DNA from: Fabrea salina
Taxonomy: Eukaryota; Ciliophora; Heterotrichea; Heterotrichida; Fabreidae
Assembly (NCBI GenBank): GCA_022984795.1
Contig: JALIHJ010000048.1
Span: forward strand, 144,948-208,947
Reading direction: 5' to 3'
DNA: 64,000 nt
Part shown: positions 1-64,000 of the stretch, one piece after another
Position numbering within the stretch: the stretch's first letter is position 1
How the letters are laid out: each line of letters starts with the position of its first letter
Made by a program: the position numbers and the translations under genes
Notes under the pieces: model-generated
What the model saw: the letters and a program-made list of their open reading frames with translations, nothing else
Databases searched by the model: none
What the model was told of the DNA's origin: nothing

Positions 1-922
1 GTTACTTGAAAACGAAAACCCTGAAATCAAGTCTGACTTCAATATCACCGTGAAGTTGTACAACTTCGGGTCTAGTTGTTTGGTCGCTGATGCTTGCAGC
101 CCTAACATTGTTCATAGAAACCGAAACGTAAACGGAAGGCTCCAGAAAACTTGTTATTACGAAGAATATAAAGTGTGCTCGATAAACTTTTTCTGCAAAG
201 ACTGTGAAATCCAAACTGCTGCAAGTATTGAAATTCAAGTTTCTGATCTTTTCAGTCATGCTTCAGCAATAGAACTTAACATGAATTCTGGAGCCTCAAA
301 CCCGAATAAAGTAAGCACTATAATCCAAAGAATTCTTTCTGACTACCCACAAGTGTTTTTGGGCTACCAACCCACTGTCTTCTCAGTCAGTGCTATTCCT
401 TCAGTAACCCTTACTTAGATCTACGAAGACCCAGAAACCCAAAGCACAGGTTACCACCTTTCAGCTTCAGACTCTCCCCAAAAAGGGTCACAAACAGTGA
501 TAGAGGAGTAAGAGTTACTTAGAATATCTTTTAAGTCAGGACTGAACGTGCAGGTAGACATAGTGAGGAGCGAAACAGGACTGGTGACTCTGAGAACTGA
601 GAAACAAACTCTCTTCGTTTTGTTCAGTGCTCTCATTGGATCAGTGTATGGGTTTTATGAAATTGTAGAATGGGCAATGGGCTTCATTGAACAAAAATAC
701 ACTTCTGTGAAAAAGACCATAAAAAGCAGAAGCAAGTTTAGAAGAATGCTACTAGCGATCCACCTTTTAGACAGCTTTTTTGACGAAGAAGAAGATAGCA
801 TTTCACTCGAAAAAGGGATTTCTAGGAAACGCGCCAAATCAAACTCTGACAACTTCATTCAAAAGCACACTACTACAAAGACCCTTAGAAACTTGCTTGA
901 AAGTGAAGACAATAGAATCTAG
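1..922 (+). CDS. C-terminal part of a Kelch/Cys-rich membrane protein (paralogue of the next gene), cut by window edge
   Basis: This is the last 296 residues of a gene that starts left of the window; it reads in frame from base 2. Exons end at 403, run 419-507 and run 523-922, separated by two 15-nt introns. The encoded region matches the end of the next gene: an extracellular-type module with paired cysteines, then one membrane segment near bases 628-690. The cytosolic tail of about 75 residues differs completely from that of the paralogue and ends in LLESEDNRI before TAG. The tail is charged, with an acidic DEEED patch followed by basic residues. The missing N-terminal part is presumably Kelch repeats, by analogy only. 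The stop lies 11 nt before the ATG of the next gene. Confidence 0.75.
404..418 (+). other. 15-nt intron (phase 0)
   Basis: GTAACCCTTACTTAG. The frame closes in the intron TAG if it is not removed; removal continues the paralogous protein. It is identical to the intron at 3895-3909. Confidence 0.9.
508..522 (+). other. 15-nt intron (phase 2)
   Basis: GTAAGAGTTACTTAG; removal restores the frame into the last exon. Identical sequences stand at 3999-4013 and 1440-1454. Confidence 0.9.
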
Positions 923-933
923 TTCTAATAAAA

Positions 934-3900
934 ATGCTAATTTTCTTGGTTTTTAGGCTAACTCACTGTTACTTAATTGAGTACATGCCTGAGTTCCAAA
1001 TACCTCCAACTCAAAGGCAACACCCATGCATGAGTTCAGATTCAAACTCTTTGATTGTATTTGGAGGGAGCTATGAAGGCTTCTATTCAAATGAAGTTTG
1101 GAAATTTTCTATTCGGGATCAAGTGTGGGAACAGAACTCAATCAGTACCAACATTGCACCTGCCAAAAGAGTAAATGCAGGAAGCTTCACTACTCCTGAC
1201 TACAAAAGCTTTTGCATTTTTGCCGGACTTGGCGAGAAAGGCCCTTTGCAAGACCTTTGGTGCTACAAGATCGACGGCTTAAGGGTAAGTGTTACTCAGT
1301 GGTACGAAGTCCAAACTTCGGGAGAAATTCCTTCCCCTCGGTACAGGTTCGGCTACACCCAAGCTAAGTTCAGCGGAACTCACTACTTCTTTCTCTTTGG
1401 TGGGAAAACTTTTAAAACACTCAGCAATGAATTATTTGGGTAAGAGTTACTTAGACTCAATTTGGAAACTTGGAGGTGGACTAAGTTTGAAAATCTAGGC
1501 GGTTATCCTCAGCCTAAGACAGCTCCTAGTTTGAACTACCTAGACGGAGTTCTATACCTCGTCGGAGGGGAAGCTGATACTAGTCCAGATCCTTATAAAC
1601 CTGAGTTCTATAAGTACGACTTGAGCAGTTACACTTGGGAAGAAGTCTCTGCTCTAAAAAGCTTTGTGAACAGGAACCTCCACGGGTCTTGTATATTTGA
1701 CAACTACTTGTACCTCTTTTATGGCTGGTCCAACTTGCTTAATGTTAATGTTGACTCTATCGATAGAATCCAACTAAACTCTTCTTCAGCTACTTGGGAA
1801 CAATTAGAGGTAGAGCCTACCAATGAAAACTTACTAAGGTCTACATATGGCTATACGTGCTTAGAAAACAAGGTGTACATGTTTGGAGGCTACTCTGCCC
1901 AGACCCTCAGAAACTCAGTTCTCCAGCTCGACCTTTCCCAACTCCCCCTCACCTACCAGTTCCTTGCCCACGACTACTACGGACCTCTTAGCCGCACTGA
2001 GCACTCCCTAGTGGTTATCAACGCAGAGTTTTACTTGTTTGGAGGAATCAACAACGAAAGGATCCTTGGTGACTTCTGGAAGTACAACGAAGCCCTGGAC
2101 AAGTGGAGTGAAATCCAGGTAGAAGGAACCAGTCCTTCAGCCAGGATGCGGCACGCAGCAGACTCGTTTGCAGACAACATGCTGATTTGGGGAGGAGAAA
2201 ACGAGTCAGGACTGCTGAACGACATCTACATCTACAACGCTTTCCTCGAGTCTTGGAGAGCCATTGAAGTCTCCGGCACTCTCATTCCGAGTCCTCGTAG
2301 AAACCTGTGCCTGATTATGGCGGAGAATGAAGTGTTTCTGTACGGAGGAATGACGGAAGCTGGGCTTTCAGACGAACTTTGGAAGTTCGACATAAGACTA
2401 GGCACTTACACTTTGCTGAACGAAAAAGACCAAGAAGGCCCAGGTCCTTTGTCAACTCATACTTGCACTCTAGAATCAGAGAGAATTTACGTAATGCTCG
2501 GAAAAGCCAGAAGTGACGAGCCAAGAGGCTCAGTGCACTACTTTGACTTACAAGAAAACAGGTGGTCCACAGTGTTGTCAAATGCTAAAAGCTCCAAAAA
2601 AAGGTCAGAAGCTACTGTTTTGAAGCTAGACAACGAAGTCTTTGTACTAGGAGGAACTATTTGGAACCTCCAGGGCTACGGAACCTTTTTCTCTATCAAC
2701 TTAGAGAACTTGGAGTACACTGACTACCAAGAAATTCAAGACGTTAGCTTCGGAGCAGCTTATGTGTACTTCAAAGACTCCTTGTACGTCCATGGAGGGG
2801 GTTCTTCATCCGGAAGTGCGATCAGGAACAAGATTCCTAGCAACACCTTTTTCAAAATAAACATTAGAAGCATCCGAAAAGTAACCAAGTGCAGTCCTGG
2901 AACTTTTGAAAGTTTCGGAGAGTGCAGTCTGTGTCCCCCAGGTACTTTTTCGTCTGCTTTTGGAGTCACTGAGTGCAGACTGTGTCCTGCTGGTACCTTT
3001 AACCCTTACTACGGAGCAAGTTCAGTATACGAGTGCAAGCCCTGTTACGAAGGCACTTTTAGTTCTGGAGTGGGCAACTCAAAGTGTTACAGTTGCGTTA
3101 CTGGAAGTTACTGTCCTGTAGGCTCTATAAAAGCTAGTTCTGATAAACTAGAACCTGAGTTTATGTCTATACAACCGAGTATAGAAGAAGAAATAGACCA
3201 AGAGTCTTCTGAAGCTGCTTACGAACTAAGGTTTTATGTCGGTTCGATTGGCTTTATATTTCTGGCTCTGTTTTACTTCTCTGAAAAGTTGAGAAAGAAA
3301 CTCAAAGGCATTGACCTTTACAGTGACTCGCACAACTACGCAGAAAACAAGCCCATGTACATCAAAAGCAGCAAAATTGGAGGGGCTTTTTCTCTGATTT
3401 TCATACTCACTGGAGTGTTTATTATAGGTCAAGCTCTGATCTACTACACTATGAGCAACATACTTGAAACTAAAACTTTAGTGCCTTTTGTTGTCATGAA
3501 CAAGAGAAACCCTCAAGTTTCTGGGGATTTTGAAATCCAGGTTAAACTTTACAGCTTCGGCACTTACTGTCTTGTGGATGGTGTTTGCAACCCTGATATT
3601 GAAATAACTCACTCTAACATTCAGGGCAACTTAACATTTGCTTGTTCTGTTGAGGAGTCGCAGCAATGCTCTGTAAGCTTTGCTTGCAAACATTGTAGGA
3701 TCCTAACTGGTGCTTATCTTAGAATTGAGGTTTCACATGTGCTTAGTTATGCTTCAGCAATAGAACTTAAAATGGACGTTAATTCATCCATTCCCAACCA
3801 AAATAGCACTTTGATTCAAAGAATTCTTTCTGACTACCCACAAGTGTTTTTGGGCTACCAACCCACTGTCTTCTCAGTCAGTGCTATTCCTTCAGTAACC

Positions 3901-4461
3901 CTTACTTAGATCTACGAAGACCCAGAAACCCAAAGCACAGGTTACCACCTTTCAGCTTCAGACTCTCCCCAAAAAGGGTCACAAACAGTGATAGAGGAGT
4001 AAGAGTTACTTAGAATATCTTTTAAGTCAGGACTGAACGTGCAGGTAGACATAGTGAGGAGCGAAACAGGACTGGTGACTCTGAGAACTGAGAAACAAAC
4101 TCTCTTCGTTTTGTTCAGTGCAACGTTAGGGTCTGTTTTTGGGATGATGGGAATTTTTAAATACATAATGAACATAGTCGAGTACAATTTTTTAAACATC
4201 AGATACAAAAACAAACGCACAGCACTGATTAACTCCATACAAGAAAGCTCAAGAAAGTTAGACCTCAACATGAACAACACCAATGCAATACTACCAGAGG
4301 ACCTAGAAGGAAAGGGCGAATTAGAAGAAAAGGGATCGGGGTTCACTACTAAAAGGTCGGGGAGAGTATTGCCAGAACGACTAATGGACAGAAGCTTAGT
4401 TGTAGACAACATGATGCTTGATGACACAAGACTTGTGAAAAGAGAAATCAGTTTTAGTTAG
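934..4461 (+). CDS. Kelch-repeat, Cys-rich, multi-membrane-segment surface protein
   Basis: Five exons (934-1284, 1300-1439, 1455-3894, 3910-3998, 4014-4461) give about 1155 residues. A hydrophobic N-terminus (MLIFLVF...) looks like a signal peptide. Residues ~30-620 carry many Kelch blades (FGG or YGG, then W about 40 residues on). Residues ~640-720 hold Cys-rich repeats of the form C-x-x-CPPGTFS, as in ephrin-receptor/TNFR-like modules. Membrane segments follow near 758-775, 806-830 and 1040-1065, with a Cys-containing external loop between the last two. The C-terminal tail is charged. Proteins built this way are common in ciliates as surface or cortical proteins, but the ligand and role are unknown. 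The gene is a tandem paralogue of the one before it. Confidence 0.85.
1285..1299 (+). other. Probable hidden 15-nt intron, phase 0, with no in-frame stop
   Basis: GTAAGTGTTACTCAG ends in CAG, so reading through adds five residues (VSVTQ) without a stop. Removing it brings the blade tryptophan to the usual place (GLR-WYEV then PSPRYR), which fits the Kelch pattern better. The consensus matches the confirmed introns. Confidence 0.75.
1440..1454 (+). other. 15-nt intron (phase 2)
   Basis: GTAAGAGTTACTTAG; without removal the reading frame closes at 1443. Removal joins ...NELFG to LNLETWRW, a normal Kelch blade. Confidence 0.93.
3895..3909 (+). other. 15-nt intron (phase 0)
   Basis: GTAACCCTTACTTAG, identical to the intron at 404-418 in the paralogue. 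Confidence 0.9.
3999..4013 (+). other. 15-nt intron (phase 2)
   Basis: GTAAGAGTTACTTAG, identical to the intron at 508-522. Confidence 0.9.
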
Positions 4462-4474
4462 TAACTCAGTAAAA

Positions 4475-6658
4475 ATGAACAACGAAGAGTTTTGCAGAAA
4501 AGCTTTCAAAGCATCACTGGTCTCAGTTATTCTGGGGTTCCCTATATGGGCGGGAATCTACTTCGGAGTTTACGAGCCTCTTCTAGACAGAGACTGGAAG
4601 TCCTCTGTGTGCACTGTGGTGGATTCATCCAGAATTCAAAACACTCAAACGTTTACTTACGTAGAGTACAAAGTTAGGCTTGAAATCGAAGGAAACAACT
4701 ACACTGGGATTGCATGCGGTTCTGACCGGTACAAGGACGGAATTGCTTCTTACCAAGAACTAGAAGGAGAAAATGTTTACCCTTACGAATACTGGAAACC
4801 TCAGATGCTTCCTAGGTGGCTGTGCTCGCCCAAAATCAGTATTCCGGTTAACACAACTCTTGAGTGCAAATGGTGGATTGAAGACAAGAACTTGCTGGGA
4901 AAAAACATTTCTGACACAGTGGGGCAATCCATTGAAGTGATGCTTAAAGAAGACACTTACACTCCTAAAGCAGACTACTTACTGCTCTGGATAGTACCTT
5001 TTGGGCTCATGACAGTATTTCCAGGCTTCCTTATAGTTGCTTTGCTGCTCATTTATGGTTGTGCGGAAGACTTGAACTACATTAAGTTTTCGCTGTTCAA
5101 CCTTTTCTACACTGTGTTTTTGGTAGCTTTGCCGTTTGGACTTAGCATTACTGTAAGAGTCATTAATCTAGTTAACGTGTTCACAAGCAGCCAAGTAACT
5201 CTCCAAGTTATAGGCGGACTAACTCTAGTTCTAGAACTGGTTGGGTACTTTGTGTTCCATTTTAGAACTGAAACTAAGTACACAGCAGTAAAAGCTTTTC
5301 CTTTCAGTGTTTTTTCTTACTTTAACCTGCTGCCACTTTTTAGGTACTTTTCAAGCACCAAAACTGAGCCTGAAAGCATCCAAGAAAGCTCTTTCAAACT
5401 AGTGTTTTTAAACAAAACCCTAACTCTCAACTGGCAGATTCCAGTGTTTGCTTGTTTGAACTTGCATATTTTAAACCAAGAAGAACAAGGCACTTTCCAG
5501 TATGCTGCTTTTACACTTAGCATGCTTACTCCCGCAGTTATCTACTTTTCTTTCAATCCTTTCCACGAGAAGCAACTTAACTTGCACTGGCTCCGGAACT
5601 CACTAGTTCAAGTTTTTACTTACTACACTAAAATCCTAAACTTGCTTTTTCTAGTCACTTACGAAGCAGACCTCTACTACTACTTAGTTTTGTTTTGTGT
5701 GATTACTGGAATGCTTGGCAAGTTAGTTTTGTTCAGGCTGGCTCCTTTTAACCTAGAAACTAAGTATTTACCTAAAGTCTCTGGGTTTTTGTACCCTTTG
5801 CTTTTTGACTGCAAAGCCTTTGTGGCACAGAAGTACTGCTTTCCGGACTTCATGGTAGATATACTGCAGCATTTTGCAATATCTTCAGCTGAGGTGCTTA
5901 TGATTTTGCAAGAGGACTTGTATGGGTTTGCTAGCACAGTAGCAGGTTTTAACATTGCTTTCTTTGCAGTTACTTGGGCCCACCTTGTTGTGTACTTGTT
6001 GAACAAGAGACTAGCTTATCAAGCGCCTTCGGACTTCAGAAGTTACTCTTTGAGGACCTACATGAACTGTTCGTTTGTTCTCCAGGTGCTAGGAGTGCTT
6101 GTTTCGGCAGGGGATTTAGTTACTGACTTAGTTTACTACTTTAACTCTGAGTTTGACTCAGAGAGTCTAGAGTACTTTTGCTTGATTTTTTTGCTGGTTT
6201 TGCCTTTGTTTTACTTAGTTGTGAGCTCAATCGTGACTGTAGGAGGACTTCTGAAGAACAACGAAAACAAGAATAGGTTCAAAGCTTTGCTAGTTGGGTT
6301 TCCTTTCGTAGTTATGCTTTGGGAATTTAAAGCACTTCCAATACTAGTGCTGTTTTTGAAGAGCTTCAGTCAAAGAGCAGTGGACTTGATATGGGTGACT
6401 TTCCTACTTTCTGAAAGTTTGCTCCAGTGCATTCCACAGTTAGTGATTCAGTGGATAAACAACTCCAAAGTAGACTGGACTGGACTTGCTGTGGTGAGTG
6501 TTGTTTTTTCGATGTTTACAGCACTGAAAGACTTAATTCAAGTTTGGAGAACTTACAAGAATGAAGGCAACTTTGTGGAAGTTGAAGAAGTTGGAAGAGT
6601 TCGCAGTACTTCAAAAGTCCAAGAGTCTGAAAGAAGCGAAGATGTTTCGAAGGGATAG
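4475..6658 (+). CDS. Polytopic membrane protein with an extracytoplasmic N-terminal domain, function unknown
   Basis: A single 727-residue frame starts 13 nt after the previous stop. One membrane segment near residues 15-35 is followed by a ~130-residue external domain with several cysteines and NxT/NxS sites (patterns YVEYKVRLEIEG and YWKPQ). About ten further hydrophobic segments fill residues 165-690. Near residues 620-690 the pattern ESLLQCIPQLVIQW followed by a DLIQVWR helix recalls XK-related scramblases (EAAPQLxLQ), but this is only a resemblance. The tail is short and charged. It lies directly behind the Kelch membrane protein gene; a joint role is possible but not shown. Confidence 0.7.
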   Translation: MNNEEFCRKAFKASLVSVILGFPIWAGIYFGVYEPLLDRDWKSSVCTVVDSSRIQNTQTFTYVEYKVRLEIEGNNYTGIACGSDRYKDGIASYQELEGENVYPYEYWKPQMLPRWLCSPKISIPVNTTLECKWWIEDKNLLGKNISDTVGQSIEVMLKEDTYTPKADYLLLWIVPFGLMTVFPGFLIVALLLIYGCAEDLNYIKFSLFNLFYTVFLVALPFGLSITVRVINLVNVFTSSQVTLQVIGGLTLVLELVGYFVFHFRTETKYTAVKAFPFSVFSYFNLLPLFRYFSSTKTEPESIQESSFKLVFLNKTLTLNWQIPVFACLNLHILNQEEQGTFQYAAFTLSMLTPAVIYFSFNPFHEKQLNLHWLRNSLVQVFTYYTKILNLLFLVTYEADLYYYLVLFCVITGMLGKLVLFRLAPFNLETKYLPKVSGFLYPLLFDCKAFVAQKYCFPDFMVDILQHFAISSAEVLMILQEDLYGFASTVAGFNIAFFAVTWAHLVVYLLNKRLAYQAPSDFRSYSLRTYMNCSFVLQVLGVLVSAGDLVTDLVYYFNSEFDSESLEYFCLIFLLVLPLFYLVVSSIVTVGGLLKNNENKNRFKALLVGFPFVVMLWEFKALPILVLFLKSFSQRAVDLIWVTFLLSESLLQCIPQLVIQWINNSKVDWTGLAVVSVVFSMFTALKDLIQVWRTYKNEGNFVEVEEVGRVRSTSKVQESERSEDVSKG

Positions 6659-6671
6659 TTTATGTTAAATA

Positions 6672-7937
6672 TTACAATCTGGTGTAACCTAAAGGGGAAG
6701 TATTTCTGGAAACTTTAGTGTTGATACTGTGCAGCATAGCGTTTCTGCGGCTGAAAATAGTTTGGTTAGCTTTGGGAGAAGGAGTCTCAGAGCGGTTAGA
6801 GGAAACAAACAACCCTGAATTAGCAAGGTTGTGGGAGTGGTCTAAGGACTTTGAAACATTGGACTTCCTAGCTTTAAGTCCAGTCGTGAAAATAGGAGTG
6901 GAGTTCTTAGGAGGTCTGGTGCTTGTGGATTTGTGCCTAGGAGCTTCTTCTTCTGAGATGGACTTAGAGTGTTCTTTCATGTAGTCACTGAGTCTTTCTT
7001 GGTAGCAGCCTCGGAGTTTGGGGTTCTGGAGCACGGTTTTGGTGTTTTTAAGTTCGGTTTTAAGGGTGCTTATAAGGGTTTTTTGCCTTTGGCTGATTAA
7101 GTCTTTGAGTTCGAGTTCTTTTTCGTACTTAAACTTTTTTTCGTTGAGTTGGTTCTGCAACTCGTTGATTTCTTTGTTGTGTTGTTGCTTCATGTCTTCT
7201 TTTTCTTGTTCGGCTTCTTTTATCTTGTCTTTGTAGAACTGAAGAGTGTTTTCGAGTTCGTTTTCAGCAAAGGTTTGTTTGTTTTTGGCTTCTTCTTTGG
7301 CAGTTTTGTAGGACTCTATGATGTCTTTGTAGCTATCAATTTGGAGTTTTAAACTTTCGATAGTTTTCAGGTGGTCGTCGGGGGGCTCTTTTACGATGTA
7401 TTCTTTTTCAACTATTTTTTCTTTGATTCTGTTTTGGGTCACCATGAACTGCATGTCACCCATTAACTTACGGAGGTCTTTGATGATTAAGTTCTTTTTG
7501 TTGAGTTCAGTTTTTAGGTTCATGCACTCTGCTTTGAGTCGTTTGATTTCGTCATGGTGCTTGTGGGACATCTGGCCTATAGTTGACTGGAATTCTTTCT
7601 TTGCTTTGTTTCGAACAATGATAGAGTTAGCCGAGATTTCTTCGTCTTTGGCAAGGCGTAAGTTCTCGACTTTTTCTTTTAGAGCTTCGACCTTTAGGTC
7701 TTCTGGTTTAGTTTCTGGTTGGTTTTCTGCTTTAGGTGATATGATTTCACTGAGGTGGATAGACTGAAGTTTTGAATCTTCTCGAGAAGGTTTCTTTAAA
7801 GAGTCAAAAAGCTTCTGTATGTTAGGGTGGTTTTTGTACTTTTTGGAAAGGTGCGGTTTCTTCTCAAACTCTTCCCAAAACTCGTAATCAGAGTCAGACG
7901 TTCTTAAGTCAGGTGACTCGCTTCTGGAGTTATCCAT
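6672..7937 (-). CDS. Coiled-coil protein, function unknown
   Basis: The protein has 421 residues with no intron. The N-terminus is acidic and polar (MDNSRSESPDLRTSDSD). Residues ~85-300 are almost continuous heptad coiled coil rich in K, E, L and Q. The C-terminal 110 residues are basic and serine-rich with several SP/TP sites (TRPPKNSTP, NRSETPSPK, NTSPLG), suggesting phosphorylation and perhaps a cytoskeletal or basal-body role. That role is inference only. The stop is 13 nt from the convergent stop of the upstream + strand gene. Confidence 0.75.
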   Translation of the reverse strand: MDNSRSESPDLRTSDSDYEFWEEFEKKPHLSKKYKNHPNIQKLFDSLKKPSREDSKLQSIHLSEIISPKAENQPETKPEDLKVEALKEKVENLRLAKDEEISANSIIVRNKAKKEFQSTIGQMSHKHHDEIKRLKAECMNLKTELNKKNLIIKDLRKLMGDMQFMVTQNRIKEKIVEKEYIVKEPPDDHLKTIESLKLQIDSYKDIIESYKTAKEEAKNKQTFAENELENTLQFYKDKIKEAEQEKEDMKQQHNKEINELQNQLNEKKFKYEKELELKDLISQRQKTLISTLKTELKNTKTVLQNPKLRGCYQERLSDYMKEHSKSISEEEAPRHKSTSTRPPKNSTPIFTTGLKARKSNVSKSLDHSHNLANSGLFVSSNRSETPSPKANQTIFSRRNAMLHSINTKVSRNTSPLGYTRL

Positions 7938-8011
7938 TTACTAACTTAAAAACCCAGACTTAAACTCTTGGAAGTTCAGGAAATTACACTTGCACCCTCT
8001 AAATATTCCCA

Positions 8012-9322
8012 TTACTTAACAAAGTGAATGTGGAATTCAGACATACTCTCTAGTTTCCTAGAGCACATTCTGCAAAACCTAGTTCTGCCCATACACTTAG
8101 ACGACAAGCACCTAACGTTCACAGGGTCAGTGGGTTGGAACCTTTTGATGTTTCCACAGTTAGGACAGTAACAGTAGTCAGGACTTGAGTTCTTTAGTGA
8201 AATGTAACCTGAAAACTTAACTGAATCTTTCGTCTGGGCAGGGCACTTGAGCTCGTGGAACAACCCTAGTTTGGAGTTCTCTCCACAATACGCACAAAAC
8301 TTACTTCCACACGTAGTGCAGTGGACACTGTCTATTTTCTTTTCTAAACAAAAAGAACTGCAGTTTTTGCATCTACTCAGATTCAAAGTACTGGCTAGTC
8401 TGTGCTTTTTGTTTTTTTTGAACTCCAAACAAAGAAAGCACCTGTTTTTCTGGGGTTTTTGTTGGTTGTAGCACTCAGTGCATATGATGTGCTTGCATAG
8501 AAGTTCGTAGGTAGCTATTCTTGACTCACAGAAAAAGCAAGTGAAGTTCTCTGAAGTAGGCTTTTCGTTGAAGCAGTTTGAGCATAGTAGTGAACCTGTT
8601 TTAACTTCTTCGTATTCAGCGTAGGCTTGAGTGCACTTGCAACAAGTTACTTTGCAGAACTCGCACCCTTCAGTTTGTTTGGTTTTTTGACACTCAAAGC
8701 AGTAACTATGGCCGCACTGCATAGTTGTAGTTTCCGAGTAAACTAAGTTACACTTGCAGCACTGTTTAGGAGTTTTGAATTCTTGTGGGAGAGTTTTAGG
8801 TTCCTCAAAAGAAACTGTTCTAGAGAAGTTCTCTATAGTTTCTGACTTTTGACTGTTGAGGAAAGCACTAAAACTCTGTTCCTGTTCTTGTGAGAAACTA
8901 AAAGTCCTTGAAAAGAAGCAACTAGGAGCACTCAGTAGGGTTTCTAGGTGCTTCTTTAAGTTGGTGGAAGTGTCTGTGTAAACTCCGAAGTTTTGGTGTA
9001 AAAACTCCTGTGCAACTCTGGAGTCACTTAAGCATTCCAGAAGGTCCTCGCATTGCTTTTTTTGGCTCCGCAGCTCAGAAACTACTTGGTATGAAGAGTG
9101 CAGTATATAGTCTACGAGGCACTCTGTTTGGTGAGTAACTAGTTTTGTTTGGGCTTCGTAGGTGTCTTTGAATTTAAGCAGTAAGTTCTTGAGTTTGATA
9201 GATGCTGAAACCTGGACTGAGTGGAAAGTAGAGTGCTTATTTGCGAAGTGCTCGCACATAAGAACTGGAGGGTCTTCGCAGCTGCACTCATAGTTGGCCA
9301 GTTTGCAGTCTTCACATATCAT
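8012..9322 (-). CDS. Cys-rich zinc-finger protein, possible RBR-type E3 ubiquitin ligase
   Basis: The protein has 436 residues. An N-terminal B-box-like cluster (CEDC...CEH...H) is followed by a helical region (~45-185). A long Cys/His array runs from ~188 to the end: C-x2-C...CGHSYCFEC...C-x2-C as in a RING, then further CxxC knuckles including CTTCGSKFCAYCGE and a final CPNCGN...CRMC. The order RING, in-between cysteines and second RING-like cluster resembles RBR ligases, but spacing was judged by eye. The start is chosen at the ATG preceded by CTAATAA, a sequence found before several starts here. Confidence 0.7.
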   Translation of the reverse strand: MICEDCKLANYECSCEDPPVLMCEHFANKHSTFHSVQVSASIKLKNLLLKFKDTYEAQTKLVTHQTECLVDYILHSSYQVVSELRSQKKQCEDLLECLSDSRVAQEFLHQNFGVYTDTSTNLKKHLETLLSAPSCFFSRTFSFSQEQEQSFSAFLNSQKSETIENFSRTVSFEEPKTLPQEFKTPKQCCKCNLVYSETTTMQCGHSYCFECQKTKQTEGCEFCKVTCCKCTQAYAEYEEVKTGSLLCSNCFNEKPTSENFTCFFCESRIATYELLCKHIICTECYNQQKPQKNRCFLCLEFKKNKKHRLASTLNLSRCKNCSSFCLEKKIDSVHCTTCGSKFCAYCGENSKLGLFHELKCPAQTKDSVKFSGYISLKNSSPDYCYCPNCGNIKRFQPTDPVNVRCLSSKCMGRTRFCRMCSRKLESMSEFHIHFVK

Positions 9323-9459
9323 TTATTAGTATTTAGGGTCCGAGAAAAAGAGTTCCTGACAAATCTGTGTCCTTACAACTTTTAGAATCTTAGTTAAACC
9401 TGAATTAAGTTTAATTCAATTTTTGCATTGTTTTTTGGTTAGGATTTTTTCTTGTCTTT

Positions 9460-10512
9460 TTATGACACTATTTCACACAGTGCTACAGACCACACTCTAC
9501 TAATATGGCCTTGTAGTTCTTGAGTCTGTTTACCTGTAGAGAGGTCCCAAACTCTTACTGACTTGTCTCCAGGATAGCCGCTTCCAGACACCAAGTACTT
9601 GTCATCACTTGATAGTTTGACTGAAAGTACTCCTCCAGTTTTTCCTCTGAGTACTTGAATAGTTTCTCCCGAAGTGAGACTCCACACTCTAATGCTTTTT
9701 TCTACATTTCCTGAGACTAAAAACTGATCGTCACTTGAAATGGCAACTGATTTGACATCAGCACAATGTCCTTGTAGTACTCTAATCAGGTCTCCAGAAG
9801 TAAGACTCCACACTCTAGCAGTGCAGTCACTACTCCCGGAGACAATGTATTGGTCAGTCTTGGAAATAGCCACTGAGTTGACCCAATCACTATGGCCTTC
9901 AAGGACTCGAATCACTTCTCCAGTAACTAGACTCCACACCCTAAGTGTTTTGTCACGACTACCAGAGACAATGAATTGGTCCTTGCTAGAAATGGCCACT
10001 GACTTAACATAATGATTATGGCCTGTTAGTATTAGAGTGGCTATTCCAGAAGCTAGACTCCACACTCTAAGTGTTTTGTCTGCACTCCCCGACACAACCC
10101 ACTCGCCATCGCTAGAAATGGCTACAGACCATACCTCATCACTGTGACCCTGAAGTACTTGGGTTATTTGTTCAGTAGCTAGACTCCACACTCGAATGGT
10201 GGAATCCTGACCACCAGACACTAGTATCCCCTTTTTCGGGGACACAGCGACTGAATAGACAGCTCCAGTATGGCCTTCCAGAACTCTAGCTTGTTTGAAC
10301 ACAGGCTTCAGTACCTCAGAGTGAAAAGAGGCTTCATAGAATTGCTTGTTGACTCTTGCAATTCCAATTATCTCTTCAGGATTCAGAAACTTGAGCACCT
10401 CTAGAATGGGTCTCAGATTACCTACTCTTTCAAAGGTGAATAGTTTCCTGGTCTCATTCCAGACTCTGATGGTCTTATCATCACTTCCGCTTACAATCAT
10501 TCTAGACTCCAT
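9460..10512 (-). CDS. F-box/WD40 protein with the F-box inside a split propeller blade
   Basis: The protein has 350 residues. Six complete WD40 repeats (GH...V.SVAIS...VSGS.D...RVWSL) cover residues ~75-335. The N-terminal 25 residues already carry the b-d strands of a blade (MIVSGSDDKTIRVWN), and the C-terminus ends after only a strand a (GHISRVWSVAL). The two half-blades would close a seven-blade ring. Between the N-terminal half-blade and the first full repeat lies a ~45-residue F-box-like segment (ILEVLKFLNPEEIIGIARVNKQFYEA). F-box/WD40 proteins usually act as substrate receptors of SCF ubiquitin ligases. Only 47 nt separate the start from the next gene, so a missing 5' exon is unlikely. 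Confidence 0.85.
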   Translation of the reverse strand: MESRMIVSGSDDKTIRVWNETRKLFTFERVGNLRPILEVLKFLNPEEIIGIARVNKQFYEASFHSEVLKPVFKQARVLEGHTGAVYSVAVSPKKGILVSGGQDSTIRVWSLATEQITQVLQGHSDEVWSVAISSDGEWVVSGSADKTLRVWSLASGIATLILTGHNHYVKSVAISSKDQFIVSGSRDKTLRVWSLVTGEVIRVLEGHSDWVNSVAISKTDQYIVSGSSDCTARVWSLTSGDLIRVLQGHCADVKSVAISSDDQFLVSGNVEKSIRVWSLTSGETIQVLRGKTGGVLSVKLSSDDKYLVSGSGYPGDKSVRVWDLSTGKQTQELQGHISRVWSVALCEIVS

Positions 10513-10559
10513 TTATTATGCATTACTACAAATCAAACTCTAAATAATTATCCTTTTAA

Positions 10560-11756
10560 CTAAGAATTACACAAAACAGACTTGAACTCTTCGAAGTTCA
10601 AAGTTGAATTATGGTCCAGGTCTTGCAAGTCTTTGTTTGAAAGCAGCCCGTCATTGTCTAAGTCGAAGTGCTTGAATATAAAGTACAACACTTCCTCGTT
10701 TAAGGTGCTTAAGTCAAATGTTGCTGTAAAAAACTCGGAAAAGTAGACTCTGTTAGTGAACTTTTTAGTACTTAAAAGTCTTTTTAAGTCTTTACAAGAA
10801 ATGTACCCTTTTTTGTCATAGTCAATGGACTCGAACATTTGAACTAGGGGCTTAACTCTTTGATAATCAATGCATTTAGCAGCTACTCCCATGCACTGCT
10901 TCACAAACTGGCTTTTTTTGGAGCTCAAAAGGCTACTTAGAACCCAGTCAGGAACTAGTTTGGGCTCTCCAAAAAACCAACTGTGCTTGAGGGCTTTGCT
11001 GGCTGTAATCCTTTTGTGGGGATTGGGTTCTAGTAACTTGGACACCAAGTCCTTAGCCTGTGGACTGAAGTCTGACCAGTCTTTTGCAAGCTTATAGTTA
11101 GTGATTGCTTCAAATACTTCTTCAATGGACTCGCCAGTAAAAGGGTGTTTTCCAGATAACATGTAGTAAGCAAGCACTCCTACTGACCAAATATCGCAAG
11201 ACTTGGTGTATTTCTGGGAAATAACTTCTGGAGCCATGAAAAACGGAGAACCTACTCTTGCTTTGACTACTTGATTTGCACCCAAAAACCTAGACAAGCC
11301 GAAGTCTATTATTTTGGGGTCTTTCTGGTCAAGCAGTATAACGTTTTCAGCTTTAATGTCTCTGTGGGCAATGCTTTGTGTGTGCAAGTAGTTCACAGTT
11401 TGCAAAAGGAGTTTTAAAATATGGACAACTTCTTCTTGTCCAAGTTTTTTTTTGGCTTCAATTGTTTGCTGGAGGGTTTGGCCTTTACAGTATTCAGTTA
11501 TGAAGTGCACAGAGTAGTCGTCTTCACACGTATCAATTAGTCTAAGAACTCTGGGATGGTCTAGATGCTTCAAGACCTTAGACTCCCTTTTGATCATTTT
11601 AGCTTCAATAGAGCACTTAGGGATGGTTTTAACAACTACTTCTAGAGAGCCATTGCAGTCTTTGCTAGACCGGTCAAGTTTGTTAACTCTAACTGCAGTT
11701 CTTACCAGTCCGAACTTTCCCTCTGCAATAGTTTGTTTTATTTGGTAGTACTTCAT
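10560..11756 (-). CDS. Calcium-dependent protein kinase (CDPK-like)
   Basis: The protein has 398 residues. The Ser/Thr kinase domain spans ~4-262: EGKFGLV glycine loop, VVVKTI lysine, HRDIKAEN catalytic loop, DFG, and APE in the activation segment. A ~45-residue junction follows. The C-terminal region has two convincing EF-hands (DYDKKGYISCKDL near 313, DLDNDGLLSNKDL near 369) and at least one degenerate one. CDPKs are the usual calcium-decoding kinases of ciliates, plants and apicomplexans. There is no obvious N-terminal myristoylation site, since the protein begins MKYYQ. Confidence 0.93.
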   Translation of the reverse strand: MKYYQIKQTIAEGKFGLVRTAVRVNKLDRSSKDCNGSLEVVVKTIPKCSIEAKMIKRESKVLKHLDHPRVLRLIDTCEDDYSVHFITEYCKGQTLQQTIEAKKKLGQEEVVHILKLLLQTVNYLHTQSIAHRDIKAENVILLDQKDPKIIDFGLSRFLGANQVVKARVGSPFFMAPEVISQKYTKSCDIWSVGVLAYYMLSGKHPFTGESIEEVFEAITNYKLAKDWSDFSPQAKDLVSKLLEPNPHKRITASKALKHSWFFGEPKLVPDWVLSSLLSSKKSQFVKQCMGVAAKCIDYQRVKPLVQMFESIDYDKKGYISCKDLKRLLSTKKFTNRVYFSEFFTATFDLSTLNEEVLYFIFKHFDLDNDGLLSNKDLQDLDHNSTLNFEEFKSVLCNS

Positions 11757-11765
11757 AAGTTCTGT

Positions 11766-11858
11766 TTAGGGTTTACTTTTTTGGTCGCGTACTTCGGTAG
11801 TAGTGTCCCTTGCAGTCTTTTCGACCTCTGCTTTTTTCTTGGCCAGGCAGATACCCAT
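11766..11858 (-). CDS. Possible 30-residue peptide with an acylation-type N-terminus
   Basis: A complete ATG-TAA frame fills most of a 114-nt gap between two genes. The product starts MGICLAKKK and is strongly charged. Glycine 2 with cysteine 4 and a lysine patch is the pattern of N-myristoylated, palmitoylated membrane anchors, though residue 6 is Ala rather than Ser/Thr. The AT-rich leader (TTAAATTAAATC before ATG) resembles other leaders here. Frames this short arise by chance, so this is tentative. Confidence 0.4.
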   Translation of the reverse strand: MGICLAKKKAEVEKTARDTTTEVRDQKSKP

Positions 11859-11870
11859 GATTTAATTTAA

Positions 11871-13283
11871 TTAGTCAGGAGAACCCCTTTTGACAGGTCT
11901 TCTGTACTGAGTTACTTCGTTGAACTGGCACATGTCGTTTTTCCTGCTTCCAAAGTCTATTAAGTAAGCTTTGATGTTGTCGCCTTGCACAAGTACTTTT
12001 GGCACTCCGGACTGGAACCCTTCTTCAATCTGTCTCGAACCCTCTGCAGTGTAGGGCTTGAACTTTCCATCGTCGTCTTTCCAGTACCAAATAACATCTC
12101 CAGGCCGTATAAGGTTGATTTTTTCCTCTTCTTCTTGAGTGAGGCGTCTCACGGTTCTAGTGATTTTGGAACCTGGAAGAACTTGTTTGTGTGGAGGAGG
12201 GTCCTTGAACTCTATTCTATACTTATTTCCGTTAATGTTGATGAAGCACTCTTTTTGGCCACTTCGATAAGCTTGTTCTATGGTTGAGCATGAATCTTGG
12301 TCGTACGGAATAAAATCACCTTTGTCTCCAAGCCAAGCCCATTTAACTTCTTCTTGCGAACCTATGGCCTTTATGAAATTCTCAAGTTCTGTTTTGGCTT
12401 CTGCTGCTCTGTTTCCAGTGATTATAAATTGACCAGTGCTTGAGTTGTAATTAAGTTTAGAGAGTCCAAATTTCGTTTTGATTTGATCGTCTTTTTTTTG
12501 TTGCTTTATTTGTATGGCTACGTTTTTAGGGCAGATTAAAGTAGCACCCAACGGAGTTGGAGCGATTTTTTCTTCTTCAAATTGACTAAGTGCAGGTGAA
12601 GGGTTATGAGGGGGCTGGCTGAAGTTAGGCGGTGTTATTGATGAAGGGTTGTGCTGAGGGGGCTGGCTGAAGTTAGGCGGTGTTATTGATGGAGGTTTGT
12701 ATTGAGGAGGCTGGCTGAAGTTAGGCGGTGTTGTTGATGGAGGGTTGCATTGGTAAATATCACTAGAAAATTGATCAGATGCACCAGGAAACCCTTGAGG
12801 CTGTTGCATTCCTGTAGGAAACCCCTGAGGCTGTTGCATTCCTGTAGGGAACCCCTGAGGCTGTTGCATTCCTGTAGGGAACCCCTGAGGCTGTTGCATT
12901 CCTGTAGGGAACCCTTGAGGCTGTTGCATTCCTGTAGGGAACCCCTGAGGCTGTTGCATTCCTGGAAGCTGATTAGGAAACCCTTGAGGCTGTTGCATTC
13001 TAGTAATTCCAGGCCCACTTGGAGGTACAGTAAATTCACTGTTCCCAGGAATATTAACGGACGGGCTATTAGGTACTTGGTTAAGCAAAGGGTTATTTGG
13101 TTGAACACCGGACATTTGTTGCTGCATTCTCAAATCTTGACCAGGGAATCCTTGATTCACTTGCTGTGGAAACTGATTGACAGGTGGCATTGCAGCTTGG
13201 CCATTTCCAGCGCTGTTTCTTTTAATTAAAGATTCAACATATTCTTTGGGAGTCATTCCACCAGGGAACTGTGGTGCTGACAT
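11871..13283 (-). CDS. WWE-domain protein with a Gln/Pro-rich repeat region
   Basis: The protein has 470 residues. Residues ~1-95 are Gln/Pro/Asn-rich. Residues ~96-168 are tandem copies of GMQQPQGFPT encoded by a 30-bp minisatellite. A second Pro-rich repeat (ITPPNFSQPP, three copies) follows. Residues ~240-310 form a compact region (ICPKNVAIQIKQQ...ITGNRAAEAKTEL) that looks KH-like. Two WWE domains follow near 314-365 and 396-455 (W...D.GDF.PY...IE.....G, ending IDFGSRKNDMCQFNEVTQYRR). WWE domains bind ADP-ribose-type ligands or mediate contacts in ubiquitin and ADP-ribosylation systems. No PARP or RING catalytic domain is present here. Confidence 0.8.
   Translation of the reverse strand: MSAPQFPGGMTPKEYVESLIKRNSAGNGQAAMPPVNQFPQQVNQGFPGQDLRMQQQMSGVQPNNPLLNQVPNSPSVNIPGNSEFTVPPSGPGITRMQQPQGFPNQLPGMQQPQGFPTGMQQPQGFPTGMQQPQGFPTGMQQPQGFPTGMQQPQGFPTGMQQPQGFPGASDQFSSDIYQCNPPSTTPPNFSQPPQYKPPSITPPNFSQPPQHNPSSITPPNFSQPPHNPSPALSQFEEEKIAPTPLGATLICPKNVAIQIKQQKKDDQIKTKFGLSKLNYNSSTGQFIITGNRAAEAKTELENFIKAIGSQEEVKWAWLGDKGDFIPYDQDSCSTIEQAYRSGQKECFININGNKYRIEFKDPPPHKQVLPGSKITRTVRRLTQEEEEKINLIRPGDVIWYWKDDDGKFKPYTAEGSRQIEEGFQSGVPKVLVQGDNIKAYLIDFGSRKNDMCQFNEVTQYRRPVKRGSPD
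12613..12745 (-). repeat. 48-bp coding tandem repeat, three copies
   Basis: The core GGCTGGCTGAAGTTAGGCGG recurs at 12613, 12661 and 12709, exactly 48 bp apart. It encodes the Pro-rich NFSQPP repeat of the WWE protein. Confidence 0.85.
12781..12999 (-). repeat. 30-bp coding minisatellite
   Basis: Five nearly identical 30-bp units run from 12811 to 12960, each ending CTGAGGCTGTTGCATT, with degenerate units at 12781-12810 and 12961-12999. The period is a multiple of three, so all frames stay open on both strands. The coding frame gives MQQPQGFPTG. Confidence 0.95.
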
Positions 13284-13313
13284 ATTTATCTATAATACCC
13301 AGAAGTATAATAA

Positions 13314-14132
13314 ATGTTCAACAGGATTTTTTCTAAATGGAAACCCTATGTGCTGCACTACAAAGTGGAAGGCCGTATCACAGAAAAAACGTAACACACA
13401 CTTAGAACAGCACAGATAAAACAGCAGTTGAAGCTAGCCCCTTCTTTCAATCCAAAGTTGATCTGTTTAAGTGTGAACTCAGCACGGGGGTCACTTCTGC
13501 AAGCACAACTCATATCCTCAGAGTTCCAAAAAGTCTCAGAAAGCCTTGGAATAGCTTACTACACCTTTGCAGAAGACGTTGCTATGGGTGCAGGGTACGC
13601 TCTTTTGTCCTCAGGAACCAAAGCCTTTGCTGACCCCCACTCACTAATAGGAGGGATATCAGCTTCTTTGCAAGGAGTTTCTTTAGTGAACTTTGTGTCC
13701 AAGTTCCAAGTGAAGCCCAAAATAATATCTTCAGGAGACAACAAAGTAAGACTGAGTCCTTTTGAAGAAGTGAGTTCCAAAGACCAAGTTTGGGTGGAGG
13801 AGCTCTTAGCAAAACGCGAAGCTTTGTTAAAAGAAGTGGTCCTAAGGAACAGACCTGGACTTGAAGAAAAAGGAGAAGTCTTCGGAGGCGAAGCTTACTC
13901 AGGCAAACAAGCTTTAGATTTAGAGTTGGTGGACTACATCGGGGAAGTGCACACTCAAGTCGAAGAAGAGTTTCCTGACTCCACAGTAGTTGAAAAGTCT
14001 GTTAAAGCCAGAGACGGGTTCCAAATGGGTTTAGAAGAACTAGGCAGTGTGAACGCCTGGAACAACTACGTTAACGAGTGGCTTGACCACAAGCATTTTG
14101 AAGTCCTGACTCACAGACTAGGCACTTCTTAA
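13314..14132 (+). CDS. S49 (SppA/SohB-like) peptidase homologue lacking the usual nucleophile
   Basis: Two exons (13314-13390, 13406-14132) give 267 residues. The N-terminus is basic (MFNRIFSKWKPYV) and may direct the protein to mitochondria. The fold pattern of signal-peptide-peptidase A/SohB is clear: EDVAMGAGYALLSSGTKAFA, then DPHSLIGGISA, then YSGKQALDLELVDYIGEV. In active S49 enzymes the nucleophile is the serine of a (A/G)xSGGY motif; here it reads AMGAGY, with glycine at that place. The protein may therefore be inactive or a scaffold. The start lies 30 nt from the divergent start of the WWE gene. Confidence 0.8.
13391..13405 (+). other. 15-nt intron (phase 2)
   Basis: GTAACACACACTTAG. 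Removal joins the short first exon (25 codons) to the S49 domain; unremoved, the frame stops at TAA. Confidence 0.9.
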
Positions 14133-14182
14133 TACATTTAAACTTAAAAGAACTACAGCCAGAATTTAACATTTAATTAGAA

Positions 14183-15103
14183 ATGAGTTCCAAAGTATCG
14201 GAAGAGAATAATGAAACCAAGCCAATTATAAAGTTCGAAAGCATTCCTAAAAAGAACTTTGGAGCCACACAAGAAATTACCGGAAGTACAATCACATACT
14301 ACCCTACTCGTGCCTTTTGGCTTTCAAGATTACTTAATAAAATCTGCTACTGTTTTTTCAAAAACAACAAAGTGGAGGCCGATCATAGCACAGGCTACAC
14401 CTTTCTGGAACCCCAGCCTCCTGAATGCCGAGGCAAAAAAACCCTTGTCTTGGACCTTGACGAAACACTAGTTCATAGTTCTTTTCACTATGTAAACCAC
14501 GCGGACCTTAAAATCACTGTCGACTTCAACGAAGAAACCATAGACATTTACGTGATGAAAAGACCTGGAGTTGAGGAGTTCCTTCGGAAAATGAGTGAAT
14601 TTTACGAAATAGTTATATTCACAGCTAGTGTCTCTGTCTACGCCAACCCAGTAATTGACTACCTCGACAAAGAAAACCTAGTGGACTACAGACTTTACAG
14701 AGAAAGCTGTGTGAACACTGAAAAAGGATTTATTAAGGACTTGTCGCAGTTAGGAAGGAGTTTGCAGGACATAATCATCATAGACAACTCGCCCATTTCC
14801 TACTGTTTCCAACCTGACAACGCAGTGCCTATAAATTCTTGGTTTGACGACCCAGAAGACTCAGATCTTTATGAACTGATTCCAGTGTTGGAGTCCCTTT
14901 CTTCTGTGAACGACGTGACCTCTGTAATTAGTTACTTGCGCTCACAGAACTTAGGCTTCTCTACTAGAAACATTGAAGTCCTCAACTCCCACAAAAACCA
15001 CGAGTGCGAAAACGTTTGCTACACTCATGAAGGCAGGAGCAGTTTGAATTCTCCTTTAAATAGGAGCACTCGGCAGAAAGTATTTAAGTTCGACACTGAA
15101 TAA
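14183..15103 (+). CDS. FCP1/SCP-type (HAD) protein phosphatase
   Basis: The protein has 306 residues. After ~85 variable residues the HAD phosphatase core starts with LVLDLDETLVHSS (catalytic DxDxT), followed by KRPGVEEFL, the motif-II region IVIFTAS, and the motif-III region KDLSQLGR...IIIIDNSP. It has the layout of CTD small phosphatases and Dullard/CTDNEP1. The ~40-residue C-terminal tail is polar. Likely substrates are phosphoserines of the RNA polymerase II tail or lipid-regulatory proteins; the sequence does not decide which. Confidence 0.93.
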   Translation: MSSKVSEENNETKPIIKFESIPKKNFGATQEITGSTITYYPTRAFWLSRLLNKICYCFFKNNKVEADHSTGYTFLEPQPPECRGKKTLVLDLDETLVHSSFHYVNHADLKITVDFNEETIDIYVMKRPGVEEFLRKMSEFYEIVIFTASVSVYANPVIDYLDKENLVDYRLYRESCVNTEKGFIKDLSQLGRSLQDIIIIDNSPISYCFQPDNAVPINSWFDDPEDSDLYELIPVLESLSSVNDVTSVISYLRSQNLGFSTRNIEVLNSHKNHECENVCYTHEGRSSLNSPLNRSTRQKVFKFDTE

Positions 15104-15118
15104 CATTTAAATTAATAC

Positions 15119-15721
15119 ATGTTTCCAGTCCTTCCTCCTCCTCTTAAACTGATCAAGTTTGGTTCTAGTTCCCAAGAAGTTTCTTACCCAGAAAAGTCGA
15201 CTTGCTTCAAGCCCAAACACCTTGAACCTGAAAGTGAAGATGAAACCCAGGAAAACATCATTAGTCGAGAACTAGCTAGGGACAACTACTTAGACGTAGG
15301 GGGCTGGAGTCCCAAAGACTTTTTAGAAGTACAAGACTTCTCAGAAAAAGCTCCTTGCAGAATCATTCCAAAATACCGTGAAAAGCTCATTCCTCTGCAG
15401 AAGTGGGAACTAAGTTCCTCACAGCCTAAACAGTTCCCCACAGCTACTTTCCTTAAACTCAAAAAAACTCACCAAAACACGCTTGAACAAATACAATCCA
15501 AACTCCAAAAACTAGAAACCCTAACTTCTAATTTTGAACATACTTCAAAAAAGCTCTCTGAACACAACCGCAAAAAAAGGTTTGAAGACTTCCCCGAAGC
15601 CCACAGAGACAAAGCAGTGCAGCTCTACAAGAAGATGCTTGAACCATACCAACTCCACCAAGTCTTGGCTGCCAACAAGTGCCTTCTAGCCGAAGTAGAA
15701 ATGAGTCTGAGCAAAACTTAA
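15119..15721 (+). CDS. Hypothetical protein
   Basis: The protein has 200 residues and starts 15 nt after the phosphatase stop. The N-terminal half is polar and Pro-rich. Residues ~120-175 form a likely amphipathic or coiled-coil stretch (THQNTLEQIQSKLQKLETLTSNF). No family is recognised. Codon use matches the neighbours and the frame is uninterrupted. Confidence 0.65.
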   Translation: MFPVLPPPLKLIKFGSSSQEVSYPEKSTCFKPKHLEPESEDETQENIISRELARDNYLDVGGWSPKDFLEVQDFSEKAPCRIIPKYREKLIPLQKWELSSSQPKQFPTATFLKLKKTHQNTLEQIQSKLQKLETLTSNFEHTSKKLSEHNRKKRFEDFPEAHRDKAVQLYKKMLEPYQLHQVLAANKCLLAEVEMSLSKT

Positions 15722-15749
15722 CTTAAAGCGAATAAAAATGGTAAGTTAG

Positions 15750-16595
15750 TTACGAAGAAGTATTGCTTCTGAACAACGTAAAAGCTGAATTTGGTGCTAG
15801 GGAAGTAGTTTGGGATTTTAGTTTCCATAGTGGCTCACACACAGGCACAAACCGGAATTTACTTTGTAAGTACGCTCTATCAGAATTCTCAAAATTCGTC
15901 CGTTGGACTTCTTTAGGCTTGATGACTCTTAAGTTCTTATCTGGGGTTTTGTATTCTTCTTCAGGGGCAGTCTCGAGTCCTTGTTTGGTGCAAGAATTCT
16001 CAACGGAAATAGCAGTTTCAGGAGTCCAAGGCTCAAGTCCCACTTCAGTCAGCATTTCGTTCATGAGGTAGCTTTTGAATTCCCTCCACTTGACAAAGCA
16101 TTCCTCAGAGTGAGTCCCTGGACAGCAACTAATTTCGAAACGCTGAACTAGATTCTCAGGGTCAGGGTCGCTGAAAAGTAGTTCAACATAGTAATAGAAG
16201 CTCTTGCGAACAATAGCAGCTGAAAAGTACCAGAACACAAACTTGTCGTTGAAGCTCTTTTGCGCGTCGCTCTTTTCAGCTCTTTTGCTGCGGCCGTCAG
16301 TAAGGGGTCCTTTGTCAGTCTGGCTGATGTCCCACAAGAACTGTGGGTTTTCTTTGTAAACATTTATTAACTCCTGCCAGATCTTCGCTGGTTTTTGGTC
16401 AAACGGGTCGAACTTGTGAAGAGTGCGAGAAGGTATGATGTTCCTAGCTATTTGTCTTTGGGCTCGCTTGTGACCTCTGATGAGTTTGCAGCGGATGTAC
16501 TCTTTTTTAGGGTGCAGTCTACCTTTTCTCTTTTTCTTTTTTGTAAAGGCAGTAAGAATCCTGACCCTGTTTAAACTATACGCTTTGCTATTCAT
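15750..16595 (-). CDS. Hypothetical basic protein
   Basis: The protein has 281 residues. The N-terminus is very basic (FTKKKKRKGRLHPKKEYIR, then RGHKRAQRQIARN), which suits a nuclear, nucleolar or RNA-binding location. A middle region with WQELINVYKENPQFLWDIS and FWYFSAAIVRKSFYYYVELLFSD looks like a folded domain with conserved aromatics; the C-terminal third is polar. No family is recognised. It is convergent with the preceding + strand gene (28 nt between stops). Confidence 0.65.
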   Translation of the reverse strand: MNSKAYSLNRVRILTAFTKKKKRKGRLHPKKEYIRCKLIRGHKRAQRQIARNIIPSRTLHKFDPFDQKPAKIWQELINVYKENPQFLWDISQTDKGPLTDGRSKRAEKSDAQKSFNDKFVFWYFSAAIVRKSFYYYVELLFSDPDPENLVQRFEISCCPGTHSEECFVKWREFKSYLMNEMLTEVGLEPWTPETAISVENSCTKQGLETAPEEEYKTPDKNLRVIKPKEVQRTNFENSDRAYLQSKFRFVPVCEPLWKLKSQTTSLAPNSAFTLFRSNTSS

Positions 16596-16807
16596 TTATA
16601 GAACACCAGGCAAAACTATGTTTTTAGGTTCAGAATAAATTGGCGTTAATATGCAGGTTCTAGTTGTTTAACTTAGCACCCTAGCTGGTTTTTATAGAAA
16701 TCAAGCAATTTCAGTCCCAAAGTGCTAAAGGCCTTAAAAGCCATTTAATTTTATAAGCACTTAGACTGGTTGTTTTGAACACTCAAGTATACAGTCAAAA
16801 CTATAAA
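16596..16807. other. 212-bp intergenic interval without a recognisable gene
   Basis: AT-rich, with short frames only. It should hold the leader and promoter of the basic protein and the 3' end of the TRIM-like gene. No structured RNA was recognised. Confidence 0.5.
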
Positions 16808-17770
16808 TTAAATCAGAAAATGATTAAAAGACTTGTGTATTCTCTTAAGCTTAAGACAGTCAGGTGTGTCTTCAGCAGCTGGCATTCTAACTTGTTTTCT
16901 CCCTAAAGCAGGGCTGGTTTCTCTAGCGCCCATTTGTTTGATCAGTTTGCAAACTTCTTTGACTTTAAGTTGACTTGGAAAACAAAACTCGCTTTCAAGC
17001 GAATAGTAACAGGGAGGTTCTGGGGTTTTGGCTTGGATAATTAGATTCTCGATGCTCACTACTTGGGAAGTCTGGGTGATGTTGTTTTCGCAGAGGCTGC
17101 TGCGGATGTGCTTGAGTTTTTCAAGCATGTTTTGCTTGAAGGCGTAGTGTTCTTCGGTTTGTTTGATTCTTAGTTTTATTTCAGTTTCGATTCCATAGAC
17201 TTTTTCTTCCAGGTCTTTTAAGATCTGTTTTTCTTTTTCCAAAAGAAGCGACTTCAACTTAGCAAAGTCATACTTAACGTTCTCCACAAACCTACTTTTT
17301 TTGCCTTCAAGCAAGGCTAGTTGGTTTCTGAAGTTTTGTGAGTTAAAACTGATCTGTGACTGCTGGGTTTCTAAGTAAGAAATGGTTTTGTCAAGTTCAC
17401 AACAGACCTTTTCAGTGCAGTTTTCTAAGTCAAACCACTCGTGGAACTGGTGCTTAGTGATGCAGTTGGAGCAAAAGCCCATTTTGCAGTTTGCACAGAA
17501 AAACCTAAGCTTTTTCTGTGGATGCAGACTGCAAGGGTTCTCTGGAGGGCGTTTTTGGTTCAGTGCGTAGAGAATAGGCATGTTCCTAGGAAGGCTTTGA
17601 AGGTTGTTAGGTTGGGGAGTTCTGTCAAAAGGACATTTAAACTCTTCGGAAGCAACCATAAGTTGCAAACAACTTCTGCAGACTGTGTGTCCACAAGTTA
17701 GGTTCAAAGGGACTGTTGTTTCTTCACTGAACCTTTCAAAGCAAATAGGGCAGTTTAAGAATTCTTCCAT
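16808..17770 (-). CDS. TRIM-like RING/B-box/coiled-coil protein
   Basis: The protein has 320 residues. A C3HC4 RING finger occupies residues ~7-51 (CPICFERF...CGHTVCRSCL...CPFDR). A B-box follows at ~81-118 (CSLHPQKKLRFFCANCKMGFCSNCITKH). Coiled coil extends over ~125-235. This is the RBCC layout of TRIM E3 ubiquitin ligases. The C-terminal ~80 residues are not recognised. Expected activity is ubiquitin ligase; the target is unknown. Confidence 0.9.
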   Translation of the reverse strand: MEEFLNCPICFERFSEETTVPLNLTCGHTVCRSCLQLMVASEEFKCPFDRTPQPNNLQSLPRNMPILYALNQKRPPENPCSLHPQKKLRFFCANCKMGFCSNCITKHQFHEWFDLENCTEKVCCELDKTISYLETQQSQISFNSQNFRNQLALLEGKKSRFVENVKYDFAKLKSLLLEKEKQILKDLEEKVYGIETEIKLRIKQTEEHYAFKQNMLEKLKHIRSSLCENNITQTSQVVSIENLIIQAKTPEPPCYYSLESEFCFPSQLKVKEVCKLIKQMGARETSPALGRKQVRMPAAEDTPDCLKLKRIHKSFNHFLI

Positions 17771-17808
17771 TGTTTTTAACGTTAACCCCCCTGAGGTGCT
17801 AGACTTAA

Positions 17809-18423
17809 TTAAACTTGGTTTTGAGGGTGGTTTACTTGGAATCCCTGGTTTGGGTACTGAGGTGCTCCTTGGTTAGGATAGTGAATTCCGTTTTGAAGAA
17901 TGAGCAGCTCTTGTCTTTCTTGTTCAGTGAGGGTCCCCAACAACGAGTAAAACTTCAATACGTACCTAGCCACTACTATTTCAAGGATTATCATGAGTAT
18001 TTGAAGTATCCTAAAGAACCAGTCATCCACGAATATCACCAGCAGGAGCCTAACTATGGCAACTACTGCTAAGTAAACCAAGTACCCTATTGCTAGTTTC
18101 CTGTTTAGTTTCTGAGAAGAAAGGAATCCCATGATTGGGAGGAATATCAGAATCACTAAAGGAAAAAGTCCGAAGATAAAGAATAAACAAATCACAGAGT
18201 CTACTATTGACATCCACTTTACAAACCTAGAAAAGCGCAAAACATTTTGAAACTTCACGTCTCGCTGAGTAATAGGGATCACCATGGGAGGCTGGTAGGA
18301 CATTGCAGAGCCCATAAAGTGTGCAGGAGGAGGTCCGTAACTGTCTCTGTTGGGGTTTGCTCCAGAGTAAGCTTCGTATTCTTGAGCTTGCATTTCGCGT
18401 GCTACTTCTTCGTCTGTTTTCAT
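17809..18423 (-). CDS. Small four-helix membrane protein
   Basis: The protein has 204 residues. The polar N-terminus (DEEVAREMQAQEYEAYSG) is a short acidic helix that could resemble a ubiquitin-interacting motif. Four hydrophobic segments follow between residues ~68 and 165, including WMSIVDSVICLFFIFG and LAIGYLVYLAVVAIVRLLLVI. The tail is Pro/Asn/Gln-rich (NQGAPQYPNQG). No family is assigned. Its ATG is separated from the divergent ATG of the next gene by only 8 nt. Confidence 0.75.
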   Translation of the reverse strand: MKTDEEVAREMQAQEYEAYSGANPNRDSYGPPPAHFMGSAMSYQPPMVIPITQRDVKFQNVLRFSRFVKWMSIVDSVICLFFIFGLFPLVILIFLPIMGFLSSQKLNRKLAIGYLVYLAVVAIVRLLLVIFVDDWFFRILQILMIILEIVVARYVLKFYSLLGTLTEQERQELLILQNGIHYPNQGAPQYPNQGFQVNHPQNQV

Positions 18424-18431
18424 TTATTAGA

Positions 18432-18641
18432 ATGATAAAGAACTGGTGGAATAAAGACAAACAGCGCTTCAGCAACTTAAAAAGAGGACTGCTCAAACTG
18501 TGGCTTAGGAAACAAAAAGCCAAACTAAGTGACGTCAGGGCACTCATGCACTTGCACGAACTGAAAACTAAGGACAAACTCCTCAACTACGACCCTTCGA
18601 AATACAAGTACGAGTGGGTCATAATAACCAAAGAAAAGTAG
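18432..18641 (+). CDS. Small basic protein, function unknown
   Basis: The protein has 69 residues and starts MIKNWWNKDKQRF. It is rich in Lys, Arg and Leu and forms a likely long amphipathic helix (KRGLLKLWLRKQKAK) ending KYKYEWVIITKEK. The ATG is 8 nt from the divergent ATG of the membrane protein gene and the stop is 5 nt before the convergent stop of the SQR-like gene, so the frame exactly fills the gap. Size and composition suit a small ribosomal or mitochondrial subunit, but it is not identified. Confidence 0.6.
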   Translation: MIKNWWNKDKQRFSNLKRGLLKLWLRKQKAKLSDVRALMHLHELKTKDKLLNYDPSKYKYEWVIITKEK

Positions 18642-18646
18642 TTATA

Positions 18647-20065
18647 TTAAGACTTTTCAGGGTGAGCAACAGTTTGCTGGGGTCTCACGTCTTCAGTCTT
18701 GGAAGGGCTCTTCCACTTAGGAGGTCCGTAGATCTTTCCTTGCATTTTCTTTTCAAAGAACTTCTTTTCGTACCTTTTGAAAAGCGTGAAGCTGAGGCTT
18801 TGCTTGATTCCAGCTAAAGGAGACTCGGTGTCACTAGTCAGCATGGTGTTGACTTTGTTCCAGTTGTACTTGAAGCCTGGCATAATCATTTTGCCTCTGT
18901 CAGTGAAAATTGGAGTGGCAGAGGTTCCGTCGTACACACCTTTAAGAGGCATGTTTTTCTTTTGGTAGTACACGTTAGCTGCAACTACGTGGGCCTGAGG
19001 AATAGCTGCTACTGCGTTGTTGATTGTAGGCAGGTTAGTGCACTCTCCAAATGAAAAGACGTTGGGGTACTTCTTGTGCTGCAGAGTGTACTGATCTACG
19101 TCAATCAGTCCCTGGCTGTCTGTGAAGGGGTTTAGGTTCTTTGGCACAGAGCAGTTGGGGTAAGCTGCTAGCATTCCGTAACTAAGTGTTTCAACTTGTC
19201 CAGTTTTGGTGTTTTTGTAAACTGCTTCGGCCACACGGTGGTGGTGAGTAATCTTGTTGTACTTGACTTCAACTAACTCCATGTTGTACTTCACGTGGAT
19301 TCCAAGGCTCTTGGCTAAGTTCTCTAGTTGAGTGTGCACAGAGGGGACTCTGTGGAGGTACTCTTGAGGGGTAGTGATGATGAACTGACTGTTATACCAC
19401 TGAGAAGCAATGAGTCTGTCTTGCTTGAGTTGTTTGAACCAGTAAAAAATGTGGGAAGTGCCTTCGTTCTTGTGAGGCACAGGAGGTATAGCCATGATGA
19501 AGTTGTCATACCTGAACTCGCGGTTGGCCCGGTTGACGTTGGCGGTGAAAGGGACTTGGGCAGTGCTTACGACGTGGGAGTTCCAGTAGTCCTTCAAGGC
19601 TTCTTCAAGGTTCTTGACTCCTCCCCAGTCAAACTGAAGTTCAGATGCCAGTATCAAGTTGTCGTAAGTAAACACTTTGTCTTGCAAAACAAGCTTATTG
19701 TTTTCGGGTTCATACCTAACTACGTCGCTTTCAATCTTGTAAAAGAACCCTTTTTTGGGGGGAGTGAAAATGCCTTTTCCAGTAGCGCCTTCGTTTTTGA
19801 AGGCGTCGTGGGCGTGGAGGTCTTTTGAGAACTCGTGGAAAATAGCTCTGGACTTGTCTGACAGCAAAGCTACAGGTTCTTTAGGGTGTTTTTTGCAGAA
19901 TGCGCCCAACATCATGTTGCCTGAGTTGAGGAACTCGCCTGATGCCACTATTGCAGTTTCAAGGTGAGTTTTGTCTCCTAGTTTCTGAGGGTGCGCTCCA
20001 CCACCACCTGCAAAACGCCTGGGGGTTTTGTTAAACGCTGATTTGGACAGTGCTCGCCTCAACAT
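18647..20065 (-). CDS. Sulfide:quinone oxidoreductase-like mitochondrial protein, probably not catalytic
   Basis: The protein has 472 residues with a presequence-like N-terminus (MLRRALSKSAFNKTPRRFAGG). The C-terminal half matches eukaryotic SQR closely in pattern: GLIDVDQYTLQHKKYPNVFSFGECTNLPTINN, with one conserved redox cysteine in GEC. The N-terminal FAD-binding GxGxxG is not seen (AIVASGEFLNSGN stands there). The segment aligned with the other redox cysteine reads PPVPHKNEGTSHIFYW, without Cys. Loss of both suggests a protein that no longer oxidises sulfide, perhaps a structural or regulatory relative. The alignment was done by eye. Confidence 0.8.
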   Translation of the reverse strand: MLRRALSKSAFNKTPRRFAGGGGAHPQKLGDKTHLETAIVASGEFLNSGNMMLGAFCKKHPKEPVALLSDKSRAIFHEFSKDLHAHDAFKNEGATGKGIFTPPKKGFFYKIESDVVRYEPENNKLVLQDKVFTYDNLILASELQFDWGGVKNLEEALKDYWNSHVVSTAQVPFTANVNRANREFRYDNFIMAIPPVPHKNEGTSHIFYWFKQLKQDRLIASQWYNSQFIITTPQEYLHRVPSVHTQLENLAKSLGIHVKYNMELVEVKYNKITHHHRVAEAVYKNTKTGQVETLSYGMLAAYPNCSVPKNLNPFTDSQGLIDVDQYTLQHKKYPNVFSFGECTNLPTINNAVAAIPQAHVVAANVYYQKKNMPLKGVYDGTSATPIFTDRGKMIMPGFKYNWNKVNTMLTSDTESPLAGIKQSLSFTLFKRYEKKFFEKKMQGKIYGPPKWKSPSKTEDVRPQQTVAHPEKS

Positions 20066-20239
20066 AAATGGATTATATTTGTTTTAGTCAACTAAAGCTG
20101 TGACCTAGCTAAGTCAACTAGGAACTTCCACACAATAACTGCAGGTGGAGTGGACTAGTTAGCAACTCCTAAGAACTGCTAGACTGAGTTGGGACAGAGC
20201 GAAGCTACAAATTTAATTGCTTAATTGTTAAGTTAAAAT

Positions 20240-21739
20240 ATGGTTCTTGGAAATAGCTTAGAGGTAAAGTTTATCTAGGAATATGTAATTCAAAAGTATC
20301 TAGGAAGGGGAGGGTACTCTTACGTGTATCATGTGAAAAGTAGAGATAACAATAAGTCCTATGCCTTGAAAGTCATTGAAAAAGAACAGGTCACCTCCAA
20401 ACATACTAAGCTTCGTCTAAAAAACGAAATTGCACTTCAAAAGCAACTCAACCACCCTAACGTGCTGAAACTCCACCACCACTTTGAAGACAAGGAGCGG
20501 TTTTATCTGGTCCTGGAATACTGCTCTGGAGGAGAACTTTACTCTTATCTAAACACTCAAGGCAAACTCAGTGAGGCCCAAACCAAGGACTTCTTTGCCC
20601 AGATCGTAAAAGGGATTCAGTACCTGCACTCCATGGGAGTAATGCACCGAGACCTTAAACTAGGCAACATCCTTCTTTCCCAAGATCATTCTGTGCTCAA
20701 AATTGCTGACTTCGGCTTAGCAGTGGCACTTATCAAAGCTAGCGACTTGAGGGAAAGTCTCTGTGGCACTCCCAACTACTTAGCTCCGTAACCTTTACTC
20801 AGGGAAATAGTTTCAAAAAAGCCCTACGGACTCTCTGCAGACATCTGGTCTCTAGGGTGCATTTTGTACGCTTTTTTAAAAGGCAAGCCGCCTTTTGACT
20901 CTGGCAATGTTAAACAAACCCTTTCCAAAATCCAGCATTCCAACTACAGTGCTTCAGAACTCTCCAGCGAAGCCCAGAACTTAGTTGGTCTGCTCCTTTC
21001 CAAGAACCCCCAGTCAAGGCCTTCTCCCAAAAAAATCCTAGAGCACCCTTTTCTGAACGAGTCAAAAGCCTTTGACTGCTCCTACTACGAGTACAGAGAA
21101 CTCATGGGCTCAAAAATTAACCCTGCACGCAAAATTAAAACACTGAACTTGCCCTTGTCGAGTTGTTGCAGTCCCAGGTACTCAGTGGCTTCTTCACTAG
21201 ATAAAGACAACTACAAAGAAAGAATGGACAACTTGAGGAGGAGTCTGCAACACAGAAGGTTTTCTCCTCTGAACATAAGGGGACTCCAGGAGTTCAAGCA
21301 CATTTTGCAAAAAGGCGAACTTAAAATTAGCAAGGGTTGGGCCAAAGTCAAAATCGGCAGGAGGGAACTCAAGATATCCCAGGACGGCCAAGTAGCTTAC
21401 TACAAAGGAAAGAAGTACCTCTACTCCCAACTAACTTCTAACTCTGCCAAACTCTACCAGTACGCTAAAAGGTGCGTGGACGTAATTCGACAAAAAACCC
21501 CTGCACAAACTATAGAAGAAAAAGACGTTATTTTTTCCTTAATGTCCAACCTGCCTAGTCCCAACCTAGAGGCTTACTTTACAAACGGCAACCGAGCTAT
21601 TTACAACCCTTCACAAGACCATATCAGCTTAACCAAAGAAAACCAAACCCTCCAAATAGAAGTGAAGTCCCCAGGAGAACACTCCTACTTAGTGTCCCGG
21701 ATCCTCAAAGCCTACACTGCTTGCTTAAATAACTCTTAA
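20240..21739 (+). CDS. Polo-like kinase, PLK4/SAK-like
   Basis: Three exons (20240-20263, 20279-20787, 20803-21739) give 489 residues. The kinase domain spans ~8-262: YLGRGGYSYVYHV loop, YALKVIEKE lysine, HRDLKLGNILL, ADFGLA, and LCGTPNYLAPEIV in the activation segment. The following GLSADIWSLGCILYAFLKGKPPFD with VKQTL is close to PLK4. The C-terminal ~150 residues include KGWAKVKIGRRELKI and LEAYFTNGNRAIYNP, possibly divergent polo-box or cryptic polo-box strands. PLK4 controls centriole and basal-body duplication. A general PLK or NIMA-like assignment cannot be excluded. Confidence 0.85.
20264..20278 (+). other. 15-nt intron (phase 0)
   Basis: GTAAAGTTTATCTAG. Splicing joins MVLGNSLE to EYVIQKYLGRGG and so completes the kinase glycine loop. 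Confidence 0.88.
20788..20802 (+). other. 15-nt intron (phase 2)
   Basis: GTAACCTTTACTCAG. Splicing restores the APE motif of the kinase (LAP joined to EIVSKK). Confidence 0.95.
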
Positions 21740-22089
21740 CTGAACTTGCCCTTAACCACTGCAGGCACTTCAATATTCACATTGAGGACTGTCTCTATCA
21801 AAAAGTCAAGAGCTTCTTGTTTGTGGGCTTCGTACTGCTTGTGCACTTCTTGGGTCTTTTTGGAGTACTCTTCCTGCAGTTGTTGCAGTTCTTCGTCGCC
21901 TCCCTGGTTGCCTTGCGAAGCACTGTTGTACTCTTGTTCAAGTTCTTGTCTCATCTTGCCGAGTTCTTGTTCTGCATCGAATTTGGCTTCTTTAAGTCGT
22001 TTTTCACGTGACTCTTGGGCTTTCCTGACGATTTCATTAGAGCGCTGTTCAGCTTCGGTGAGCTTCATAAGGTACTCCTTTTCCACCAT
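21736..22089 (-). CDS. VMA10: V-type ATPase subunit G
   Basis: The protein has 117 residues starting MVEKEYLMKLTEAEQRSNEIV. The N-terminal half matches the subunit G helix (AEQRSNEIVRKAQESREKRLKEAKFDAEQEL). The remainder is a long helix with a GGDEELQQLQ insertion. The usual length of this peripheral-stalk subunit is ~115 residues. The start was chosen downstream of the first possible Met because the upstream codons overlap the preceding gene's stop. Its stop overlaps the stop of the convergent kinase gene within TTAA (21736-21739). Confidence 0.88.
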   Translation of the reverse strand: MVEKEYLMKLTEAEQRSNEIVRKAQESREKRLKEAKFDAEQELGKMRQELEQEYNSASQGNQGGDEELQQLQEEYSKKTQEVHKQYEAHKQEALDFLIETVLNVNIEVPAVVKGKFS

Positions 22090-22102
22090 GTTAATTACTA
22101 AG

Positions 22103-22914
22103 TTACACCAGAAACACCACGTAGAACACAAAAAACATCACAAAGATCATGAAGACTTTGATTCCTAGGTTCCGGTTGCTAGTTACTGACTCGTGGTACT
22201 TCTCTATTTCCATTCTGCCTTTTTCTAAGTTGAGTAAACTCTGTTCAGTAGTTGAGTCGATTCTTTCGACCATGGCTTCTTGTTCGTGCACCATAAGTGC
22301 TAGTCTCTGCATCATTTGACTGAGGTCAGACATTTGGCGTTCTACTTGTTCTACGTCCCTCACGCGGGACTCCATTTGGTCTTCTTGGACCTGCACCTCG
22401 CTCTATTTATTGAGTACCTTTCTAGGAAACTGGGGACTTCTCGTGAACTCACTTCTAGTTGCGAAGTAAAGCCCAGTTGGGACTTTTTGGCTTCGTTCTG
22501 TCTGAGTTTTTGAGTGCGAGTTTGAAGTAGTGACTGGAAGTGTTTGGACAACTCCAAGAGTCTTTGGTTGAGTATTTCTTTGATGGTTTCTACGTGCTGT
22601 CCTTGCATTTGGTCTTTTTGGAGTTCTTCGAGTTTGATTTGGCAGACTTTAATCGAGTCCTGGATCTTTTCAGTAAGCGTTTGTATTTGCTGGTTTTGGT
22701 TGTTGAAGAGAGACGTTTGCTTTGTGAGACTTGAAAGCGTTTTGAGTTTGCGGTCAGCTTCTATGAGTTGGAAGTGCAGACTGCAGGTTTCTTTTAGGAA
22801 GTAAGACTGGGCTGTTGGAATGTCAGAAGTGTGGAGTCGCGTTTTGTAAGAAGCCTTAATTTGGGGTTTGAACTGCTGGATGTGTTTGTGCACTGTGGAA
22901 GTGATATCAGTCAT
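22103..22914 (-). CDS. STX5: Syntaxin 5 (Qa-SNARE, Golgi)
   Basis: Two exons (22914-22418, 22400-22103) give 264 residues if a 17-nt intron is removed. The N-terminal helical region covers ~1-160. The SNARE helix spans ~175-235 (QMMQRLALMVHEQEAMVERID; central-layer Gln in HEQEAM). VTSNRNLGIKVF then leads into a C-terminal membrane anchor that ends the protein. The SNARE-TM junction is very close to syntaxin 5/Sed5, which drives ER-Golgi and intra-Golgi fusion. The ATG lies inside the last codons of the upstream same-strand gene (8-nt overlap). Confidence 0.9.
22401..22417 (-). other. 17-nt intron (phase 2), with an alternative 15-nt acceptor
   Basis: On the coding strand this is GTACTCAATAAATAGAG. 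Only removal of 17 nt joins the two syntaxin halves in frame. Splicing to the TAG two bases earlier (15 nt) gives a truncated protein without SNARE motif or anchor. Confidence 0.75.
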
Positions 22915-23986
22915 ATTTATTTGTTATTTGGGTTTCTTTAGTTGGTTTACAAAGCATCTCTAAGTAGATAGTAGCTACTCCTGGCAAGCCTTGTCGGATG
23001 TCGTTTTCCATGTCTTCCACTATTTCTGTAGTGTGGGTCATCAGTAGGTCTACGGTTTTTTGCAGCAACTTAGCTAACTCTTCTTCACCTGAGCCCCTGC
23101 CTATTAGTTTGATTTGTCTGTCAAGAGTTCTGACTAGTCTTTCATGAAGTGCTTGAGTGTTGTACCTAATGTCGGCTGAAATCTTCATTTCGTAGAAGCC
23201 AATCGTGTAAGACTTAATTTCTTCAACTTCCAAGATTTCGGGTCTGTTTTCCATGATCTCTTTGGCTTTCTGGAGTTCTTTAGGAGCTAAACTGAGTCCT
23301 GCAAGTACGTAAAAGTTTTCTCGGAAGATCTTGACGCCATTGTAACTAACTAGTTCTTACACTTGCAGAGCTCCTAACAACACCTGGCCCACCACGTCCC
23401 CTACCATCGACCCAGTTAGTAAACAAACACTGCCTGTAAGCAGAGTGATGGTGCTGCCGTAAAGGTTGTAAAAGGACTTTTTGAGTTCTTTGTTTTCCCA
23501 AGGATGGAACCTTTTCTTCTTCATAAGGAAATTCACAGCAAGACTTATCCGTTCGGAAACTGAGTCAGAAGACTTAATCAACTGAATTTTGCGGTCAATT
23601 CGCTTCAAATCTACCAAACAAGCTGCAGCCAAAAAAGCCAAACCCATTGGAGCGTTGGGGCCTAGCTGGAACAAGTCTTGGTAAAAGACGTCGTAGCAGT
23701 GCTTCACACCCGACATGATGTACCAGGTGCCAGGAATCATCCCAATTAAGCTCCTGTACTTAAGGTACCCGTAATTGTGATTTTCGTCTGGTTCTTTCCG
23801 ACTCCAAAAACCACTGATGTAGTGTGTGAAGTGGTCCAGTATTGCAATGGCTGAGCGGGAGAGTTCAGCATTGAGGGCGTGGGAGGGCTGGGAGATCTGG
23901 GAGAAAATCTTGAAGGGGAAACTCAGCAGGTCAAATAAGACTTCTTGTTTGCCCAAGACTTTAAAGTGGCTTTTGCTCGCCAGCAT
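22907..23986 (-). CDS. SLC30A9: Cation diffusion facilitator, ZnT9/SLC30A9-like
   Basis: Two exons (23986-23361, 23345-22907) give 354 residues. The first exon encodes the membrane region: YRSLIGMIPGTWYIMSGVKHC, several hydrophobic helices, and GSTITLLTGSVCLLTGSMVGDVVGQVLLGALQ. The second encodes the cytosolic domain of ZnT9 type: IMENRPEILEVEEIKSYTIG, DIRYNTQALHERLV, ending LPGVATIYLEML. ZnT9 is a mitochondrial zinc exporter. The final codons and TGA stop overlap the syntaxin ATG by 8 nt. Confidence 0.88.
23346..23360 (-). other. 15-nt intron (phase 2)
   Basis: Coding strand GTAAGAACTAGTTAG. Removal joins ...LLGALQV to YNGVKIFREN in the ZnT9-like gene. Confidence 0.92.
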
Positions 23987-23990
23987 ATTA

Positions 23991-24866
23991 TTACGTTTTA
24001 AGAGAAGTTAACTGGAGTTTTAGCTCTGACTTGAGTCTTGAAACCCACTCTCGAGAAACGTTGGCTTTAAGTTTTTGTTGGCAAGGCTGGACTTCTTGCA
24101 ACCTTTTTTGGAACTCAGTAACTTCATGGTCGACTTCTGGGCAAACTGTTTCTTGGACTTGTTCCTTTTTCCTTTTGCGTTTTCTTCGTTTTTTGTTGGA
24201 GCTTTTGGACCCTTCCTCTAAACTCTCAGAGTCAGGTTCGAAAAAGCAAACTAGTGCTGAAATGGAGGCAGTTTGGGTCAGGTTAAAGGAGTCCTGTTTA
24301 GGAACGATGTTAAGGGCTTGCTTGACTACTTTTTCTTTTTTGAGCTTCTCGTAAAAGAGCAAATTGGAAATAGAAAAGCAGTTCAGTTCTGAGTTGGGGT
24401 TCTGCGAAAAGATCACCTGCGCCACGTTGTTGGCGTCCAAGGCTGCTTGTTCAGACAACAAGTAAGCATTGCCTATTGCTGCCATCACTTCGTTGGTGGG
24501 CTTTCCTTCAAGTTCCCTGATTCCACACACAAGCTTGTCCACGAAGTTGTTCACTTGGGCGTAAAATATGTGATTGAATTCAATGCTTAGGTCGTACTTA
24601 TAGGCCTGAGTTAGCAAGTGGATCTTAAGTGGACTTTCTGGAAGCTGTTCGCTTAGTCCGAAATACCCAGTTCCTAGGGAAATGTTTATATTAAAGTTTT
24701 CGTAAAAGTTTGATAAATGATAATAATAAATTTTTCGCAAATTTTCTGTGAATTCTTCTTTGATGTCTTGAATCAAACTAGGGCACAGTTTCCTGTACTC
24801 TACTAGTGAGACCAGGTTCTTTAAGTCACTACTTCTTTTAGGCCGCTTTTTGTTTTTCCTTCCCAT
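23991..24866 (-). CDS. Hypothetical protein with nuclear-localisation-type basic patches
   Basis: The protein has 291 residues. Basic N-terminus MGRKNKKRPKRSSD; a predicted helical body ~15-190; then an acidic/basic linker with KKRRKRKRKK near residue 228; a helical C-terminus ends KLQLTSLKT. The composition suggests a nuclear or nucleolar protein, but no family is recognised. Its stop is only 4 nt upstream of the start of the ZnT9-like gene. Confidence 0.65.
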   Translation of the reverse strand: MGRKNKKRPKRSSDLKNLVSLVEYRKLCPSLIQDIKEEFTENLRKIYYYHLSNFYENFNINISLGTGYFGLSEQLPESPLKIHLLTQAYKYDLSIEFNHIFYAQVNNFVDKLVCGIRELEGKPTNEVMAAIGNAYLLSEQAALDANNVAQVIFSQNPNSELNCFSISNLLFYEKLKKEKVVKQALNIVPKQDSFNLTQTASISALVCFFEPDSESLEEGSKSSNKKRRKRKRKKEQVQETVCPEVDHEVTEFQKRLQEVQPCQQKLKANVSREWVSRLKSELKLQLTSLKT

Positions 24867-24903
24867 TTATATATCCACCGAACTATTTACAAGTTATTTA
24901 CAA

Positions 24904-25128
24904 TTAGTGATGCGGACAGTGCCCACATCGACTGAAGTGCGGCACCCATCCTGTGTTGTGGCAGTGGGAACACGAAGGTTGTTGTGGAGGGTAGGGTTGG
25001 CTGTAGGGCTGAGAGTAATAAGGCTGAGGGTAAGAAGGGTAAGGTTGTTGGTAATACCCGTAAGAAGGAGTGCCTGGCTGAGTTCCTGAGCACCCTGGGC
25101 AATTGCATCTAGGATAACTTGAAGACAT
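24904..25128 (-). CDS. Small Pro/Tyr/Cys-rich protein
   Basis: The protein has 74 residues. It begins MSSSYPRCNCPGCSG, has a central YPSYPQPYYSQPYSQPYPPQ low-complexity stretch, and ends with CSHCHNTG...CGHCPHH. Paired CxC and CxxC motifs at both ends could bind zinc. The layout (Pro/Tyr-rich arm plus cysteine knuckle) resembles small LITAF-like or membrane-associated adaptor proteins, without firm homology. Another frame through the same DNA is less protein-like. Confidence 0.55.
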   Translation of the reverse strand: MSSSYPRCNCPGCSGTQPGTPSYGYYQQPYPSYPQPYYSQPYSQPYPPQQPSCSHCHNTGWVPHFSRCGHCPHH

Positions 25129-25176
25129 TTTTTGTAGGATCTATAACTTAACTTCCCTAAATGATAGTAATCAAAA

Positions 25177-25560
25177 ATGGTAAGGTACAGGCCTGACCCT
25201 CGTGGAATGCACCAAGCAGAACTATACAGGTGGCAAGCTTCTCTAGGACCCTTTAGAAGAATCCACTTTACTTATTCTAAGTACAGGTTTATGGACTGGG
25301 CAGTTAAGCACCCAAGGGTCTGCATGGGGTTCTGCCTCACAGGGATTGCCCTGGCATTGCTTTCAGTGGAGGGGTACCGGGTGTGTTCAGGAACTTCTCC
25401 AAGAGTGCCAACGCTTTTCAATCCAGTAGAAAGGCCTTTCCAGTACTTTGAGTGGGTAAGGGACACAACTAAGTCCAGAGGGGAGTGGAACAACAACTTC
25501 ATGTGCTGGTCAAGCAACCCTGACTGCGGCAAAGACTTTAAGCCGCGCTACTTTAACTAA
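25177..25560 (+). CDS. Small single-pass membrane protein, possibly mitochondrial
   Basis: The protein has 127 residues. A basic, aromatic N-terminus (MVRYRPDPRGMHQAELYRW) precedes one membrane segment at ~47-63 (CMGFCLTGIALALLSVEG). The C-terminal half is polar with FNPVERPFQYFEWVRD and a terminal MCWSSNPDCGKDF pair of cysteines. Size and layout resemble accessory subunits of ciliate respiratory complexes; this is inference. The stop is 3 nt from the convergent stop of the next gene. Confidence 0.65.
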   Translation: MVRYRPDPRGMHQAELYRWQASLGPFRRIHFTYSKYRFMDWAVKHPRVCMGFCLTGIALALLSVEGYRVCSGTSPRVPTLFNPVERPFQYFEWVRDTTKSRGEWNNNFMCWSSNPDCGKDFKPRYFN

Positions 25561-25563
25561 ATA

Positions 25564-25944
25564 TTAAGGAATGTCTTGGTAGCCCTTCCAAGCCCTCCAC
25601 ACTGGAGAGTCTTCAGAAAGGCCTTTGTTGTTCATAACTTCACGCCACTCCTGCACTACTCCACAACAAGGCAACAAGCACATTATTACTAAGTCCCCTA
25701 AATAACTTCCTTCTACCCTTAAGTTGTCCCTGATTTTGGTTCTGTTGTAAGCAGTTCCAAAACAACACAAACAGGTTGCTAGGATACAAGCAATAGCTGC
25801 TTGGTTTTCTTTAGCTTCAGCAGTCACTACTAACTTGGCAGTTGTAGCTTGCAAACAAGGAATCCCAAAGGGGATAAAACAAGCCCACAAACTAGTCAAG
25901 GGAGTGCTAAAGCACCCAAATATTTCATACCTCCATCCTCCCAT
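25564..25944 (-). CDS. PLAC8-family protein
   Basis: The protein has 126 residues starting MGGWRYEIFGCF. The PLAC8 pattern is present: CF...FIPFGIPCLQATTAK, a second hydrophobic Cys-rich stretch (AAIACILATCLCCFGTAYNRTKIRDN), then LPCCGVVQEWREV. PLAC8 proteins are small Cys-rich proteins linked to membranes, with roles in metal or calcium handling and organ or cell size in other eukaryotes. The ATG followed by GGW is preferred over an upstream Met that would overlap the divergent gene. Confidence 0.88.
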   Translation of the reverse strand: MGGWRYEIFGCFSTPLTSLWACFIPFGIPCLQATTAKLVVTAEAKENQAAIACILATCLCCFGTAYNRTKIRDNLRVEGSYLGDLVIMCLLPCCGVVQEWREVMNNKGLSEDSPVWRAWKGYQDIP

Positions 25945-25969
25945 TTTTATTCGTTTTAGCTGACCTGGA

Positions 25970-27133
25970 ATGAGCAGTAACCCTTTACTCAAAAATCTAG
26001 AAAGCGACGTAAAACTCATTTCCCAAACACTAAGTCAGCTCCAACAGAACTCGCCCAACCTCACAAGTCAACTAAACAAACTACAAATGCAGTTCAATTC
26101 ACTTGAAGAACAAATTAGTCCCCACAAATCAGCAGTCCAGCTCCCTTCCATCAAGTCTACTTTCCGAAAACACCAAAACCGACGCCCAATAAAGTCTATT
26201 TTGCAGGAACAAAACACCAGGAAGCTGACTGCGGACCCACAAAACGCCATCAACAAAGCAATGCTAACTGAAAAATTCAACCTACCTGGAAGAGGAACTA
26301 TGCGCTCCAGGTCTTACGGAAAGAATTTTTACCAGAAACCCAAGCTCAAAAGACTCTCTAAACCCAAAGTCCTTCCAAAAAAGTACAGAAACGACCCCCA
26401 AGGAGAACCCCCGCCCATAACTGAACAAGACGTTCAGGAAGGAGTCTTCAGTTTAATCAACCGAGGCCTCATTCCTAAAGACGTTGACTTAACTCCAGCT
26501 TTCGAAAGGGGCAACCCCCCTTTCAAACTGCGTCCAGTGGAGTTCCACGACTGGCGCGAAATGGGACCTCCAGCAGTGCAGCATATAGAAATAGTTCCTT
26601 ACGAAGAAAGTCCCCAAACCCTAGAAAAGTTCTACGAACCCATACAACTGACCTCTCTTCCAGAGCCCAAACCCTACGAACAAGTCATGGACGCCTACAG
26701 CGAGCACCAAGTAATCATCCGCAAAGGCAAGTTAATGGTTACTCCTGAGTTCAGTTCTTTCAAAAGAGTTTACTCAGAAGGCTGGAGTTGCGTTGCAGAA
26801 GCCATTAGTTTTGCCGAGAAGCTTTTGGGCACCCACGGAGTAGGTTTGGCCATAGTAGACGGCAAAAAACTAGCTGAAAGGGTTTGTGGCGAACTCAGGA
26901 AAGTAAAAGAACAAGACATACTTGAGTGTTTGGTCAACAAAGAACAAGTAGTCCCTATAGTCAGGGGTTCTTGCTTCAGAAGTAGAATTGCCAAAGACCT
27001 AGCTGCTGTTAAGATTCAGGCTGCTTGGAGGGGCTACAAAGCACTTTCTGCCTACCAACAACTACTTGTCCTTATAGAAAAAGCCAAAATCATACAAAAA
27101 GCTTTTAGAAAGTACTTAAAAAAGCTTAATTAA
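25970..27133 (+). CDS. IQ-motif protein
   Basis: The protein has 387 residues. Residues ~1-55 form a coiled coil (LESDVKLISQTLSQLQQ); a basic, polar linker follows; the central domain (~140-320) contains EPPPITEQDVQEGVFSLINRG and WSCVAEAISFAEKLLGTHG. Near the C-terminus are IQ-type helices (AAVKIQAAWRGYKA, AKIIQKAFRKYLKK), which normally bind calmodulin or EF-hand light chains. The layout recalls the N-terminal part of IQCH, but this is not certain. The last 8 nt overlap the coding sequence of the convergent gene. Confidence 0.75.
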   Translation: MSSNPLLKNLESDVKLISQTLSQLQQNSPNLTSQLNKLQMQFNSLEEQISPHKSAVQLPSIKSTFRKHQNRRPIKSILQEQNTRKLTADPQNAINKAMLTEKFNLPGRGTMRSRSYGKNFYQKPKLKRLSKPKVLPKKYRNDPQGEPPPITEQDVQEGVFSLINRGLIPKDVDLTPAFERGNPPFKLRPVEFHDWREMGPPAVQHIEIVPYEESPQTLEKFYEPIQLTSLPEPKPYEQVMDAYSEHQVIIRKGKLMVTPEFSSFKRVYSEGWSCVAEAISFAEKLLGTHGVGLAIVDGKKLAERVCGELRKVKEQDILECLVNKEQVVPIVRGSCFRSRIAKDLAAVKIQAAWRGYKALSAYQQLLVLIEKAKIIQKAFRKYLKKLN

Positions 27134-27671
27134 CCTTAGCAATGTTGCAGAAGTCCAGAGAGTCCCTTTCTATGTCTGTGACAATGCCGCACCTGCGTCT
27201 GTTGGCCCCTGCGCACTGTTTAAAAGCAGGCCCGCAGTTTTGCTCGTCGCAGTTCAAACAAGGGTCAAGTCCGTTCTCGAACTCGCCTATGCCCATCAAC
27301 TTGTACTTCAAACAAGTCCACTTGCACTTTTCCATGTCACAAAAAATGTTGTCCATCCAGCACGAATTGCATTCTTCTGTCAACCCCACAAAGTTATCCA
27401 TGCAGTACTGCGTTAAACTCCTCCCCAAAAAGCCTAGCCAAGCACACTTAGTAACTGTTGCAGTAAGGGTGTCCTTAGTTTGATTGTAGATGTTGATATC
27501 TTGTTGGTTAGAGCACTTCCCACAGGGCCCACAATGCATTACTTCTACTCCTTTGGCTTCAGCTTCTATTTTGTTAGAGTAAGTAACTGCATCCATGCCG
27601 CAAACTACTCCTTCGTCCATAGAACTTGCTGGACATCCCAGTGCAGTCTGTAAAAGTAGCACTGCTAGCAT
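27126..27671 (-). CDS. Secreted Cys-rich protein with a Kazal-like start
   Basis: The protein has 181 residues. A signal peptide (MLAVLLLQTALGCPASS) is followed by MDEGVVCGMDAVTYSNKIEA, which has the C-G-x-D-x-x-T-Y-x-N core of Kazal domains. About 18 further cysteines spread over the rest (CGPCGKC, CNSCW, CKWTC, CLNCDEQNC). It is probably disulfide-bonded and exported. Similar small secreted proteins occur in other ciliates. The stop lies within TTAATTAA and overlaps the end of the IQ gene. Confidence 0.8.
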   Translation of the reverse strand: MLAVLLLQTALGCPASSMDEGVVCGMDAVTYSNKIEAEAKGVEVMHCGPCGKCSNQQDINIYNQTKDTLTATVTKCAWLGFLGRSLTQYCMDNFVGLTEECNSCWMDNIFCDMEKCKWTCLKYKLMGIGEFENGLDPCLNCDEQNCGPAFKQCAGANRRRCGIVTDIERDSLDFCNIAKVN

Positions 27672-27750
27672 TTATTATTTAGTAAGTAGTTAAGTTTGAT
27701 TCAATTGGTACATACAACAAGAAAGTTTATAAATTAACTTTAGTGTACAA

Positions 27751-29256
27751 TTACTTAGATTTGGTCTTTTTAAGAGCAATAGAGTAAAGCAAAGCCCTTG
27801 TGGAAGTCTGCAAATAAGAAGAGTTTTTCCAGGGTTCGGTTTCTTGGTAGTAGTTGAGTTTTCCAGGAAGCAAAGGCATAGTTCCATCTAGCTGTGCTCC
27901 AGTTTTGACTAGGTTTTCCAAACGGCCTTCATAAGCTTCCTTTTTAGCCAGAAGAGCGCGAGTGCGCGGGTGTTCTGGTTTAGGCAGAATTGACTTTACA
28001 GTGCTTGAAGTAGAGTAGTACTTAACATTCATTTTAGACCTATGTTTGGTAGAAGCCTGTATAGCGTCTTTTCCGGACTCAACGAAGCTGAAGCGACTGT
28101 AGTAGTTCTCAGGGTCAAACAACTTAGAGATGACTAGTTGTAGCTTTTCAAAAGCTGTTTCTGCTTGAGACTTAAGTGAGAAGAACTGAGGATAGGTTTT
28201 TTCAAAGATCCTTTCAACAATCATCCTCATCACCAAAACAATGACTCCTAAGTAAGTGAGTTTTTTGTCCCTTGCCAAAGTCTCTTCTTTGTTGAAGAGA
28301 GTCAAAATGCTTAGAAACATTTGTTGTTGCTTGTCTTCTCCCAAAGTGATGCTGTGCAGGTGGCCAAACACAGTCCAGTAAGAAAAGTGGGCAGTGAGTC
28401 CAATCAGTCTGATGACTGGTTCTTTTTGGAGGTTCCTCAAAGCTTCTCCGAAAGTTCTGAACTTCTGTTTGCGTTTTTGGTTTTCAGTGTTTTGGGACTC
28501 CTTCTTGAGTTCTTCGTCACTCAGGTAAAAAGGGAGTTGGTTGAAGGGGAAGTTCTTGACAATGTAAACTATATCTGAAGAAATGTCTTCCATGTTGGTT
28601 TCGATCGGCTGCATGAGCTCTTTGATAGTTGCAGGCAGCACTGAAAACTCTTCGAAGGGGAACTTAAATATTTTGGAGCTCTGCAAACTGAAGTGTTGGA
28701 TTTCTCCGTGGTAGTTCTTGGGTTTGCTTTTGTCTCTTAAAAAAGGAAACAAGTACTTCTTTATGTTCTCAAAGTCCAAGTTAAAAAGGGGTTTTTCCCT
28801 TTTGATTTCAAAGTCAGAGTGGTCAGTGGGTTTGTGCTCCTCGGTTCTTTCGTTGTAAGGACTGAAGTTGTGCAGGTCTCTTTGAGAGTTCTTGGACTTA
28901 GGAGTTGAGTTCTTCCTGGCCCTCGGTCTGATGTGGACAACGTTCGCCAGCATCCTAGTAGACTGGTACCTGCCTTCTGTGATTTCGCACTGCTCCAAAG
29001 GCATTTCTCTAAGCAGTTTGTTTATTTGCCTCTCGTTAGCTTCAATTCCCACTGTTTCTAAGTAACGCACTGCGTACTCCCTTTCTAAAGACTTAAGGAA
29101 GTTCTCTGTAAGGGACACTGGCTCATTCCCGGCCCTCAAGGGAATCGTGATGGTGACTTGTTTGGAGGGCAGTTCTTGGTTTCCAAAAGGCTTCCTGAAC
29201 ACCTTCGGCAGTTTGGGCCCTGCAGCCTTTTTCCATTCATCATACAAACGACTCAT
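27751..29256 (-). CDS. Hypothetical protein
   Basis: The protein has 501 residues with an uninterrupted frame. It starts MSRLYDEWKKAAGPKLPKVF, has a basic, polar stretch ~105-155 (RPRARKNSTPKSKNSQRD), a helical central region (~230-420) with FSYWTVFGHLHSITLGED and KKLTYLGVIVLVMRMIVERI, and a C-terminal part with repeated basic and aromatic residues. The composition suggests a cytoskeletal or ciliary protein; no domain is assigned. Confidence 0.65.
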   Translation of the reverse strand: MSRLYDEWKKAAGPKLPKVFRKPFGNQELPSKQVTITIPLRAGNEPVSLTENFLKSLEREYAVRYLETVGIEANERQINKLLREMPLEQCEITEGRYQSTRMLANVVHIRPRARKNSTPKSKNSQRDLHNFSPYNERTEEHKPTDHSDFEIKREKPLFNLDFENIKKYLFPFLRDKSKPKNYHGEIQHFSLQSSKIFKFPFEEFSVLPATIKELMQPIETNMEDISSDIVYIVKNFPFNQLPFYLSDEELKKESQNTENQKRKQKFRTFGEALRNLQKEPVIRLIGLTAHFSYWTVFGHLHSITLGEDKQQQMFLSILTLFNKEETLARDKKLTYLGVIVLVMRMIVERIFEKTYPQFFSLKSQAETAFEKLQLVISKLFDPENYYSRFSFVESGKDAIQASTKHRSKMNVKYYSTSSTVKSILPKPEHPRTRALLAKKEAYEGRLENLVKTGAQLDGTMPLLPGKLNYYQETEPWKNSSYLQTSTRALLYSIALKKTKSK

Positions 29257-29274
29257 TATTAAAAAGAAGTTAAC

Positions 29275-30183
29275 TTAGTAAGTTTTAGCGCGTCCAGCAA
29301 CGGCCTGCTTGTCAATTCCGCATTGTCCGAATTCGATCCAGAAGAAACCGTCCATTCCCCAACTGGCACCCCAAGAGTTAGCAATGATCCAGTACTTGGT
29401 GCCGTTTTGGACTCCCCAACCGATAATTTTTACGGCGTGGCCTCCTACAACTCCTCCCCAGGTGTGCTTGTAGATTCCACCGCTGTAACTGTAGAAGTCT
29501 TGGTATACGGTGAAAGCAGTTTCTACGGGACCTCCTTCGAGGATGGCACGTTGGATGCTTTCGGGACCACTGTAGGTTTCAGGGTTTTCAGCGTAGTAAA
29601 GCTTGATGGGTTGACCGTTGTCACAGTGAGATGGGCATTGTCCGTCTTTGGCGTGGTAGCTTACGCACCCCATTGAAGCAATTCCGTAGTTGGTCATGAA
29701 CTCCCAAGCCTGGTCGGGGAATCCACCGTCGCATCCGTAAGATCCAGTATCGCAGTTGACTAAGTATTGGGGTGACAATACAACGTTGTCGTTTCCGTTG
29801 GAGTCAATGCAGAACCTATCAGAAAGAGCTTCAGCAGCTCCGAAAGCCCAGCATGAACCGCACTGGCCTTGGTTGAGGATAGGGTGAATGCAGTTGGGCC
29901 ACTTCTTCCTGGAGTCGAAGTTGTCGGGGACGGAAGTGTACTCAGCAAGAGCACCCCAGTTCCTTTCGGGGAATTCACGTGGCTTGATGGTAGTGGCTGC
30001 GAACCTTTTGGCTTCAGCTACAGTCATTTCACCAACCCAATCTTTAGAGGCAGTCCACTGAGACTGTTGGTTGTTGATGGCGAAGATAGCTTCGTTAGGA
30101 ACGACAGGTTCGTTGTCGTTCTGCAACAAAGTAGGGCCTGAAAGTGCGAGTCCGCAAAGTCCTAGAAATACCAAAACTTTCAT
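29275..30183 (-). CDS. Cathepsin B-like cysteine protease (C1A)
   Basis: The protein has 302 residues: signal peptide MKVLVFLGLCGLALSG, a short propeptide to ~75, and the mature domain from about residue 78. The catalytic cysteine is in GQCGSCWAFGAAEALSDR, the histidine in GGHAVKIIGWG, and the asparagine in ANSWGASWG. The Cys pattern (YGCDGGFPDQAWEF) fits cathepsin B. The exopeptidase occluding loop with its His-His pair is absent, so the enzyme should act as an endopeptidase. Codon choice is more biased than in its neighbours, suggesting high expression. It probably acts in food-vacuole or lysosomal digestion. Confidence 0.95.
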   Translation of the reverse strand: MKVLVFLGLCGLALSGPTLLQNDNEPVVPNEAIFAINNQQSQWTASKDWVGEMTVAEAKRFAATTIKPREFPERNWGALAEYTSVPDNFDSRKKWPNCIHPILNQGQCGSCWAFGAAEALSDRFCIDSNGNDNVVLSPQYLVNCDTGSYGCDGGFPDQAWEFMTNYGIASMGCVSYHAKDGQCPSHCDNGQPIKLYYAENPETYSGPESIQRAILEGGPVETAFTVYQDFYSYSGGIYKHTWGGVVGGHAVKIIGWGVQNGTKYWIIANSWGASWGMDGFFWIEFGQCGIDKQAVAGRAKTY

Positions 30184-30488
30184 TTTTTAATTATTTCCCC
30201 AGTTTTTGCTAAATATGGGTTCCAACGAACCTTCTCTGAGAAAAAACAATGGCACTTCAGAGAGTCCTGGGCTTTTTGGAGTTCACTAGAGTGCTCAGAA
30301 TTCGTGAGTGTGTAGTCTCAGCACTATGAGTCTGGTACTTTGGAAACTGTGTTTACTGGACAAGTTTAAGTACCTGGAGATGACTGCTTTAAAGAATGTG
30401 GTGAAAAAATTAACCATGTTTAGGAACATGCCATTTACCAGCACAACTATTCAAATGGCCTATTAAGAATTCGGTTAACTCTATTTAA
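30184..30488. other. 305-bp intergenic interval (divergent promoters)
   Basis: This lies between the divergent protease and coiled-coil genes and is unusually long for the region. It contains one weak 46-codon frame (listed separately). No RNA gene was recognised. Confidence 0.5.
30326..30466 (+). CDS. Weak 46-codon reading frame
   Basis: ATG-TAA frame for a peptide starting MSLVLWKLCLLDKFKYLEM. Reading upstream in the same frame reaches another ATG at 30215 but is broken by TAG and TGA. No clean 15-nt intron removes both. It may be chance or a relic. Confidence 0.2.
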   Translation: MSLVLWKLCLLDKFKYLEMTALKNVVKKLTMFRNMPFTSTTIQMAY

Positions 30489-31457
30489 ATGTCAAGGTTG
30501 GAAAAGCGCATCAAAGACATTTGCGTGTACATGACTACAGAACTTTCAAACTTGGAAGATGAAGAAGAAGAAAACTCCTTAGAAATCAGCCAAATCACCA
30601 AAATGAACGCAGAAGAAGTACTCGAACACATATTTGTGGTACTCCAGGACCTTGTTAAAGCCAAAAGGGACTTCCAAATGCTAGGAGAGTACCAGCACTA
30701 CAAAGACCAACTCCAGTACCAAAAAGCCCTCCAAAAACTCGAAAGCGAAGTCCGCAACCACATCAAAATCGAACAACAAATGAAATTGCACATCGAAACC
30801 ACCCAAGCCAAACTCGAGGAAGCCCAAAAGGAAAAAACCCAAACCAGCAACTCTTCCAAACCACTTGTTGACAAGTTGCGCCGAGAAAACGCAAAACTCC
30901 TCGAAAAAGTAAGGGACTTGGAGTCCTGCACTTCTGCTTCAAGTAGAGAAGACCGTCCTAAGTTCATGCAAGAGCTTGCAATGCTGCGCTCTATTGCCAA
31001 AAAGGACTCTTCCAAAATCATGGAACTCGAAAAAGCCAAACACATCCTTGAACAAGAAGTTCTCAGGTACAAACACGCCCTAGACCACAAATCCCGGGAA
31101 CTAGAGGACCTCAGTCAAAAGTGCCAGAAACTCAAAAAGTCGCTTATCCACAAAGAAAACTACCAAGAAGCTGCCATGCTCGACTTTTACAAAAAGAAGT
31201 ACGAAGAAAAGTCCGAGCAAGTAAGGTACCTCGAAAAAAAACTAAGAGTAGGCTCTAAACTTCGAGACACTTCTAGGAACTCTTCCAGACAAGAAGGCTC
31301 CAGGTCACCCCTTACCCACCGCTCTGAGCGGAGAACCGAAACTCCTTTTTTGAAGTCAAGCAGAAGCATTAAGAAACTCAGAGACAAGTCCACTGAACCT
31401 AGGAAGAACAGTGGCTACTCTTCCCAACCTTCTATTTTCTACACTTCTCGCAAATAA
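30489..31457 (+). CDS. Coiled-coil protein
   Basis: The protein has 322 residues. Residues ~1-255 are mostly coiled coil (KALQKLESEVRNHIKIEQQ, KLRRENAKLLEKVRDLES, EQEVLRYKHALDHKSRELED). The C-terminal 70 residues are basic and Ser/Arg-rich (TSRNSSRQEGSRSPLTHRSE), a likely microtubule- or phosphorylation-type tail. No family is recognised. The stop is 4 nt before the start of the next gene. Confidence 0.7.
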   Translation: MSRLEKRIKDICVYMTTELSNLEDEEEENSLEISQITKMNAEEVLEHIFVVLQDLVKAKRDFQMLGEYQHYKDQLQYQKALQKLESEVRNHIKIEQQMKLHIETTQAKLEEAQKEKTQTSNSSKPLVDKLRRENAKLLEKVRDLESCTSASSREDRPKFMQELAMLRSIAKKDSSKIMELEKAKHILEQEVLRYKHALDHKSRELEDLSQKCQKLKKSLIHKENYQEAAMLDFYKKKYEEKSEQVRYLEKKLRVGSKLRDTSRNSSRQEGSRSPLTHRSERRTETPFLKSSRSIKKLRDKSTEPRKNSGYSSQPSIFYTSRK

Positions 31458-31461
31458 TATA

Positions 31462-31971
31462 ATGTTAAAATACATGGACTCTGAAGCCAAAACCATGATA
31501 GACAACAAAAAAAACAGGTACCCTTACTGCCTTGTCTGGACTCCCCTACCCTTGATAACAGCAGTTCTGCCCTTCATAGGACACACAGGCATCTGCACTT
31601 CTGAAGGAATAATCCATGACTTTGCAGGACCTTACACTGTTTCAGTTGACGACATGGCTTTTGGAAAGCCCACTAAGTACGTAAAGCTCAAACTCACTCA
31701 AGAGGAAAAGCAAAGATGGAACCTGGCTGTCACTGAAGGCGACAGGAAGTACAGCCAAGAAATGCACAACTTGTTTTGCAACAACTGCCACTCGCATGTA
31801 GCTTACGTGATGAACCAAGTAGGCTACAAACACTCCAACTGGAACATGGTCAAAGTCTGGTGGTTGTTTGTGGCCAAAGGAAAGTACCTAGGGTTTTCTG
31901 GGTTCCTGAAGTCTTACTTGGGGTTCTTCATTCTTCTATCGGTTGTTCTACTTTTGAGTTTCATCATCTAA
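31462..31971 (+). CDS. TMEM222: TMEM222/RTE1 family protein
   Basis: The protein has 169 residues. Family hallmarks are all visible: YPYCLVWTPLP, FIGHTGICTSEGIIHDFAGPY, DDMAFGKPTKY, MHNLFCNNCHSHVA, NWNMVKVWW, and a C-terminal membrane segment (GFFILLSVVLLLSFII). The family is conserved from plants (RTE1, an ethylene-receptor modulator at the ER/Golgi) to animals; the biochemical role is unknown. The start was chosen at the ATG 4 nt after the previous stop, because an upstream frame extension would overlap the coiled-coil gene. Confidence 0.93.
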   Translation: MLKYMDSEAKTMIDNKKNRYPYCLVWTPLPLITAVLPFIGHTGICTSEGIIHDFAGPYTVSVDDMAFGKPTKYVKLKLTQEEKQRWNLAVTEGDRKYSQEMHNLFCNNCHSHVAYVMNQVGYKHSNWNMVKVWWLFVAKGKYLGFSGFLKSYLGFFILLSVVLLLSFII

Positions 31972-31983
31972 TAACTATAATTA

Positions 31984-32316
31984 ATGTCCAACTTTGAGGA
32001 ACCACTATTTAACTGTACCTCGGACGTCCCTAGTTGTTTGATATCATTTTTGCTGTTCCCTATTGGAACTTGCTTGTTGCAGGTTGACACTGTAGATACT
32101 TTGCGAGGAGACGGAGTCGGTGTCCCTATTGTCCACAATTTGATACTTGGCGCAGTGGGAGGAGCCATCAACCGGGGAAAGATCAGGGAAAAACTAGGAA
32201 TAAGAGCAACCTTTTTGGAAGACTGTTTGCTGCACTACTTTTGCAGTTGTTGTGCTTCAGCCCAGGAGTACCGTGAAGCTAAGTTCCGAAGAAACGCTGC
32301 AACTAATCTTGAGTAA
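31984..32316 (+). CDS. PLAC8-family protein
   Basis: The protein has 110 residues, beginning MSNFEEPLFNCTSD. It has the PLAC8 pattern C...FPIGTCLLQ, a central hydrophobic stretch with GAVGGAINRGKIREKLGI, then FCSCCASAQEYREAK. It is the second PLAC8 gene in the window (the other at 25564-25944) and is clearly diverged from it, so not a recent duplicate. Confidence 0.85.
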   Translation: MSNFEEPLFNCTSDVPSCLISFLLFPIGTCLLQVDTVDTLRGDGVGVPIVHNLILGAVGGAINRGKIREKLGIRATFLEDCLLHYFCSCCASAQEYREAKFRRNAATNLE

Positions 32317-32331
32317 TTAAGGTTAATTAAA

Positions 32332-33516
32332 TCAGTCTGAAAATAAAACTTGGAACTCAGCAGAAAGATCTCCAGGTTGCTTCCACACCTTTGTAGAGTA
32401 CACTAGTTCCACTTTTCCAAAGCGGCTACTGTAAGCAATTCCAAACCCCAGTGAGCCCCTAAGTCGCTCTCCCAGAATTAAGTTGCCGTAGGCAAAGGGC
32501 ACCAAACCTAAAGCGTTTAAAGTTGCATTCTTGTATAAGTGAACTTTACCTTCTAGGGTGCAGAAGTAGTTGTTTCCTAAGTTGTCTCCGTCTAGTCCGT
32601 AACTTCCCTTTAAGTTTGCTTCACTAGGCACTCTGCTGCCTATAGACTTAAACCCTTTTTGGTTGTTGTAAAAGTACCTGTCGTTTACAGCCAATTTAGA
32701 AAACTTCCAAGGAACTACCAAGCCTGCGTCTAGCCTTGATTCAAGTACTACGTTTTCCCACAACTCACTGAGTTTTCTGACTTGGAGTTCTGTTTTGTGG
32801 AACCTTACATCCGAACTAAGTGCAAGTTCGTTTGAAAACGAAACTGGTCCCCACCAAAAAGTGTGCTTTAGGTAGTTCTTAGCAGTCTCTAGCAAAGCTT
32901 CCTGGATGAGTTCTGAGGAAGAGTAGTTGGTTTCTAGTTTGTTGCTTCTAAACTTTCTTCCGAACTCAAAGGTATTGTTGCTGTTTTTGTGCTTCAAAAG
33001 AACTACTTCAGACAGGGAACTCTCTCTTAAGTTTTGGTCAAGTTCGCAGTGACCTACTCCAAAAGAAAAAAGCCCCTCCACAGGTCCTAGTGTTTTTTCG
33101 TGGTGTTGCAAACTCAGTCCCCAAAGTGCAGGGTTGTGCCTCAGAGTCAGCATCAAAGAAGTAACATCTGCCCTCTCACGAATGTTACGCATTAAAAATA
33201 ATAGCCCTAAAGACCCTCCCTGGAGTCCGTAGGTGGTGTTAGCGCTAATATTCCACCACCCCAGATCCTTAAGCCTGAAGTACACTAAAGCAGAGTTGAG
33301 CCCTTCCCCCGGCAAAACTTCAGCTGTGCAGCTTTTAAAGGCTCCCAGTGTTTTTAGTTTGTCCATGCACCTAGCTAAGTTAGAGTCTAGTTCCCCAACA
33401 GTTCTGGAGTACCTGACTGATTCTAAGTACTTCTCAAGAACTTCAGAAGAAACAAGAGTTTCGCTGAATTCCAGGTCTACTTTGTTTAGACGGTTTTTGG
33501 CAAACCCAGAGTCCAT
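32332..33516 (-). CDS. SAM50: SAM50/Tob55 mitochondrial outer-membrane beta-barrel assembly protein
   Basis: The protein has 394 residues. An N-terminal POTRA-like domain (~14-100: SSEVLEKYLESVRYSRTVGEL, KLKTLGAFKSCTAEVLPG) precedes a beta-barrel of alternating strands. Omp85-type signatures are NDRYFYNNQKGFKSIGSR (the DRF/RGF region) and the final hairpins LGFGIAYSSRFGKVELVYST with a C-terminal aromatic-rich strand (AEFQVLFSD). SAM50 inserts beta-barrel proteins into the mitochondrial outer membrane. One POTRA domain and no signal peptide fit the mitochondrial member. Confidence 0.85.
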   Translation of the reverse strand: MDSGFAKNRLNKVDLEFSETLVSSEVLEKYLESVRYSRTVGELDSNLARCMDKLKTLGAFKSCTAEVLPGEGLNSALVYFRLKDLGWWNISANTTYGLQGGSLGLLFLMRNIRERADVTSLMLTLRHNPALWGLSLQHHEKTLGPVEGLFSFGVGHCELDQNLRESSLSEVVLLKHKNSNNTFEFGRKFRSNKLETNYSSSELIQEALLETAKNYLKHTFWWGPVSFSNELALSSDVRFHKTELQVRKLSELWENVVLESRLDAGLVVPWKFSKLAVNDRYFYNNQKGFKSIGSRVPSEANLKGSYGLDGDNLGNNYFCTLEGKVHLYKNATLNALGLVPFAYGNLILGERLRGSLGFGIAYSSRFGKVELVYSTKVWKQPGDLSAEFQVLFSD

Positions 33517-33529
33517 AATAAGTGATTAA

Positions 33530-34303
33530 TTAGTTAATGGCAAGCATTGGTTCTGTTTGAGTGCTGGACTTGGATAAAAGCACTGGAATCAAAGCCAGGA
33601 GTCCCAAAAGTCCAAGTAAAAAAGTGGCTTGGCCTGAAAGTCCCAATTCTGTTACTTCAGACAAAGCTATGCCTGTGTTGATGTAAATGCAGTTTACAGG
33701 AATCAAGCCTACAAAAGTTGCTGCAGCAAAGTGCTTCAGGGGAATTCCTATCACAGGACTTACTAAGTTAGTGATCCAGTTAGGAACCAAAGGAACCACT
33801 CTCAAAAACAAAAGGTAGTAAAACAAGTTTTTCTTGTTGGATGAAACTAAGTTGTTGAACTTCCGAACTGCTTTAGGAAAGAAAGCAAGGATTACTCCTC
33901 TGCCTAAAGTATGCGAAAGCAAGTAACACACTGTAGACCCCACAGTAGAGCAGACTGTTACAAGAGAAATCGCCACTTTGAACTCAAAAACAGCCCCTGA
34001 CAAGAAGCAAAGAACTATTGGTCCTGGAATTCCAAAACTTTGCAGCAACAAAAACACAAAGCAAAATGCTGAAACTACGTAGTAGTAAGAGTTTTTGGTG
34101 TAGTTCTGAACAACTTGGCTCATTTCAAACAGGTCTTTAGAACTCTTGGGAACCCTAAGGAGTTGAGTCTTTTCTTGGTGACTTAAAGAAGGTGCATTGT
34201 ACAGCAGTATACACAAACTTAATAAACTAACTCCAAAAACCACTCCCAGTATAACTTTGTTCTCTCCCAAGCGGTTCTTTTTCTTAAGGACTTCTAGTTC
34301 CAT
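33530..34303 (-). CDS. TMEM41/VTT-domain membrane protein
   Basis: The protein has 257 residues. After one membrane segment the VTT (DedA/SNARE-associated Golgi) domain follows: FGIPGPIVLCFLSGAVFEF, STVGSTVCYLLSHTLGRG, then FLRVVPLVPNWITNLVSPVIGIPL, the re-entrant-loop signature of TMEM41 and VMP1. TMEM41B and VMP1 are ER phospholipid scramblases used in autophagy and lipid supply. Its ATG directly abuts the TAA of the upstream same-strand gene (no base between). Confidence 0.9.
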   Translation of the reverse strand: MELEVLKKKNRLGENKVILGVVFGVSLLSLCILLYNAPSLSHQEKTQLLRVPKSSKDLFEMSQVVQNYTKNSYYYVVSAFCFVFLLLQSFGIPGPIVLCFLSGAVFEFKVAISLVTVCSTVGSTVCYLLSHTLGRGVILAFFPKAVRKFNNLVSSNKKNLFYYLLFLRVVPLVPNWITNLVSPVIGIPLKHFAAATFVGLIPVNCIYINTGIALSEVTELGLSGQATFLLGLLGLLALIPVLLSKSSTQTEPMLAIN

Positions 34304-37300
34304 TTAAAATGATTTATTGGACTCGTAAAACGAGTTAGGTTTCAAAGAACACACATTCTCGAAAGAACAATTCTGGGGTGAAGGAGTCAATGGGGGTTCA
34401 GCTTCTTGAATGTTAATGCTGTACACATCCTCTACTTTCTTTTTCTTTCTGCAGTTTCTAATTGAGTTCCACACACTTTTAACCAACAAGTAGTAACTCC
34501 ACAACAACAGTCCACAAACCAAGCCTATTTGGGCCCACTGAACAACTGCTCTCCAAAAGTCACTTAAGTCCAAAAGGTAAAAACCATTCAAAACAAAACA
34601 AGTTGTAACTACTAACTCAAAAGCTATGTTGATAGTGTTCTCTGAAGCAACTTTGTATGGCTTAAGCACCCACAAATACAGTGTGCAAACAAAAGAGTGC
34701 AAAGCATTTAAAATCACCTGAACAAAAGGACTCGACTGCAAACAGTATAACACCAGCACGTAGATCCACCTTCTGAGACAGAAGTAGGGGTAGTAAAGCA
34801 AGTGAAAAACACTCTCAGGTCTAAACTCTTCAAACAACGTCCCCCAGAGCTTACAAAACTCTTCTTCTCCTGCTGCTATCTTAGAAAAGTTGTTTTTGAT
34901 GAACACTGTCAGTTTGTAACTTGAGTAAAACCCACCAAACACCACAAGCGAAGAAAGGTAACTACAAACAGTGCCTTCTAAAGTATGAAAGTCCAAAAAA
35001 GCCAACTGGACAACTCCCGCTAGTTGGAGCATCAAAAAAACTTCTAACCAAAGTCTTGCTAAGCACTGCCACTTGTAGAGTGACAACACCTTTCCACACT
35101 TCTGAGTTAATGGCTTCCACCTACAAACTAGTTTTAAAACCCACAACAAAGGCCACAGTCCCAGGACCCCAAAGCAAATAGCTAAATCTTTTCCAGAGTT
35201 CACCAAAAAGTGTTCTGAGGAGTACTCTATTTCTTGACTCCAGTAGTTCTGGATTCTCTTAGGCAACTTTTCTGACTTTTTGTACAAAAACTTAAAAGGG
35301 TTAGGAATGAAGTCCATGGCTTCGAACGACTTGTAAAAAAGCTGGACGATAGGAGGAAAGTCTATGTTCATTAGAGGAATGTAAGCCAGTATCTGGGCAG
35401 TGTTTAAGTAAGTCCACAAACTCCCTGAGTCCTGCAAAAACAAGTAAACTGAAGCTGTGCTTAACACGAAAGAAGTCCCTGCGTACTTCACTACTTCTTC
35501 CACTACAGTTGGCTCTTCTTCTCTTAGTTCCAGTTCTAAAACTGTGTTGTTTAGGTAAACCCTGCTCTGGTTATATATAGCAGGTCTTGAGAAGTTTATG
35601 ACTAAAAAGGAGTTTGGAGTTATTTTGGAAGGAGCGTACTTTGTCCTTAAGCAGTATTTTTCAGAACTTCTGGCTTCAACACTGTACTTTACTCTGTAGT
35701 TAGTGGAGCTCTTAACAGAAAGTTCCAGTGACTGGGTGTTTAAAGTTTCCAGGGCTTCTGTAAAGTTAAGCAAAACACTGTTTTGGCTATCTAAAGTGCC
35801 AGTCACTCCAGTTGCACTTACGCATTCCCCGTTGTACTTCTGGTACTTTTCCGGACAAAAACACTCATAATTCTTCAAAACAAGGAATTCATTGCACTCT
35901 AGGCACTTTAAGTCCTCATTGCACATCAAACAACCCCAAGGACACTCTACACACTCTCTGCCTAAACTTAAGTACCCAGGAGCGCAACTTACACAACTTG
36001 ATCCTTCACTTTTCCAGCCCTTTTTGCAGAAACACTTTGTTCCTTCTAACTCCATTGTATCTCCACACTCAGTGCAAGTGCTAGAGTTACCTTCACAATC
36101 TATACAAGGAGACTGGCAGGGCTGGCAAGTGTCGTGTGTTTCGAAGTATCCCTTTTTGCATTCTCCACAACTTCCTTTTTGGAGACTTCTTCCTGTTTGG
36201 CATTCTAAACATTCACTTTCTGTACACCTGATACAATAAGTAGAGCAATCAGAGCACACAAGTGGCGAAGTTTGGGCAGCGTACTTACTTTCTGGACACT
36301 CACAGTAGCCTTGCCAAGAAGGAACTACTGAACTCTGGATGCAAGTTGTGCAGTCTTCTGGGTTGCTTCCAGTGCAAGTTGCACAAGAACTATGGCAGTC
36401 TTCGCAAACAAGGGGCAACTTTGAAACAATGTATTGAGAAGCGCCGCAAGAACATGGACCAGGAACATGAAGAGGAGTTACAGAAGTGTCTGAACAAGCA
36501 AGGCACTCTGACTTACTTACACAAGAAGAGCAAGCAGGGTCACAAGCTTCACAAGTTAAAGGATCTGTTGTAGAAGCAAAAAATCCCTCCTTACAAACAC
36601 AAGTCCCGGAGTTTACAATAGAATTGGAAGCAGAGCATGTTAAGCAATCTGTAGGGCCACTGCAAGTACTGCAGTCTTGGTAGCATGGCAAGCACTGGCC
36701 CCCTTGAGTATCTTCATAAAATCCAGCCGGACAAGAAAAAGTGCAGTAATGAGTGTAAGGGTCTGCATAGTACCCTGGATCACAGTTGATGCACTCAAAA
36801 GCATCTTCGCAGTAGTAACAGTTGGAAATGCAAGTTAAACCCCAGTTACAAGATAAAGAAGCTTGGTCAAACGGGTGTGGAGTGCAATATGTTTGCTTGA
36901 GGTCCAAACAGTCCGAAGGGGTGCTTCCTTTGCAAGAGAAAGAGCAACTGGAGTCACACTTTAAGCAGTCCTGAGGGTCATTATTTACACAAGAAAAAGG
37001 CCCACAGTCACAGGCAGAGCTGCAGTCTGATGTAAAATAAGGATCTAGACACTCTGGAAGGCATTCAGTGTCTGGGCAGTAAGTGCAGCCCCCTATGCAC
37101 CCAGTGTTGCTCAAACCAGCTCCTAGGTAGTCCGAAACTGTCATTGAAGTGTCGTAGATGACCATTGAGTAAATAAAGCCCTCATAACAAAAACTATAGT
37201 CTCCTTTTGCACCTACAAGTGACTCATTCAAACTTGAGTCCATAAAAGCACCTGAAAGCAAAGCACTTGAAGCTGGAGAGTCGTTTATGCTAACCTGGGC

Positions 37301-37780
37301 ATAGTTGGAAAATCCATCAAAATAAGTATAACAGTACACAAACTTCCAAGTACCTAAATACTACTTACTGTCTATTCCAAGGCTGTAAGTCCCCACTCCT
37401 TCTACTATGAAGTCAAGCTGAGACCCATTCACAGAAAAAACCACTAAATTGAGTCCAGCAGTGCTAGGGTTGAAACGGCTGAAAAGGGTTCCTGAACTCT
37501 TTGGTAATATCCACATTGCAATGCTGAATAGTGAGTTCAGCGTAAAACTAGTTTGCGAAAGAGCGTTTTCGGGAAACTTTAGGAAAGAAACAGGAGTTAA
37601 GTAAATTCCTCTGTCAGTAAAAAGAACATCCTGAGACTCTTCTTCAAGGGAAGTTCCTGAAACTAGGTGGTTAGTTCCTACAGAGTCTCTGACTACCTGG
37701 CCTGAATGCTGTGCAAACTTGTGCTCTGAAACTAGTCCGGCTAAACTCTTTACTGCTAAAAGTAAACTAAGTAAAAGCAT
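34304..37780 (-). CDS. Large receptor-like protein: LamG-like domain, EGF/furin-like Cys repeats, polytopic membrane region
   Basis: Two exons (37780-37369, 37353-34304) give 1153 residues. Signal peptide MLLLSLLLAVKSLAGLV; a beta-rich, LamG/concanavalin-like domain ~40-205; then about ten Cys-rich repeats (~205-600) of furin/EGF type such as CPAGFYEDTQGGQCLPC and CSTCSGPTDCLTC. A beta-rich stretch ~600-700 precedes about seven membrane segments between ~850 and 1110. The tail is short, with NIQEAEPPLTPSP. Ciliates carry large families of such proteins, presumed surface receptors or adhesion proteins; ligand and signalling role are unknown. Both ends abut neighbouring genes without a spacer base. 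Confidence 0.85.
37354..37368 (-). other. 15-nt intron (phase 1)
   Basis: Coding strand GTAAGTAGTATTTAG. Removal joins ...YSLGIDS to TWKFVYCY within the LamG-like domain; without it the frame stops at the internal TAG. Confidence 0.93.
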
Positions 37781-38008
37781 TTAACTAGTTAAACAAAAGT
37801 CAGACACTTCATAAAAAATAAAGTCATCTTCGTACTGCACAGCAAGCATATCATAGTTGCCACTTAGGTCAACTGAGTCACTAGGCCCAAGAACCAAGCA
37901 AGTGGACTCCCTACCTTCTTTGTTTCCTTTTGCGCACTTCCCAGAAAACTCAATATTTTCCCAGTTGAATTCTTCCTGCAGCTTCTTGAAAAGCCCTTCT
38001 TGGTTCAT
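37781..38008 (-). CDS. Small acidic protein, function unknown
   Basis: The protein has 75 residues starting MNQEGLFKKLQEEF, acidic, with a likely beta-rich C-terminal half (DSVDLSGNYDMLAVQYEDDFIFYEV). The TAA stop is immediately followed by the ATG of the next gene on the same strand. The start is 14 nt from the divergent start of the TBC gene and is preceded by AATAA. No family is recognised; the tight fit between two gene borders supports it. Confidence 0.6.
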   Translation of the reverse strand: MNQEGLFKKLQEEFNWENIEFSGKCAKGNKEGRESTCLVLGPSDSVDLSGNYDMLAVQYEDDFIFYEVSDFCLTS

Positions 38009-38022
38009 TTATTAAATTAAAT

Positions 38023-39123
38023 ATGAAGGAAGTGAATCCTTTTCTTGCTTGGTTTCATCAAGGAAGCAACCTTAAGCAACTTGAACTAAACCCCAAAGCC
38101 AAAAAGATCCTTGACCTTGTAGATAAAAACCAAATCAACCTTAGTAAGTTGCGCAAACTCAGCCAGTCAGGAAACCCAGACGAACCTGCAGGAGTAAGGT
38201 CTTTGGTTTGGAAAGTCCTCTTAGGATACTTGTCCGTTTGCCCCAAAGAGTGGAAAACTAGTCTCAAGCAACACCGCTCCAACTACCAACTTTATTTAAA
38301 CGAACTAATCACTCCTAACGACGAACTTTGGACTCACATCGAAAAAGACATAAGACGCACCAGAAGGGACATGCACTTCTTTTGGAAACCCAAAGACACA
38401 ACTCTGACTTACCAAGACGTGACTCAAGGCAACGTGCCTCCCAGAGTGCTTTCTAAGCCCTTCATGACAGGACTTGACGAGGTCCTAGGTCGCTCAGACG
38501 ATCCATACCTAGTAGCCATTATGAACAACCCTGACATTGAAAAACACGCTGATGTAGTTGCTCGGATCCTTTTCATCTACGCCAAACTAAACAAAGACGT
38601 TTCATACGTCCAGGGTATGAACGAACTATTGGCCCCTATATACTACTTGTTCAGTATGGACACCCACCCTGACTTCAAAGACCATGTGGAAGCTGACGCC
38701 TTTTTTTGCTTCTGCAGAGTTATGTCTGCTCTAAGGGACTTTTACGTAGTAAGTCTTGACTACTCCGAGAACGGAATATGCACTCAACTGCAAACCCACT
38801 TTGAGTTGATTAAACTGCACGACTACAAACTCTTTCTGAAAATGAAGGCACTCAAAGTAAAGCCCTTTTACTACTCAGCAAAGTGGTTGTTGCTTCTTTT
38901 TTCGCAGGAACTAAGTATTCCTGAAGTATTTAGACTCTGGGACCTGTTCTTTGCCCACTCAAAAATCTGCAGAATTCTGCACTATTTTTGTTTGGCTGTT
39001 GTAATTAGAAACAAACCCAGGATTTTAAAAGGCAGTTTAAACGAAGCTTTGCTTGCTTTGCAGCACCCTAACTTAGACAACCTGCAAGACCTGATCCACC
39101 GTGCTCTTTGTCTGTCAAAGTAA
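38023..39123 (+). CDS. TBC-domain Rab GTPase-activating protein (TBC1D13-like)
   Basis: The protein has 366 residues. The TBC domain covers ~50-345: GVRSLVWKVLLGYL, then IEKDIRRTRRDMHFF with the arginine finger (the pattern is I-x-x-D-x-x-R-T), then YVQGMNELLAPIYYLF with the glutamine finger, and FRLWDLFFAH near the end. The long insertion between Arg and Gln fingers and the overall length fit TBC1D13. It should stimulate GTP hydrolysis on a Rab involved in membrane traffic. Confidence 0.93.
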   Translation: MKEVNPFLAWFHQGSNLKQLELNPKAKKILDLVDKNQINLSKLRKLSQSGNPDEPAGVRSLVWKVLLGYLSVCPKEWKTSLKQHRSNYQLYLNELITPNDELWTHIEKDIRRTRRDMHFFWKPKDTTLTYQDVTQGNVPPRVLSKPFMTGLDEVLGRSDDPYLVAIMNNPDIEKHADVVARILFIYAKLNKDVSYVQGMNELLAPIYYLFSMDTHPDFKDHVEADAFFCFCRVMSALRDFYVVSLDYSENGICTQLQTHFELIKLHDYKLFLKMKALKVKPFYYSAKWLLLLFSQELSIPEVFRLWDLFFAHSKICRILHYFCLAVVIRNKPRILKGSLNEALLALQHPNLDNLQDLIHRALCLSK

Positions 39124-39136
39124 TGTAAATAAATAT

Positions 39137-39727
39137 ATGACACACCTGGGCTTAAAAAAGCTTTTTCGACTATCAAAGGGGTTCAGAGGCAAAGCCAAAA
39201 ACTGCCTGAGAGTCACTATTCCCAAAGTAGACAAGGCTCTGCAGTACGCCTACGTCGAACGCAAACTCAAAAAACGAGACATGAGACGCAACTGGATAAT
39301 CTCTATCAACGCTGCAGTCAGGGAGCACAACTTGCCTTACTCAAGGTTCATCTACGGACTAAGTCACTCAAACATTGAACTCGACAGAAAAATACTAGCT
39401 GAACTAGGACAACAAGAACCCCTTTCATTCAAAGCAATTGTGGACGAAGTCAAGTTCCAAAGCCAAGTAGGCCGCGAAGTCAAAGTTGAAACCAACAACT
39501 ACCCACAAGCGGTCAAAGAAGGCCTAGTTGTGGAACCAGGAAGCCCCTTGCCGCCCCTCGAAGAAGTCAAAGAAAAAGCCAAGATGAAGGAACTCAAGTG
39601 GTCTGAAAACCTAAACCCTCCCTACACTCCTCCTCAAATCAAGAACCAAGCCACCTTCGATAAACTCAAGCAAATCGAAGGATTTGAAAGCGAGTGGGAA
39701 GAACTCCAAAAACCCAGGGAGGAGTAA
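39137..39727 (+). CDS. MRPL20: Mitochondrial large-subunit ribosomal protein bL20m
   Basis: The protein has 196 residues. Residues ~6-100 match L20: RLSKGFRGKAKNCLRVTIPKVDKALQ, YVERKLKKRDMRRNWI, INAAVREHNLPYSRFIYGL, LDRKILAEL. The ~95-residue C-terminal extension is polar and Pro-rich, as is usual for ciliate mitochondrial ribosomal proteins. L20 is an early assembly protein that binds large-subunit rRNA. The ATG 13 nt after the upstream stop is used; the short basic N-terminus may serve as presequence. Confidence 0.92.
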   Translation: MTHLGLKKLFRLSKGFRGKAKNCLRVTIPKVDKALQYAYVERKLKKRDMRRNWIISINAAVREHNLPYSRFIYGLSHSNIELDRKILAELGQQEPLSFKAIVDEVKFQSQVGREVKVETNNYPQAVKEGLVVEPGSPLPPLEEVKEKAKMKELKWSENLNPPYTPPQIKNQATFDKLKQIEGFESEWEELQKPREE

Positions 39728-39899
39728 CTTTAACTTGACCCTTAACAAAAAATGAATAGAATCAGTATATAACTCACTAGTTCCTTTTACCAGTAACAAT
39801 CCCTGCAGGACCTGGTTCATTGCAGAAACTAAGAGGAAGTCTATCTGGTCATATACTTATTGTATGTGAATTCGTTCCTTTTCCTCACATTATTAATTA
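39728..39899. other. 172-bp interval between convergent genes
   Basis: AT-rich with no convincing frame and no tRNA-like fold seen. It is the longest convergent gap in the dense region, where others are 0-30 nt. Confidence 0.5.
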
Positions 39900-40580
39900 T
39901 TACAAATGCTCGGGGTACATGTTCTTTTCTAAAAGATTAATTTGGGACCTGGTCTCGTCAATCAAGCTCCTCAGTTCTTCAAAATTTCTGTATAGGATGT
40001 TTAGATGCTCTTCTTTATTTGGTGTGGAGTTTCCGTTCACATTGCTAGAGGTACTTTCCTCAACATCCATGCTCATAAATTTGTTTTCGATCTGGTTGAT
40101 TTCAGCCTCCGTCAAAAGGTAACGCAATTTGGATATGTACTTGTTTCTGATGGAGTTGGGGGACCTGCCAGGAATCAGGTCCGCTATTTTTTCCCAGTTG
40201 CAACCTACTTGCAAAAGTAGTTCCACAAGAACTACTTCTTCTTCTTGAGTCCAGTCTTTTGTTTTCAAGTTGGGATCGAGTTTGTTCTTCCAACGGTATC
40301 TTAATTGGGAAGCCGTTTTTTCTGGAAAGTAAGGGGCAATGTACTCCCAGTCACAGCCATACTGCTCAGCCAGGCGTGAAAGTTTCTTGTCTTCGTCTTT
40401 AGTCCAAAACTTTTTGCCGTGCTTGGTTTTGGAATGCACTGAGTGGTACCCCTCTGGAATACTTAATTGAGGTTGCCTGCTCACGGGTTCCTCCGCACAG
40501 CAAAAATCCCAACAGTTCCTTTTCTTCTTTTGGTTGTCCCAATAACCACCCGCTGAGTTTAGTGCATTTGACCAATTCAT
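39900..40580 (-). CDS. R2R3-type Myb DNA-binding protein
   Basis: The protein has 226 residues. Two Myb/SANT repeats lie at ~57-103 (KFWTKDEDKKLSRLAEQYG...W..IAPYF...SQLRYRWKNKL) and ~108-155 (DWTQEEEVVLVELLLQVGCNW..IA..IPGRSPNSIRNKY). Tryptophan spacing is regular. A C-terminal ~40-residue coiled coil (FEELRSLIDETRSQINLLEKN) may dimerise. It is likely a transcription factor or a snRNA/telomere-type DNA-binding protein; target unknown. Confidence 0.93.
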   Translation of the reverse strand: MNWSNALNSAGGYWDNQKKKRNCWDFCCAEEPVSRQPQLSIPEGYHSVHSKTKHGKKFWTKDEDKKLSRLAEQYGCDWEYIAPYFPEKTASQLRYRWKNKLDPNLKTKDWTQEEEVVLVELLLQVGCNWEKIADLIPGRSPNSIRNKYISKLRYLLTEAEINQIENKFMSMDVEESTSSNVNGNSTPNKEEHLNILYRNFEELRSLIDETRSQINLLEKNMYPEHL

Positions 40581-40680
40581 ATTTATGGTCTTCCTCTAAA
40601 GACTTTTGAGGTTAGTAGTAGTTTGGAGATCTGCAATTATTAATAAACTTAATTACCTTAAATGTAACAGAAGTGTGTCG

Positions 40681-41244
40681 CTAGTAAGTTTTTCTCTTTT
40701 TGGGTCTAAAAAGAACCTTAGAAGTAGCGATTCTGTCGTACTTTCTTTCACGCCACTGCTCCATTTCCCAAATAGACTTTCTTGCGTTCTCAAACAAAGA
40801 AGCCTCTAACACAGTGAGTTTCTTTAGGATTGCAGGGTTGTTTTTTGTTTCGACGTAGTCCAGTAGGTACTTAACTCTTTCTAAAAAGACTCTCAGCAAA
40901 AGAGGATTCACGTCTGAGGTTCCTAACAACTCAGCTATTTTGGTGCCTACTTCAAAGAAGTAAGGGGACTGGTCTTTGAGTGACACTATAGTGGGGTCAG
41001 CCCGCAAAACAGTTTTGTAACTTTCATTCAAGTATTTAGGAATCTCAAGCTTCGCACCCACCCTCATAGATAAGAATTGTGCCAGCCACAGTGGCAGAGT
41101 TACTTTTGCTCTTTCAGGAAGGTCTTCTTGTTTGTTGCTGCAGTCAATGAACCCCAAGCCTTTGATTTCAACTTCGTTTACTGTTACCACTTTTTCTTCT
41201 TCACTCAAGAAGTCATCGATGTCCCAGTAAGATCCCTTTTCCAT
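40681..41244 (-). CDS. PSF3: GINS complex subunit Psf3
   Basis: The protein has 187 residues, close to the usual ~190-215. The N-terminus YWDIDDFLSEEEKVVTVNEVEIKGLGFID is the Psf3 beta domain. VTLPLWLAQFLSMR...LEIPKYLNESYKTVLRADP is the start of the helical domain. GINS (Sld5, Psf1, Psf2, Psf3) joins Cdc45 and MCM in the replicative helicase. Confidence 0.9.
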   Translation of the reverse strand: MEKGSYWDIDDFLSEEEKVVTVNEVEIKGLGFIDCSNKQEDLPERAKVTLPLWLAQFLSMRVGAKLEIPKYLNESYKTVLRADPTIVSLKDQSPYFFEVGTKIAELLGTSDVNPLLLRVFLERVKYLLDYVETKNNPAILKKLTVLEASLFENARKSIWEMEQWRERKYDRIATSKVLFRPKKRKTY

Positions 41245-41294
41245 TTACCGCCTTTTTGTAATAAAGCCAACTTAGAATACTTAATTACAATTAA

Positions 41295-41843
41295 TTAGTG
41301 CCATTGGGAGGAGTCCCCCCGCTGGGAGTAGTTCCTTTTTGAATGAGGAAAAATAGCATGGAGTTCACAACGGTACCCGGTTTGTCTAGGAGTGTAGGGG
41401 GGGTCAAACACATCTTCAGGTTCATACTTCAACTGGGCCTGAATCCACTGGTTGTCTACGTCGCGCATCCAAGACGTCGAAGGTTTCTTCACAGACAAAA
41501 AGTCCCAGTTAGAGTCAACTTCACTTAAGTTTTCTTCTTCCAAAATAGTACTGGCATCTGAACATTCTGCTAACTTGGGCTTTTTGCTTTGGCTTTTCAA
41601 ACTGAAAATAGGCGAAGCGTTGTGAAAGTATGTAGGGGGAGTGCTTAAATTACAAGCAAGTTTCCCAGCAACTGGGGAGACTTTCAAGGGAGAAGGGTGT
41701 TCTTGGCGCATTTTGCACTGCAATTTGGTTCTGAGTTTTTGCACGTTGCCTACTGAGTAGCTTGTGAGGGTTTGAAGTTGCTGTTCAATAGAGTCAATAG
41801 TTCCCTCAACGTTTCTAATTCTAGTTTGGATAAATTCTTGCAT
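41295..41843 (-). CDS. Hypothetical protein
   Basis: The protein has 182 residues starting MQEFIQTRIRNVEGTIDSIEQQ, a likely N-terminal coiled coil of ~40 residues. The rest is polar with several SP/TP sites and ends with RCELHAIFPHSKRNYSQRG. The start is taken at the first ATG; the frame extends a few codons further up but without an ATG. No family is recognised. It is divergent from the next gene with 29 nt between start codons. Confidence 0.6.
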   Translation of the reverse strand: MQEFIQTRIRNVEGTIDSIEQQLQTLTSYSVGNVQKLRTKLQCKMRQEHPSPLKVSPVAGKLACNLSTPPTYFHNASPIFSLKSQSKKPKLAECSDASTILEEENLSEVDSNWDFLSVKKPSTSWMRDVDNQWIQAQLKYEPEDVFDPPYTPRQTGYRCELHAIFPHSKRNYSQRGDSSQWH

Positions 41844-41872
41844 ATTGTTTATCCCGAACAAAGTCAATATTA

Positions 41873-43387
41873 ATGGAACAAGAACAAGCCCTTCTGGTCA
41901 ACATTGGAGAAAGGACTTACAGAAAGTACCCAGTCAACATTCCGAAACCCTTGAACGTCCACTTTCCCTCAGAGAAACTAGCTCTCCTCGAAGAAGACGA
42001 CGGAGACAGTGGGGACGAAATTGTTAATGTCGACATGCAGAACTTAGAAGACGTATCGGAACTCCCCAGTGAACTAATCTCCAAAGAAGAGGACAAACCA
42101 GAAACTGGTGTTTTGGAAACTATTTACTTCGAGCAGTCAATGAACTCCTACACACTCTACACAAAACTAAACAACAAAAAGCACTTTAATTCAGTCTGCA
42201 ACTCCCAAAAACAACTTGAAAAGGACACAGGTGCAGTTATGAAACTCACTCCTCGCAACTCCTCCCTCGAAATCCGAGCAAACAATCCTGAGTCAGTAAT
42301 CAAAGTCCACACTCTTATTTTGGAAAGCATAAACAAAGCACTTGAGTTACGACCTACTGACTACCAAGTACTCAACCAGCATAACCGTAAACTCCTAGCT
42401 TCAATGAAACCTAGTGACAAAACATTTCAAGACCTGTCTGCTCCGGAGCCCAAAGAAACCCTTGACCCCTACCCTGCACTTAAAATTAACCAGGACAAAA
42501 AAAGAAATGGCTACTTCACTACACTCAGCAACTTCCCTCAGCAGTGCATAGACCTTCTTTTGGGCAACAAAGCTCAAAAGCTCAAAAAACTCAAAAGCCA
42601 ACTTAAGGGTTCCGTTGAGTACTTTGTGAACAAAAACAAAAGGACCTTCGAGATCCTTGGCTTCACTGAAGAAGACGTGAAGAACGGCTATGCTGCCTTT
42701 GTAAGACTTCTAGGAACTTCCCCCAAAGCCCTGGAAGCTTTTAAGAACTCAACTCCGAAACAAGAATACACTCACTTTTTGGCTGTAGATCTGCAGAACC
42801 ATATAGGGGTATCCTCGCTCCAAGAGGAGATTTTTTGTTGCAAAATCAAAAACTTGAAGCCAGAAATGCTGGTCCCCCCCACTCAGTTCCACTTGACCCT
42901 TGGAATGCTGAATGTTGAGTCTGAAGAACAGGTTATTTCCTTACTTGAGTCCTGCAAAGAACAAGTAGTTAAACTTACCCAGGCACAGCCACTCCAAGTC
43001 ACCTTTGACAAAATAGGTCACTTCGGAAAACCCAACGCCACCAATGTTATATCGCTTGAACTCAAGAACGACTCTCAACTTCAAAAACTCAGAGAAATTA
43101 ACTGCTTGCTTCTTAAAACTCTTTACGAGAACTCAATAATACCTGAATCAGAACTTAAAACCCAAAAAATAAACCTCGACTCCCAAAAGTTCTACTTGCC
43201 TTACCACCTCACACTTGCCAAAACCTCAAAAGCCAAAACCAAACTCAAACTAGACATCACAGACCTACTCAATCGGAAAAAAGAAGTCAACTTGGAAACA
43301 AGGGTTGACTCTTTAAGTTTACTTTCAAGAACTAAGCCCTCTCCCCAAGACCCCTACCCAGTAGTTTACTCCTTAAAGTTTGCTTAA
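41873..43387 (+). CDS. KH plus 2H-phosphoesterase protein (ASCC1/AKAP7-like)
   Basis: The protein has 504 residues. The C-terminal half carries the two HxT motifs of the 2H fold, FHLTLGML near 340 and YHLTLAKT near 445, separated by VTFDKIGHFGK and a helix pair, as in the AKAP7 NLS domain of ASCC1. The preceding ~85-165 segment (AVMKLTPRNSSLEIRANNPE) and possibly a second region ~235-285 are KH-like. ASCC1 works with the ASCC complex in alkylation repair and ribosome quality control. RNA 2',3'-cyclic phosphate-type chemistry is expected for 2H enzymes. The stop overlaps that of the convergent LSM7 gene. Confidence 0.82.
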   Translation: MEQEQALLVNIGERTYRKYPVNIPKPLNVHFPSEKLALLEEDDGDSGDEIVNVDMQNLEDVSELPSELISKEEDKPETGVLETIYFEQSMNSYTLYTKLNNKKHFNSVCNSQKQLEKDTGAVMKLTPRNSSLEIRANNPESVIKVHTLILESINKALELRPTDYQVLNQHNRKLLASMKPSDKTFQDLSAPEPKETLDPYPALKINQDKKRNGYFTTLSNFPQQCIDLLLGNKAQKLKKLKSQLKGSVEYFVNKNKRTFEILGFTEEDVKNGYAAFVRLLGTSPKALEAFKNSTPKQEYTHFLAVDLQNHIGVSSLQEEIFCCKIKNLKPEMLVPPTQFHLTLGMLNVESEEQVISLLESCKEQVVKLTQAQPLQVTFDKIGHFGKPNATNVISLELKNDSQLQKLREINCLLLKTLYENSIIPESELKTQKINLDSQKFYLPYHLTLAKTSKAKTKLKLDITDLLNRKKEVNLETRVDSLSLLSRTKPSPQDPYPVVYSLKFA

Positions 43388-43632
43388 GTAACAAAAGGGT
43401 TTTCAACCGGACTTAGTGAGTCAGGCATAACTGCACTGATTAAAGGTCCTCTGAGAATCACTACCCCCAAGTGCCTTCCCCCTTCTTCCTCTGCTTCGTC
43501 CAACACCAAGTTGGGAATTTTGTCAAAACTTTTAAGAATGCCACTGACTTCTTTCCCCCCTACCAGAAACACCCTTACTTTAGTGTGCAAGTACTCCCCT
43601 AAGTCAATGATGCTTTCTTTGCTCACTTCCAT
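43384..43632 (-). CDS. LSM7: LSm7 RNA-binding ring subunit
   Basis: The protein has 82 residues. Sm1: LGEYLHTKVRVFLVGGKEVSGILKSFDKIPNLVLDEA. Sm2: GRHLGVVILRGPLISAVMPD. It ends SPVENPFVT, like the IPNPF end of Lsm7 proteins. Lsm7 is part of the LSm1-7 (mRNA decay) and LSm2-8 (U6 snRNA) rings. It is shorter than the human protein (103) because the Sm1-Sm2 loop is reduced. Confidence 0.92.
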   Translation of the reverse strand: MEVSKESIIDLGEYLHTKVRVFLVGGKEVSGILKSFDKIPNLVLDEAEEEGGRHLGVVILRGPLISAVMPDSLSPVENPFVT

Positions 43633-43639
43633 TTATTAG

Positions 43640-45031
43640 TTAACTTTGGTTCCACTTGTGTACGTTCAGAGTTTTCCCTTTGTTATTGAACAGCCTTTCT
43701 CTCCTAGCTTCGAAAGGCATAATAGAAGGCCTCAAGTAAACAGGCAACCCTTGAGGAGTATGCACGTCTACTGAACAGTCACCTCTGCCTGTGAAGCTCA
43801 CCCAACCAATTCCAGGGATCGAAATGTCGTAAGAAGCCTTTTTGAAGTCTTCGCAAGGAACTTCAAGAAGGCACTTCCCAAAGTCTTGTTGTGTGGAGTA
43901 AGCAGGAGAAAGTAGTTTGCCTGCTTGTCGTTGGTATACGCTCTCTGCAAGTTCAGTTTTAGTTTTGTGTACAGTGCAGGGTGTGAAAAAACTAAGCAGT
44001 TTTTCTTGACCTTCCAAAAAGTCCAAACGGGCCAAAGCTCCAATCCAAAAGGAAAAACCCACTCTGGCCGACAAAATAATGGGACTTGCTTTCTTCTGCG
44101 GAACCAGTTTCATCAGCACGTGGGGGTCCTCAAGCAAGCTCTGAACTTTTTCAGCAGGTGGAATGCCTGGAGTGTCCAGTAGTTTCATGCCCAAAGACTT
44201 AAGTTTGACTTCTACAATCCCAAGAGTGGTGTTGGGGAGTTCACTTGTAGTTAGCTCAGTTCTTCCAGACTCCCAGGAATGCTTTCCACAGGCTTTGCTG
44301 AGTTTGTTCAAAAATGAAGACTTCCCTGTGTTTGTAGCCCCCACTACGTAAAACTTCGCTCCAGGCAACTCAGACTTGTACTTCTTGAGCACGTTGATTA
44401 CCTTCGAAATTCCCTCCCCGTTTTTAGAAGACACCACACAAACCTTCAGGTCTTTCCTGTCCCTTGTAACTTCTTTGACCCACTTGTGGATTCTTTCGTA
44501 CTTGTAGCCCGGAGGCAGTGCGTCTATTTTGTTGGGCACTAGTATGCACTTGCAGTTTTTTTGCTGAATTAGGTCAAAAACATCCTTCCTTAAAGTTCCT
44601 TCAAAGTCCAAAAGGTCCACTACCTTTAGAACTACTGAGTTAGGTTGTATGCTTTCGAAGAGTTCCTTTGGGTCGAGACTAGAAGCTTTTACACTTGGTA
44701 TCTTTTTGTACTTGGAGAGTTGGAAGCACCGCATGCAAGTAAGGGCCTTGGATTCTGACTTGTGGTTGATTGAGTGCACAGGAATTGCAGTCTTTACCCT
44801 TTCTTCTATTTCGTTGACTTCGTTGACTTCTTCGTATTTGAAGTCCTTTAGCTTTATGGACTCGTGGTACTTAAGTTCACTCTCTAGTTGGGTTTTTAAC
44901 TTGTTTTGTGTCAAAAGGTTTTTAAACTTGTTTTGAGGAATGTAGCCAGCAGCTTGGGGATCAGCTACTTGGAGTTCAACTCCGCATCCCCAGCACATTT
45001 CTGCGAAGTGCCTTGCAAGTCTTCGAAGCAT
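43640..45031 (-). CDS. NOA1: Circularly permuted GTPase, NOA1/YqeH type (mitochondrial ribosome assembly)
   Basis: The protein has 463 residues. An N-terminal zinc module (CWGCGVELQ at 13 and CMRC near 100) precedes a GTPase with motifs in permuted order: G4 NKID near 166, G5 SSK near 195, G1 GATNTGKSS near 230, G3 DTPG near 284. The C-terminal ~180 residues match the YqeH/NOA1 treble-clef domain region (DISIPGIGWVSFTGRG). These proteins assemble the small mitochondrial ribosomal subunit. The start MLRRLARHF looks like a mitochondrial presequence. Confidence 0.92.
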   Translation of the reverse strand: MLRRLARHFAEMCWGCGVELQVADPQAAGYIPQNKFKNLLTQNKLKTQLESELKYHESIKLKDFKYEEVNEVNEIEERVKTAIPVHSINHKSESKALTCMRCFQLSKYKKIPSVKASSLDPKELFESIQPNSVVLKVVDLLDFEGTLRKDVFDLIQQKNCKCILVPNKIDALPPGYKYERIHKWVKEVTRDRKDLKVCVVSSKNGEGISKVINVLKKYKSELPGAKFYVVGATNTGKSSFLNKLSKACGKHSWESGRTELTTSELPNTTLGIVEVKLKSLGMKLLDTPGIPPAEKVQSLLEDPHVLMKLVPQKKASPIILSARVGFSFWIGALARLDFLEGQEKLLSFFTPCTVHKTKTELAESVYQRQAGKLLSPAYSTQQDFGKCLLEVPCEDFKKASYDISIPGIGWVSFTGRGDCSVDVHTPQGLPVYLRPSIMPFEARRERLFNNKGKTLNVHKWNQS

Positions 45032-45040
45032 TTTTAGTTA

Positions 45041-46714
45041 TTATGGGGTTCTTGAAGAAGCAGCTTTGGCAAGGGACATCCCATTGGTTTTCAGAACTTT
45101 GAACGAAGGTTTGTGTTGTTTAGCTGCCTTTTTGTGTTTGTCCCTGACCAGAATCCTAATTGAAACTCCTTTGAACCCAAACTCTTTGGAAAGCGAAGAA
45201 GTAAAGTTCTTCAAGTAGTTTTCTTTCATCAAAGTTCTGTCGTTAACAAACATGTAAAAAGTAGGCGGTCTGGCTTTGATTTGGGTGATGTACTTAATGT
45301 TGAGTCTTTGTCCTCCTGAACTGGGCAAGTTGTACACTCTTTTAAAGGCTTCTAGCCACCTGTTCAGAATCCCTGTAGAGACTCTTTTGTTCCAGCGTTT
45401 GTACAGGTCAAGCACTTCTTCCATGCACTTAGTCAAGTTGTGTTTCGAGTAAGTACTTGTAAACACCAAACTCAGTCCCTTCAGAGTAATCTTTGTGTGC
45501 AGTGTCTCTGCTGTGTACTTAGCAATCTTGTTTTTCATGTCTGGAGCAGTTAAGTCCCACTTGTTGCCAACTACCAACAGCACCCTTCCTTCTTCAATTA
45601 CTTTCCTTGCCAAGTTCAGTTCCATTGGACTCAAGCCTTTGTTTGCGTCAAAAAGCAAAATCACAACTTGTGAGTACTTAATTGCTTGGTCTACGTCTTC
45701 TTTGATGAGCTTTGAAACCGAGTCACGTGCATACTTAGTGAGTCCTGCTGTGTCTACTATCTGGAACCTGCGTCCCCGGAAAACATACTCGAGATAAACT
45801 GAATCTCGCGTGGTGCCTTCGGTGGGGTCAGATATAACTCTTTCTTCTTTGAGGAGCGAATTTATGAGTGAAGACTTCCCTACGTTGGGTCTCCCAATCA
45901 CTGAAAGTTGCACGGGCTTGAACTCTGTGCTGCCTCCGGGCAAGCCAACCGACTCCCCAAGGGCAACTCCGCTGTCTGAGTCGTAGTCAGAAGCATCAGG
46001 TGGGTTCAGTTTTTCGTAGGCCTTTTCCCACTCCTTTAAGTTAAAGTCTTCTCCAGAAACTGTTTCTAGTTTCCTCAGTTCTTCTAGTTTTTCTTGCTTT
46101 ACTTGTTCGTACTTTTCTGCCCTTTTCTCCAGTTTTTCTTGGAAGTCTGTGAAGTACTTTTCAGGTATCAAACTGCTAAGTCTGTCGTAGAGCTCTGCTA
46201 TGCCTTCGTTTTGTGCAGCTGAAAGGTAAACTGGGTCTCCGAGTCCCAACTTGTAAATTTCGTCACTCACGTCCCCCAAAAAACTCTGTTCTGCTTTGTT
46301 AGCTACAAGGATCACGTTTTCTTTACAGAGTTTGTAGCCCAGCAGTTTTTTGCGCAAGAGTTGTGCTAGTTCAAAGTCCCCTTGGGTGATTCCCTCCCTC
46401 ACGTCAACTACAAACAAGGCAGCATCACTACTCCTAACTCCTAAGAGAGTTTGCTTCTTCATTTTCTCAACAATGCTGGGAGCATTTGGAGTTCTTTCCG
46501 GTTCCCAACCTGCGGAGTCCACAAGTTTAATTTTAACTCCAAACAAGTCGCACGTGCCTTCTATTCTGTCCCGAGTCAGTCCAGGTGTGTTGTGCACAAG
46601 TGACTTGGTTTTCCCTAACAACAAGTTAAATAAAGTTGACTTGCCTACATTTGGTCTTCCTAGCAAAGCTACTTTGTAGTAGTTATCCAAAAGACTCCCA
46701 AAACGCCTTAGCAT
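45041..46714 (-). CDS. engA: EngA/Der double-GTPase ribosome assembly factor (mitochondrial)
   Basis: The protein has 557 residues. There are two Era-type GTPase domains: GRPNVGKSTLFN near 19 with DSAGWE and NKAE, and GRPNVGKSSLIN near 270 with DTAGL and GNKWDL. A C-terminal KH-like domain (KYITQIKARPPTFYMFVNDRTLM) completes the EngA layout. The first domain's G4 reads NKAE instead of NKxD. EngA matures the large ribosomal subunit in bacteria. Start MLRRFGSLL suggests mitochondrial import. It is 9 nt upstream of the NOA1/YqeH gene on the same strand, another mitochondrial ribosome GTPase. Confidence 0.93.
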   Translation of the reverse strand: MLRRFGSLLDNYYKVALLGRPNVGKSTLFNLLLGKTKSLVHNTPGLTRDRIEGTCDLFGVKIKLVDSAGWEPERTPNAPSIVEKMKKQTLLGVRSSDAALFVVDVREGITQGDFELAQLLRKKLLGYKLCKENVILVANKAEQSFLGDVSDEIYKLGLGDPVYLSAAQNEGIAELYDRLSSLIPEKYFTDFQEKLEKRAEKYEQVKQEKLEELRKLETVSGEDFNLKEWEKAYEKLNPPDASDYDSDSGVALGESVGLPGGSTEFKPVQLSVIGRPNVGKSSLINSLLKEERVISDPTEGTTRDSVYLEYVFRGRRFQIVDTAGLTKYARDSVSKLIKEDVDQAIKYSQVVILLFDANKGLSPMELNLARKVIEEGRVLLVVGNKWDLTAPDMKNKIAKYTAETLHTKITLKGLSLVFTSTYSKHNLTKCMEEVLDLYKRWNKRVSTGILNRWLEAFKRVYNLPSSGGQRLNIKYITQIKARPPTFYMFVNDRTLMKENYLKNFTSSLSKEFGFKGVSIRILVRDKHKKAAKQHKPSFKVLKTNGMSLAKAASSRTP

Positions 46715-46720
46715 TTATAT

Positions 46721-47473
46721 TTATATTACGCGCATTAACTCTAGCAAAGGCACTGACTTTTTAAAGAAGTTCTCTATGTGAACTGCTAGGTCCACGTCCT
46801 TGAACATGTGGTCGGCTTCCGGAACTATTTGGAAGTCAAAGCAGTTTTTACCCAGAATAGTTTTCATCTGAAATGCGTCTTGTGGGCTAGTTATTTCGTC
46901 GTTTTCTCCGTGAATCACACAAACCCAGCTTTTCTGGGCAGAGAGTATTTTGTTCATGTTGAGTTTTTTCCTTTCCTGGAGTCCTGCTTTCTCCACAAGG
47001 AACTCTTTAGGCCCTAGACTCAGAGTGGCTTGGCCTTCAGTCTCGACTTTGTCCAACACTGGGTCCAGAAGTTTTGGAAGAACTCCCATGTCCACTCTTC
47101 CAGCTATACTCACTGTCAAAGGCACATCCCCATGAACCACTGAGTACATAAGCACTTCGTTAGCTCCTTTGGAGTGCCCAATTAAAGCCAAGGGTATGTA
47201 GCCATTGTTCCGGGCCCAGTCTACCACTGTTTTGATTTGGTCCACCTCTGACTTAAACCCTCCAATAGAGAACTTGCCTGTGCTTTGTCCATTGCCTTCA
47301 AAGTCAAAACGTAAGTTGTTGTAGGGGAGTTTTTCAGAAAGAGAAGGAAGAAACAGTGAGTCCTTAGTAGCCATAGTCCCATGCACTAAAATAACTAAGT
47401 ACCTTGAACTGGAGTTGTTGAGGGTAAGTGTGTAACTCAGTTTGGTACCTGAACTTGTTTCTATGTACTCCAT
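46721..47473 (-). CDS. Alpha/beta-hydrolase
   Basis: The protein has 250 residues starting MEYIETSSGTKLSYTL. The fold is seen in VILVHGTMA (oxyanion region), RFDFEGNGQS, the nucleophile elbow ALIGHSKGANEVL near 97, the acid region VIHGENDEIT, and the final histidine EADHMF. It resembles serine aminopeptidase/monoglyceride-lipase-type hydrolases; the substrate is unknown. The start chosen leaves 10 nt to the divergent ATG of the next gene; an upstream extension would lie antisense to that gene. Confidence 0.85.
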   Translation of the reverse strand: MEYIETSSGTKLSYTLTLNNSSSRYLVILVHGTMATKDSLFLPSLSEKLPYNNLRFDFEGNGQSTGKFSIGGFKSEVDQIKTVVDWARNNGYIPLALIGHSKGANEVLMYSVVHGDVPLTVSIAGRVDMGVLPKLLDPVLDKVETEGQATLSLGPKEFLVEKAGLQERKKLNMNKILSAQKSWVCVIHGENDEITSPQDAFQMKTILGKNCFDFQIVPEADHMFKDVDLAVHIENFFKKSVPLLELMRVI

Positions 47474-47483
47474 TGAAGTATTA

Positions 47484-48272
47484 ATGGAACAAGACTTTGA
47501 ACTTTCTAAAGCTTCCAACTTGTACTTCGGAAGAGAAGAGTGCTTTGAAAGAGATGTGTGGAAAATTATCCAACTGGGAGACTTTTCGAGTTTTGAGTCT
47601 TTTAAAAAATTTTGGAAGGACAAAAACATCAGTCTCATGCACCTTGCCATCAAACCCAGCGAAAGCAAAGAAGAGTTCTACCAAACTCTCTGGGGAACTA
47701 TACTTAAGTACGTGTTGTACAAACCCCAGTTAGCAGACAAAGCTATTTACTTGCTGTACTTCTTTTACTTTACACAAACTTTAGAGAAAGTCAAGGTCCC
47801 TGTGGACTTAAAGACTTGCTCTACCTTGTTGAAACTTGCCCACTCGAAACAAGACCTCAACCAACTAATTGGCAAGTTAGTGCACTCAAACGCGTTTACT
47901 TTCGGAGGCACAGTCGGGCTCAAGTCAGTGTACATGACCAAACAAGGAGTCCAAAAAAAGTTCCCTAAAACTACTCTGCACTCAGAAGAAGTTTCAGTTC
48001 CTGAGTTCCACAGCCAATTAGTAGACTTCAACCAACTCCACCAGGAAGTCTTAAATTACGCCTCTACTAAGCAAACTATTGCTCAAAGTAAGCTTTAATC
48101 AGTGATCCAGTCCAATCCTCAACTTTTTGAGTCAGAAAGTTTTCCTGAAAGTTCCTTTACAAAGTACTTCGAACCTCAGAACTTAAGTATCCTAAACCTG
48201 TCAAACTCCTTGTTTCCGCACAACTTGAAAGCACACCAAGAAACCATTTCCCAACAATCAAACACAGAATAA
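47484..48272 (+). CDS. SNAPC1: SNAPc subunit SNAP43/SNAPC1-like
   Basis: Two exons (47484-48087, 48103-48272) give 257 residues. The pattern follows SNAPC1: DFSSFESFKKFWKDKNISLMH, ILKYVLYKPQLADKAIYLLYFFYF, VPVDLKTCSTLLKLAHSK, SNAFTFGGTVGLKSVYM. SNAPc binds the proximal sequence element of snRNA promoters for RNA polymerases II and III. The second exon encodes a 56-residue polar tail. The function is from the family only. Confidence 0.75.
48088..48102 (+). other. 15-nt intron (phase 1)
   Basis: GTAAGCTTTAATCAG. Without splicing the frame ends at the internal TAA; removal adds 56 residues and fills the gap to the next gene. Confidence 0.88.
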
Positions 48273-48299
48273 GTAATCTTAAATTAAAGGACATTTATA

Positions 48300-49640
48300 A
48301 TGCTGTTGAGAAGGTTCGGAACACTAGCTGAATTGGCTAACTCGGATTTAGGAAAAGCAATCAACCACTTTAGGAGTTTGCCCGAAGAAAAAGCCATTGA
48401 AGAAGCTTCAGATCTAGGAGTTTACGCCGGGAACTTGATATCCAGCAACGGAACTACGGAGTACTTAGAAGAACTCATTAGTTTCAGTTTGCAAAAACTT
48501 AAGTCTCCAATAGTTTTGCCAGATAGTTTCCAATCAAGTCTCAGCCACTTTTACTTCAGTTCGTTGAAAAGCCACAACATGCGCGACCTCAACATTGGAA
48601 TTCACTTTTGGTGGCACAACTTCTTTAGAAAACCCTTTCCTTTCATAGAGACACTCGACACCCTTATGAGTGAACCCAAAGGCAACGCTCAAAACAGGGA
48701 ATTGTGGGAAGTACTCGCTTGTCAAATGCTTTACTACGCTGCCCCCAGAAACGTAAACAAAAACCACCTTGACTTCTTTTTCACTAACTTCTTGAAAGCT
48801 CCCTACAGTTTACCTGCGATTGCCAAGCTGTGCAACGACATCTCAAATCCCCGGAAAAACAAAAACATCAAGGACTCTTACATAGAAAACATCAAGTCTC
48901 TCAAAGGTACCTATGGCGGTCTGTCTTATTCCAAAAAAGATTACCAACTAGCTAGAGACTACATGGTCAGTAGTATCCAAGCTGGAATAAGACTCAAGAT
49001 GCCCCACTTCATTCTTGAAATGGTAATCCAATGTTCTGAGGCTTACAGAGACTATGACTTCGTTTTCGACCTTTTTCAGAACTTCTCAATGTTTTCTGGG
49101 GGTCCCAAACCAGACTTCATTTACAGCATGATCATGAAGCTTGTAAGTCAAATGGAAGTAGAAGGAAAGTACATAGAAGCTATGGAAAAAATAATTGAGT
49201 TACACAAAAAAGACTTAGTCGCAAAAGAAAAATTCAGCAATGTTCTCCAGAAGCCTCAGTCCTTACAAGCCATGATCAACAGTTACATCCAGGACGATGA
49301 AATAGAAGAAGCAGTTCTCTTTGCTTATGACGCTTGGAGGCTAGAGTTCTCGGTACCTGAAGACTCCATCGAAAAGCTAATAGACAGTCTAAACGAACCC
49401 AAACACTACAAGGCTGGACTAATGCTGACCCAACTGTGCGACTCTACATCCGGATCAATAAGACTCTTGAAAAAGCTGTATAAACTCAGAAAAAAAAGTG
49501 GAGAGACTGACACAGAGTTCGTGCACGAAAAGCACTACACCCGAAGCAACAAGTTCCTAGAGCCCTACCTGAAGTCGAAAGACTTGGAGACTAAACCTGT
49601 AGAAACGGAAACCCCCCAAGAACAAGAAGAGTTAGCCTAG
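48300..49640 (+). CDS. Helical, probably mitochondrial protein
   Basis: The protein has 446 residues. The N-terminus MLLRRFGTLAELANSD is presequence-like. The body is all-helical, with PPR/TPR-like pairs (DYMVSSIQAGIRLKMPHFILEMV, YDFVFDLFQNFSMFSGGPKPDFIY, EAMEKIIELHKKDL). The charged tail is KPVETETPQEQEELA. Proteins like this are common among ciliate mitochondrial ribosome and RNA-processing factors; no specific family is assigned. Confidence 0.7.
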   Translation: MLLRRFGTLAELANSDLGKAINHFRSLPEEKAIEEASDLGVYAGNLISSNGTTEYLEELISFSLQKLKSPIVLPDSFQSSLSHFYFSSLKSHNMRDLNIGIHFWWHNFFRKPFPFIETLDTLMSEPKGNAQNRELWEVLACQMLYYAAPRNVNKNHLDFFFTNFLKAPYSLPAIAKLCNDISNPRKNKNIKDSYIENIKSLKGTYGGLSYSKKDYQLARDYMVSSIQAGIRLKMPHFILEMVIQCSEAYRDYDFVFDLFQNFSMFSGGPKPDFIYSMIMKLVSQMEVEGKYIEAMEKIIELHKKDLVAKEKFSNVLQKPQSLQAMINSYIQDDEIEEAVLFAYDAWRLEFSVPEDSIEKLIDSLNEPKHYKAGLMLTQLCDSTSGSIRLLKKLYKLRKKSGETDTEFVHEKHYTRSNKFLEPYLKSKDLETKPVETETPQEQEELA

Positions 49641-49668
49641 TTAATTCCAGTCCCATATTAATACTAAG

Positions 49669-50229
49669 ATGGATAGAACCAAGAAGTATACAAAAGGGTC
49701 CCTTGAGGTTAAGAATGCTATCCACAAAGAACCAAAAGGACTGCCTTTTAAGTCCTACACTTTTCTGAAGCGGATAGCGATTTCCTTCAGCCAAAGAACG
49801 AACACTTCCCCCCAAAAACTTTTTCACTGGCTCTTAAAAGTTCACAAAACTTTAACCCTTACTGACATTGAAATTGCAGCAGTCTTTATTTACTTAAATA
49901 AGCGAAGTAAGTTCCCTTCACTCAGTTACTGGGTAAAAGAACTCTACTTTTCGTCCTTTGCTTCTAAGTGCATGCTGGGGTCCAAAGTCCCAGATGCAGA
50001 AGATAAACTTTCAAAGGTCATTCCTAACTTCCAATGTGACTTCCAAGATTGGGTCAGGAAAAAAGGAAACAACTTCGAAATTGAATTTCCAGAACTCAAC
50101 GAAGTATACAATGATCTAGGCTACTTAGAAGTTATTGAAAGCAAAGAAACAGAAGAAGAAGTAGACCTAGAAAAGTGCATGAATGAAATCATTGAACTTG
50201 CCCCAGGTCTAGAAACTAGGAACTCTTGA
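49669..50229 (+). CDS. Possible cyclin-fold protein
   Basis: The protein has 186 residues, ending in TGA. Helices SPQKLFHWLLKVHKTLTLTDIEIAAVFIYLNKRS and ELYFSSFASKCMLGSKV have the spacing of a small PHO80/PCL-type cyclin box, but key residues were judged by eye only. The C-terminal part is acidic (KETEEEVDLEKC). It lies between the mitochondrial-type helical gene and the tRNA synthetase gene. Confidence 0.5.
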   Translation: MDRTKKYTKGSLEVKNAIHKEPKGLPFKSYTFLKRIAISFSQRTNTSPQKLFHWLLKVHKTLTLTDIEIAAVFIYLNKRSKFPSLSYWVKELYFSSFASKCMLGSKVPDAEDKLSKVIPNFQCDFQDWVRKKGNNFEIEFPELNEVYNDLGYLEVIESKETEEEVDLEKCMNEIIELAPGLETRNS

Positions 50230-50268
50230 GTTACTCAAGGCAACTAATCTAATTAGATGGGCGGTTAC

Positions 50269-53200
50269 TTATTGTTCTTTCCAGTGCAAACTAAACACCA
50301 GTTCTTCGTTGTCATGTTTCTCAGAACCCTGTGCAATGAACTTCGGGTGGGAATCTTTTTGCTCTAGAGGCAGAATAGGCACTTTAAGGGTTTTTTCAAG
50401 CAAGCCCATTTGGTTCTGAAGCAAAGCAGAGTAGTACTCTCCTGGAGGGTGGTAGAACACAACTACTTGGTCGTCAGGGTGCAATCCTGCAGTTTTCCTC
50501 AGTTTCTGCACAGCAGTGGCGAGTCGGCGTGCTTGGCCTTCTTGGATGAGTTCTGGGTTGAGTTTGCAGTCAACTACCACAATCACGTCGGAGTCGTCTG
50601 CTCCTTCAAGGTCTGGGTCTTCTGCTTTGTACTTGCGTTGGATTTGCAATTCTTCTTCCAAAACTTCCACTCCTTTAACTTCCAAACGACCAGTTTCTTT
50701 GTACTCAGAAATGGCTTCGTGGGACAAGTTCTTGATTTCTTGAATGAAGTTTTTATTGAAGGTTTTGCCAAGTCTCTTGCCAAGCACTTTGCTGTTTGGC
50801 ACTGCAGTCAAGAGTACGTTTTCAGGAGTTTCCTTTTCGAGCACAACTTCTGCAGCGTTTAGTTCTTCCTTCATGTAAGTGATTACAGGGGTTAGCGATT
50901 CAAGGTACTCCTCGTCTCTATGGATCACTTTGATCCTTGAAACTGGAGTTTTCAGCACAATCTTCTTTTTGTCCCTGACTTTCCTAGCCAAGTCAATGAT
51001 TACTTGCATCCTACTCACACTCTTTTCAATTCCTTCGTTTATCAACTCAGCTTTGAACTGAGGAATCATCACAAAGTGCATGGACTCTTGTCTGTCTTCA
51101 GACTCCTCTGGAAGTCCAAGTCGCAGGTTTTGGTAAATGTTTTCCGTTATGAACGGCGTGAAAGGAGACATCAGCACTGTCACGTTCAAAAGAGTGTGCA
51201 TCAAAGTGTCCAAAGCAATTTTCGTGTCTTCAAGTGGAGTTTCTCCCTTAATTCTCTTCCTGTTGAGTCTGACGTACCAGTTAGTGAGGTTGTTCAAAAA
51301 CTTCAGAAGCGCCGGAACCACTGTGTAAAGTCTGTAGTGTTCCATTTCGTTCCTCACATACTTTATCAAGTTCTGGCAGGCTGCCACAATCCAAATGTCC
51401 ATAAAGTTTGTTGCGTTGTGGATGCTTTGTTCGTCGTAAACGTACTTCTGTGAGCACTTGGCTTCGTACCTAGAAGCGTTCTGGATAAAGAACCTGTAGG
51501 CATTGTACCACGGCAGAAATATTTCCCTAACTGTCTGCCAAACTCCGTCGTCCATGAACTTGAGTGGCTCTGCCCTGACCAAAGGACTAGACACCAAATA
51601 AAGTCTAATGGCGTCTGCTCCCATGTTATTGACTATCAACATAGGGTCAGTGTAATTCCCTTTGCTTTTAGACATCTTAGCTCCGTCAGCTGCAAGCACT
51701 AACCCGTTCACTATCAAGTTCCTGAAGGGAGGTTGGTCAAATGTTCCAGTTCCAAGTACCATAAGGGTGTAGAACCAGCCCCTTGTCTGGTCCAGTCCCT
51801 CTGCTATAAAGTCTGCCGGAAACCTTTCTCTGAATTCTTCCTCACTTACATCAAAGGGGTAGTGGCACTGAGCGTAAGGCATAGACCCACTTTCGAACCA
51901 GCAGTCAAATACCTCTTCAATCCGCTTCAGTGTGCCTTTTCCTTGTTTCGATGGAATTTCTAAGTTGTCTATGCTTTCTCTGTGCAAGTCAGTTATGTTG
52001 TGTTCCCCTGTCAACTCCCTTAGTTCTTCCACACTCCCCACACAAACCACTTCTTCTTGATCGTCAGACACCCACAAAGGAATGGGATTCCCCCAAAAAC
52101 GATTTCGGGAAAAGCACCAGTCCCTAGCGTCTTCCAACCAGTTGTGGAACCTCCTCTCCTGCACAAAGCTAGGCACCCACCTAGACTCCAAGTTGTTTTT
52201 TATAAGTCTGTCTTTAATAGCTTCAACCCTTATAAACCAAGACTTCACAGGTCTGTAGATCAAAGGAGTGTCTGACCTCCAACAAAACGGGTAAGAGTGG
52301 TTGTGCACTCCCGAGTAAATCAGTCTGCCCTTTTCTTTAAGCATCCTCTTTATAGGTTCGTTTGCTTCCTTGAACTGCAGGCCTTGGATTTCCGGACACA
52401 CACTAGTAAAGTGGCCATTCTCGTCAAGTGAGTCGGGGGGGTTCTCTGGCCTAACTAGTCCATTCTTCATGAAAAGGTTAAAGTCCTCTTCACCATAGGG
52501 AGCACAGTGAACTATTCCTGTTCCTGACTCACTCGTCACAAACTCCCCAGAGTAAACTTTAAAGCACCCAGACTCTTTCATGTGCACCCAGTAACTAAAC
52601 AAAGGTTCGTACTCCAACCCAACTAAGGCTTCCCCCTTAAGTTTTTCTATAGTTTCATACTCTTTGACCTTCATGTCCTTAAGGATTCCTGGAAGTAAAG
52701 CTTCACAAACCAAAAATACTTGGTCTTTTCCCTTCGGCTTGAATTTAATGTAGTCCAAGTTAGGATTTACTGCTAGTGCTAAGTTGCTAGGAAGGGTCCA
52801 AGGAGTAGTGGTCCATGCAAGGATACTGAACTCAGCTCCTAGCACAGGGAAGCTCACAACTACACTGGGGTCTTTTACGTCGTTATAGTTCAAGTTGGCT
52901 TCGAAGTTTGAAAGGACAGTGTTACACCCACAAGAGTAAGGCATAACTCTAGACGACCTGTAAACCAGTCCTTTGTCAAACAACTGTTTAAAGACCCACC
53001 AAACGCTTTCCATGAAGCTGAGGTCCATTGTTTTGTAGTCGTCGTCAAAGTCTATCCACCTGCCCAAGCGAGTAACAATCTGGCGCCATTGCTCCGAGTA
53101 CCTCATCACAATTGCTCTGCACTTTTTGTTGTACTCAGGAATCCCAATCTTAAGCACGTCTTGCTTTGTCCTGATTCCCTCTGACTTGTCAATCTCGAAC

Positions 53201-53493
53201 TCAATTGGAAGTCCGTGGCAATCCCAGCCGAAGCGGCGCTCTACGTGATACCCGTTTTGGTGCCAGTAACGCGTCACTACGTCTTTGATCGTCCCTGCTG
53301 CAATGTGTCCATAATGTGGGAGTCCTGTTGCAAAAGGCGGTCCATCGTAAAAGGTGTACCTAGTCTTTCCTTGACTCATTTGAACACTTTTCTTGAAAGC
53401 GTTAAGTTCCTCCCAGAGCTTTATAATCTTTTCTTCTTCTTCAGGAAACTTGGGCTTCTCAGTCACAACATGAAAAGTGCTTCCTCTTTCCAT
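50269..53493 (-). CDS. IARS1: Cytosolic isoleucyl-tRNA synthetase
   Basis: The protein has 1074 residues without introns. The class I signatures are present: HYGH (HIGH) at 60-63 in GPPFATGLPHYGHIAAGTIKD, and KMSKSKGN near 605. The editing domain carries TTPWTLPSNLA. GWDCHGLPIEFEIDK and the anticodon-binding helices (WYVRLNRKR) follow IARS1 order. There is no presequence. The C-terminus is shorter than in animals (~1260), lacking the UNE-I-type extension. It attaches isoleucine to tRNA(Ile). Confidence 0.97.
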   Translation of the reverse strand: MERGSTFHVVTEKPKFPEEEEKIIKLWEELNAFKKSVQMSQGKTRYTFYDGPPFATGLPHYGHIAAGTIKDVVTRYWHQNGYHVERRFGWDCHGLPIEFEIDKSEGIRTKQDVLKIGIPEYNKKCRAIVMRYSEQWRQIVTRLGRWIDFDDDYKTMDLSFMESVWWVFKQLFDKGLVYRSSRVMPYSCGCNTVLSNFEANLNYNDVKDPSVVVSFPVLGAEFSILAWTTTPWTLPSNLALAVNPNLDYIKFKPKGKDQVFLVCEALLPGILKDMKVKEYETIEKLKGEALVGLEYEPLFSYWVHMKESGCFKVYSGEFVTSESGTGIVHCAPYGEEDFNLFMKNGLVRPENPPDSLDENGHFTSVCPEIQGLQFKEANEPIKRMLKEKGRLIYSGVHNHSYPFCWRSDTPLIYRPVKSWFIRVEAIKDRLIKNNLESRWVPSFVQERRFHNWLEDARDWCFSRNRFWGNPIPLWVSDDQEEVVCVGSVEELRELTGEHNITDLHRESIDNLEIPSKQGKGTLKRIEEVFDCWFESGSMPYAQCHYPFDVSEEEFRERFPADFIAEGLDQTRGWFYTLMVLGTGTFDQPPFRNLIVNGLVLAADGAKMSKSKGNYTDPMLIVNNMGADAIRLYLVSSPLVRAEPLKFMDDGVWQTVREIFLPWYNAYRFFIQNASRYEAKCSQKYVYDEQSIHNATNFMDIWIVAACQNLIKYVRNEMEHYRLYTVVPALLKFLNNLTNWYVRLNRKRIKGETPLEDTKIALDTLMHTLLNVTVLMSPFTPFITENIYQNLRLGLPEESEDRQESMHFVMIPQFKAELINEGIEKSVSRMQVIIDLARKVRDKKKIVLKTPVSRIKVIHRDEEYLESLTPVITYMKEELNAAEVVLEKETPENVLLTAVPNSKVLGKRLGKTFNKNFIQEIKNLSHEAISEYKETGRLEVKGVEVLEEELQIQRKYKAEDPDLEGADDSDVIVVVDCKLNPELIQEGQARRLATAVQKLRKTAGLHPDDQVVVFYHPPGEYYSALLQNQMGLLEKTLKVPILPLEQKDSHPKFIAQGSEKHDNEELVFSLHWKEQ

Positions 53494-53795
53494 AATTTAC
53501 CATTCAATCAGCCATGGATTAGTTACTCACTACCTAAGTTATTTCAAACTCTAAATACTTATTTATTACTTATTCGAAACCTACTGCATAGTCATTACAG
53601 CCCGATCAATTTAGTCAAATCAATTGCAGTCAACTGTTTCTAATACCTTTACTCATACACTATCTAGCCTATAGTGTCTAGTTGCATAGAAGAAGGATTT
53701 TTGGTTTACGTTTAAAGTTCCTGGGAGGTTTTTGATTTGACTATCTATTACTGATGCGTTAATTCCAGTGCAACTGTTTCTAATAAAAAATTTTA
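53494..53795. other. 302-bp divergent intergenic interval
   Basis: AT-rich promoter region between the synthetase and the WD40-channel gene. The 14-mer CAACTGTTTCTAAT occurs twice (near 53630 and 53769), the second just before the channel gene start; it could be a regulatory element. No RNA gene was seen. Confidence 0.5.
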
Positions 53796-56700
53796 ATGGA
53801 TCAGGGTATTCGTGAACCGCTTCTAAATCAAGCCAAAGAGCATATTGTTGACACTCTCAACTCCTTCAACACACTTCAAGTTCAGAATGAAGGCGAAAGA
53901 ACTTGGAAAGAAGGCATCACAGAAGCCATGGCAAAAGTCCTTGAAAACTGTCCGGAAGTAATACCTACCCCCTTTTCAGGTTCTTGCTTCCAAATTACCA
54001 AGGACATGTCCAAGTTCGTCTTGGGTAACTTCGAAGGACGTTTGGCAGTCATGGATATAAAGTCCCGGAAAGTCATTAAGGACCTGTCAGTCACTAGCCA
54101 AATTCTAACCATAGCCCTTTCTGAAGACGACAGGTTTGCCTACCTAGGAGGAGGGGACAACTTAATTAGGTGCTACGACCTAGAGACTTTTGAGTTAGTT
54201 ACAAGTTTAGAAGGCCATGAAAAAGAAGTGAACTGGGTCATTTGCAAAGACCACCTTTTGTACTCAGTTTCAGAAGACGGAACCGCCAGAAAATGGAATC
54301 TCCAGTCCAACGAGTCGAGAATTCTATTGACCCACGAAGATATTATTAAAAACGTTTCTTTGCGTGATGATGGCAAGTATCTAGGGTTTGGGTGCTCAGA
54401 TGGACAAGTGCTTATTTACAACCTCGAATCAGAGGAAGTAGTCAATCTCGAAGAGAACTCAAACAATAAAGCAGTTTGGTGCGTCAAGTTCTCTCCAGAC
54501 AACAAGTACGTAGGTGCATGTGGTTACTCTAGAGAAATCAAGTTGTGGGACTTTGAAACTCTAAGTCTGTGCAAAACTTTTGCTGGGCACGAAGTAGCTG
54601 TTAAGTGGTTTGAGTTCACCAAAGACTGCACCAAACTAGTTTCAGGAGGCAGGGATAATGCTGTGAAGGTGTGGTCTCTCAACAAAGACAGAAAAGAAAA
54701 GACCCTTGAAAAGCACTCTAACTGGGTCCAGCAGATAATATTCAACAAAACACAAACTTACTTCTTCAGTCTAAGTCAGGACAATAGAATCATCAAGTGG
54801 AAAATGCCTGACTTAGAAGATCAAGTTTTGTTGAAGGAGCACACTGACTACATTTATGGAATTCATTATGTGAAATCCAAAAACTTTTTAGTCTCCAACT
54901 CCGATGACGGGAAGGTAATTCTCTGGAACGCACAAACTCTGGATAAAGTAGAAGAACTTGTGCATGACGGAGGAATATACGCCATGGCTGTAACTCCTGA
55001 TGAAAACTACGTGATAACTTGTCCTCAGGCAAACTAGTCAAGTGGAGTCTCAGTTCCTTGAAAAAAGTCCAAGAAAAAGTTTCAGAGGGCGGAATTGTTA
55101 AGTCCATACTCATCAGCAGTACTGGAAAGTACTTCATGACAGGAGATATTGCTTACAGAGTTACTATGTGGGACCTGGAAAGCTTTGAAGTCCTAAAAAT
55201 CTTCAGAGATCACACAGGAACTGTTTGGTCACTAGCAGCCACTTCAGATGAGAAGCTCTTGTTTTCCGGAGGAAACGACAATATCATAAGGGTGTATGAT
55301 ATTCAGCAAGAAAAAAAAGTCGCAGACCTGTATGGCCACCAAAACAGAGTAAGTGTTTTAAAAGTCTCTCCACACAACAACTTACTAATTTCAGGGTCTT
55401 GGGACCGTGAAATAAGGCTTTGGGATATTGGATCTAGTGAATGCATTAAGGTACTCAAGCACCATGCCGGCTCTGTTAATTCGTTTTACTTCACTTTAGA
55501 CCCTTCGCCTTACATGCTTTCAGGTTCAGATGACAACAGCATAACCTTCTGGAACCAAAATGACTTTACTCTTTGCTTCAGCATTCAAATTAAGGATCGT
55601 TGCAAAACTATTTGTTTGTTTGATGACGAAAACTACATCGCAATCAACGACGGTTACGACATACTGGTGCTCAAAAATCCCCTGAAAAACCAAGAATTCG
55701 CAATTTACGGAAACCCAGGAAGCGAACAAGTGTACTTGGACTACCTGAGGTCAGTGATTACACACGAGGAACAAGACCCTGAGCATAACCCAAACTACGA
55801 CAAATGGTTCATAAGTCCTTACCACTTCAATACTGCCCACTTCTTTTCTTACCTCAACAAACAAACACTCATCAAAAAGGCACTTAAAGAAGGGGTTCCA
55901 TTCATCAACTCCCCCACTGGAGTCTCTCCTTTCGTGCTTGCAGAAAAAAGAGGTTTTGACGAAATCATTTATATGCTCATCAAAGAGCTCATTAAGAGAG
56001 GAGCTGATAACTACGCAAGTTTCTACGTCCTAGAAGACATGCTAGCAGACCTCAACTTAAAAGGCTTCAAAGTACTTCCTGATCTTTATGACTCTTTGTT
56101 CATTCATTTCAAGCAAAAAAAGCAGTCCTACTGCTCTTCAGACGCAAATCTACCTCTTTATCGTACTTCAGGCTTCATTAGGCCAGAAAGTAGTGACTTT
56201 TTGAACGCTAACCACCACAAGAATGAGGACAAGCCTGTGGACTACTACGGACTAGGAATTAGACTGGCACTAGAGCCTGGTTCCCAAAGCAGCATTGAGC
56301 TCTTAGAAAGCATCAAGGATTCTCCCAACCCTGAAATCTTTAGGTCTGAGTTCATGAAGTACTTACTTGACTACAAGTGGAACCAAGTGAAGAGTGTCCA
56401 AATCACCCAAGGAGCCTGTTACTGGTTTTACTTGGTACTCCTGTGCTTGTTCGTTGTTTTCGAGAATCAGTACGGCTTTATGCTGATGCTAGCCTTTGTG
56501 GCAAACGTAGCCTTGCTTGTTTACGAGGTTTACCAAATGTTTGTGATGGGAGCTTCCTACTGGACAGACTCTATCAACTACATAGACTTGCTCAGGTCAC
56601 TTTCTTGCTTCTTTTACGTGTTCATGTTTGTGTTTGGAGTGCTTGTAGACTATGAGTACTCTATACTCACTGCACTGATGTTTATTTCGTTTTTGAGGGG

Positions 56701-57286
56701 AATCACTTACTTCAGGCTTTTCGAAAACACTAGGTACATGATCAACTTGTTAGCTGAGGTCATCAAAGACATGCAGTCGTTTTTGATTCTGTTGTTTTAC
56801 TCCACCGTTGCCTTCGGAATGATTTTCAAGACTCTGAACCCGGACACCGACACTTTCGCAACTTTCTTGAGCAAGTCTTACCTTCTAAACTTAGGTGAGT
56901 TTGACACAGACAACCTTTTGACTCTAGATTGGTTGTTCTTTTTCTTAGCTACAGTGATCAACCCCTTGATCATGCTCAACTTGCTCATTTCCATCATGGG
57001 AGACACCTTCGCTAGAGTCCAAGAAGGAATAGAAGTAGCTGACCGAAAGGAACTAACTGAAATGATTCTAGAAGTTGAGTACCTGATGTTTTGGAAAAGA
57101 GACTCCAACAACAAAGAGTACCTTCACCTTTGCGAGGAAGATCTTCGTTTAAACGGAGGCTCAAAGACTCTAGAGTCTAGAATCAAGGAATTGAAGTCCA
57201 GGCTGAGTTCCATAGACTCCTCAATTGAAGAAGTCAAGAAGAAGTCCAACCAAGAAATACTTAGCTTAATCAAAAAAGAGGATTAA
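53796..57286 (+). CDS. WD40-repeat/TRP-like ion channel fusion, with one frame break at about 55017-55037
   Basis: About 1164 residues. Residues ~60-640 are WD40 blades (at least twelve; LVSGGRDNAVKVWSLNKD, LISGSWDREIRLWDI). Ankyrin-like helices follow (~690-770: TALKEGVPF, SPFVLAEKRGFDEIIYMLIKE-type). A six-segment channel domain starts near residue 860: segments from WFYLVLLCLFVVFE to the pore-helix/S6 region FFLATVINPLIMLNLLISIMGDTF, followed by a TRP-like helix and a terminal coiled coil. The reading frame shifts within one blade: ...NYVIT continues as LSSGKLVKWSL in another frame. One missing base would repair it; a 17-nt intron is the alternative. Confidence 0.85.
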
Positions 57287-58250
57287 ATGGAGTCTATAGT
57301 CAGAAAGTAATTCAGCTAGAGGTAATACTCAGTTTATGAAGCTTTCTTTCATAGGAGGTCACACTAATGGTGTTTGGTCAATGCTATTTCTAGTAAACTC
57401 GGAATCTTCAGGAAGTATAAATTTATTTATTCATTTGAGCTAGTTTAAGCTGCCTAGGCCTCTACTAGGTAGGTTTTCTTGTGTTTTTTCATTGGTTTCT
57501 GGTCTTCTGTTCTTTTTCGTGTTTCTTCTTGGTTGAGGGTGTTGTTGTTTCGTTTTTTTGTTCTGTTTCTTGTGGTTTTTCTAGCTGATGAGTTCCAGAG
57601 TTTAAAGAAGAACACTTCTCAAGAAACCATAACTCTCAAGCACTACGGTCGTCCATTCTGCTTAATGATTAATGATTAAAGATGATTAGAGTGTTTTGTC
57701 TGTTTATGTTTTGGAAGTAATGCTTTACTCAACTGACTTGTTTTCTAGTAGAAACTCAGCTAGGTTTGGTGCCTAAATACTTGAGTGTCTAGTGATTGAC
57801 TATTTAAAAGACCTCACTAGGTGTTGTTTCTTTAGTCACTTTTTACAAGCACTGAGTTTCTGTTTGTATAAAGAACTAGTCTTACTCAGCCTAGAATTAA
57901 ATAGACAAGTATTCAGAGTTTGATTGGTCTGTTTGAGTACTTTGCATTCCTTAGTTATAGACACCTGCTAATTCAACACTACTGCTTTAAGACTAGCAAT
58001 GAGTTGTTATTCTGGTGTTTGTTTATGAACTGTCTTTTTGAGTCTTGGTTGTTGTTCTGGCTTTACACTCCATGTCAGTACGCTGCCACTAGGTCTCTAA
58101 CCCCTAGTAAGTTCTTTCAACTAATAAGAACTTTAGAGTTCAGTCTAGGTAGAAATATCCTAAGCAACATTGTTGTTTCCCACTGTTCCAATACTCTAGT
58201 GCTTAGTTGTGTATTATAGTTAGTTTCCTTTACCTGTCCATGCTTTTTGT
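57287..58250. other. Subtelomeric interval without a supported gene
   Basis: AT-rich and lacking the tight gene packing seen to the left. A minus-strand stretch near 57480-57600 encodes a Lys/Glu/Thr-rich string in one frame, with stops on both sides; it may be a relic or chance. Confidence 0.45.
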
Positions 58251-58270
58251 TTGTCTTTTGTTCTTTGTGA

Positions 58271-58589
58271 AGAAGTTCAGTGGTTTTCAAACCTTGTTAC
58301 TTAACTCAATAGCCCTTCACACAAACTAGTCATGACATCAAGTTCCTCTACTAAGTAACTAAGCATACACTCTAGAAAAGGTCTAAGCATTGCAAATTCC
58401 ATCAAAATCATTTCTTATTCCTACTAACACCTTAGGAATAACTACTTTAATGAATTATTTAGCCAATACAGAGAAGTGAACTATTCAGTCTTACTAGATC
58501 TGTTTACTTTTGAGTGTTGTCGCAATGCTAAGTCGTATTGAGATCACTCATTCTTAGAGTTGTCTTCATCTCTTGCTTTGTTTGGACTT
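58271..58589. repeat. Subtelomeric direct repeat, copy 1
   Basis: Diverged match to 59872-60137 in the same orientation. Shared blocks include CATTTCTTATT after CCATCAAA..., ACAGAGAAGT, AGAGTTGTCTTC and TCTTGCTTTGTTTG. Insertions and deletions are common, so the duplication is old. Confidence 0.75.
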
Positions 58590-59119
58590 CTCAAAGCACT
58601 AGGCATCAACAACAATCTTTTCTTTGCATGGCATTGTGATTGTAGTTTCAATATACACTGTTCCTTCGTTGTAAGTAGAGTTTTAGAGTTGGACAGAAGA
58701 ATCCCTTCTTGTAGCTTCTTGTCAATAGTAGGCAAGGCAGCCTCAATGATAAATTTGAGTGTTGATTTAGGGCCTTTGATATCGATGCTAGTGTTTAGGG
58801 TGTTTGCACTACCTTTATTGACTCTACTTTCAAGTCGTCTAGAACCCAGTCCTTTACAATTGCTGTGGTGTTGAACTCTATTGAGTTTTGGAAAACAGCA
58901 CAGTGTTGACTCACTATTCAAGTCAGTAGTTTCTTAATGAGTCCTTTGTCCTACAAAGCACTGGATATTGAGTTAGGTGTCTTTTCCTTACTAACAAACA
59001 TTCCAGTGTGTTTTTTCCCAGGGAGTAGTTTAACTAGAAGGAATCATTTGTTCAGTAATGTTACAGGTGATTATGTCTATTTGTAAGCTCAGTATAACCT
59101 GTGTTCAAGGTATAGCAGT

Positions 59120-59720
59120 AAGTATGATCTGGATTCGTTTCTCTTTACTTTCAAAGTCTGGCAAGGAGGGTTGTAGTCGGGGTCGTTGGTGTCTATGAAT
59201 ATTTTCAGAGCTTAGATTTCAGTGTAGTTGTCATAAGTAAGTGAGTAGTCAATGGGTATTGGGTAGTTGTCGAGATTGAAGACAAAGACTCTGGAGTGAC
59301 CCCTGAATTGACTTGTTTATTTCGTGTTCTATGTCTCCCTTGCTGCTGTGATCTAGTTAGAAATGTCACCTATCCAACTGTGCTCAAACTTAATGTCTTC
59401 AATGGTCACTACTGGTTTTGCGCTCCTTCCAGATATCTCCATTTGTACAGTTAGTTTGTGCAATCCTTCCAAACTCTTCTACTCGGAAGCTGTGTGGTAC
59501 TTGGAGTCAGTTTAGCACACTCCTTCAATTTGAGAATGTACTTGTTAGTGTGCTCAACAAGACGCAGAGTCACTGACACTGAAGTTTATTCGTAAAGCAC
59601 TATGTAGTACACTTTGATTCCGTACCAGTCCTTCCCTATTCCTTTGCTGTTTAAGTACCGGTTCCATTCCTAAGTTTGAGCTCATTGCCTAGATCCACAA
59701 CCAGTTTCATTTCGTTACCA
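59120..59720 (-). pseudogene. Decayed protein-coding sequence
   Basis: Read on the minus strand, stretches of good protein character are broken by stops and frame changes. Bases 59302-59120 give HSRVFVFNLDNYPIPIDYSL..., then a TAA (59212-59214), then ALKIFIDTNDPDYNPP in the same frame. Bases ~59455-59340 give KLTVQMEISGRSAKPVVTIED in another frame. Bases ~59690-59600 give KGIGKDWYGIKVYYIVLYE and NEMKLVVDLGNELKLRN in different frames. The family is not recognised. No start or complete domain remains. Confidence 0.5.
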
Positions 59721-59871
59721 ATTTTCAAGTGCTTGTTATATTGTTTTTCATTCTGTGTTCAGGGTGCTTTTCTTGTCCTTCACTATTTACTTCACTTGAT
59801 ACTCTGGACTCCTTTCTTTCCAGTGTGCATGTTAGTTACTTTCCTCTACTTCTGTTTGACCCAGAAATTAT

Positions 59872-60137
59872 GAAGAAGTTCCCAGTGGTTTCAAACCCTG
59901 CTACTTAATCAGCAACCTATTTACAGAGTGGTGCCTTTCCTCTACTGCACTTTAAAAAGCAAAGTCTAAGTATTGCAAAGTCCATCAAATCATTTCTTAT
60001 TTTGACTACTTTAAGAATTATTCAACCTACACAGAGAAGTAACTATTCGTCTTCTCGGATCAATCTGTTGTCTAAGTTCTAAGTTCTGTTAGGTGAGACT
60101 CAGAGTTGTCTTCGTTGATTTCTTGCTTTGTTTGTAC
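59872..60137. repeat. Subtelomeric direct repeat, copy 2
   Basis: Second copy of the diverged repeat at 58271-58589. It ends about 280 bp before the start of the P-loop ATPase gene. The two copies bracket ~1.3 kb that includes the decayed coding sequence. Confidence 0.75.
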
Positions 60138-60415
60138 TGTGCATGAACATTGTGATGACTACTTAGTATGCAGATGCTCTAATTACTTATTCACAGCTAT
60201 GTTCTCTTCAGACTTCTCTCTGATGGGTGTCCACTCATAACCTTCCAAGTTTACTCACTCCCTCCAGCCTTCTATGTCCTAGACTTTAACTTAGTAAACT
60301 CACATTGATAATTAGAATCCCGCAGACTGTGACTCCAAGATCATCTTTCAGACATCACCCTAACCCATTGATTAATTCAACCAAGTCCTAGTTGCTATAA
60401 CCCAGTCATAATTCA

Positions 60416-61872
60416 ATGGCTAATAAAATGTTCAGTCGAGTCGTCCGCAACTTCCACAAGCTCAGAGTTCCCCAGGGATACTCCGGAGACTTGAGACTTT
60501 ACAAGTTCAGATTCGAAAGGTTCACCCAGGGAGAGAATATCGCTGAAATAGGCGGAAAGTCCTTATTCGCAAATACTGACGGCATTGTGTGGAAAAAGCT
60601 CAAGCAAGACAACCTCACTGTTGAGGAAGGCACAGAAATCTACGAAGTCGTCAACTTCCCTCCTTGGCTAAGAATGATTCCTCCGAATGCACTTATATCC
60701 TTCCTCGCACTCTTTGTGGCCTACCTAGGCTACATGAACCAAAGGAAATTCAACGAAGAACAACTCCAAAACAATAAGATAGAGATCGGGCTTAAAGACC
60801 CCCAATTCAGCGTCCAAAAAATCAAAGAGACCTTGACTCAGCCCAAGCTAGCACCTAGAGTTAAAGGGACTTTGATTGAAAATCCTGAACTCACTCAGGA
60901 ATGGATCAACTACCTTGAAAAGCCCATTGAGAGAGGAGTGGACGTGGTCTACGGACCCAAAGGCATAGGCAAGTCTACCTTTATGCGAAGACTTTGCCAT
61001 GTCATCAGCAACCCTCAAGTGCTCAAGGAGTACTCAGACACTGAGACCCAGTTCGTTTCTGTGTACGTAGACTTGAGAGAAAAAAAGGAGAATCTATGGC
61101 TGAACCTTTACTCAGTTTTGGGAGCCGGGGCTACTCAATAAATAACAAAGTTATCCTCGAAGACTGTCTGAAAGACTTGATTGAGGAAGGAAAAAAGCCA
61201 GTCCTCATTTTTGACAACGTGCAAGACATCCTACAAGGCGACTACAAATCTTCAGAAGGGGCTTCCTTCATCAAAGACCTGATACTCGATTTCGCTGGAG
61301 AAGAGCTAGCCAAAGTGATTCTAGTCAGCAGTGATCAACACCTTCCAGGCCGAATTGGATCGCTCAGCATAATTGATGAAGAATTCGATGTTGATGCTTT
61401 TCAGTTCAGCTACCCAGAAGGAGAAGAAGTCACCAATTGGATGAAGCAAGTAGCAGAAATGGACAGCAGGTCAGTGACAGATGAAGACCTGCAGTTGTAC
61501 CTGAAGTACCATGGCTCACTAAGAGGGTTCAAGAAATTCTGCTCTAAGTACAAAGACATCAGTTTGAAGGAGTACTTAAAAGAAGGCATCAAAAAACGCT
61601 TAAACACACTGAGGACTCAAATTAAGATTTCAAAAACTGACGAAGCTGAACTAAAAGAAGTGCTCAAGCCTCTTTTCCAAGACTCAGTCATGGAATTTCC
61701 TGGTGAAATGGAAGGGTTGTTCTTAAGACTGATTGAGAAGAATTTCATCAGAAGATTCGATGAAGATTACGTCACATTCAACTCAAGAGTCTCTGAATCT
61801 GTTTTGAGAGTTTACTTTGAAGAGCATGGTGACTCGGAGTTCTTAAAAGAATTAATTAACCAACCAAGATAA
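60416..61872 (+). CDS. Membrane-anchored P-loop ATPase, probably mitochondrial, with a frame break
   Basis: About 485 residues in two frames: 60416-61141 and a continuation open across ~61060-61872. The N-terminus is basic (MFSRVVRNFHKLRV). A membrane segment (NALISFLALFVAYLGYM) lies near residue 103. The Walker A motif is VVYGPKGIGKSTFMRRL, Walker B KPVLIFDNVQD, and an arginine-containing sensor-like region follows, then a helical/winged C-terminus. The layout fits STAND/AAA-type ATPases. The frame break lies between an A7 run (61080-61086) and the stop at 61139; a one-base loss, or a 17-nt GTAC...AGAG intron at 61063-61079, would explain it. It is the only clear gene in the terminal 6.7 kb. 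Confidence 0.75.
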
Positions 61873-63619
61873 CTAATCTTATTAATTATCCAATTATTGA
61901 TTAACTTGTTTGGTTGCTGGGTCTTGATGCATAATGATTTAGGGATATTCAGCAACAACTACTTGGGTCAATTTAATTAATACTAAAATAACATTACTAT
62001 AACAAGTGTTTGATTCTGCAGTCTTTAAGTAGCATATAACAACTTGGATTCTTTAAGCTAACCGCTAAGTTGTATTGAGTGTTCTCTTTGAGTTACTTCT
62101 GAGTCCTTCTTTGTTAACCTCAACAACTTCTTTGTCATGCCTTGATTTTGAGTTCTCCTATGGATGCTACACCCAGTTCATCTCTACAGAGTTCAGATTA
62201 TCCAAAACTGAAATTGCATTTAAAGTCTTCATTTACCTACCCTTAATAATACACCAGAAGTCTATGATGGTGTGTTTTGTTCAATACCACTTTCTATCCT
62301 AGCTTCAGAAGTACTTGTTTGGAGCATCTGAAATTAGAAAACCTAGTAAGTACTTATGGAGTCTATTATTGACTGTACCTGGTTCTTGTCTTTTAGAAGA
62401 CTCAGATAATTTTAGGTTGCATTGTTACTTAATACTTCCTTTGAAATTCACTCTAAGATCAAGGACATTTAGATCTACCAAACTTCTCTAAATTGGAATT
62501 CCTTTAGTGTGTGTTCTGTTTCTAGTTACCAATTAGGACATTACACACTATGTAGTTTTTGTTCTTGTCTACCTATAAGTCTAGTAGCAATGCATTCATT
62601 ACACGAACTCAAAGGACAAAATGCAGATAACTAGATGCTTTACTACTTGTTTATGGTAGTTACTTCTTCAGTCTCTTTGATTTTGAGTTCTTCTTCAGGA
62701 TCATGATCTTTGTTGTCAGAGTTTCTGAGCCTAAAAGTACTAAGATCTATAGTGTGCAGAAAATATGTTAGTTTAAAACTTAACTGAATACTTTCATTTT
62801 TGAAGGTGCATAACGTTTAAAGGTACTCACAGTCTTAACTTTTGTTCTCTAGAAAACCCTTGAAGAGTACTAATCAAACAACCCAATGCAGTCTTTTGAA
62901 GTGTTTTGAATACTTTCTTTCAATACTCAGAACAACTGAAGAGACTTTGATTAACTTCATTGAACATTGATGACAACTAAAAGACTTAGACCAAAGAACA
63001 CTAATCCTGGAGAAGTACTTCACTGCTGAGAGAAGTGCATTGTCAAAGCAATCAACCAACAAGACTCTAAAGAACTCTTTGGAGGTATTTAATAGAGTCA
63101 AGTTTGAAGTGAGTGCTTTGAAGTTGTTATTAATTAGTATTGACTAATTGATTCCTTTTTTAGTTTTTAAACTGCCTATATTCATGAGAAGGAACTATGT
63201 TGAGTGACTAAGTATTCAAGGTTGCTAGGGTTTAGACTTGTTGCCACTACTCAATTTAATCCTACTTCAATTAAACACTCAATCATCAATTATTCTTGAT
63301 GACTAGAGTGTCTTCTACTGAGTAACATTCAGAACTCACCATCTAATAGACACTGCCTTAGTTATCTCTTAGTGATCTACTAAGTAACTACTTAACAGCT
63401 CATTACTTAAGACTCCAGTGCTTGCTTAGTTCACAGACATACCAATACTCTTATTTAGTGACCAGGTTATTGTGAGTGATGAACAATCTGTATCTACCTT
63501 TCTGTTACTTGTGCATTCTACTTAGTCTTGTAGACTGTATTCAGACATTCTAGTTTATTCACAAACTATTGAATGCTTTAAGTCATTCATATTCCATGTA
63601 CTTATTCATTGGGTGTTCC
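61873..63619. other. 1.75-kb subtelomeric non-coding region
   Basis: AT-rich, with only short frames lacking domain character. No tRNA or tandem repeat was noticed apart from the telomere-like units that begin near 63623. Confidence 0.55.
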
Positions 63620-63622
63620 AAC

Positions 63623-63682
63623 GGTGTTAGGGTGTTAGGGTAAGTACTAGGGTGAAATTAGGGTCGTTTAGGGTGTTACTGT
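63623..63682 (+). repeat. Degenerate telomere-like junction
   Basis: Scattered copies and part-copies of the telomere unit (GGTGTTAGGGTG, CTAGGGTG, TTAGGGTC, TTTAGGGTG) are mixed with other bases between unique DNA and the perfect array. Confidence 0.85.
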
Positions 63683-64000
63683 TTTAGGGTGTTAGGGTGT
63701 TAGGGTGTTAGGGTGTTAGGGTGTTAGGGTGTTAGGGTGTTAGGGTGTTAGGGTGTTAGGGTGTTAGGGTGTTAGGGTGTTAGGGTGTTAGGGTGTTAGG
63801 GTGTTGGGTGTTAGGGTGTTAGGGTGTTAGGGTGTTAGGGTGTTAGGGTGTTAGGGTGTTAGGGTGTTAGGGTGTTAGGGTGTTAGGGTGTTAGGGTGTT
63901 AGGGTGTTAGGGTGTTAGGGTGTTAGGGTGTTAGGGTGTTAGGGTGTTAGGGTGTTAGGGTGTTAGGGTGTTAGGGTGTTAGGGTGTTAGGGTGTTAGGG
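63683..64000 (+). repeat. Telomere, about 40 units of TTAGGGTG
   Basis: Uniform 8-bp tandem array running to the window end, G-rich strand 5'-3' outward, as expected at a right chromosome end. One unit near 63804 lacks the A (TTGGGTG). The complement is a permutation of CCCTAACA, the heterotrich ciliate repeat. Confidence 0.97.

Follow-up and report, generated by a model that had tools for sequence, protein, structure and literature searches.

Two consecutive zero-spacer TAAATG junctions in a compact minus-strand gene row of Fabrea salina

The window, by which we mean the whole 64,000-nucleotide (64-kb) stretch of Fabrea salina DNA that was analysed, contains a row of minus-strand genes in which a 75-aa acidic open reading frame (ORF), a large gene and a VTT-domain gene follow one another head to tail. 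The sequence-only reading had reported that TAAATG stands at both borders of this block, the stop of one gene touching the start of the next. We found both junctions on the minus strand, at 37783-37778 and 34306-34301, with a zero spacer in each, and the order of the genes was borne out. The two 4-nt spacers noted elsewhere in the window were also verified. The features are given below in window positions.

23987..23990, minus strand: same-strand spacer, 4 nt
31458..31461, plus strand: same-strand spacer, 4 nt
32332..33516, minus strand: next gene in the row, 394 aa, weakly Omp85-like (PF01103, E 1.5e-4, below the cut-off)
33517..33529, minus strand: 13-nt spacer between the VTT gene and the gene at 32332..33516
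33530..34303, minus strand: gene for a 257-aa VTT-domain membrane protein (PF09335, E 1.2e-18)
34301..34306, minus strand: junction 2, TAA directly followed by ATG, zero spacer; stop of the large gene and start of the VTT gene
34304..37780, minus strand: gene for a 1153-aa cysteine-rich membrane protein (the large gene), TAA stop at 34306-34304, one 15-nt intron
37354..37368, minus strand: 15-nt intron GTAAGTAGTATTTAG, A at position 10; consensus of 48 such introns on contig C46
37778..37783, minus strand: junction 1, TAA directly followed by ATG, zero spacer; stop of the 75-aa ORF and start of the large gene
37781..38008, minus strand: 75-aa acidic ORF, TAA stop at 37783-37781, the next ATG beginning at base 37780
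38009..38022, no strand: 14-nt divergent spacer separating the 75-aa ORF and the TBC gene
38023..39123, plus strand: RabGAP-TBC gene, the divergent neighbour (PF00566, E 3.5e-35)

The arrangement leaves no intergenic room for UTRs, as had been pointed out from the sequence. Scans for tRNAs and Rfam families gave no match within the window.

The label TMEM41-like agrees with the VTT domain of the gene at 33530..34303, which we take to be TMEM41/VMP1-like by name. Its N-terminus aligned with those of three close paralogues, every one starting ME(L/I); six VTT matches were present in the genome, of which the comparison covered all but the two weakest (23-24% identity). The three paralogues sit beside other neighbours, two of them divergent and one 7 nt downstream of another gene. 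The label LamG/EGF-like for the large gene held only in part: LamG was weakly backed by a Laminin_G_3 match below the cut-off (PF13385, E 0.025, within residues 1-294 of the spliced product), and no EGF family was matched. The C-terminal part is weakly TRP-channel-like (PF06011, E 2.6e-4, below the cut-off). The large gene is open only when the intron is removed, the unspliced frame halting at a TAG at 37361-37363. Its family comprises 62 matches in the genome, including the query itself and several that are pieces of one gene. One paralogue, L032, has a candidate 15-nt intron at the identical aligned position and phase; it follows a 376-nt gap and a different upstream gene. Paralogues back the start positions of two block genes out of three.

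The 75-aa ORF showed no Pfam match, and no second copy or paralogue was found in its own genome; having no relative, it could be non-coding. Junction 1 would then be a coincidence, in which a non-genic open frame happens to stop at the TAA belonging to the start context of the large gene. In favour of such a reading, the coding score of the ORF (19.7) was attained in 2.2% of cases among 136 shadow ORFs, nested and 60-100 aa long. Against it, dividing the score by codons (19.7 over 75) gives a value close to the gene-model median (0.24), and the ORF carries TAAATG at its own start as well, in a strong context (score 4.15). We consider a coincidence unlikely.

The assembly of 18,328,466 bases uses all three standard stops, TAA being the commonest; the AT content of the window is roughly 58%. 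On contig C46, 48 introns of 15 nt were called, 47 of them with A at position 10; three 16-nt calls were dropped as apparently spurious. The window carries 46.2 copies of GGTGTTAG at 63623-64000, and repeats of CTAACACC lie at the opposite end of C46, each a permuted form of the Blepharisma-type repeat CCCTAACA or of its complement. Spacing was analysed in 289 kb with 235 gene models, taken from C46 and a stretch of contig C9, in which gene spans cover 92.5% and 92.7% of the bases, respectively. Neighbours touch or overlap in several orientations: overlap was seen in 16 of 54 convergent pairs, divergent start codons come as close as 4 bp (median 30.5), and same-strand pairs have zero gap in 6 of 125 cases before refinement of starts and in 7 of 125 after it. 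Uninterrupted ORFs reach 1074 aa within the window. The gene models came from a simple script that worked without RNA and forbade internal stops; its first version barred same-strand overlaps, and the refinement, which permits them, shifted 16 of 235 starts. Wrong same-strand pairs in this set include frame-change splits at 22103/22360, 53796/55136 and 60416/61096, which produce overlaps of -16 and -46, a shadow ORF at 25272-25502 displacing 25177-25560, and a 3129-nt gap. Divergent pairs with gaps of -152 and -167, probably due to wrong starts, were excluded from the gap comparison.

We then examined the start context at divergent starts, where the neighbour is unable to supply a same-strand stop. 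TAA directly preceded 28 of 102 such starts, as compared with 187 of 6004 ATGs overall (3.1%), and was the commonest triplet there; it also precedes 15 of 51 starts in the window. The column consensus of 92 divergent starts was the A/T-rich ATTTAATTAAAA-ATGG, with 89-91% A/T at -4 to -1 before starts. Column composition at -3 to -1 predicts a TAA share of 0.19, so that the excess in the 28 of 102 is modest (p = 0.026), suggesting that much of the preference for TAA is general A/T richness. Since TAA is frequent at divergent starts, the TAA at each junction is probably the usual start context of the downstream gene, reused as the stop of the upstream one. A matrix trained on the 92 divergent starts, from the same gene calls, gave mean scores of 3.0 for six zero-gap starts, 2.5 for the divergent training set and -2.8 for internal ATGs. 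Junction 2 scored 5.33, at the top of the range of 2519 internal ATGs; junction 1 scored 0.83, above 93.8% of them and the lowest among the six zero-gap starts. Further zero-gap starts encode the N-termini MGC or MGN, an acylation motif.

The sequence-only reading had likened the touching genes to an operon. In such a polycistronic unit, one mRNA would carry the block, and each next gene would be translated after the ribosome terminates and reinitiates at TAAATG. The zero spacing twice running speaks for this, since the ribosome would terminate exactly at the next AUG, and so does the frequency of zero gaps, which make up 7 of the 22 gaps of 0-9, above a flat spread (p = 0.004). With start context allowed for, however, the expected zero share is 0.21, and the excess is no longer clear (p = 0.17). 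Consecutive zero-gap junctions are expected 0.2 times in 68 triples and one was seen, a point against separate genes brought together by compaction; a second run at C46 91641-93785 rests on an uncertain refined start. Several observations argue against an operon. Same-strand neighbours were not over-represented (125 of 233, p = 0.29). Nor were their gaps compressed: the median was 23 versus 18.5 (difference interval, -8 to 11), and same-strand gaps did not fall below the average of the convergent and divergent ones. Opposite-strand neighbours, which are unable to form operons, were packed equally tightly, or more tightly at 3' ends. Zero-gap partners are partly unrelated by family, for example HAUS2 and a protein kinase, unlike the RING/B-box pairs at C46 9338-14543, which are related duplicates. 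Among paralogues within this one genome, those of two of the three block genes lie in other neighbourhoods. The overlaps of -4 and -1 typical of coupled bacterial genes occurred in 0 and 1 of 125 pairs, respectively, without peaks, and bacterial-type translational coupling is thus unsupported as far as DNA allows. Taken together, these results do not uphold the operon analogy, and a polycistronic mRNA appears improbable.

A polycistronic precursor might also be split by spliced-leader trans-splicing, which would yield single mRNAs without intergenic promoters. Here too the lack of a same-strand excess is unfavourable. The acceptor dinucleotide AG was found at 1-5% per position in -7 to -1, as compared with a mean of 6.4% further up, where an acceptor could also sit, and AG was absent from the 15 nt upstream in 52% of 202 starts. 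The depletion near the ATG is partly due to A/T richness, which makes this a weak test; we regard trans-splicing as very improbable. Because a gap of zero puts both genes in one frame, read-through of TAA into fusion proteins is likewise conceivable, and heterotrichs are reported in PMC4967479 to include species with context-dependent stops of the Condylostoma type. However, same-strand gaps of 0-30 showed no preference for multiples of 3 (24, 24 and 22), the VTT paralogues begin at the same Met without an upstream part, and a search reading through stops met no in-frame stop in 59 of the 62 large-gene family matches. A canonical code is reported for Stentor and Fabrea (PMC10553269). We regard fusion by read-through as very improbable as well.

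We consider it likely that the three genes of the block are separate, in a heterotrich macronuclear genome that is extremely compact, each probably with its own mRNA, whose very short ends would overlap the neighbours. Overlapping monocistronic mRNAs were among the options that the sequence-only reading had named. We infer UTRs and transcript units, and with them the RNA ends, the one-gene mRNAs and the evolutionary route, from DNA and by analogy with related ciliates. An upstream mRNA would end at or just within the gene that follows, and its downstream counterpart would begin at or just within the end of the preceding gene; as intergenic space was lost, the TAA of the start context would have turned into the stop codon of the preceding gene. 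Heterotrich 3' UTRs are reported to be extremely short, with medians of 21-23 nt, and in Condylostoma poly(A) tails are reported sometimes to begin directly after the stop, especially UAA (PMC4967479). Zero-spacer junctions are to be expected from compaction in combination with a start context rich in TAA, and the compactness of heterotrich genomes has been described before. Our literature search found no account of TAAATG junctions in ciliates, a weak negative given that the Fabrea and Stentor genome papers were outside its scope.

More tentatively, the start-proximal TAAATGG might be core initiator, translation start context and, at zero gaps, the stop of the previous gene all in one, a reading to which we give less than even weight. 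In a search of 219 upstream regions of 50 nt for a specific promoter motif, TAATTA occurred 29 times as compared with 14.9 (sd 3.5) in a dinucleotide shuffle, about twofold, and 17 of the 29 copies end within 10 nt of the ATG; in the same regions, the 8-mer TTAATTAA was not clearly enriched (4 versus 2.5 expected). In keeping with separate, compacted genes, upstream coding ends had an AT content of 0.719 when the next start lay within 5 nt, versus 0.61-0.63 (p = 0.003; 13 unique ends against 127, the reference omitting 64 convergent ends with gaps under 10 and 28 same-strand ends with gaps of 6-14). Ends in short convergent pairs are AT-rich too (0.691) and those at same-strand gaps of 6-14 are not (0.612), so that AT-rich ends may mark general end signals and not a promoter. 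If the TAAATGG reading is true, promoters take up about 10 bp or lie entirely within the coding sequence of neighbours, and mRNAs have next to no leader, as suggested by the 4-8 bp that separate some divergent start codons. The genome shows how densely eukaryotic nuclear genes may be packed, with some divergent starts a few bp apart, stop bases shared by convergent genes and one TAA common to same-strand genes, and it opens the question of the minimum size of a eukaryotic promoter, 5' UTR and 3' end.

The junctions recall several known systems. The poxvirus late-promoter element TAAATG has TAAAT fused to the start codon, a similar fusion, but a viral one, the initiator role here being putative. 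In bacterial operons genes touch or overlap, and the contact of stop and start is alike; here, however, -4/-1 peaks and a strand bias are absent and opposite-strand genes are also tight. The microsporidia Encephalitozoon cuniculi and Antonospora locustae likewise have very compact genomes, and for their extracellular stage PMC3629993 reports that E. cuniculi transcripts often start in the upstream gene and A. locustae ones end in the downstream gene. They are intracellular parasites in which overlap was shown by RNA, whereas here the features are those of a heterotrich ciliate and overlap is predicted from DNA. For heterotrichs, PMC9942806 reports introns chiefly of 15 and 16 nt together with short UTRs and intergenic regions, and for Blepharisma telomeres built of permuted CCCTAACA repeats. 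In Blepharisma UGA is read as tryptophan and the AT content is 66%, in contrast to the three stops and lower AT content found here; tiny introns are a feature of heterotrich macronuclear genomes (Blepharisma, Stentor, Fabrea salina), and the CCCTAACA-type end repeats are like those of Blepharisma.

The zero-spacer TAAATG described by the sequence-only reading at two consecutive gene borders was found at both, on the minus strand, at 37778..37783 (junction 1) and 34301..34306 (junction 2).

Touching genes and shared stops in the window
38008..37781, minus strand: 75-aa ORF, its stop touching the start of the large gene
37780..34304, minus strand: large gene (1153-aa cysteine-rich membrane protein), touching the 75-aa ORF and the VTT-domain gene
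34303..33530, minus strand: VTT-domain gene (257 aa, TMEM41/VMP1-like), its start touching the stop of the large gene
33516..32332, minus strand: next gene in the row, 13 nt after the VTT-domain gene
21736-21739 and 43384-43387, both strands: TTAA common to both stops of convergent genes

The same TAAATG stands at the start of the 75-aa ORF itself, where the upstream neighbour is divergent and 14 nt off. At junction 1, a perfect 14-bp palindrome, TTTAACTAGTTAAA (37780-37793), takes in the TAA stop together with the first base of the ATG. This junction carries less certainty than junction 2, because the 75-aa ORF, despite a typical coding score, had no relatives in Pfam or in its own genome. 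At junction 2, the VTT protein and its three paralogues in the same genome (40-51% identical) all share the N-terminus ME(L/I). These paralogous genes lie in other settings: one is divergent from its neighbour with 3 nt between (L002), one is divergent with overlapping called ends, its called start preceding the aligned Met by 15 nt (L003), and one follows a different gene at a distance of 7 nt (L004). The reading frame of the large gene is open only with a 15-nt intron removed (37354-37368), and its paralogue L032, which has a similar N-terminus and an upstream neighbour 376 nt away, carries a candidate intron of 15 nt that matches this one in aligned position and in phase. The earlier description of this gene as LamG/EGF-like held weakly for LamG (Laminin_G_3, E 0.025, below the cut-off); for EGF, the domain search matched no family. 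Its family gave 62 matches in the genome, itself included, several being pieces of one gene.

Spacing was examined in 235 gene models over 288,947 bases (167 on the contig holding the window, 68 on a second stretch), about 1.6% of the genome, using a gene caller based on codon usage and 15-nt introns, with gaps taken after start refinement. Same-strand gaps had a median of 23 (n=125), and 7/125 were zero. Zero-gap partners elsewhere included unrelated families (HAUS2 and a protein kinase; START and a weakly Myosin_TH1-like protein) as well as related tandem duplicates (RING/B-box). Two of these zero-gap starts encode MGC and MGN, which we take to resemble acylation signals. Convergent gaps had a median of 5.5 (n=54), with overlap in 16 pairs and four bases shared by both stops in seven (TTAA in five, TTAG in two). 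Divergent gaps had a median of 30.5 (n=54); two were negative, their starts probably being wrong, and the smallest of the others was 4. Examples of close divergent starts lay 6 bp apart for the F-actin capping protein beta and PRP21/SF3a-like genes, 5 bp for a NuA4-subunit gene and 4 bp for a cwf18 gene. In the capping protein and the NuA4 subunit the domain starts as early as residue 6, so those two close starts are supported. The most novel question is how small a space suffices for transcription and translation to begin in the Fabrea salina genome.

The resemblance to an operon, raised in the sequence-only reading, was not supported. Same-strand neighbours made up 125/233 pairs (p = 0.29), and gaps were not shortened: if every gene came with 5' and 3' space of its own, a same-strand gap would be expected to equal the mean of a convergent and a divergent one, and the median was 23 against 18.5 expected (bootstrapped difference, interval -8 to 11). 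The -4 overlap occurred in none of the 125 same-strand pairs and the -1 overlap in one, and multiples of three were not favoured among gaps of 0-30 (24, 24, 22). The row of touching genes is no evidence of an operon. Trans-splicing with an acceptor near the ATG is spoken against by the depletion of AG just before ATG (1-5% per position versus 6.4% further up), although this partly follows from A/T richness, and acceptors may lie at a greater distance.

The start context bears on the touching borders. Each position from -4 to -1 was A or T in 89-91% of 202 starts, and TAA was the commonest triplet before ATG (55/202; 15/51 in the window). At divergent starts, where an adjacent gene cannot use the TAA as its stop, it preceded 28/102, versus 187/6004 of all ATGs and 31/1126 of out-of-frame ATGs in genes. 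Column composition alone already predicts a share of 0.19 (p = 0.026), so the A/T-rich context accounts for most of the TAA frequency, and a specific preference for this triplet for a lesser share. Judged by how frequently stop triplets of any kind occur at each distance ahead of divergent starts, gap 0 was expected in 0.21 of gaps 0-9; the observed 7/22 (p = 0.17; against a flat spread, p = 0.004) is thus not clearly above the start-context prediction. The touching-gene row is a real, tidy feature, best accounted for by compaction and a TAA-rich start context.

The genome (18,328,466 bases, 103 contigs) has heterotrich ciliate features, namely 15-nt introns, stop usage and telomere-type repeats. 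The window forms the 64-kb terminal part of a contig of 208,947 bases and ends in 46 copies of GGTGTTAG (63623-64000); the opposite end carries complementary CTAACACC repeats. Both termini are telomere-like, so the contig looks like a whole chromosome. On it, 48 introns of 15 nt were called, 47 with A at position 10, and stops were TAA in 125/166 models, TAG in 31 and TGA in 10. For Blepharisma, PMC9942806 reports that most introns are 15 or 16 nt long, that intergenic regions as well as UTRs are short, and that the telomere repeats represent permutations of CCCTAACA; PMC10553269 gives the canonical code for Stentor and Fabrea. A 300-nt direct repeat (176-475 and 3667-3966; 83% identical, identical 15-nt introns) represents adjoining duplicated genes. 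Unlike most of the contig, about 3.1 kb (57287-60415) had no gene call above threshold. In three genes named by eye, syntaxin-like (22103-22914), WD40/channel (53796-57286) and AAA-like (60416-61872), the frame seems shifted by -1/+2 and no 15-nt intron accounts for it; the 13-mer TACTCAATAAATA lies near the change in two of them, in differing phases. Either assembly deletions or programmed frameshifting may be responsible.

The AT content of upstream coding ends was 0.719 when the next start lay within 5 nt (13 unique ends), versus 0.61-0.63 in 127 reference ends (p = 0.003); kept outside this comparison were 64 convergent-pair ends with gaps <10, likewise AT-rich (0.691), and 28 whose gaps measured 6-14, without such enrichment (0.612). 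The AT-richer coding ends near the next start therefore suggest that a close neighbour's start or end signals reach into coding sequence, the AT data not deciding between the two. The gene arrangement is observed directly; from it we infer, as the simplest reading, that each touching gene would produce its own single-gene mRNA, overlapping that of its neighbour. Such an arrangement can be set beside the heterotrich 3' UTRs reported in PMC4967479, with a median of 21-23 nt, and the poly(A) tails of Condylostoma, some of which start directly after the stop, UAA above all, according to the same source. In microsporidia, as PMC3629993 describes, mRNAs often begin in upstream genes (E. cuniculi) or finish in downstream genes (A. 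locustae).
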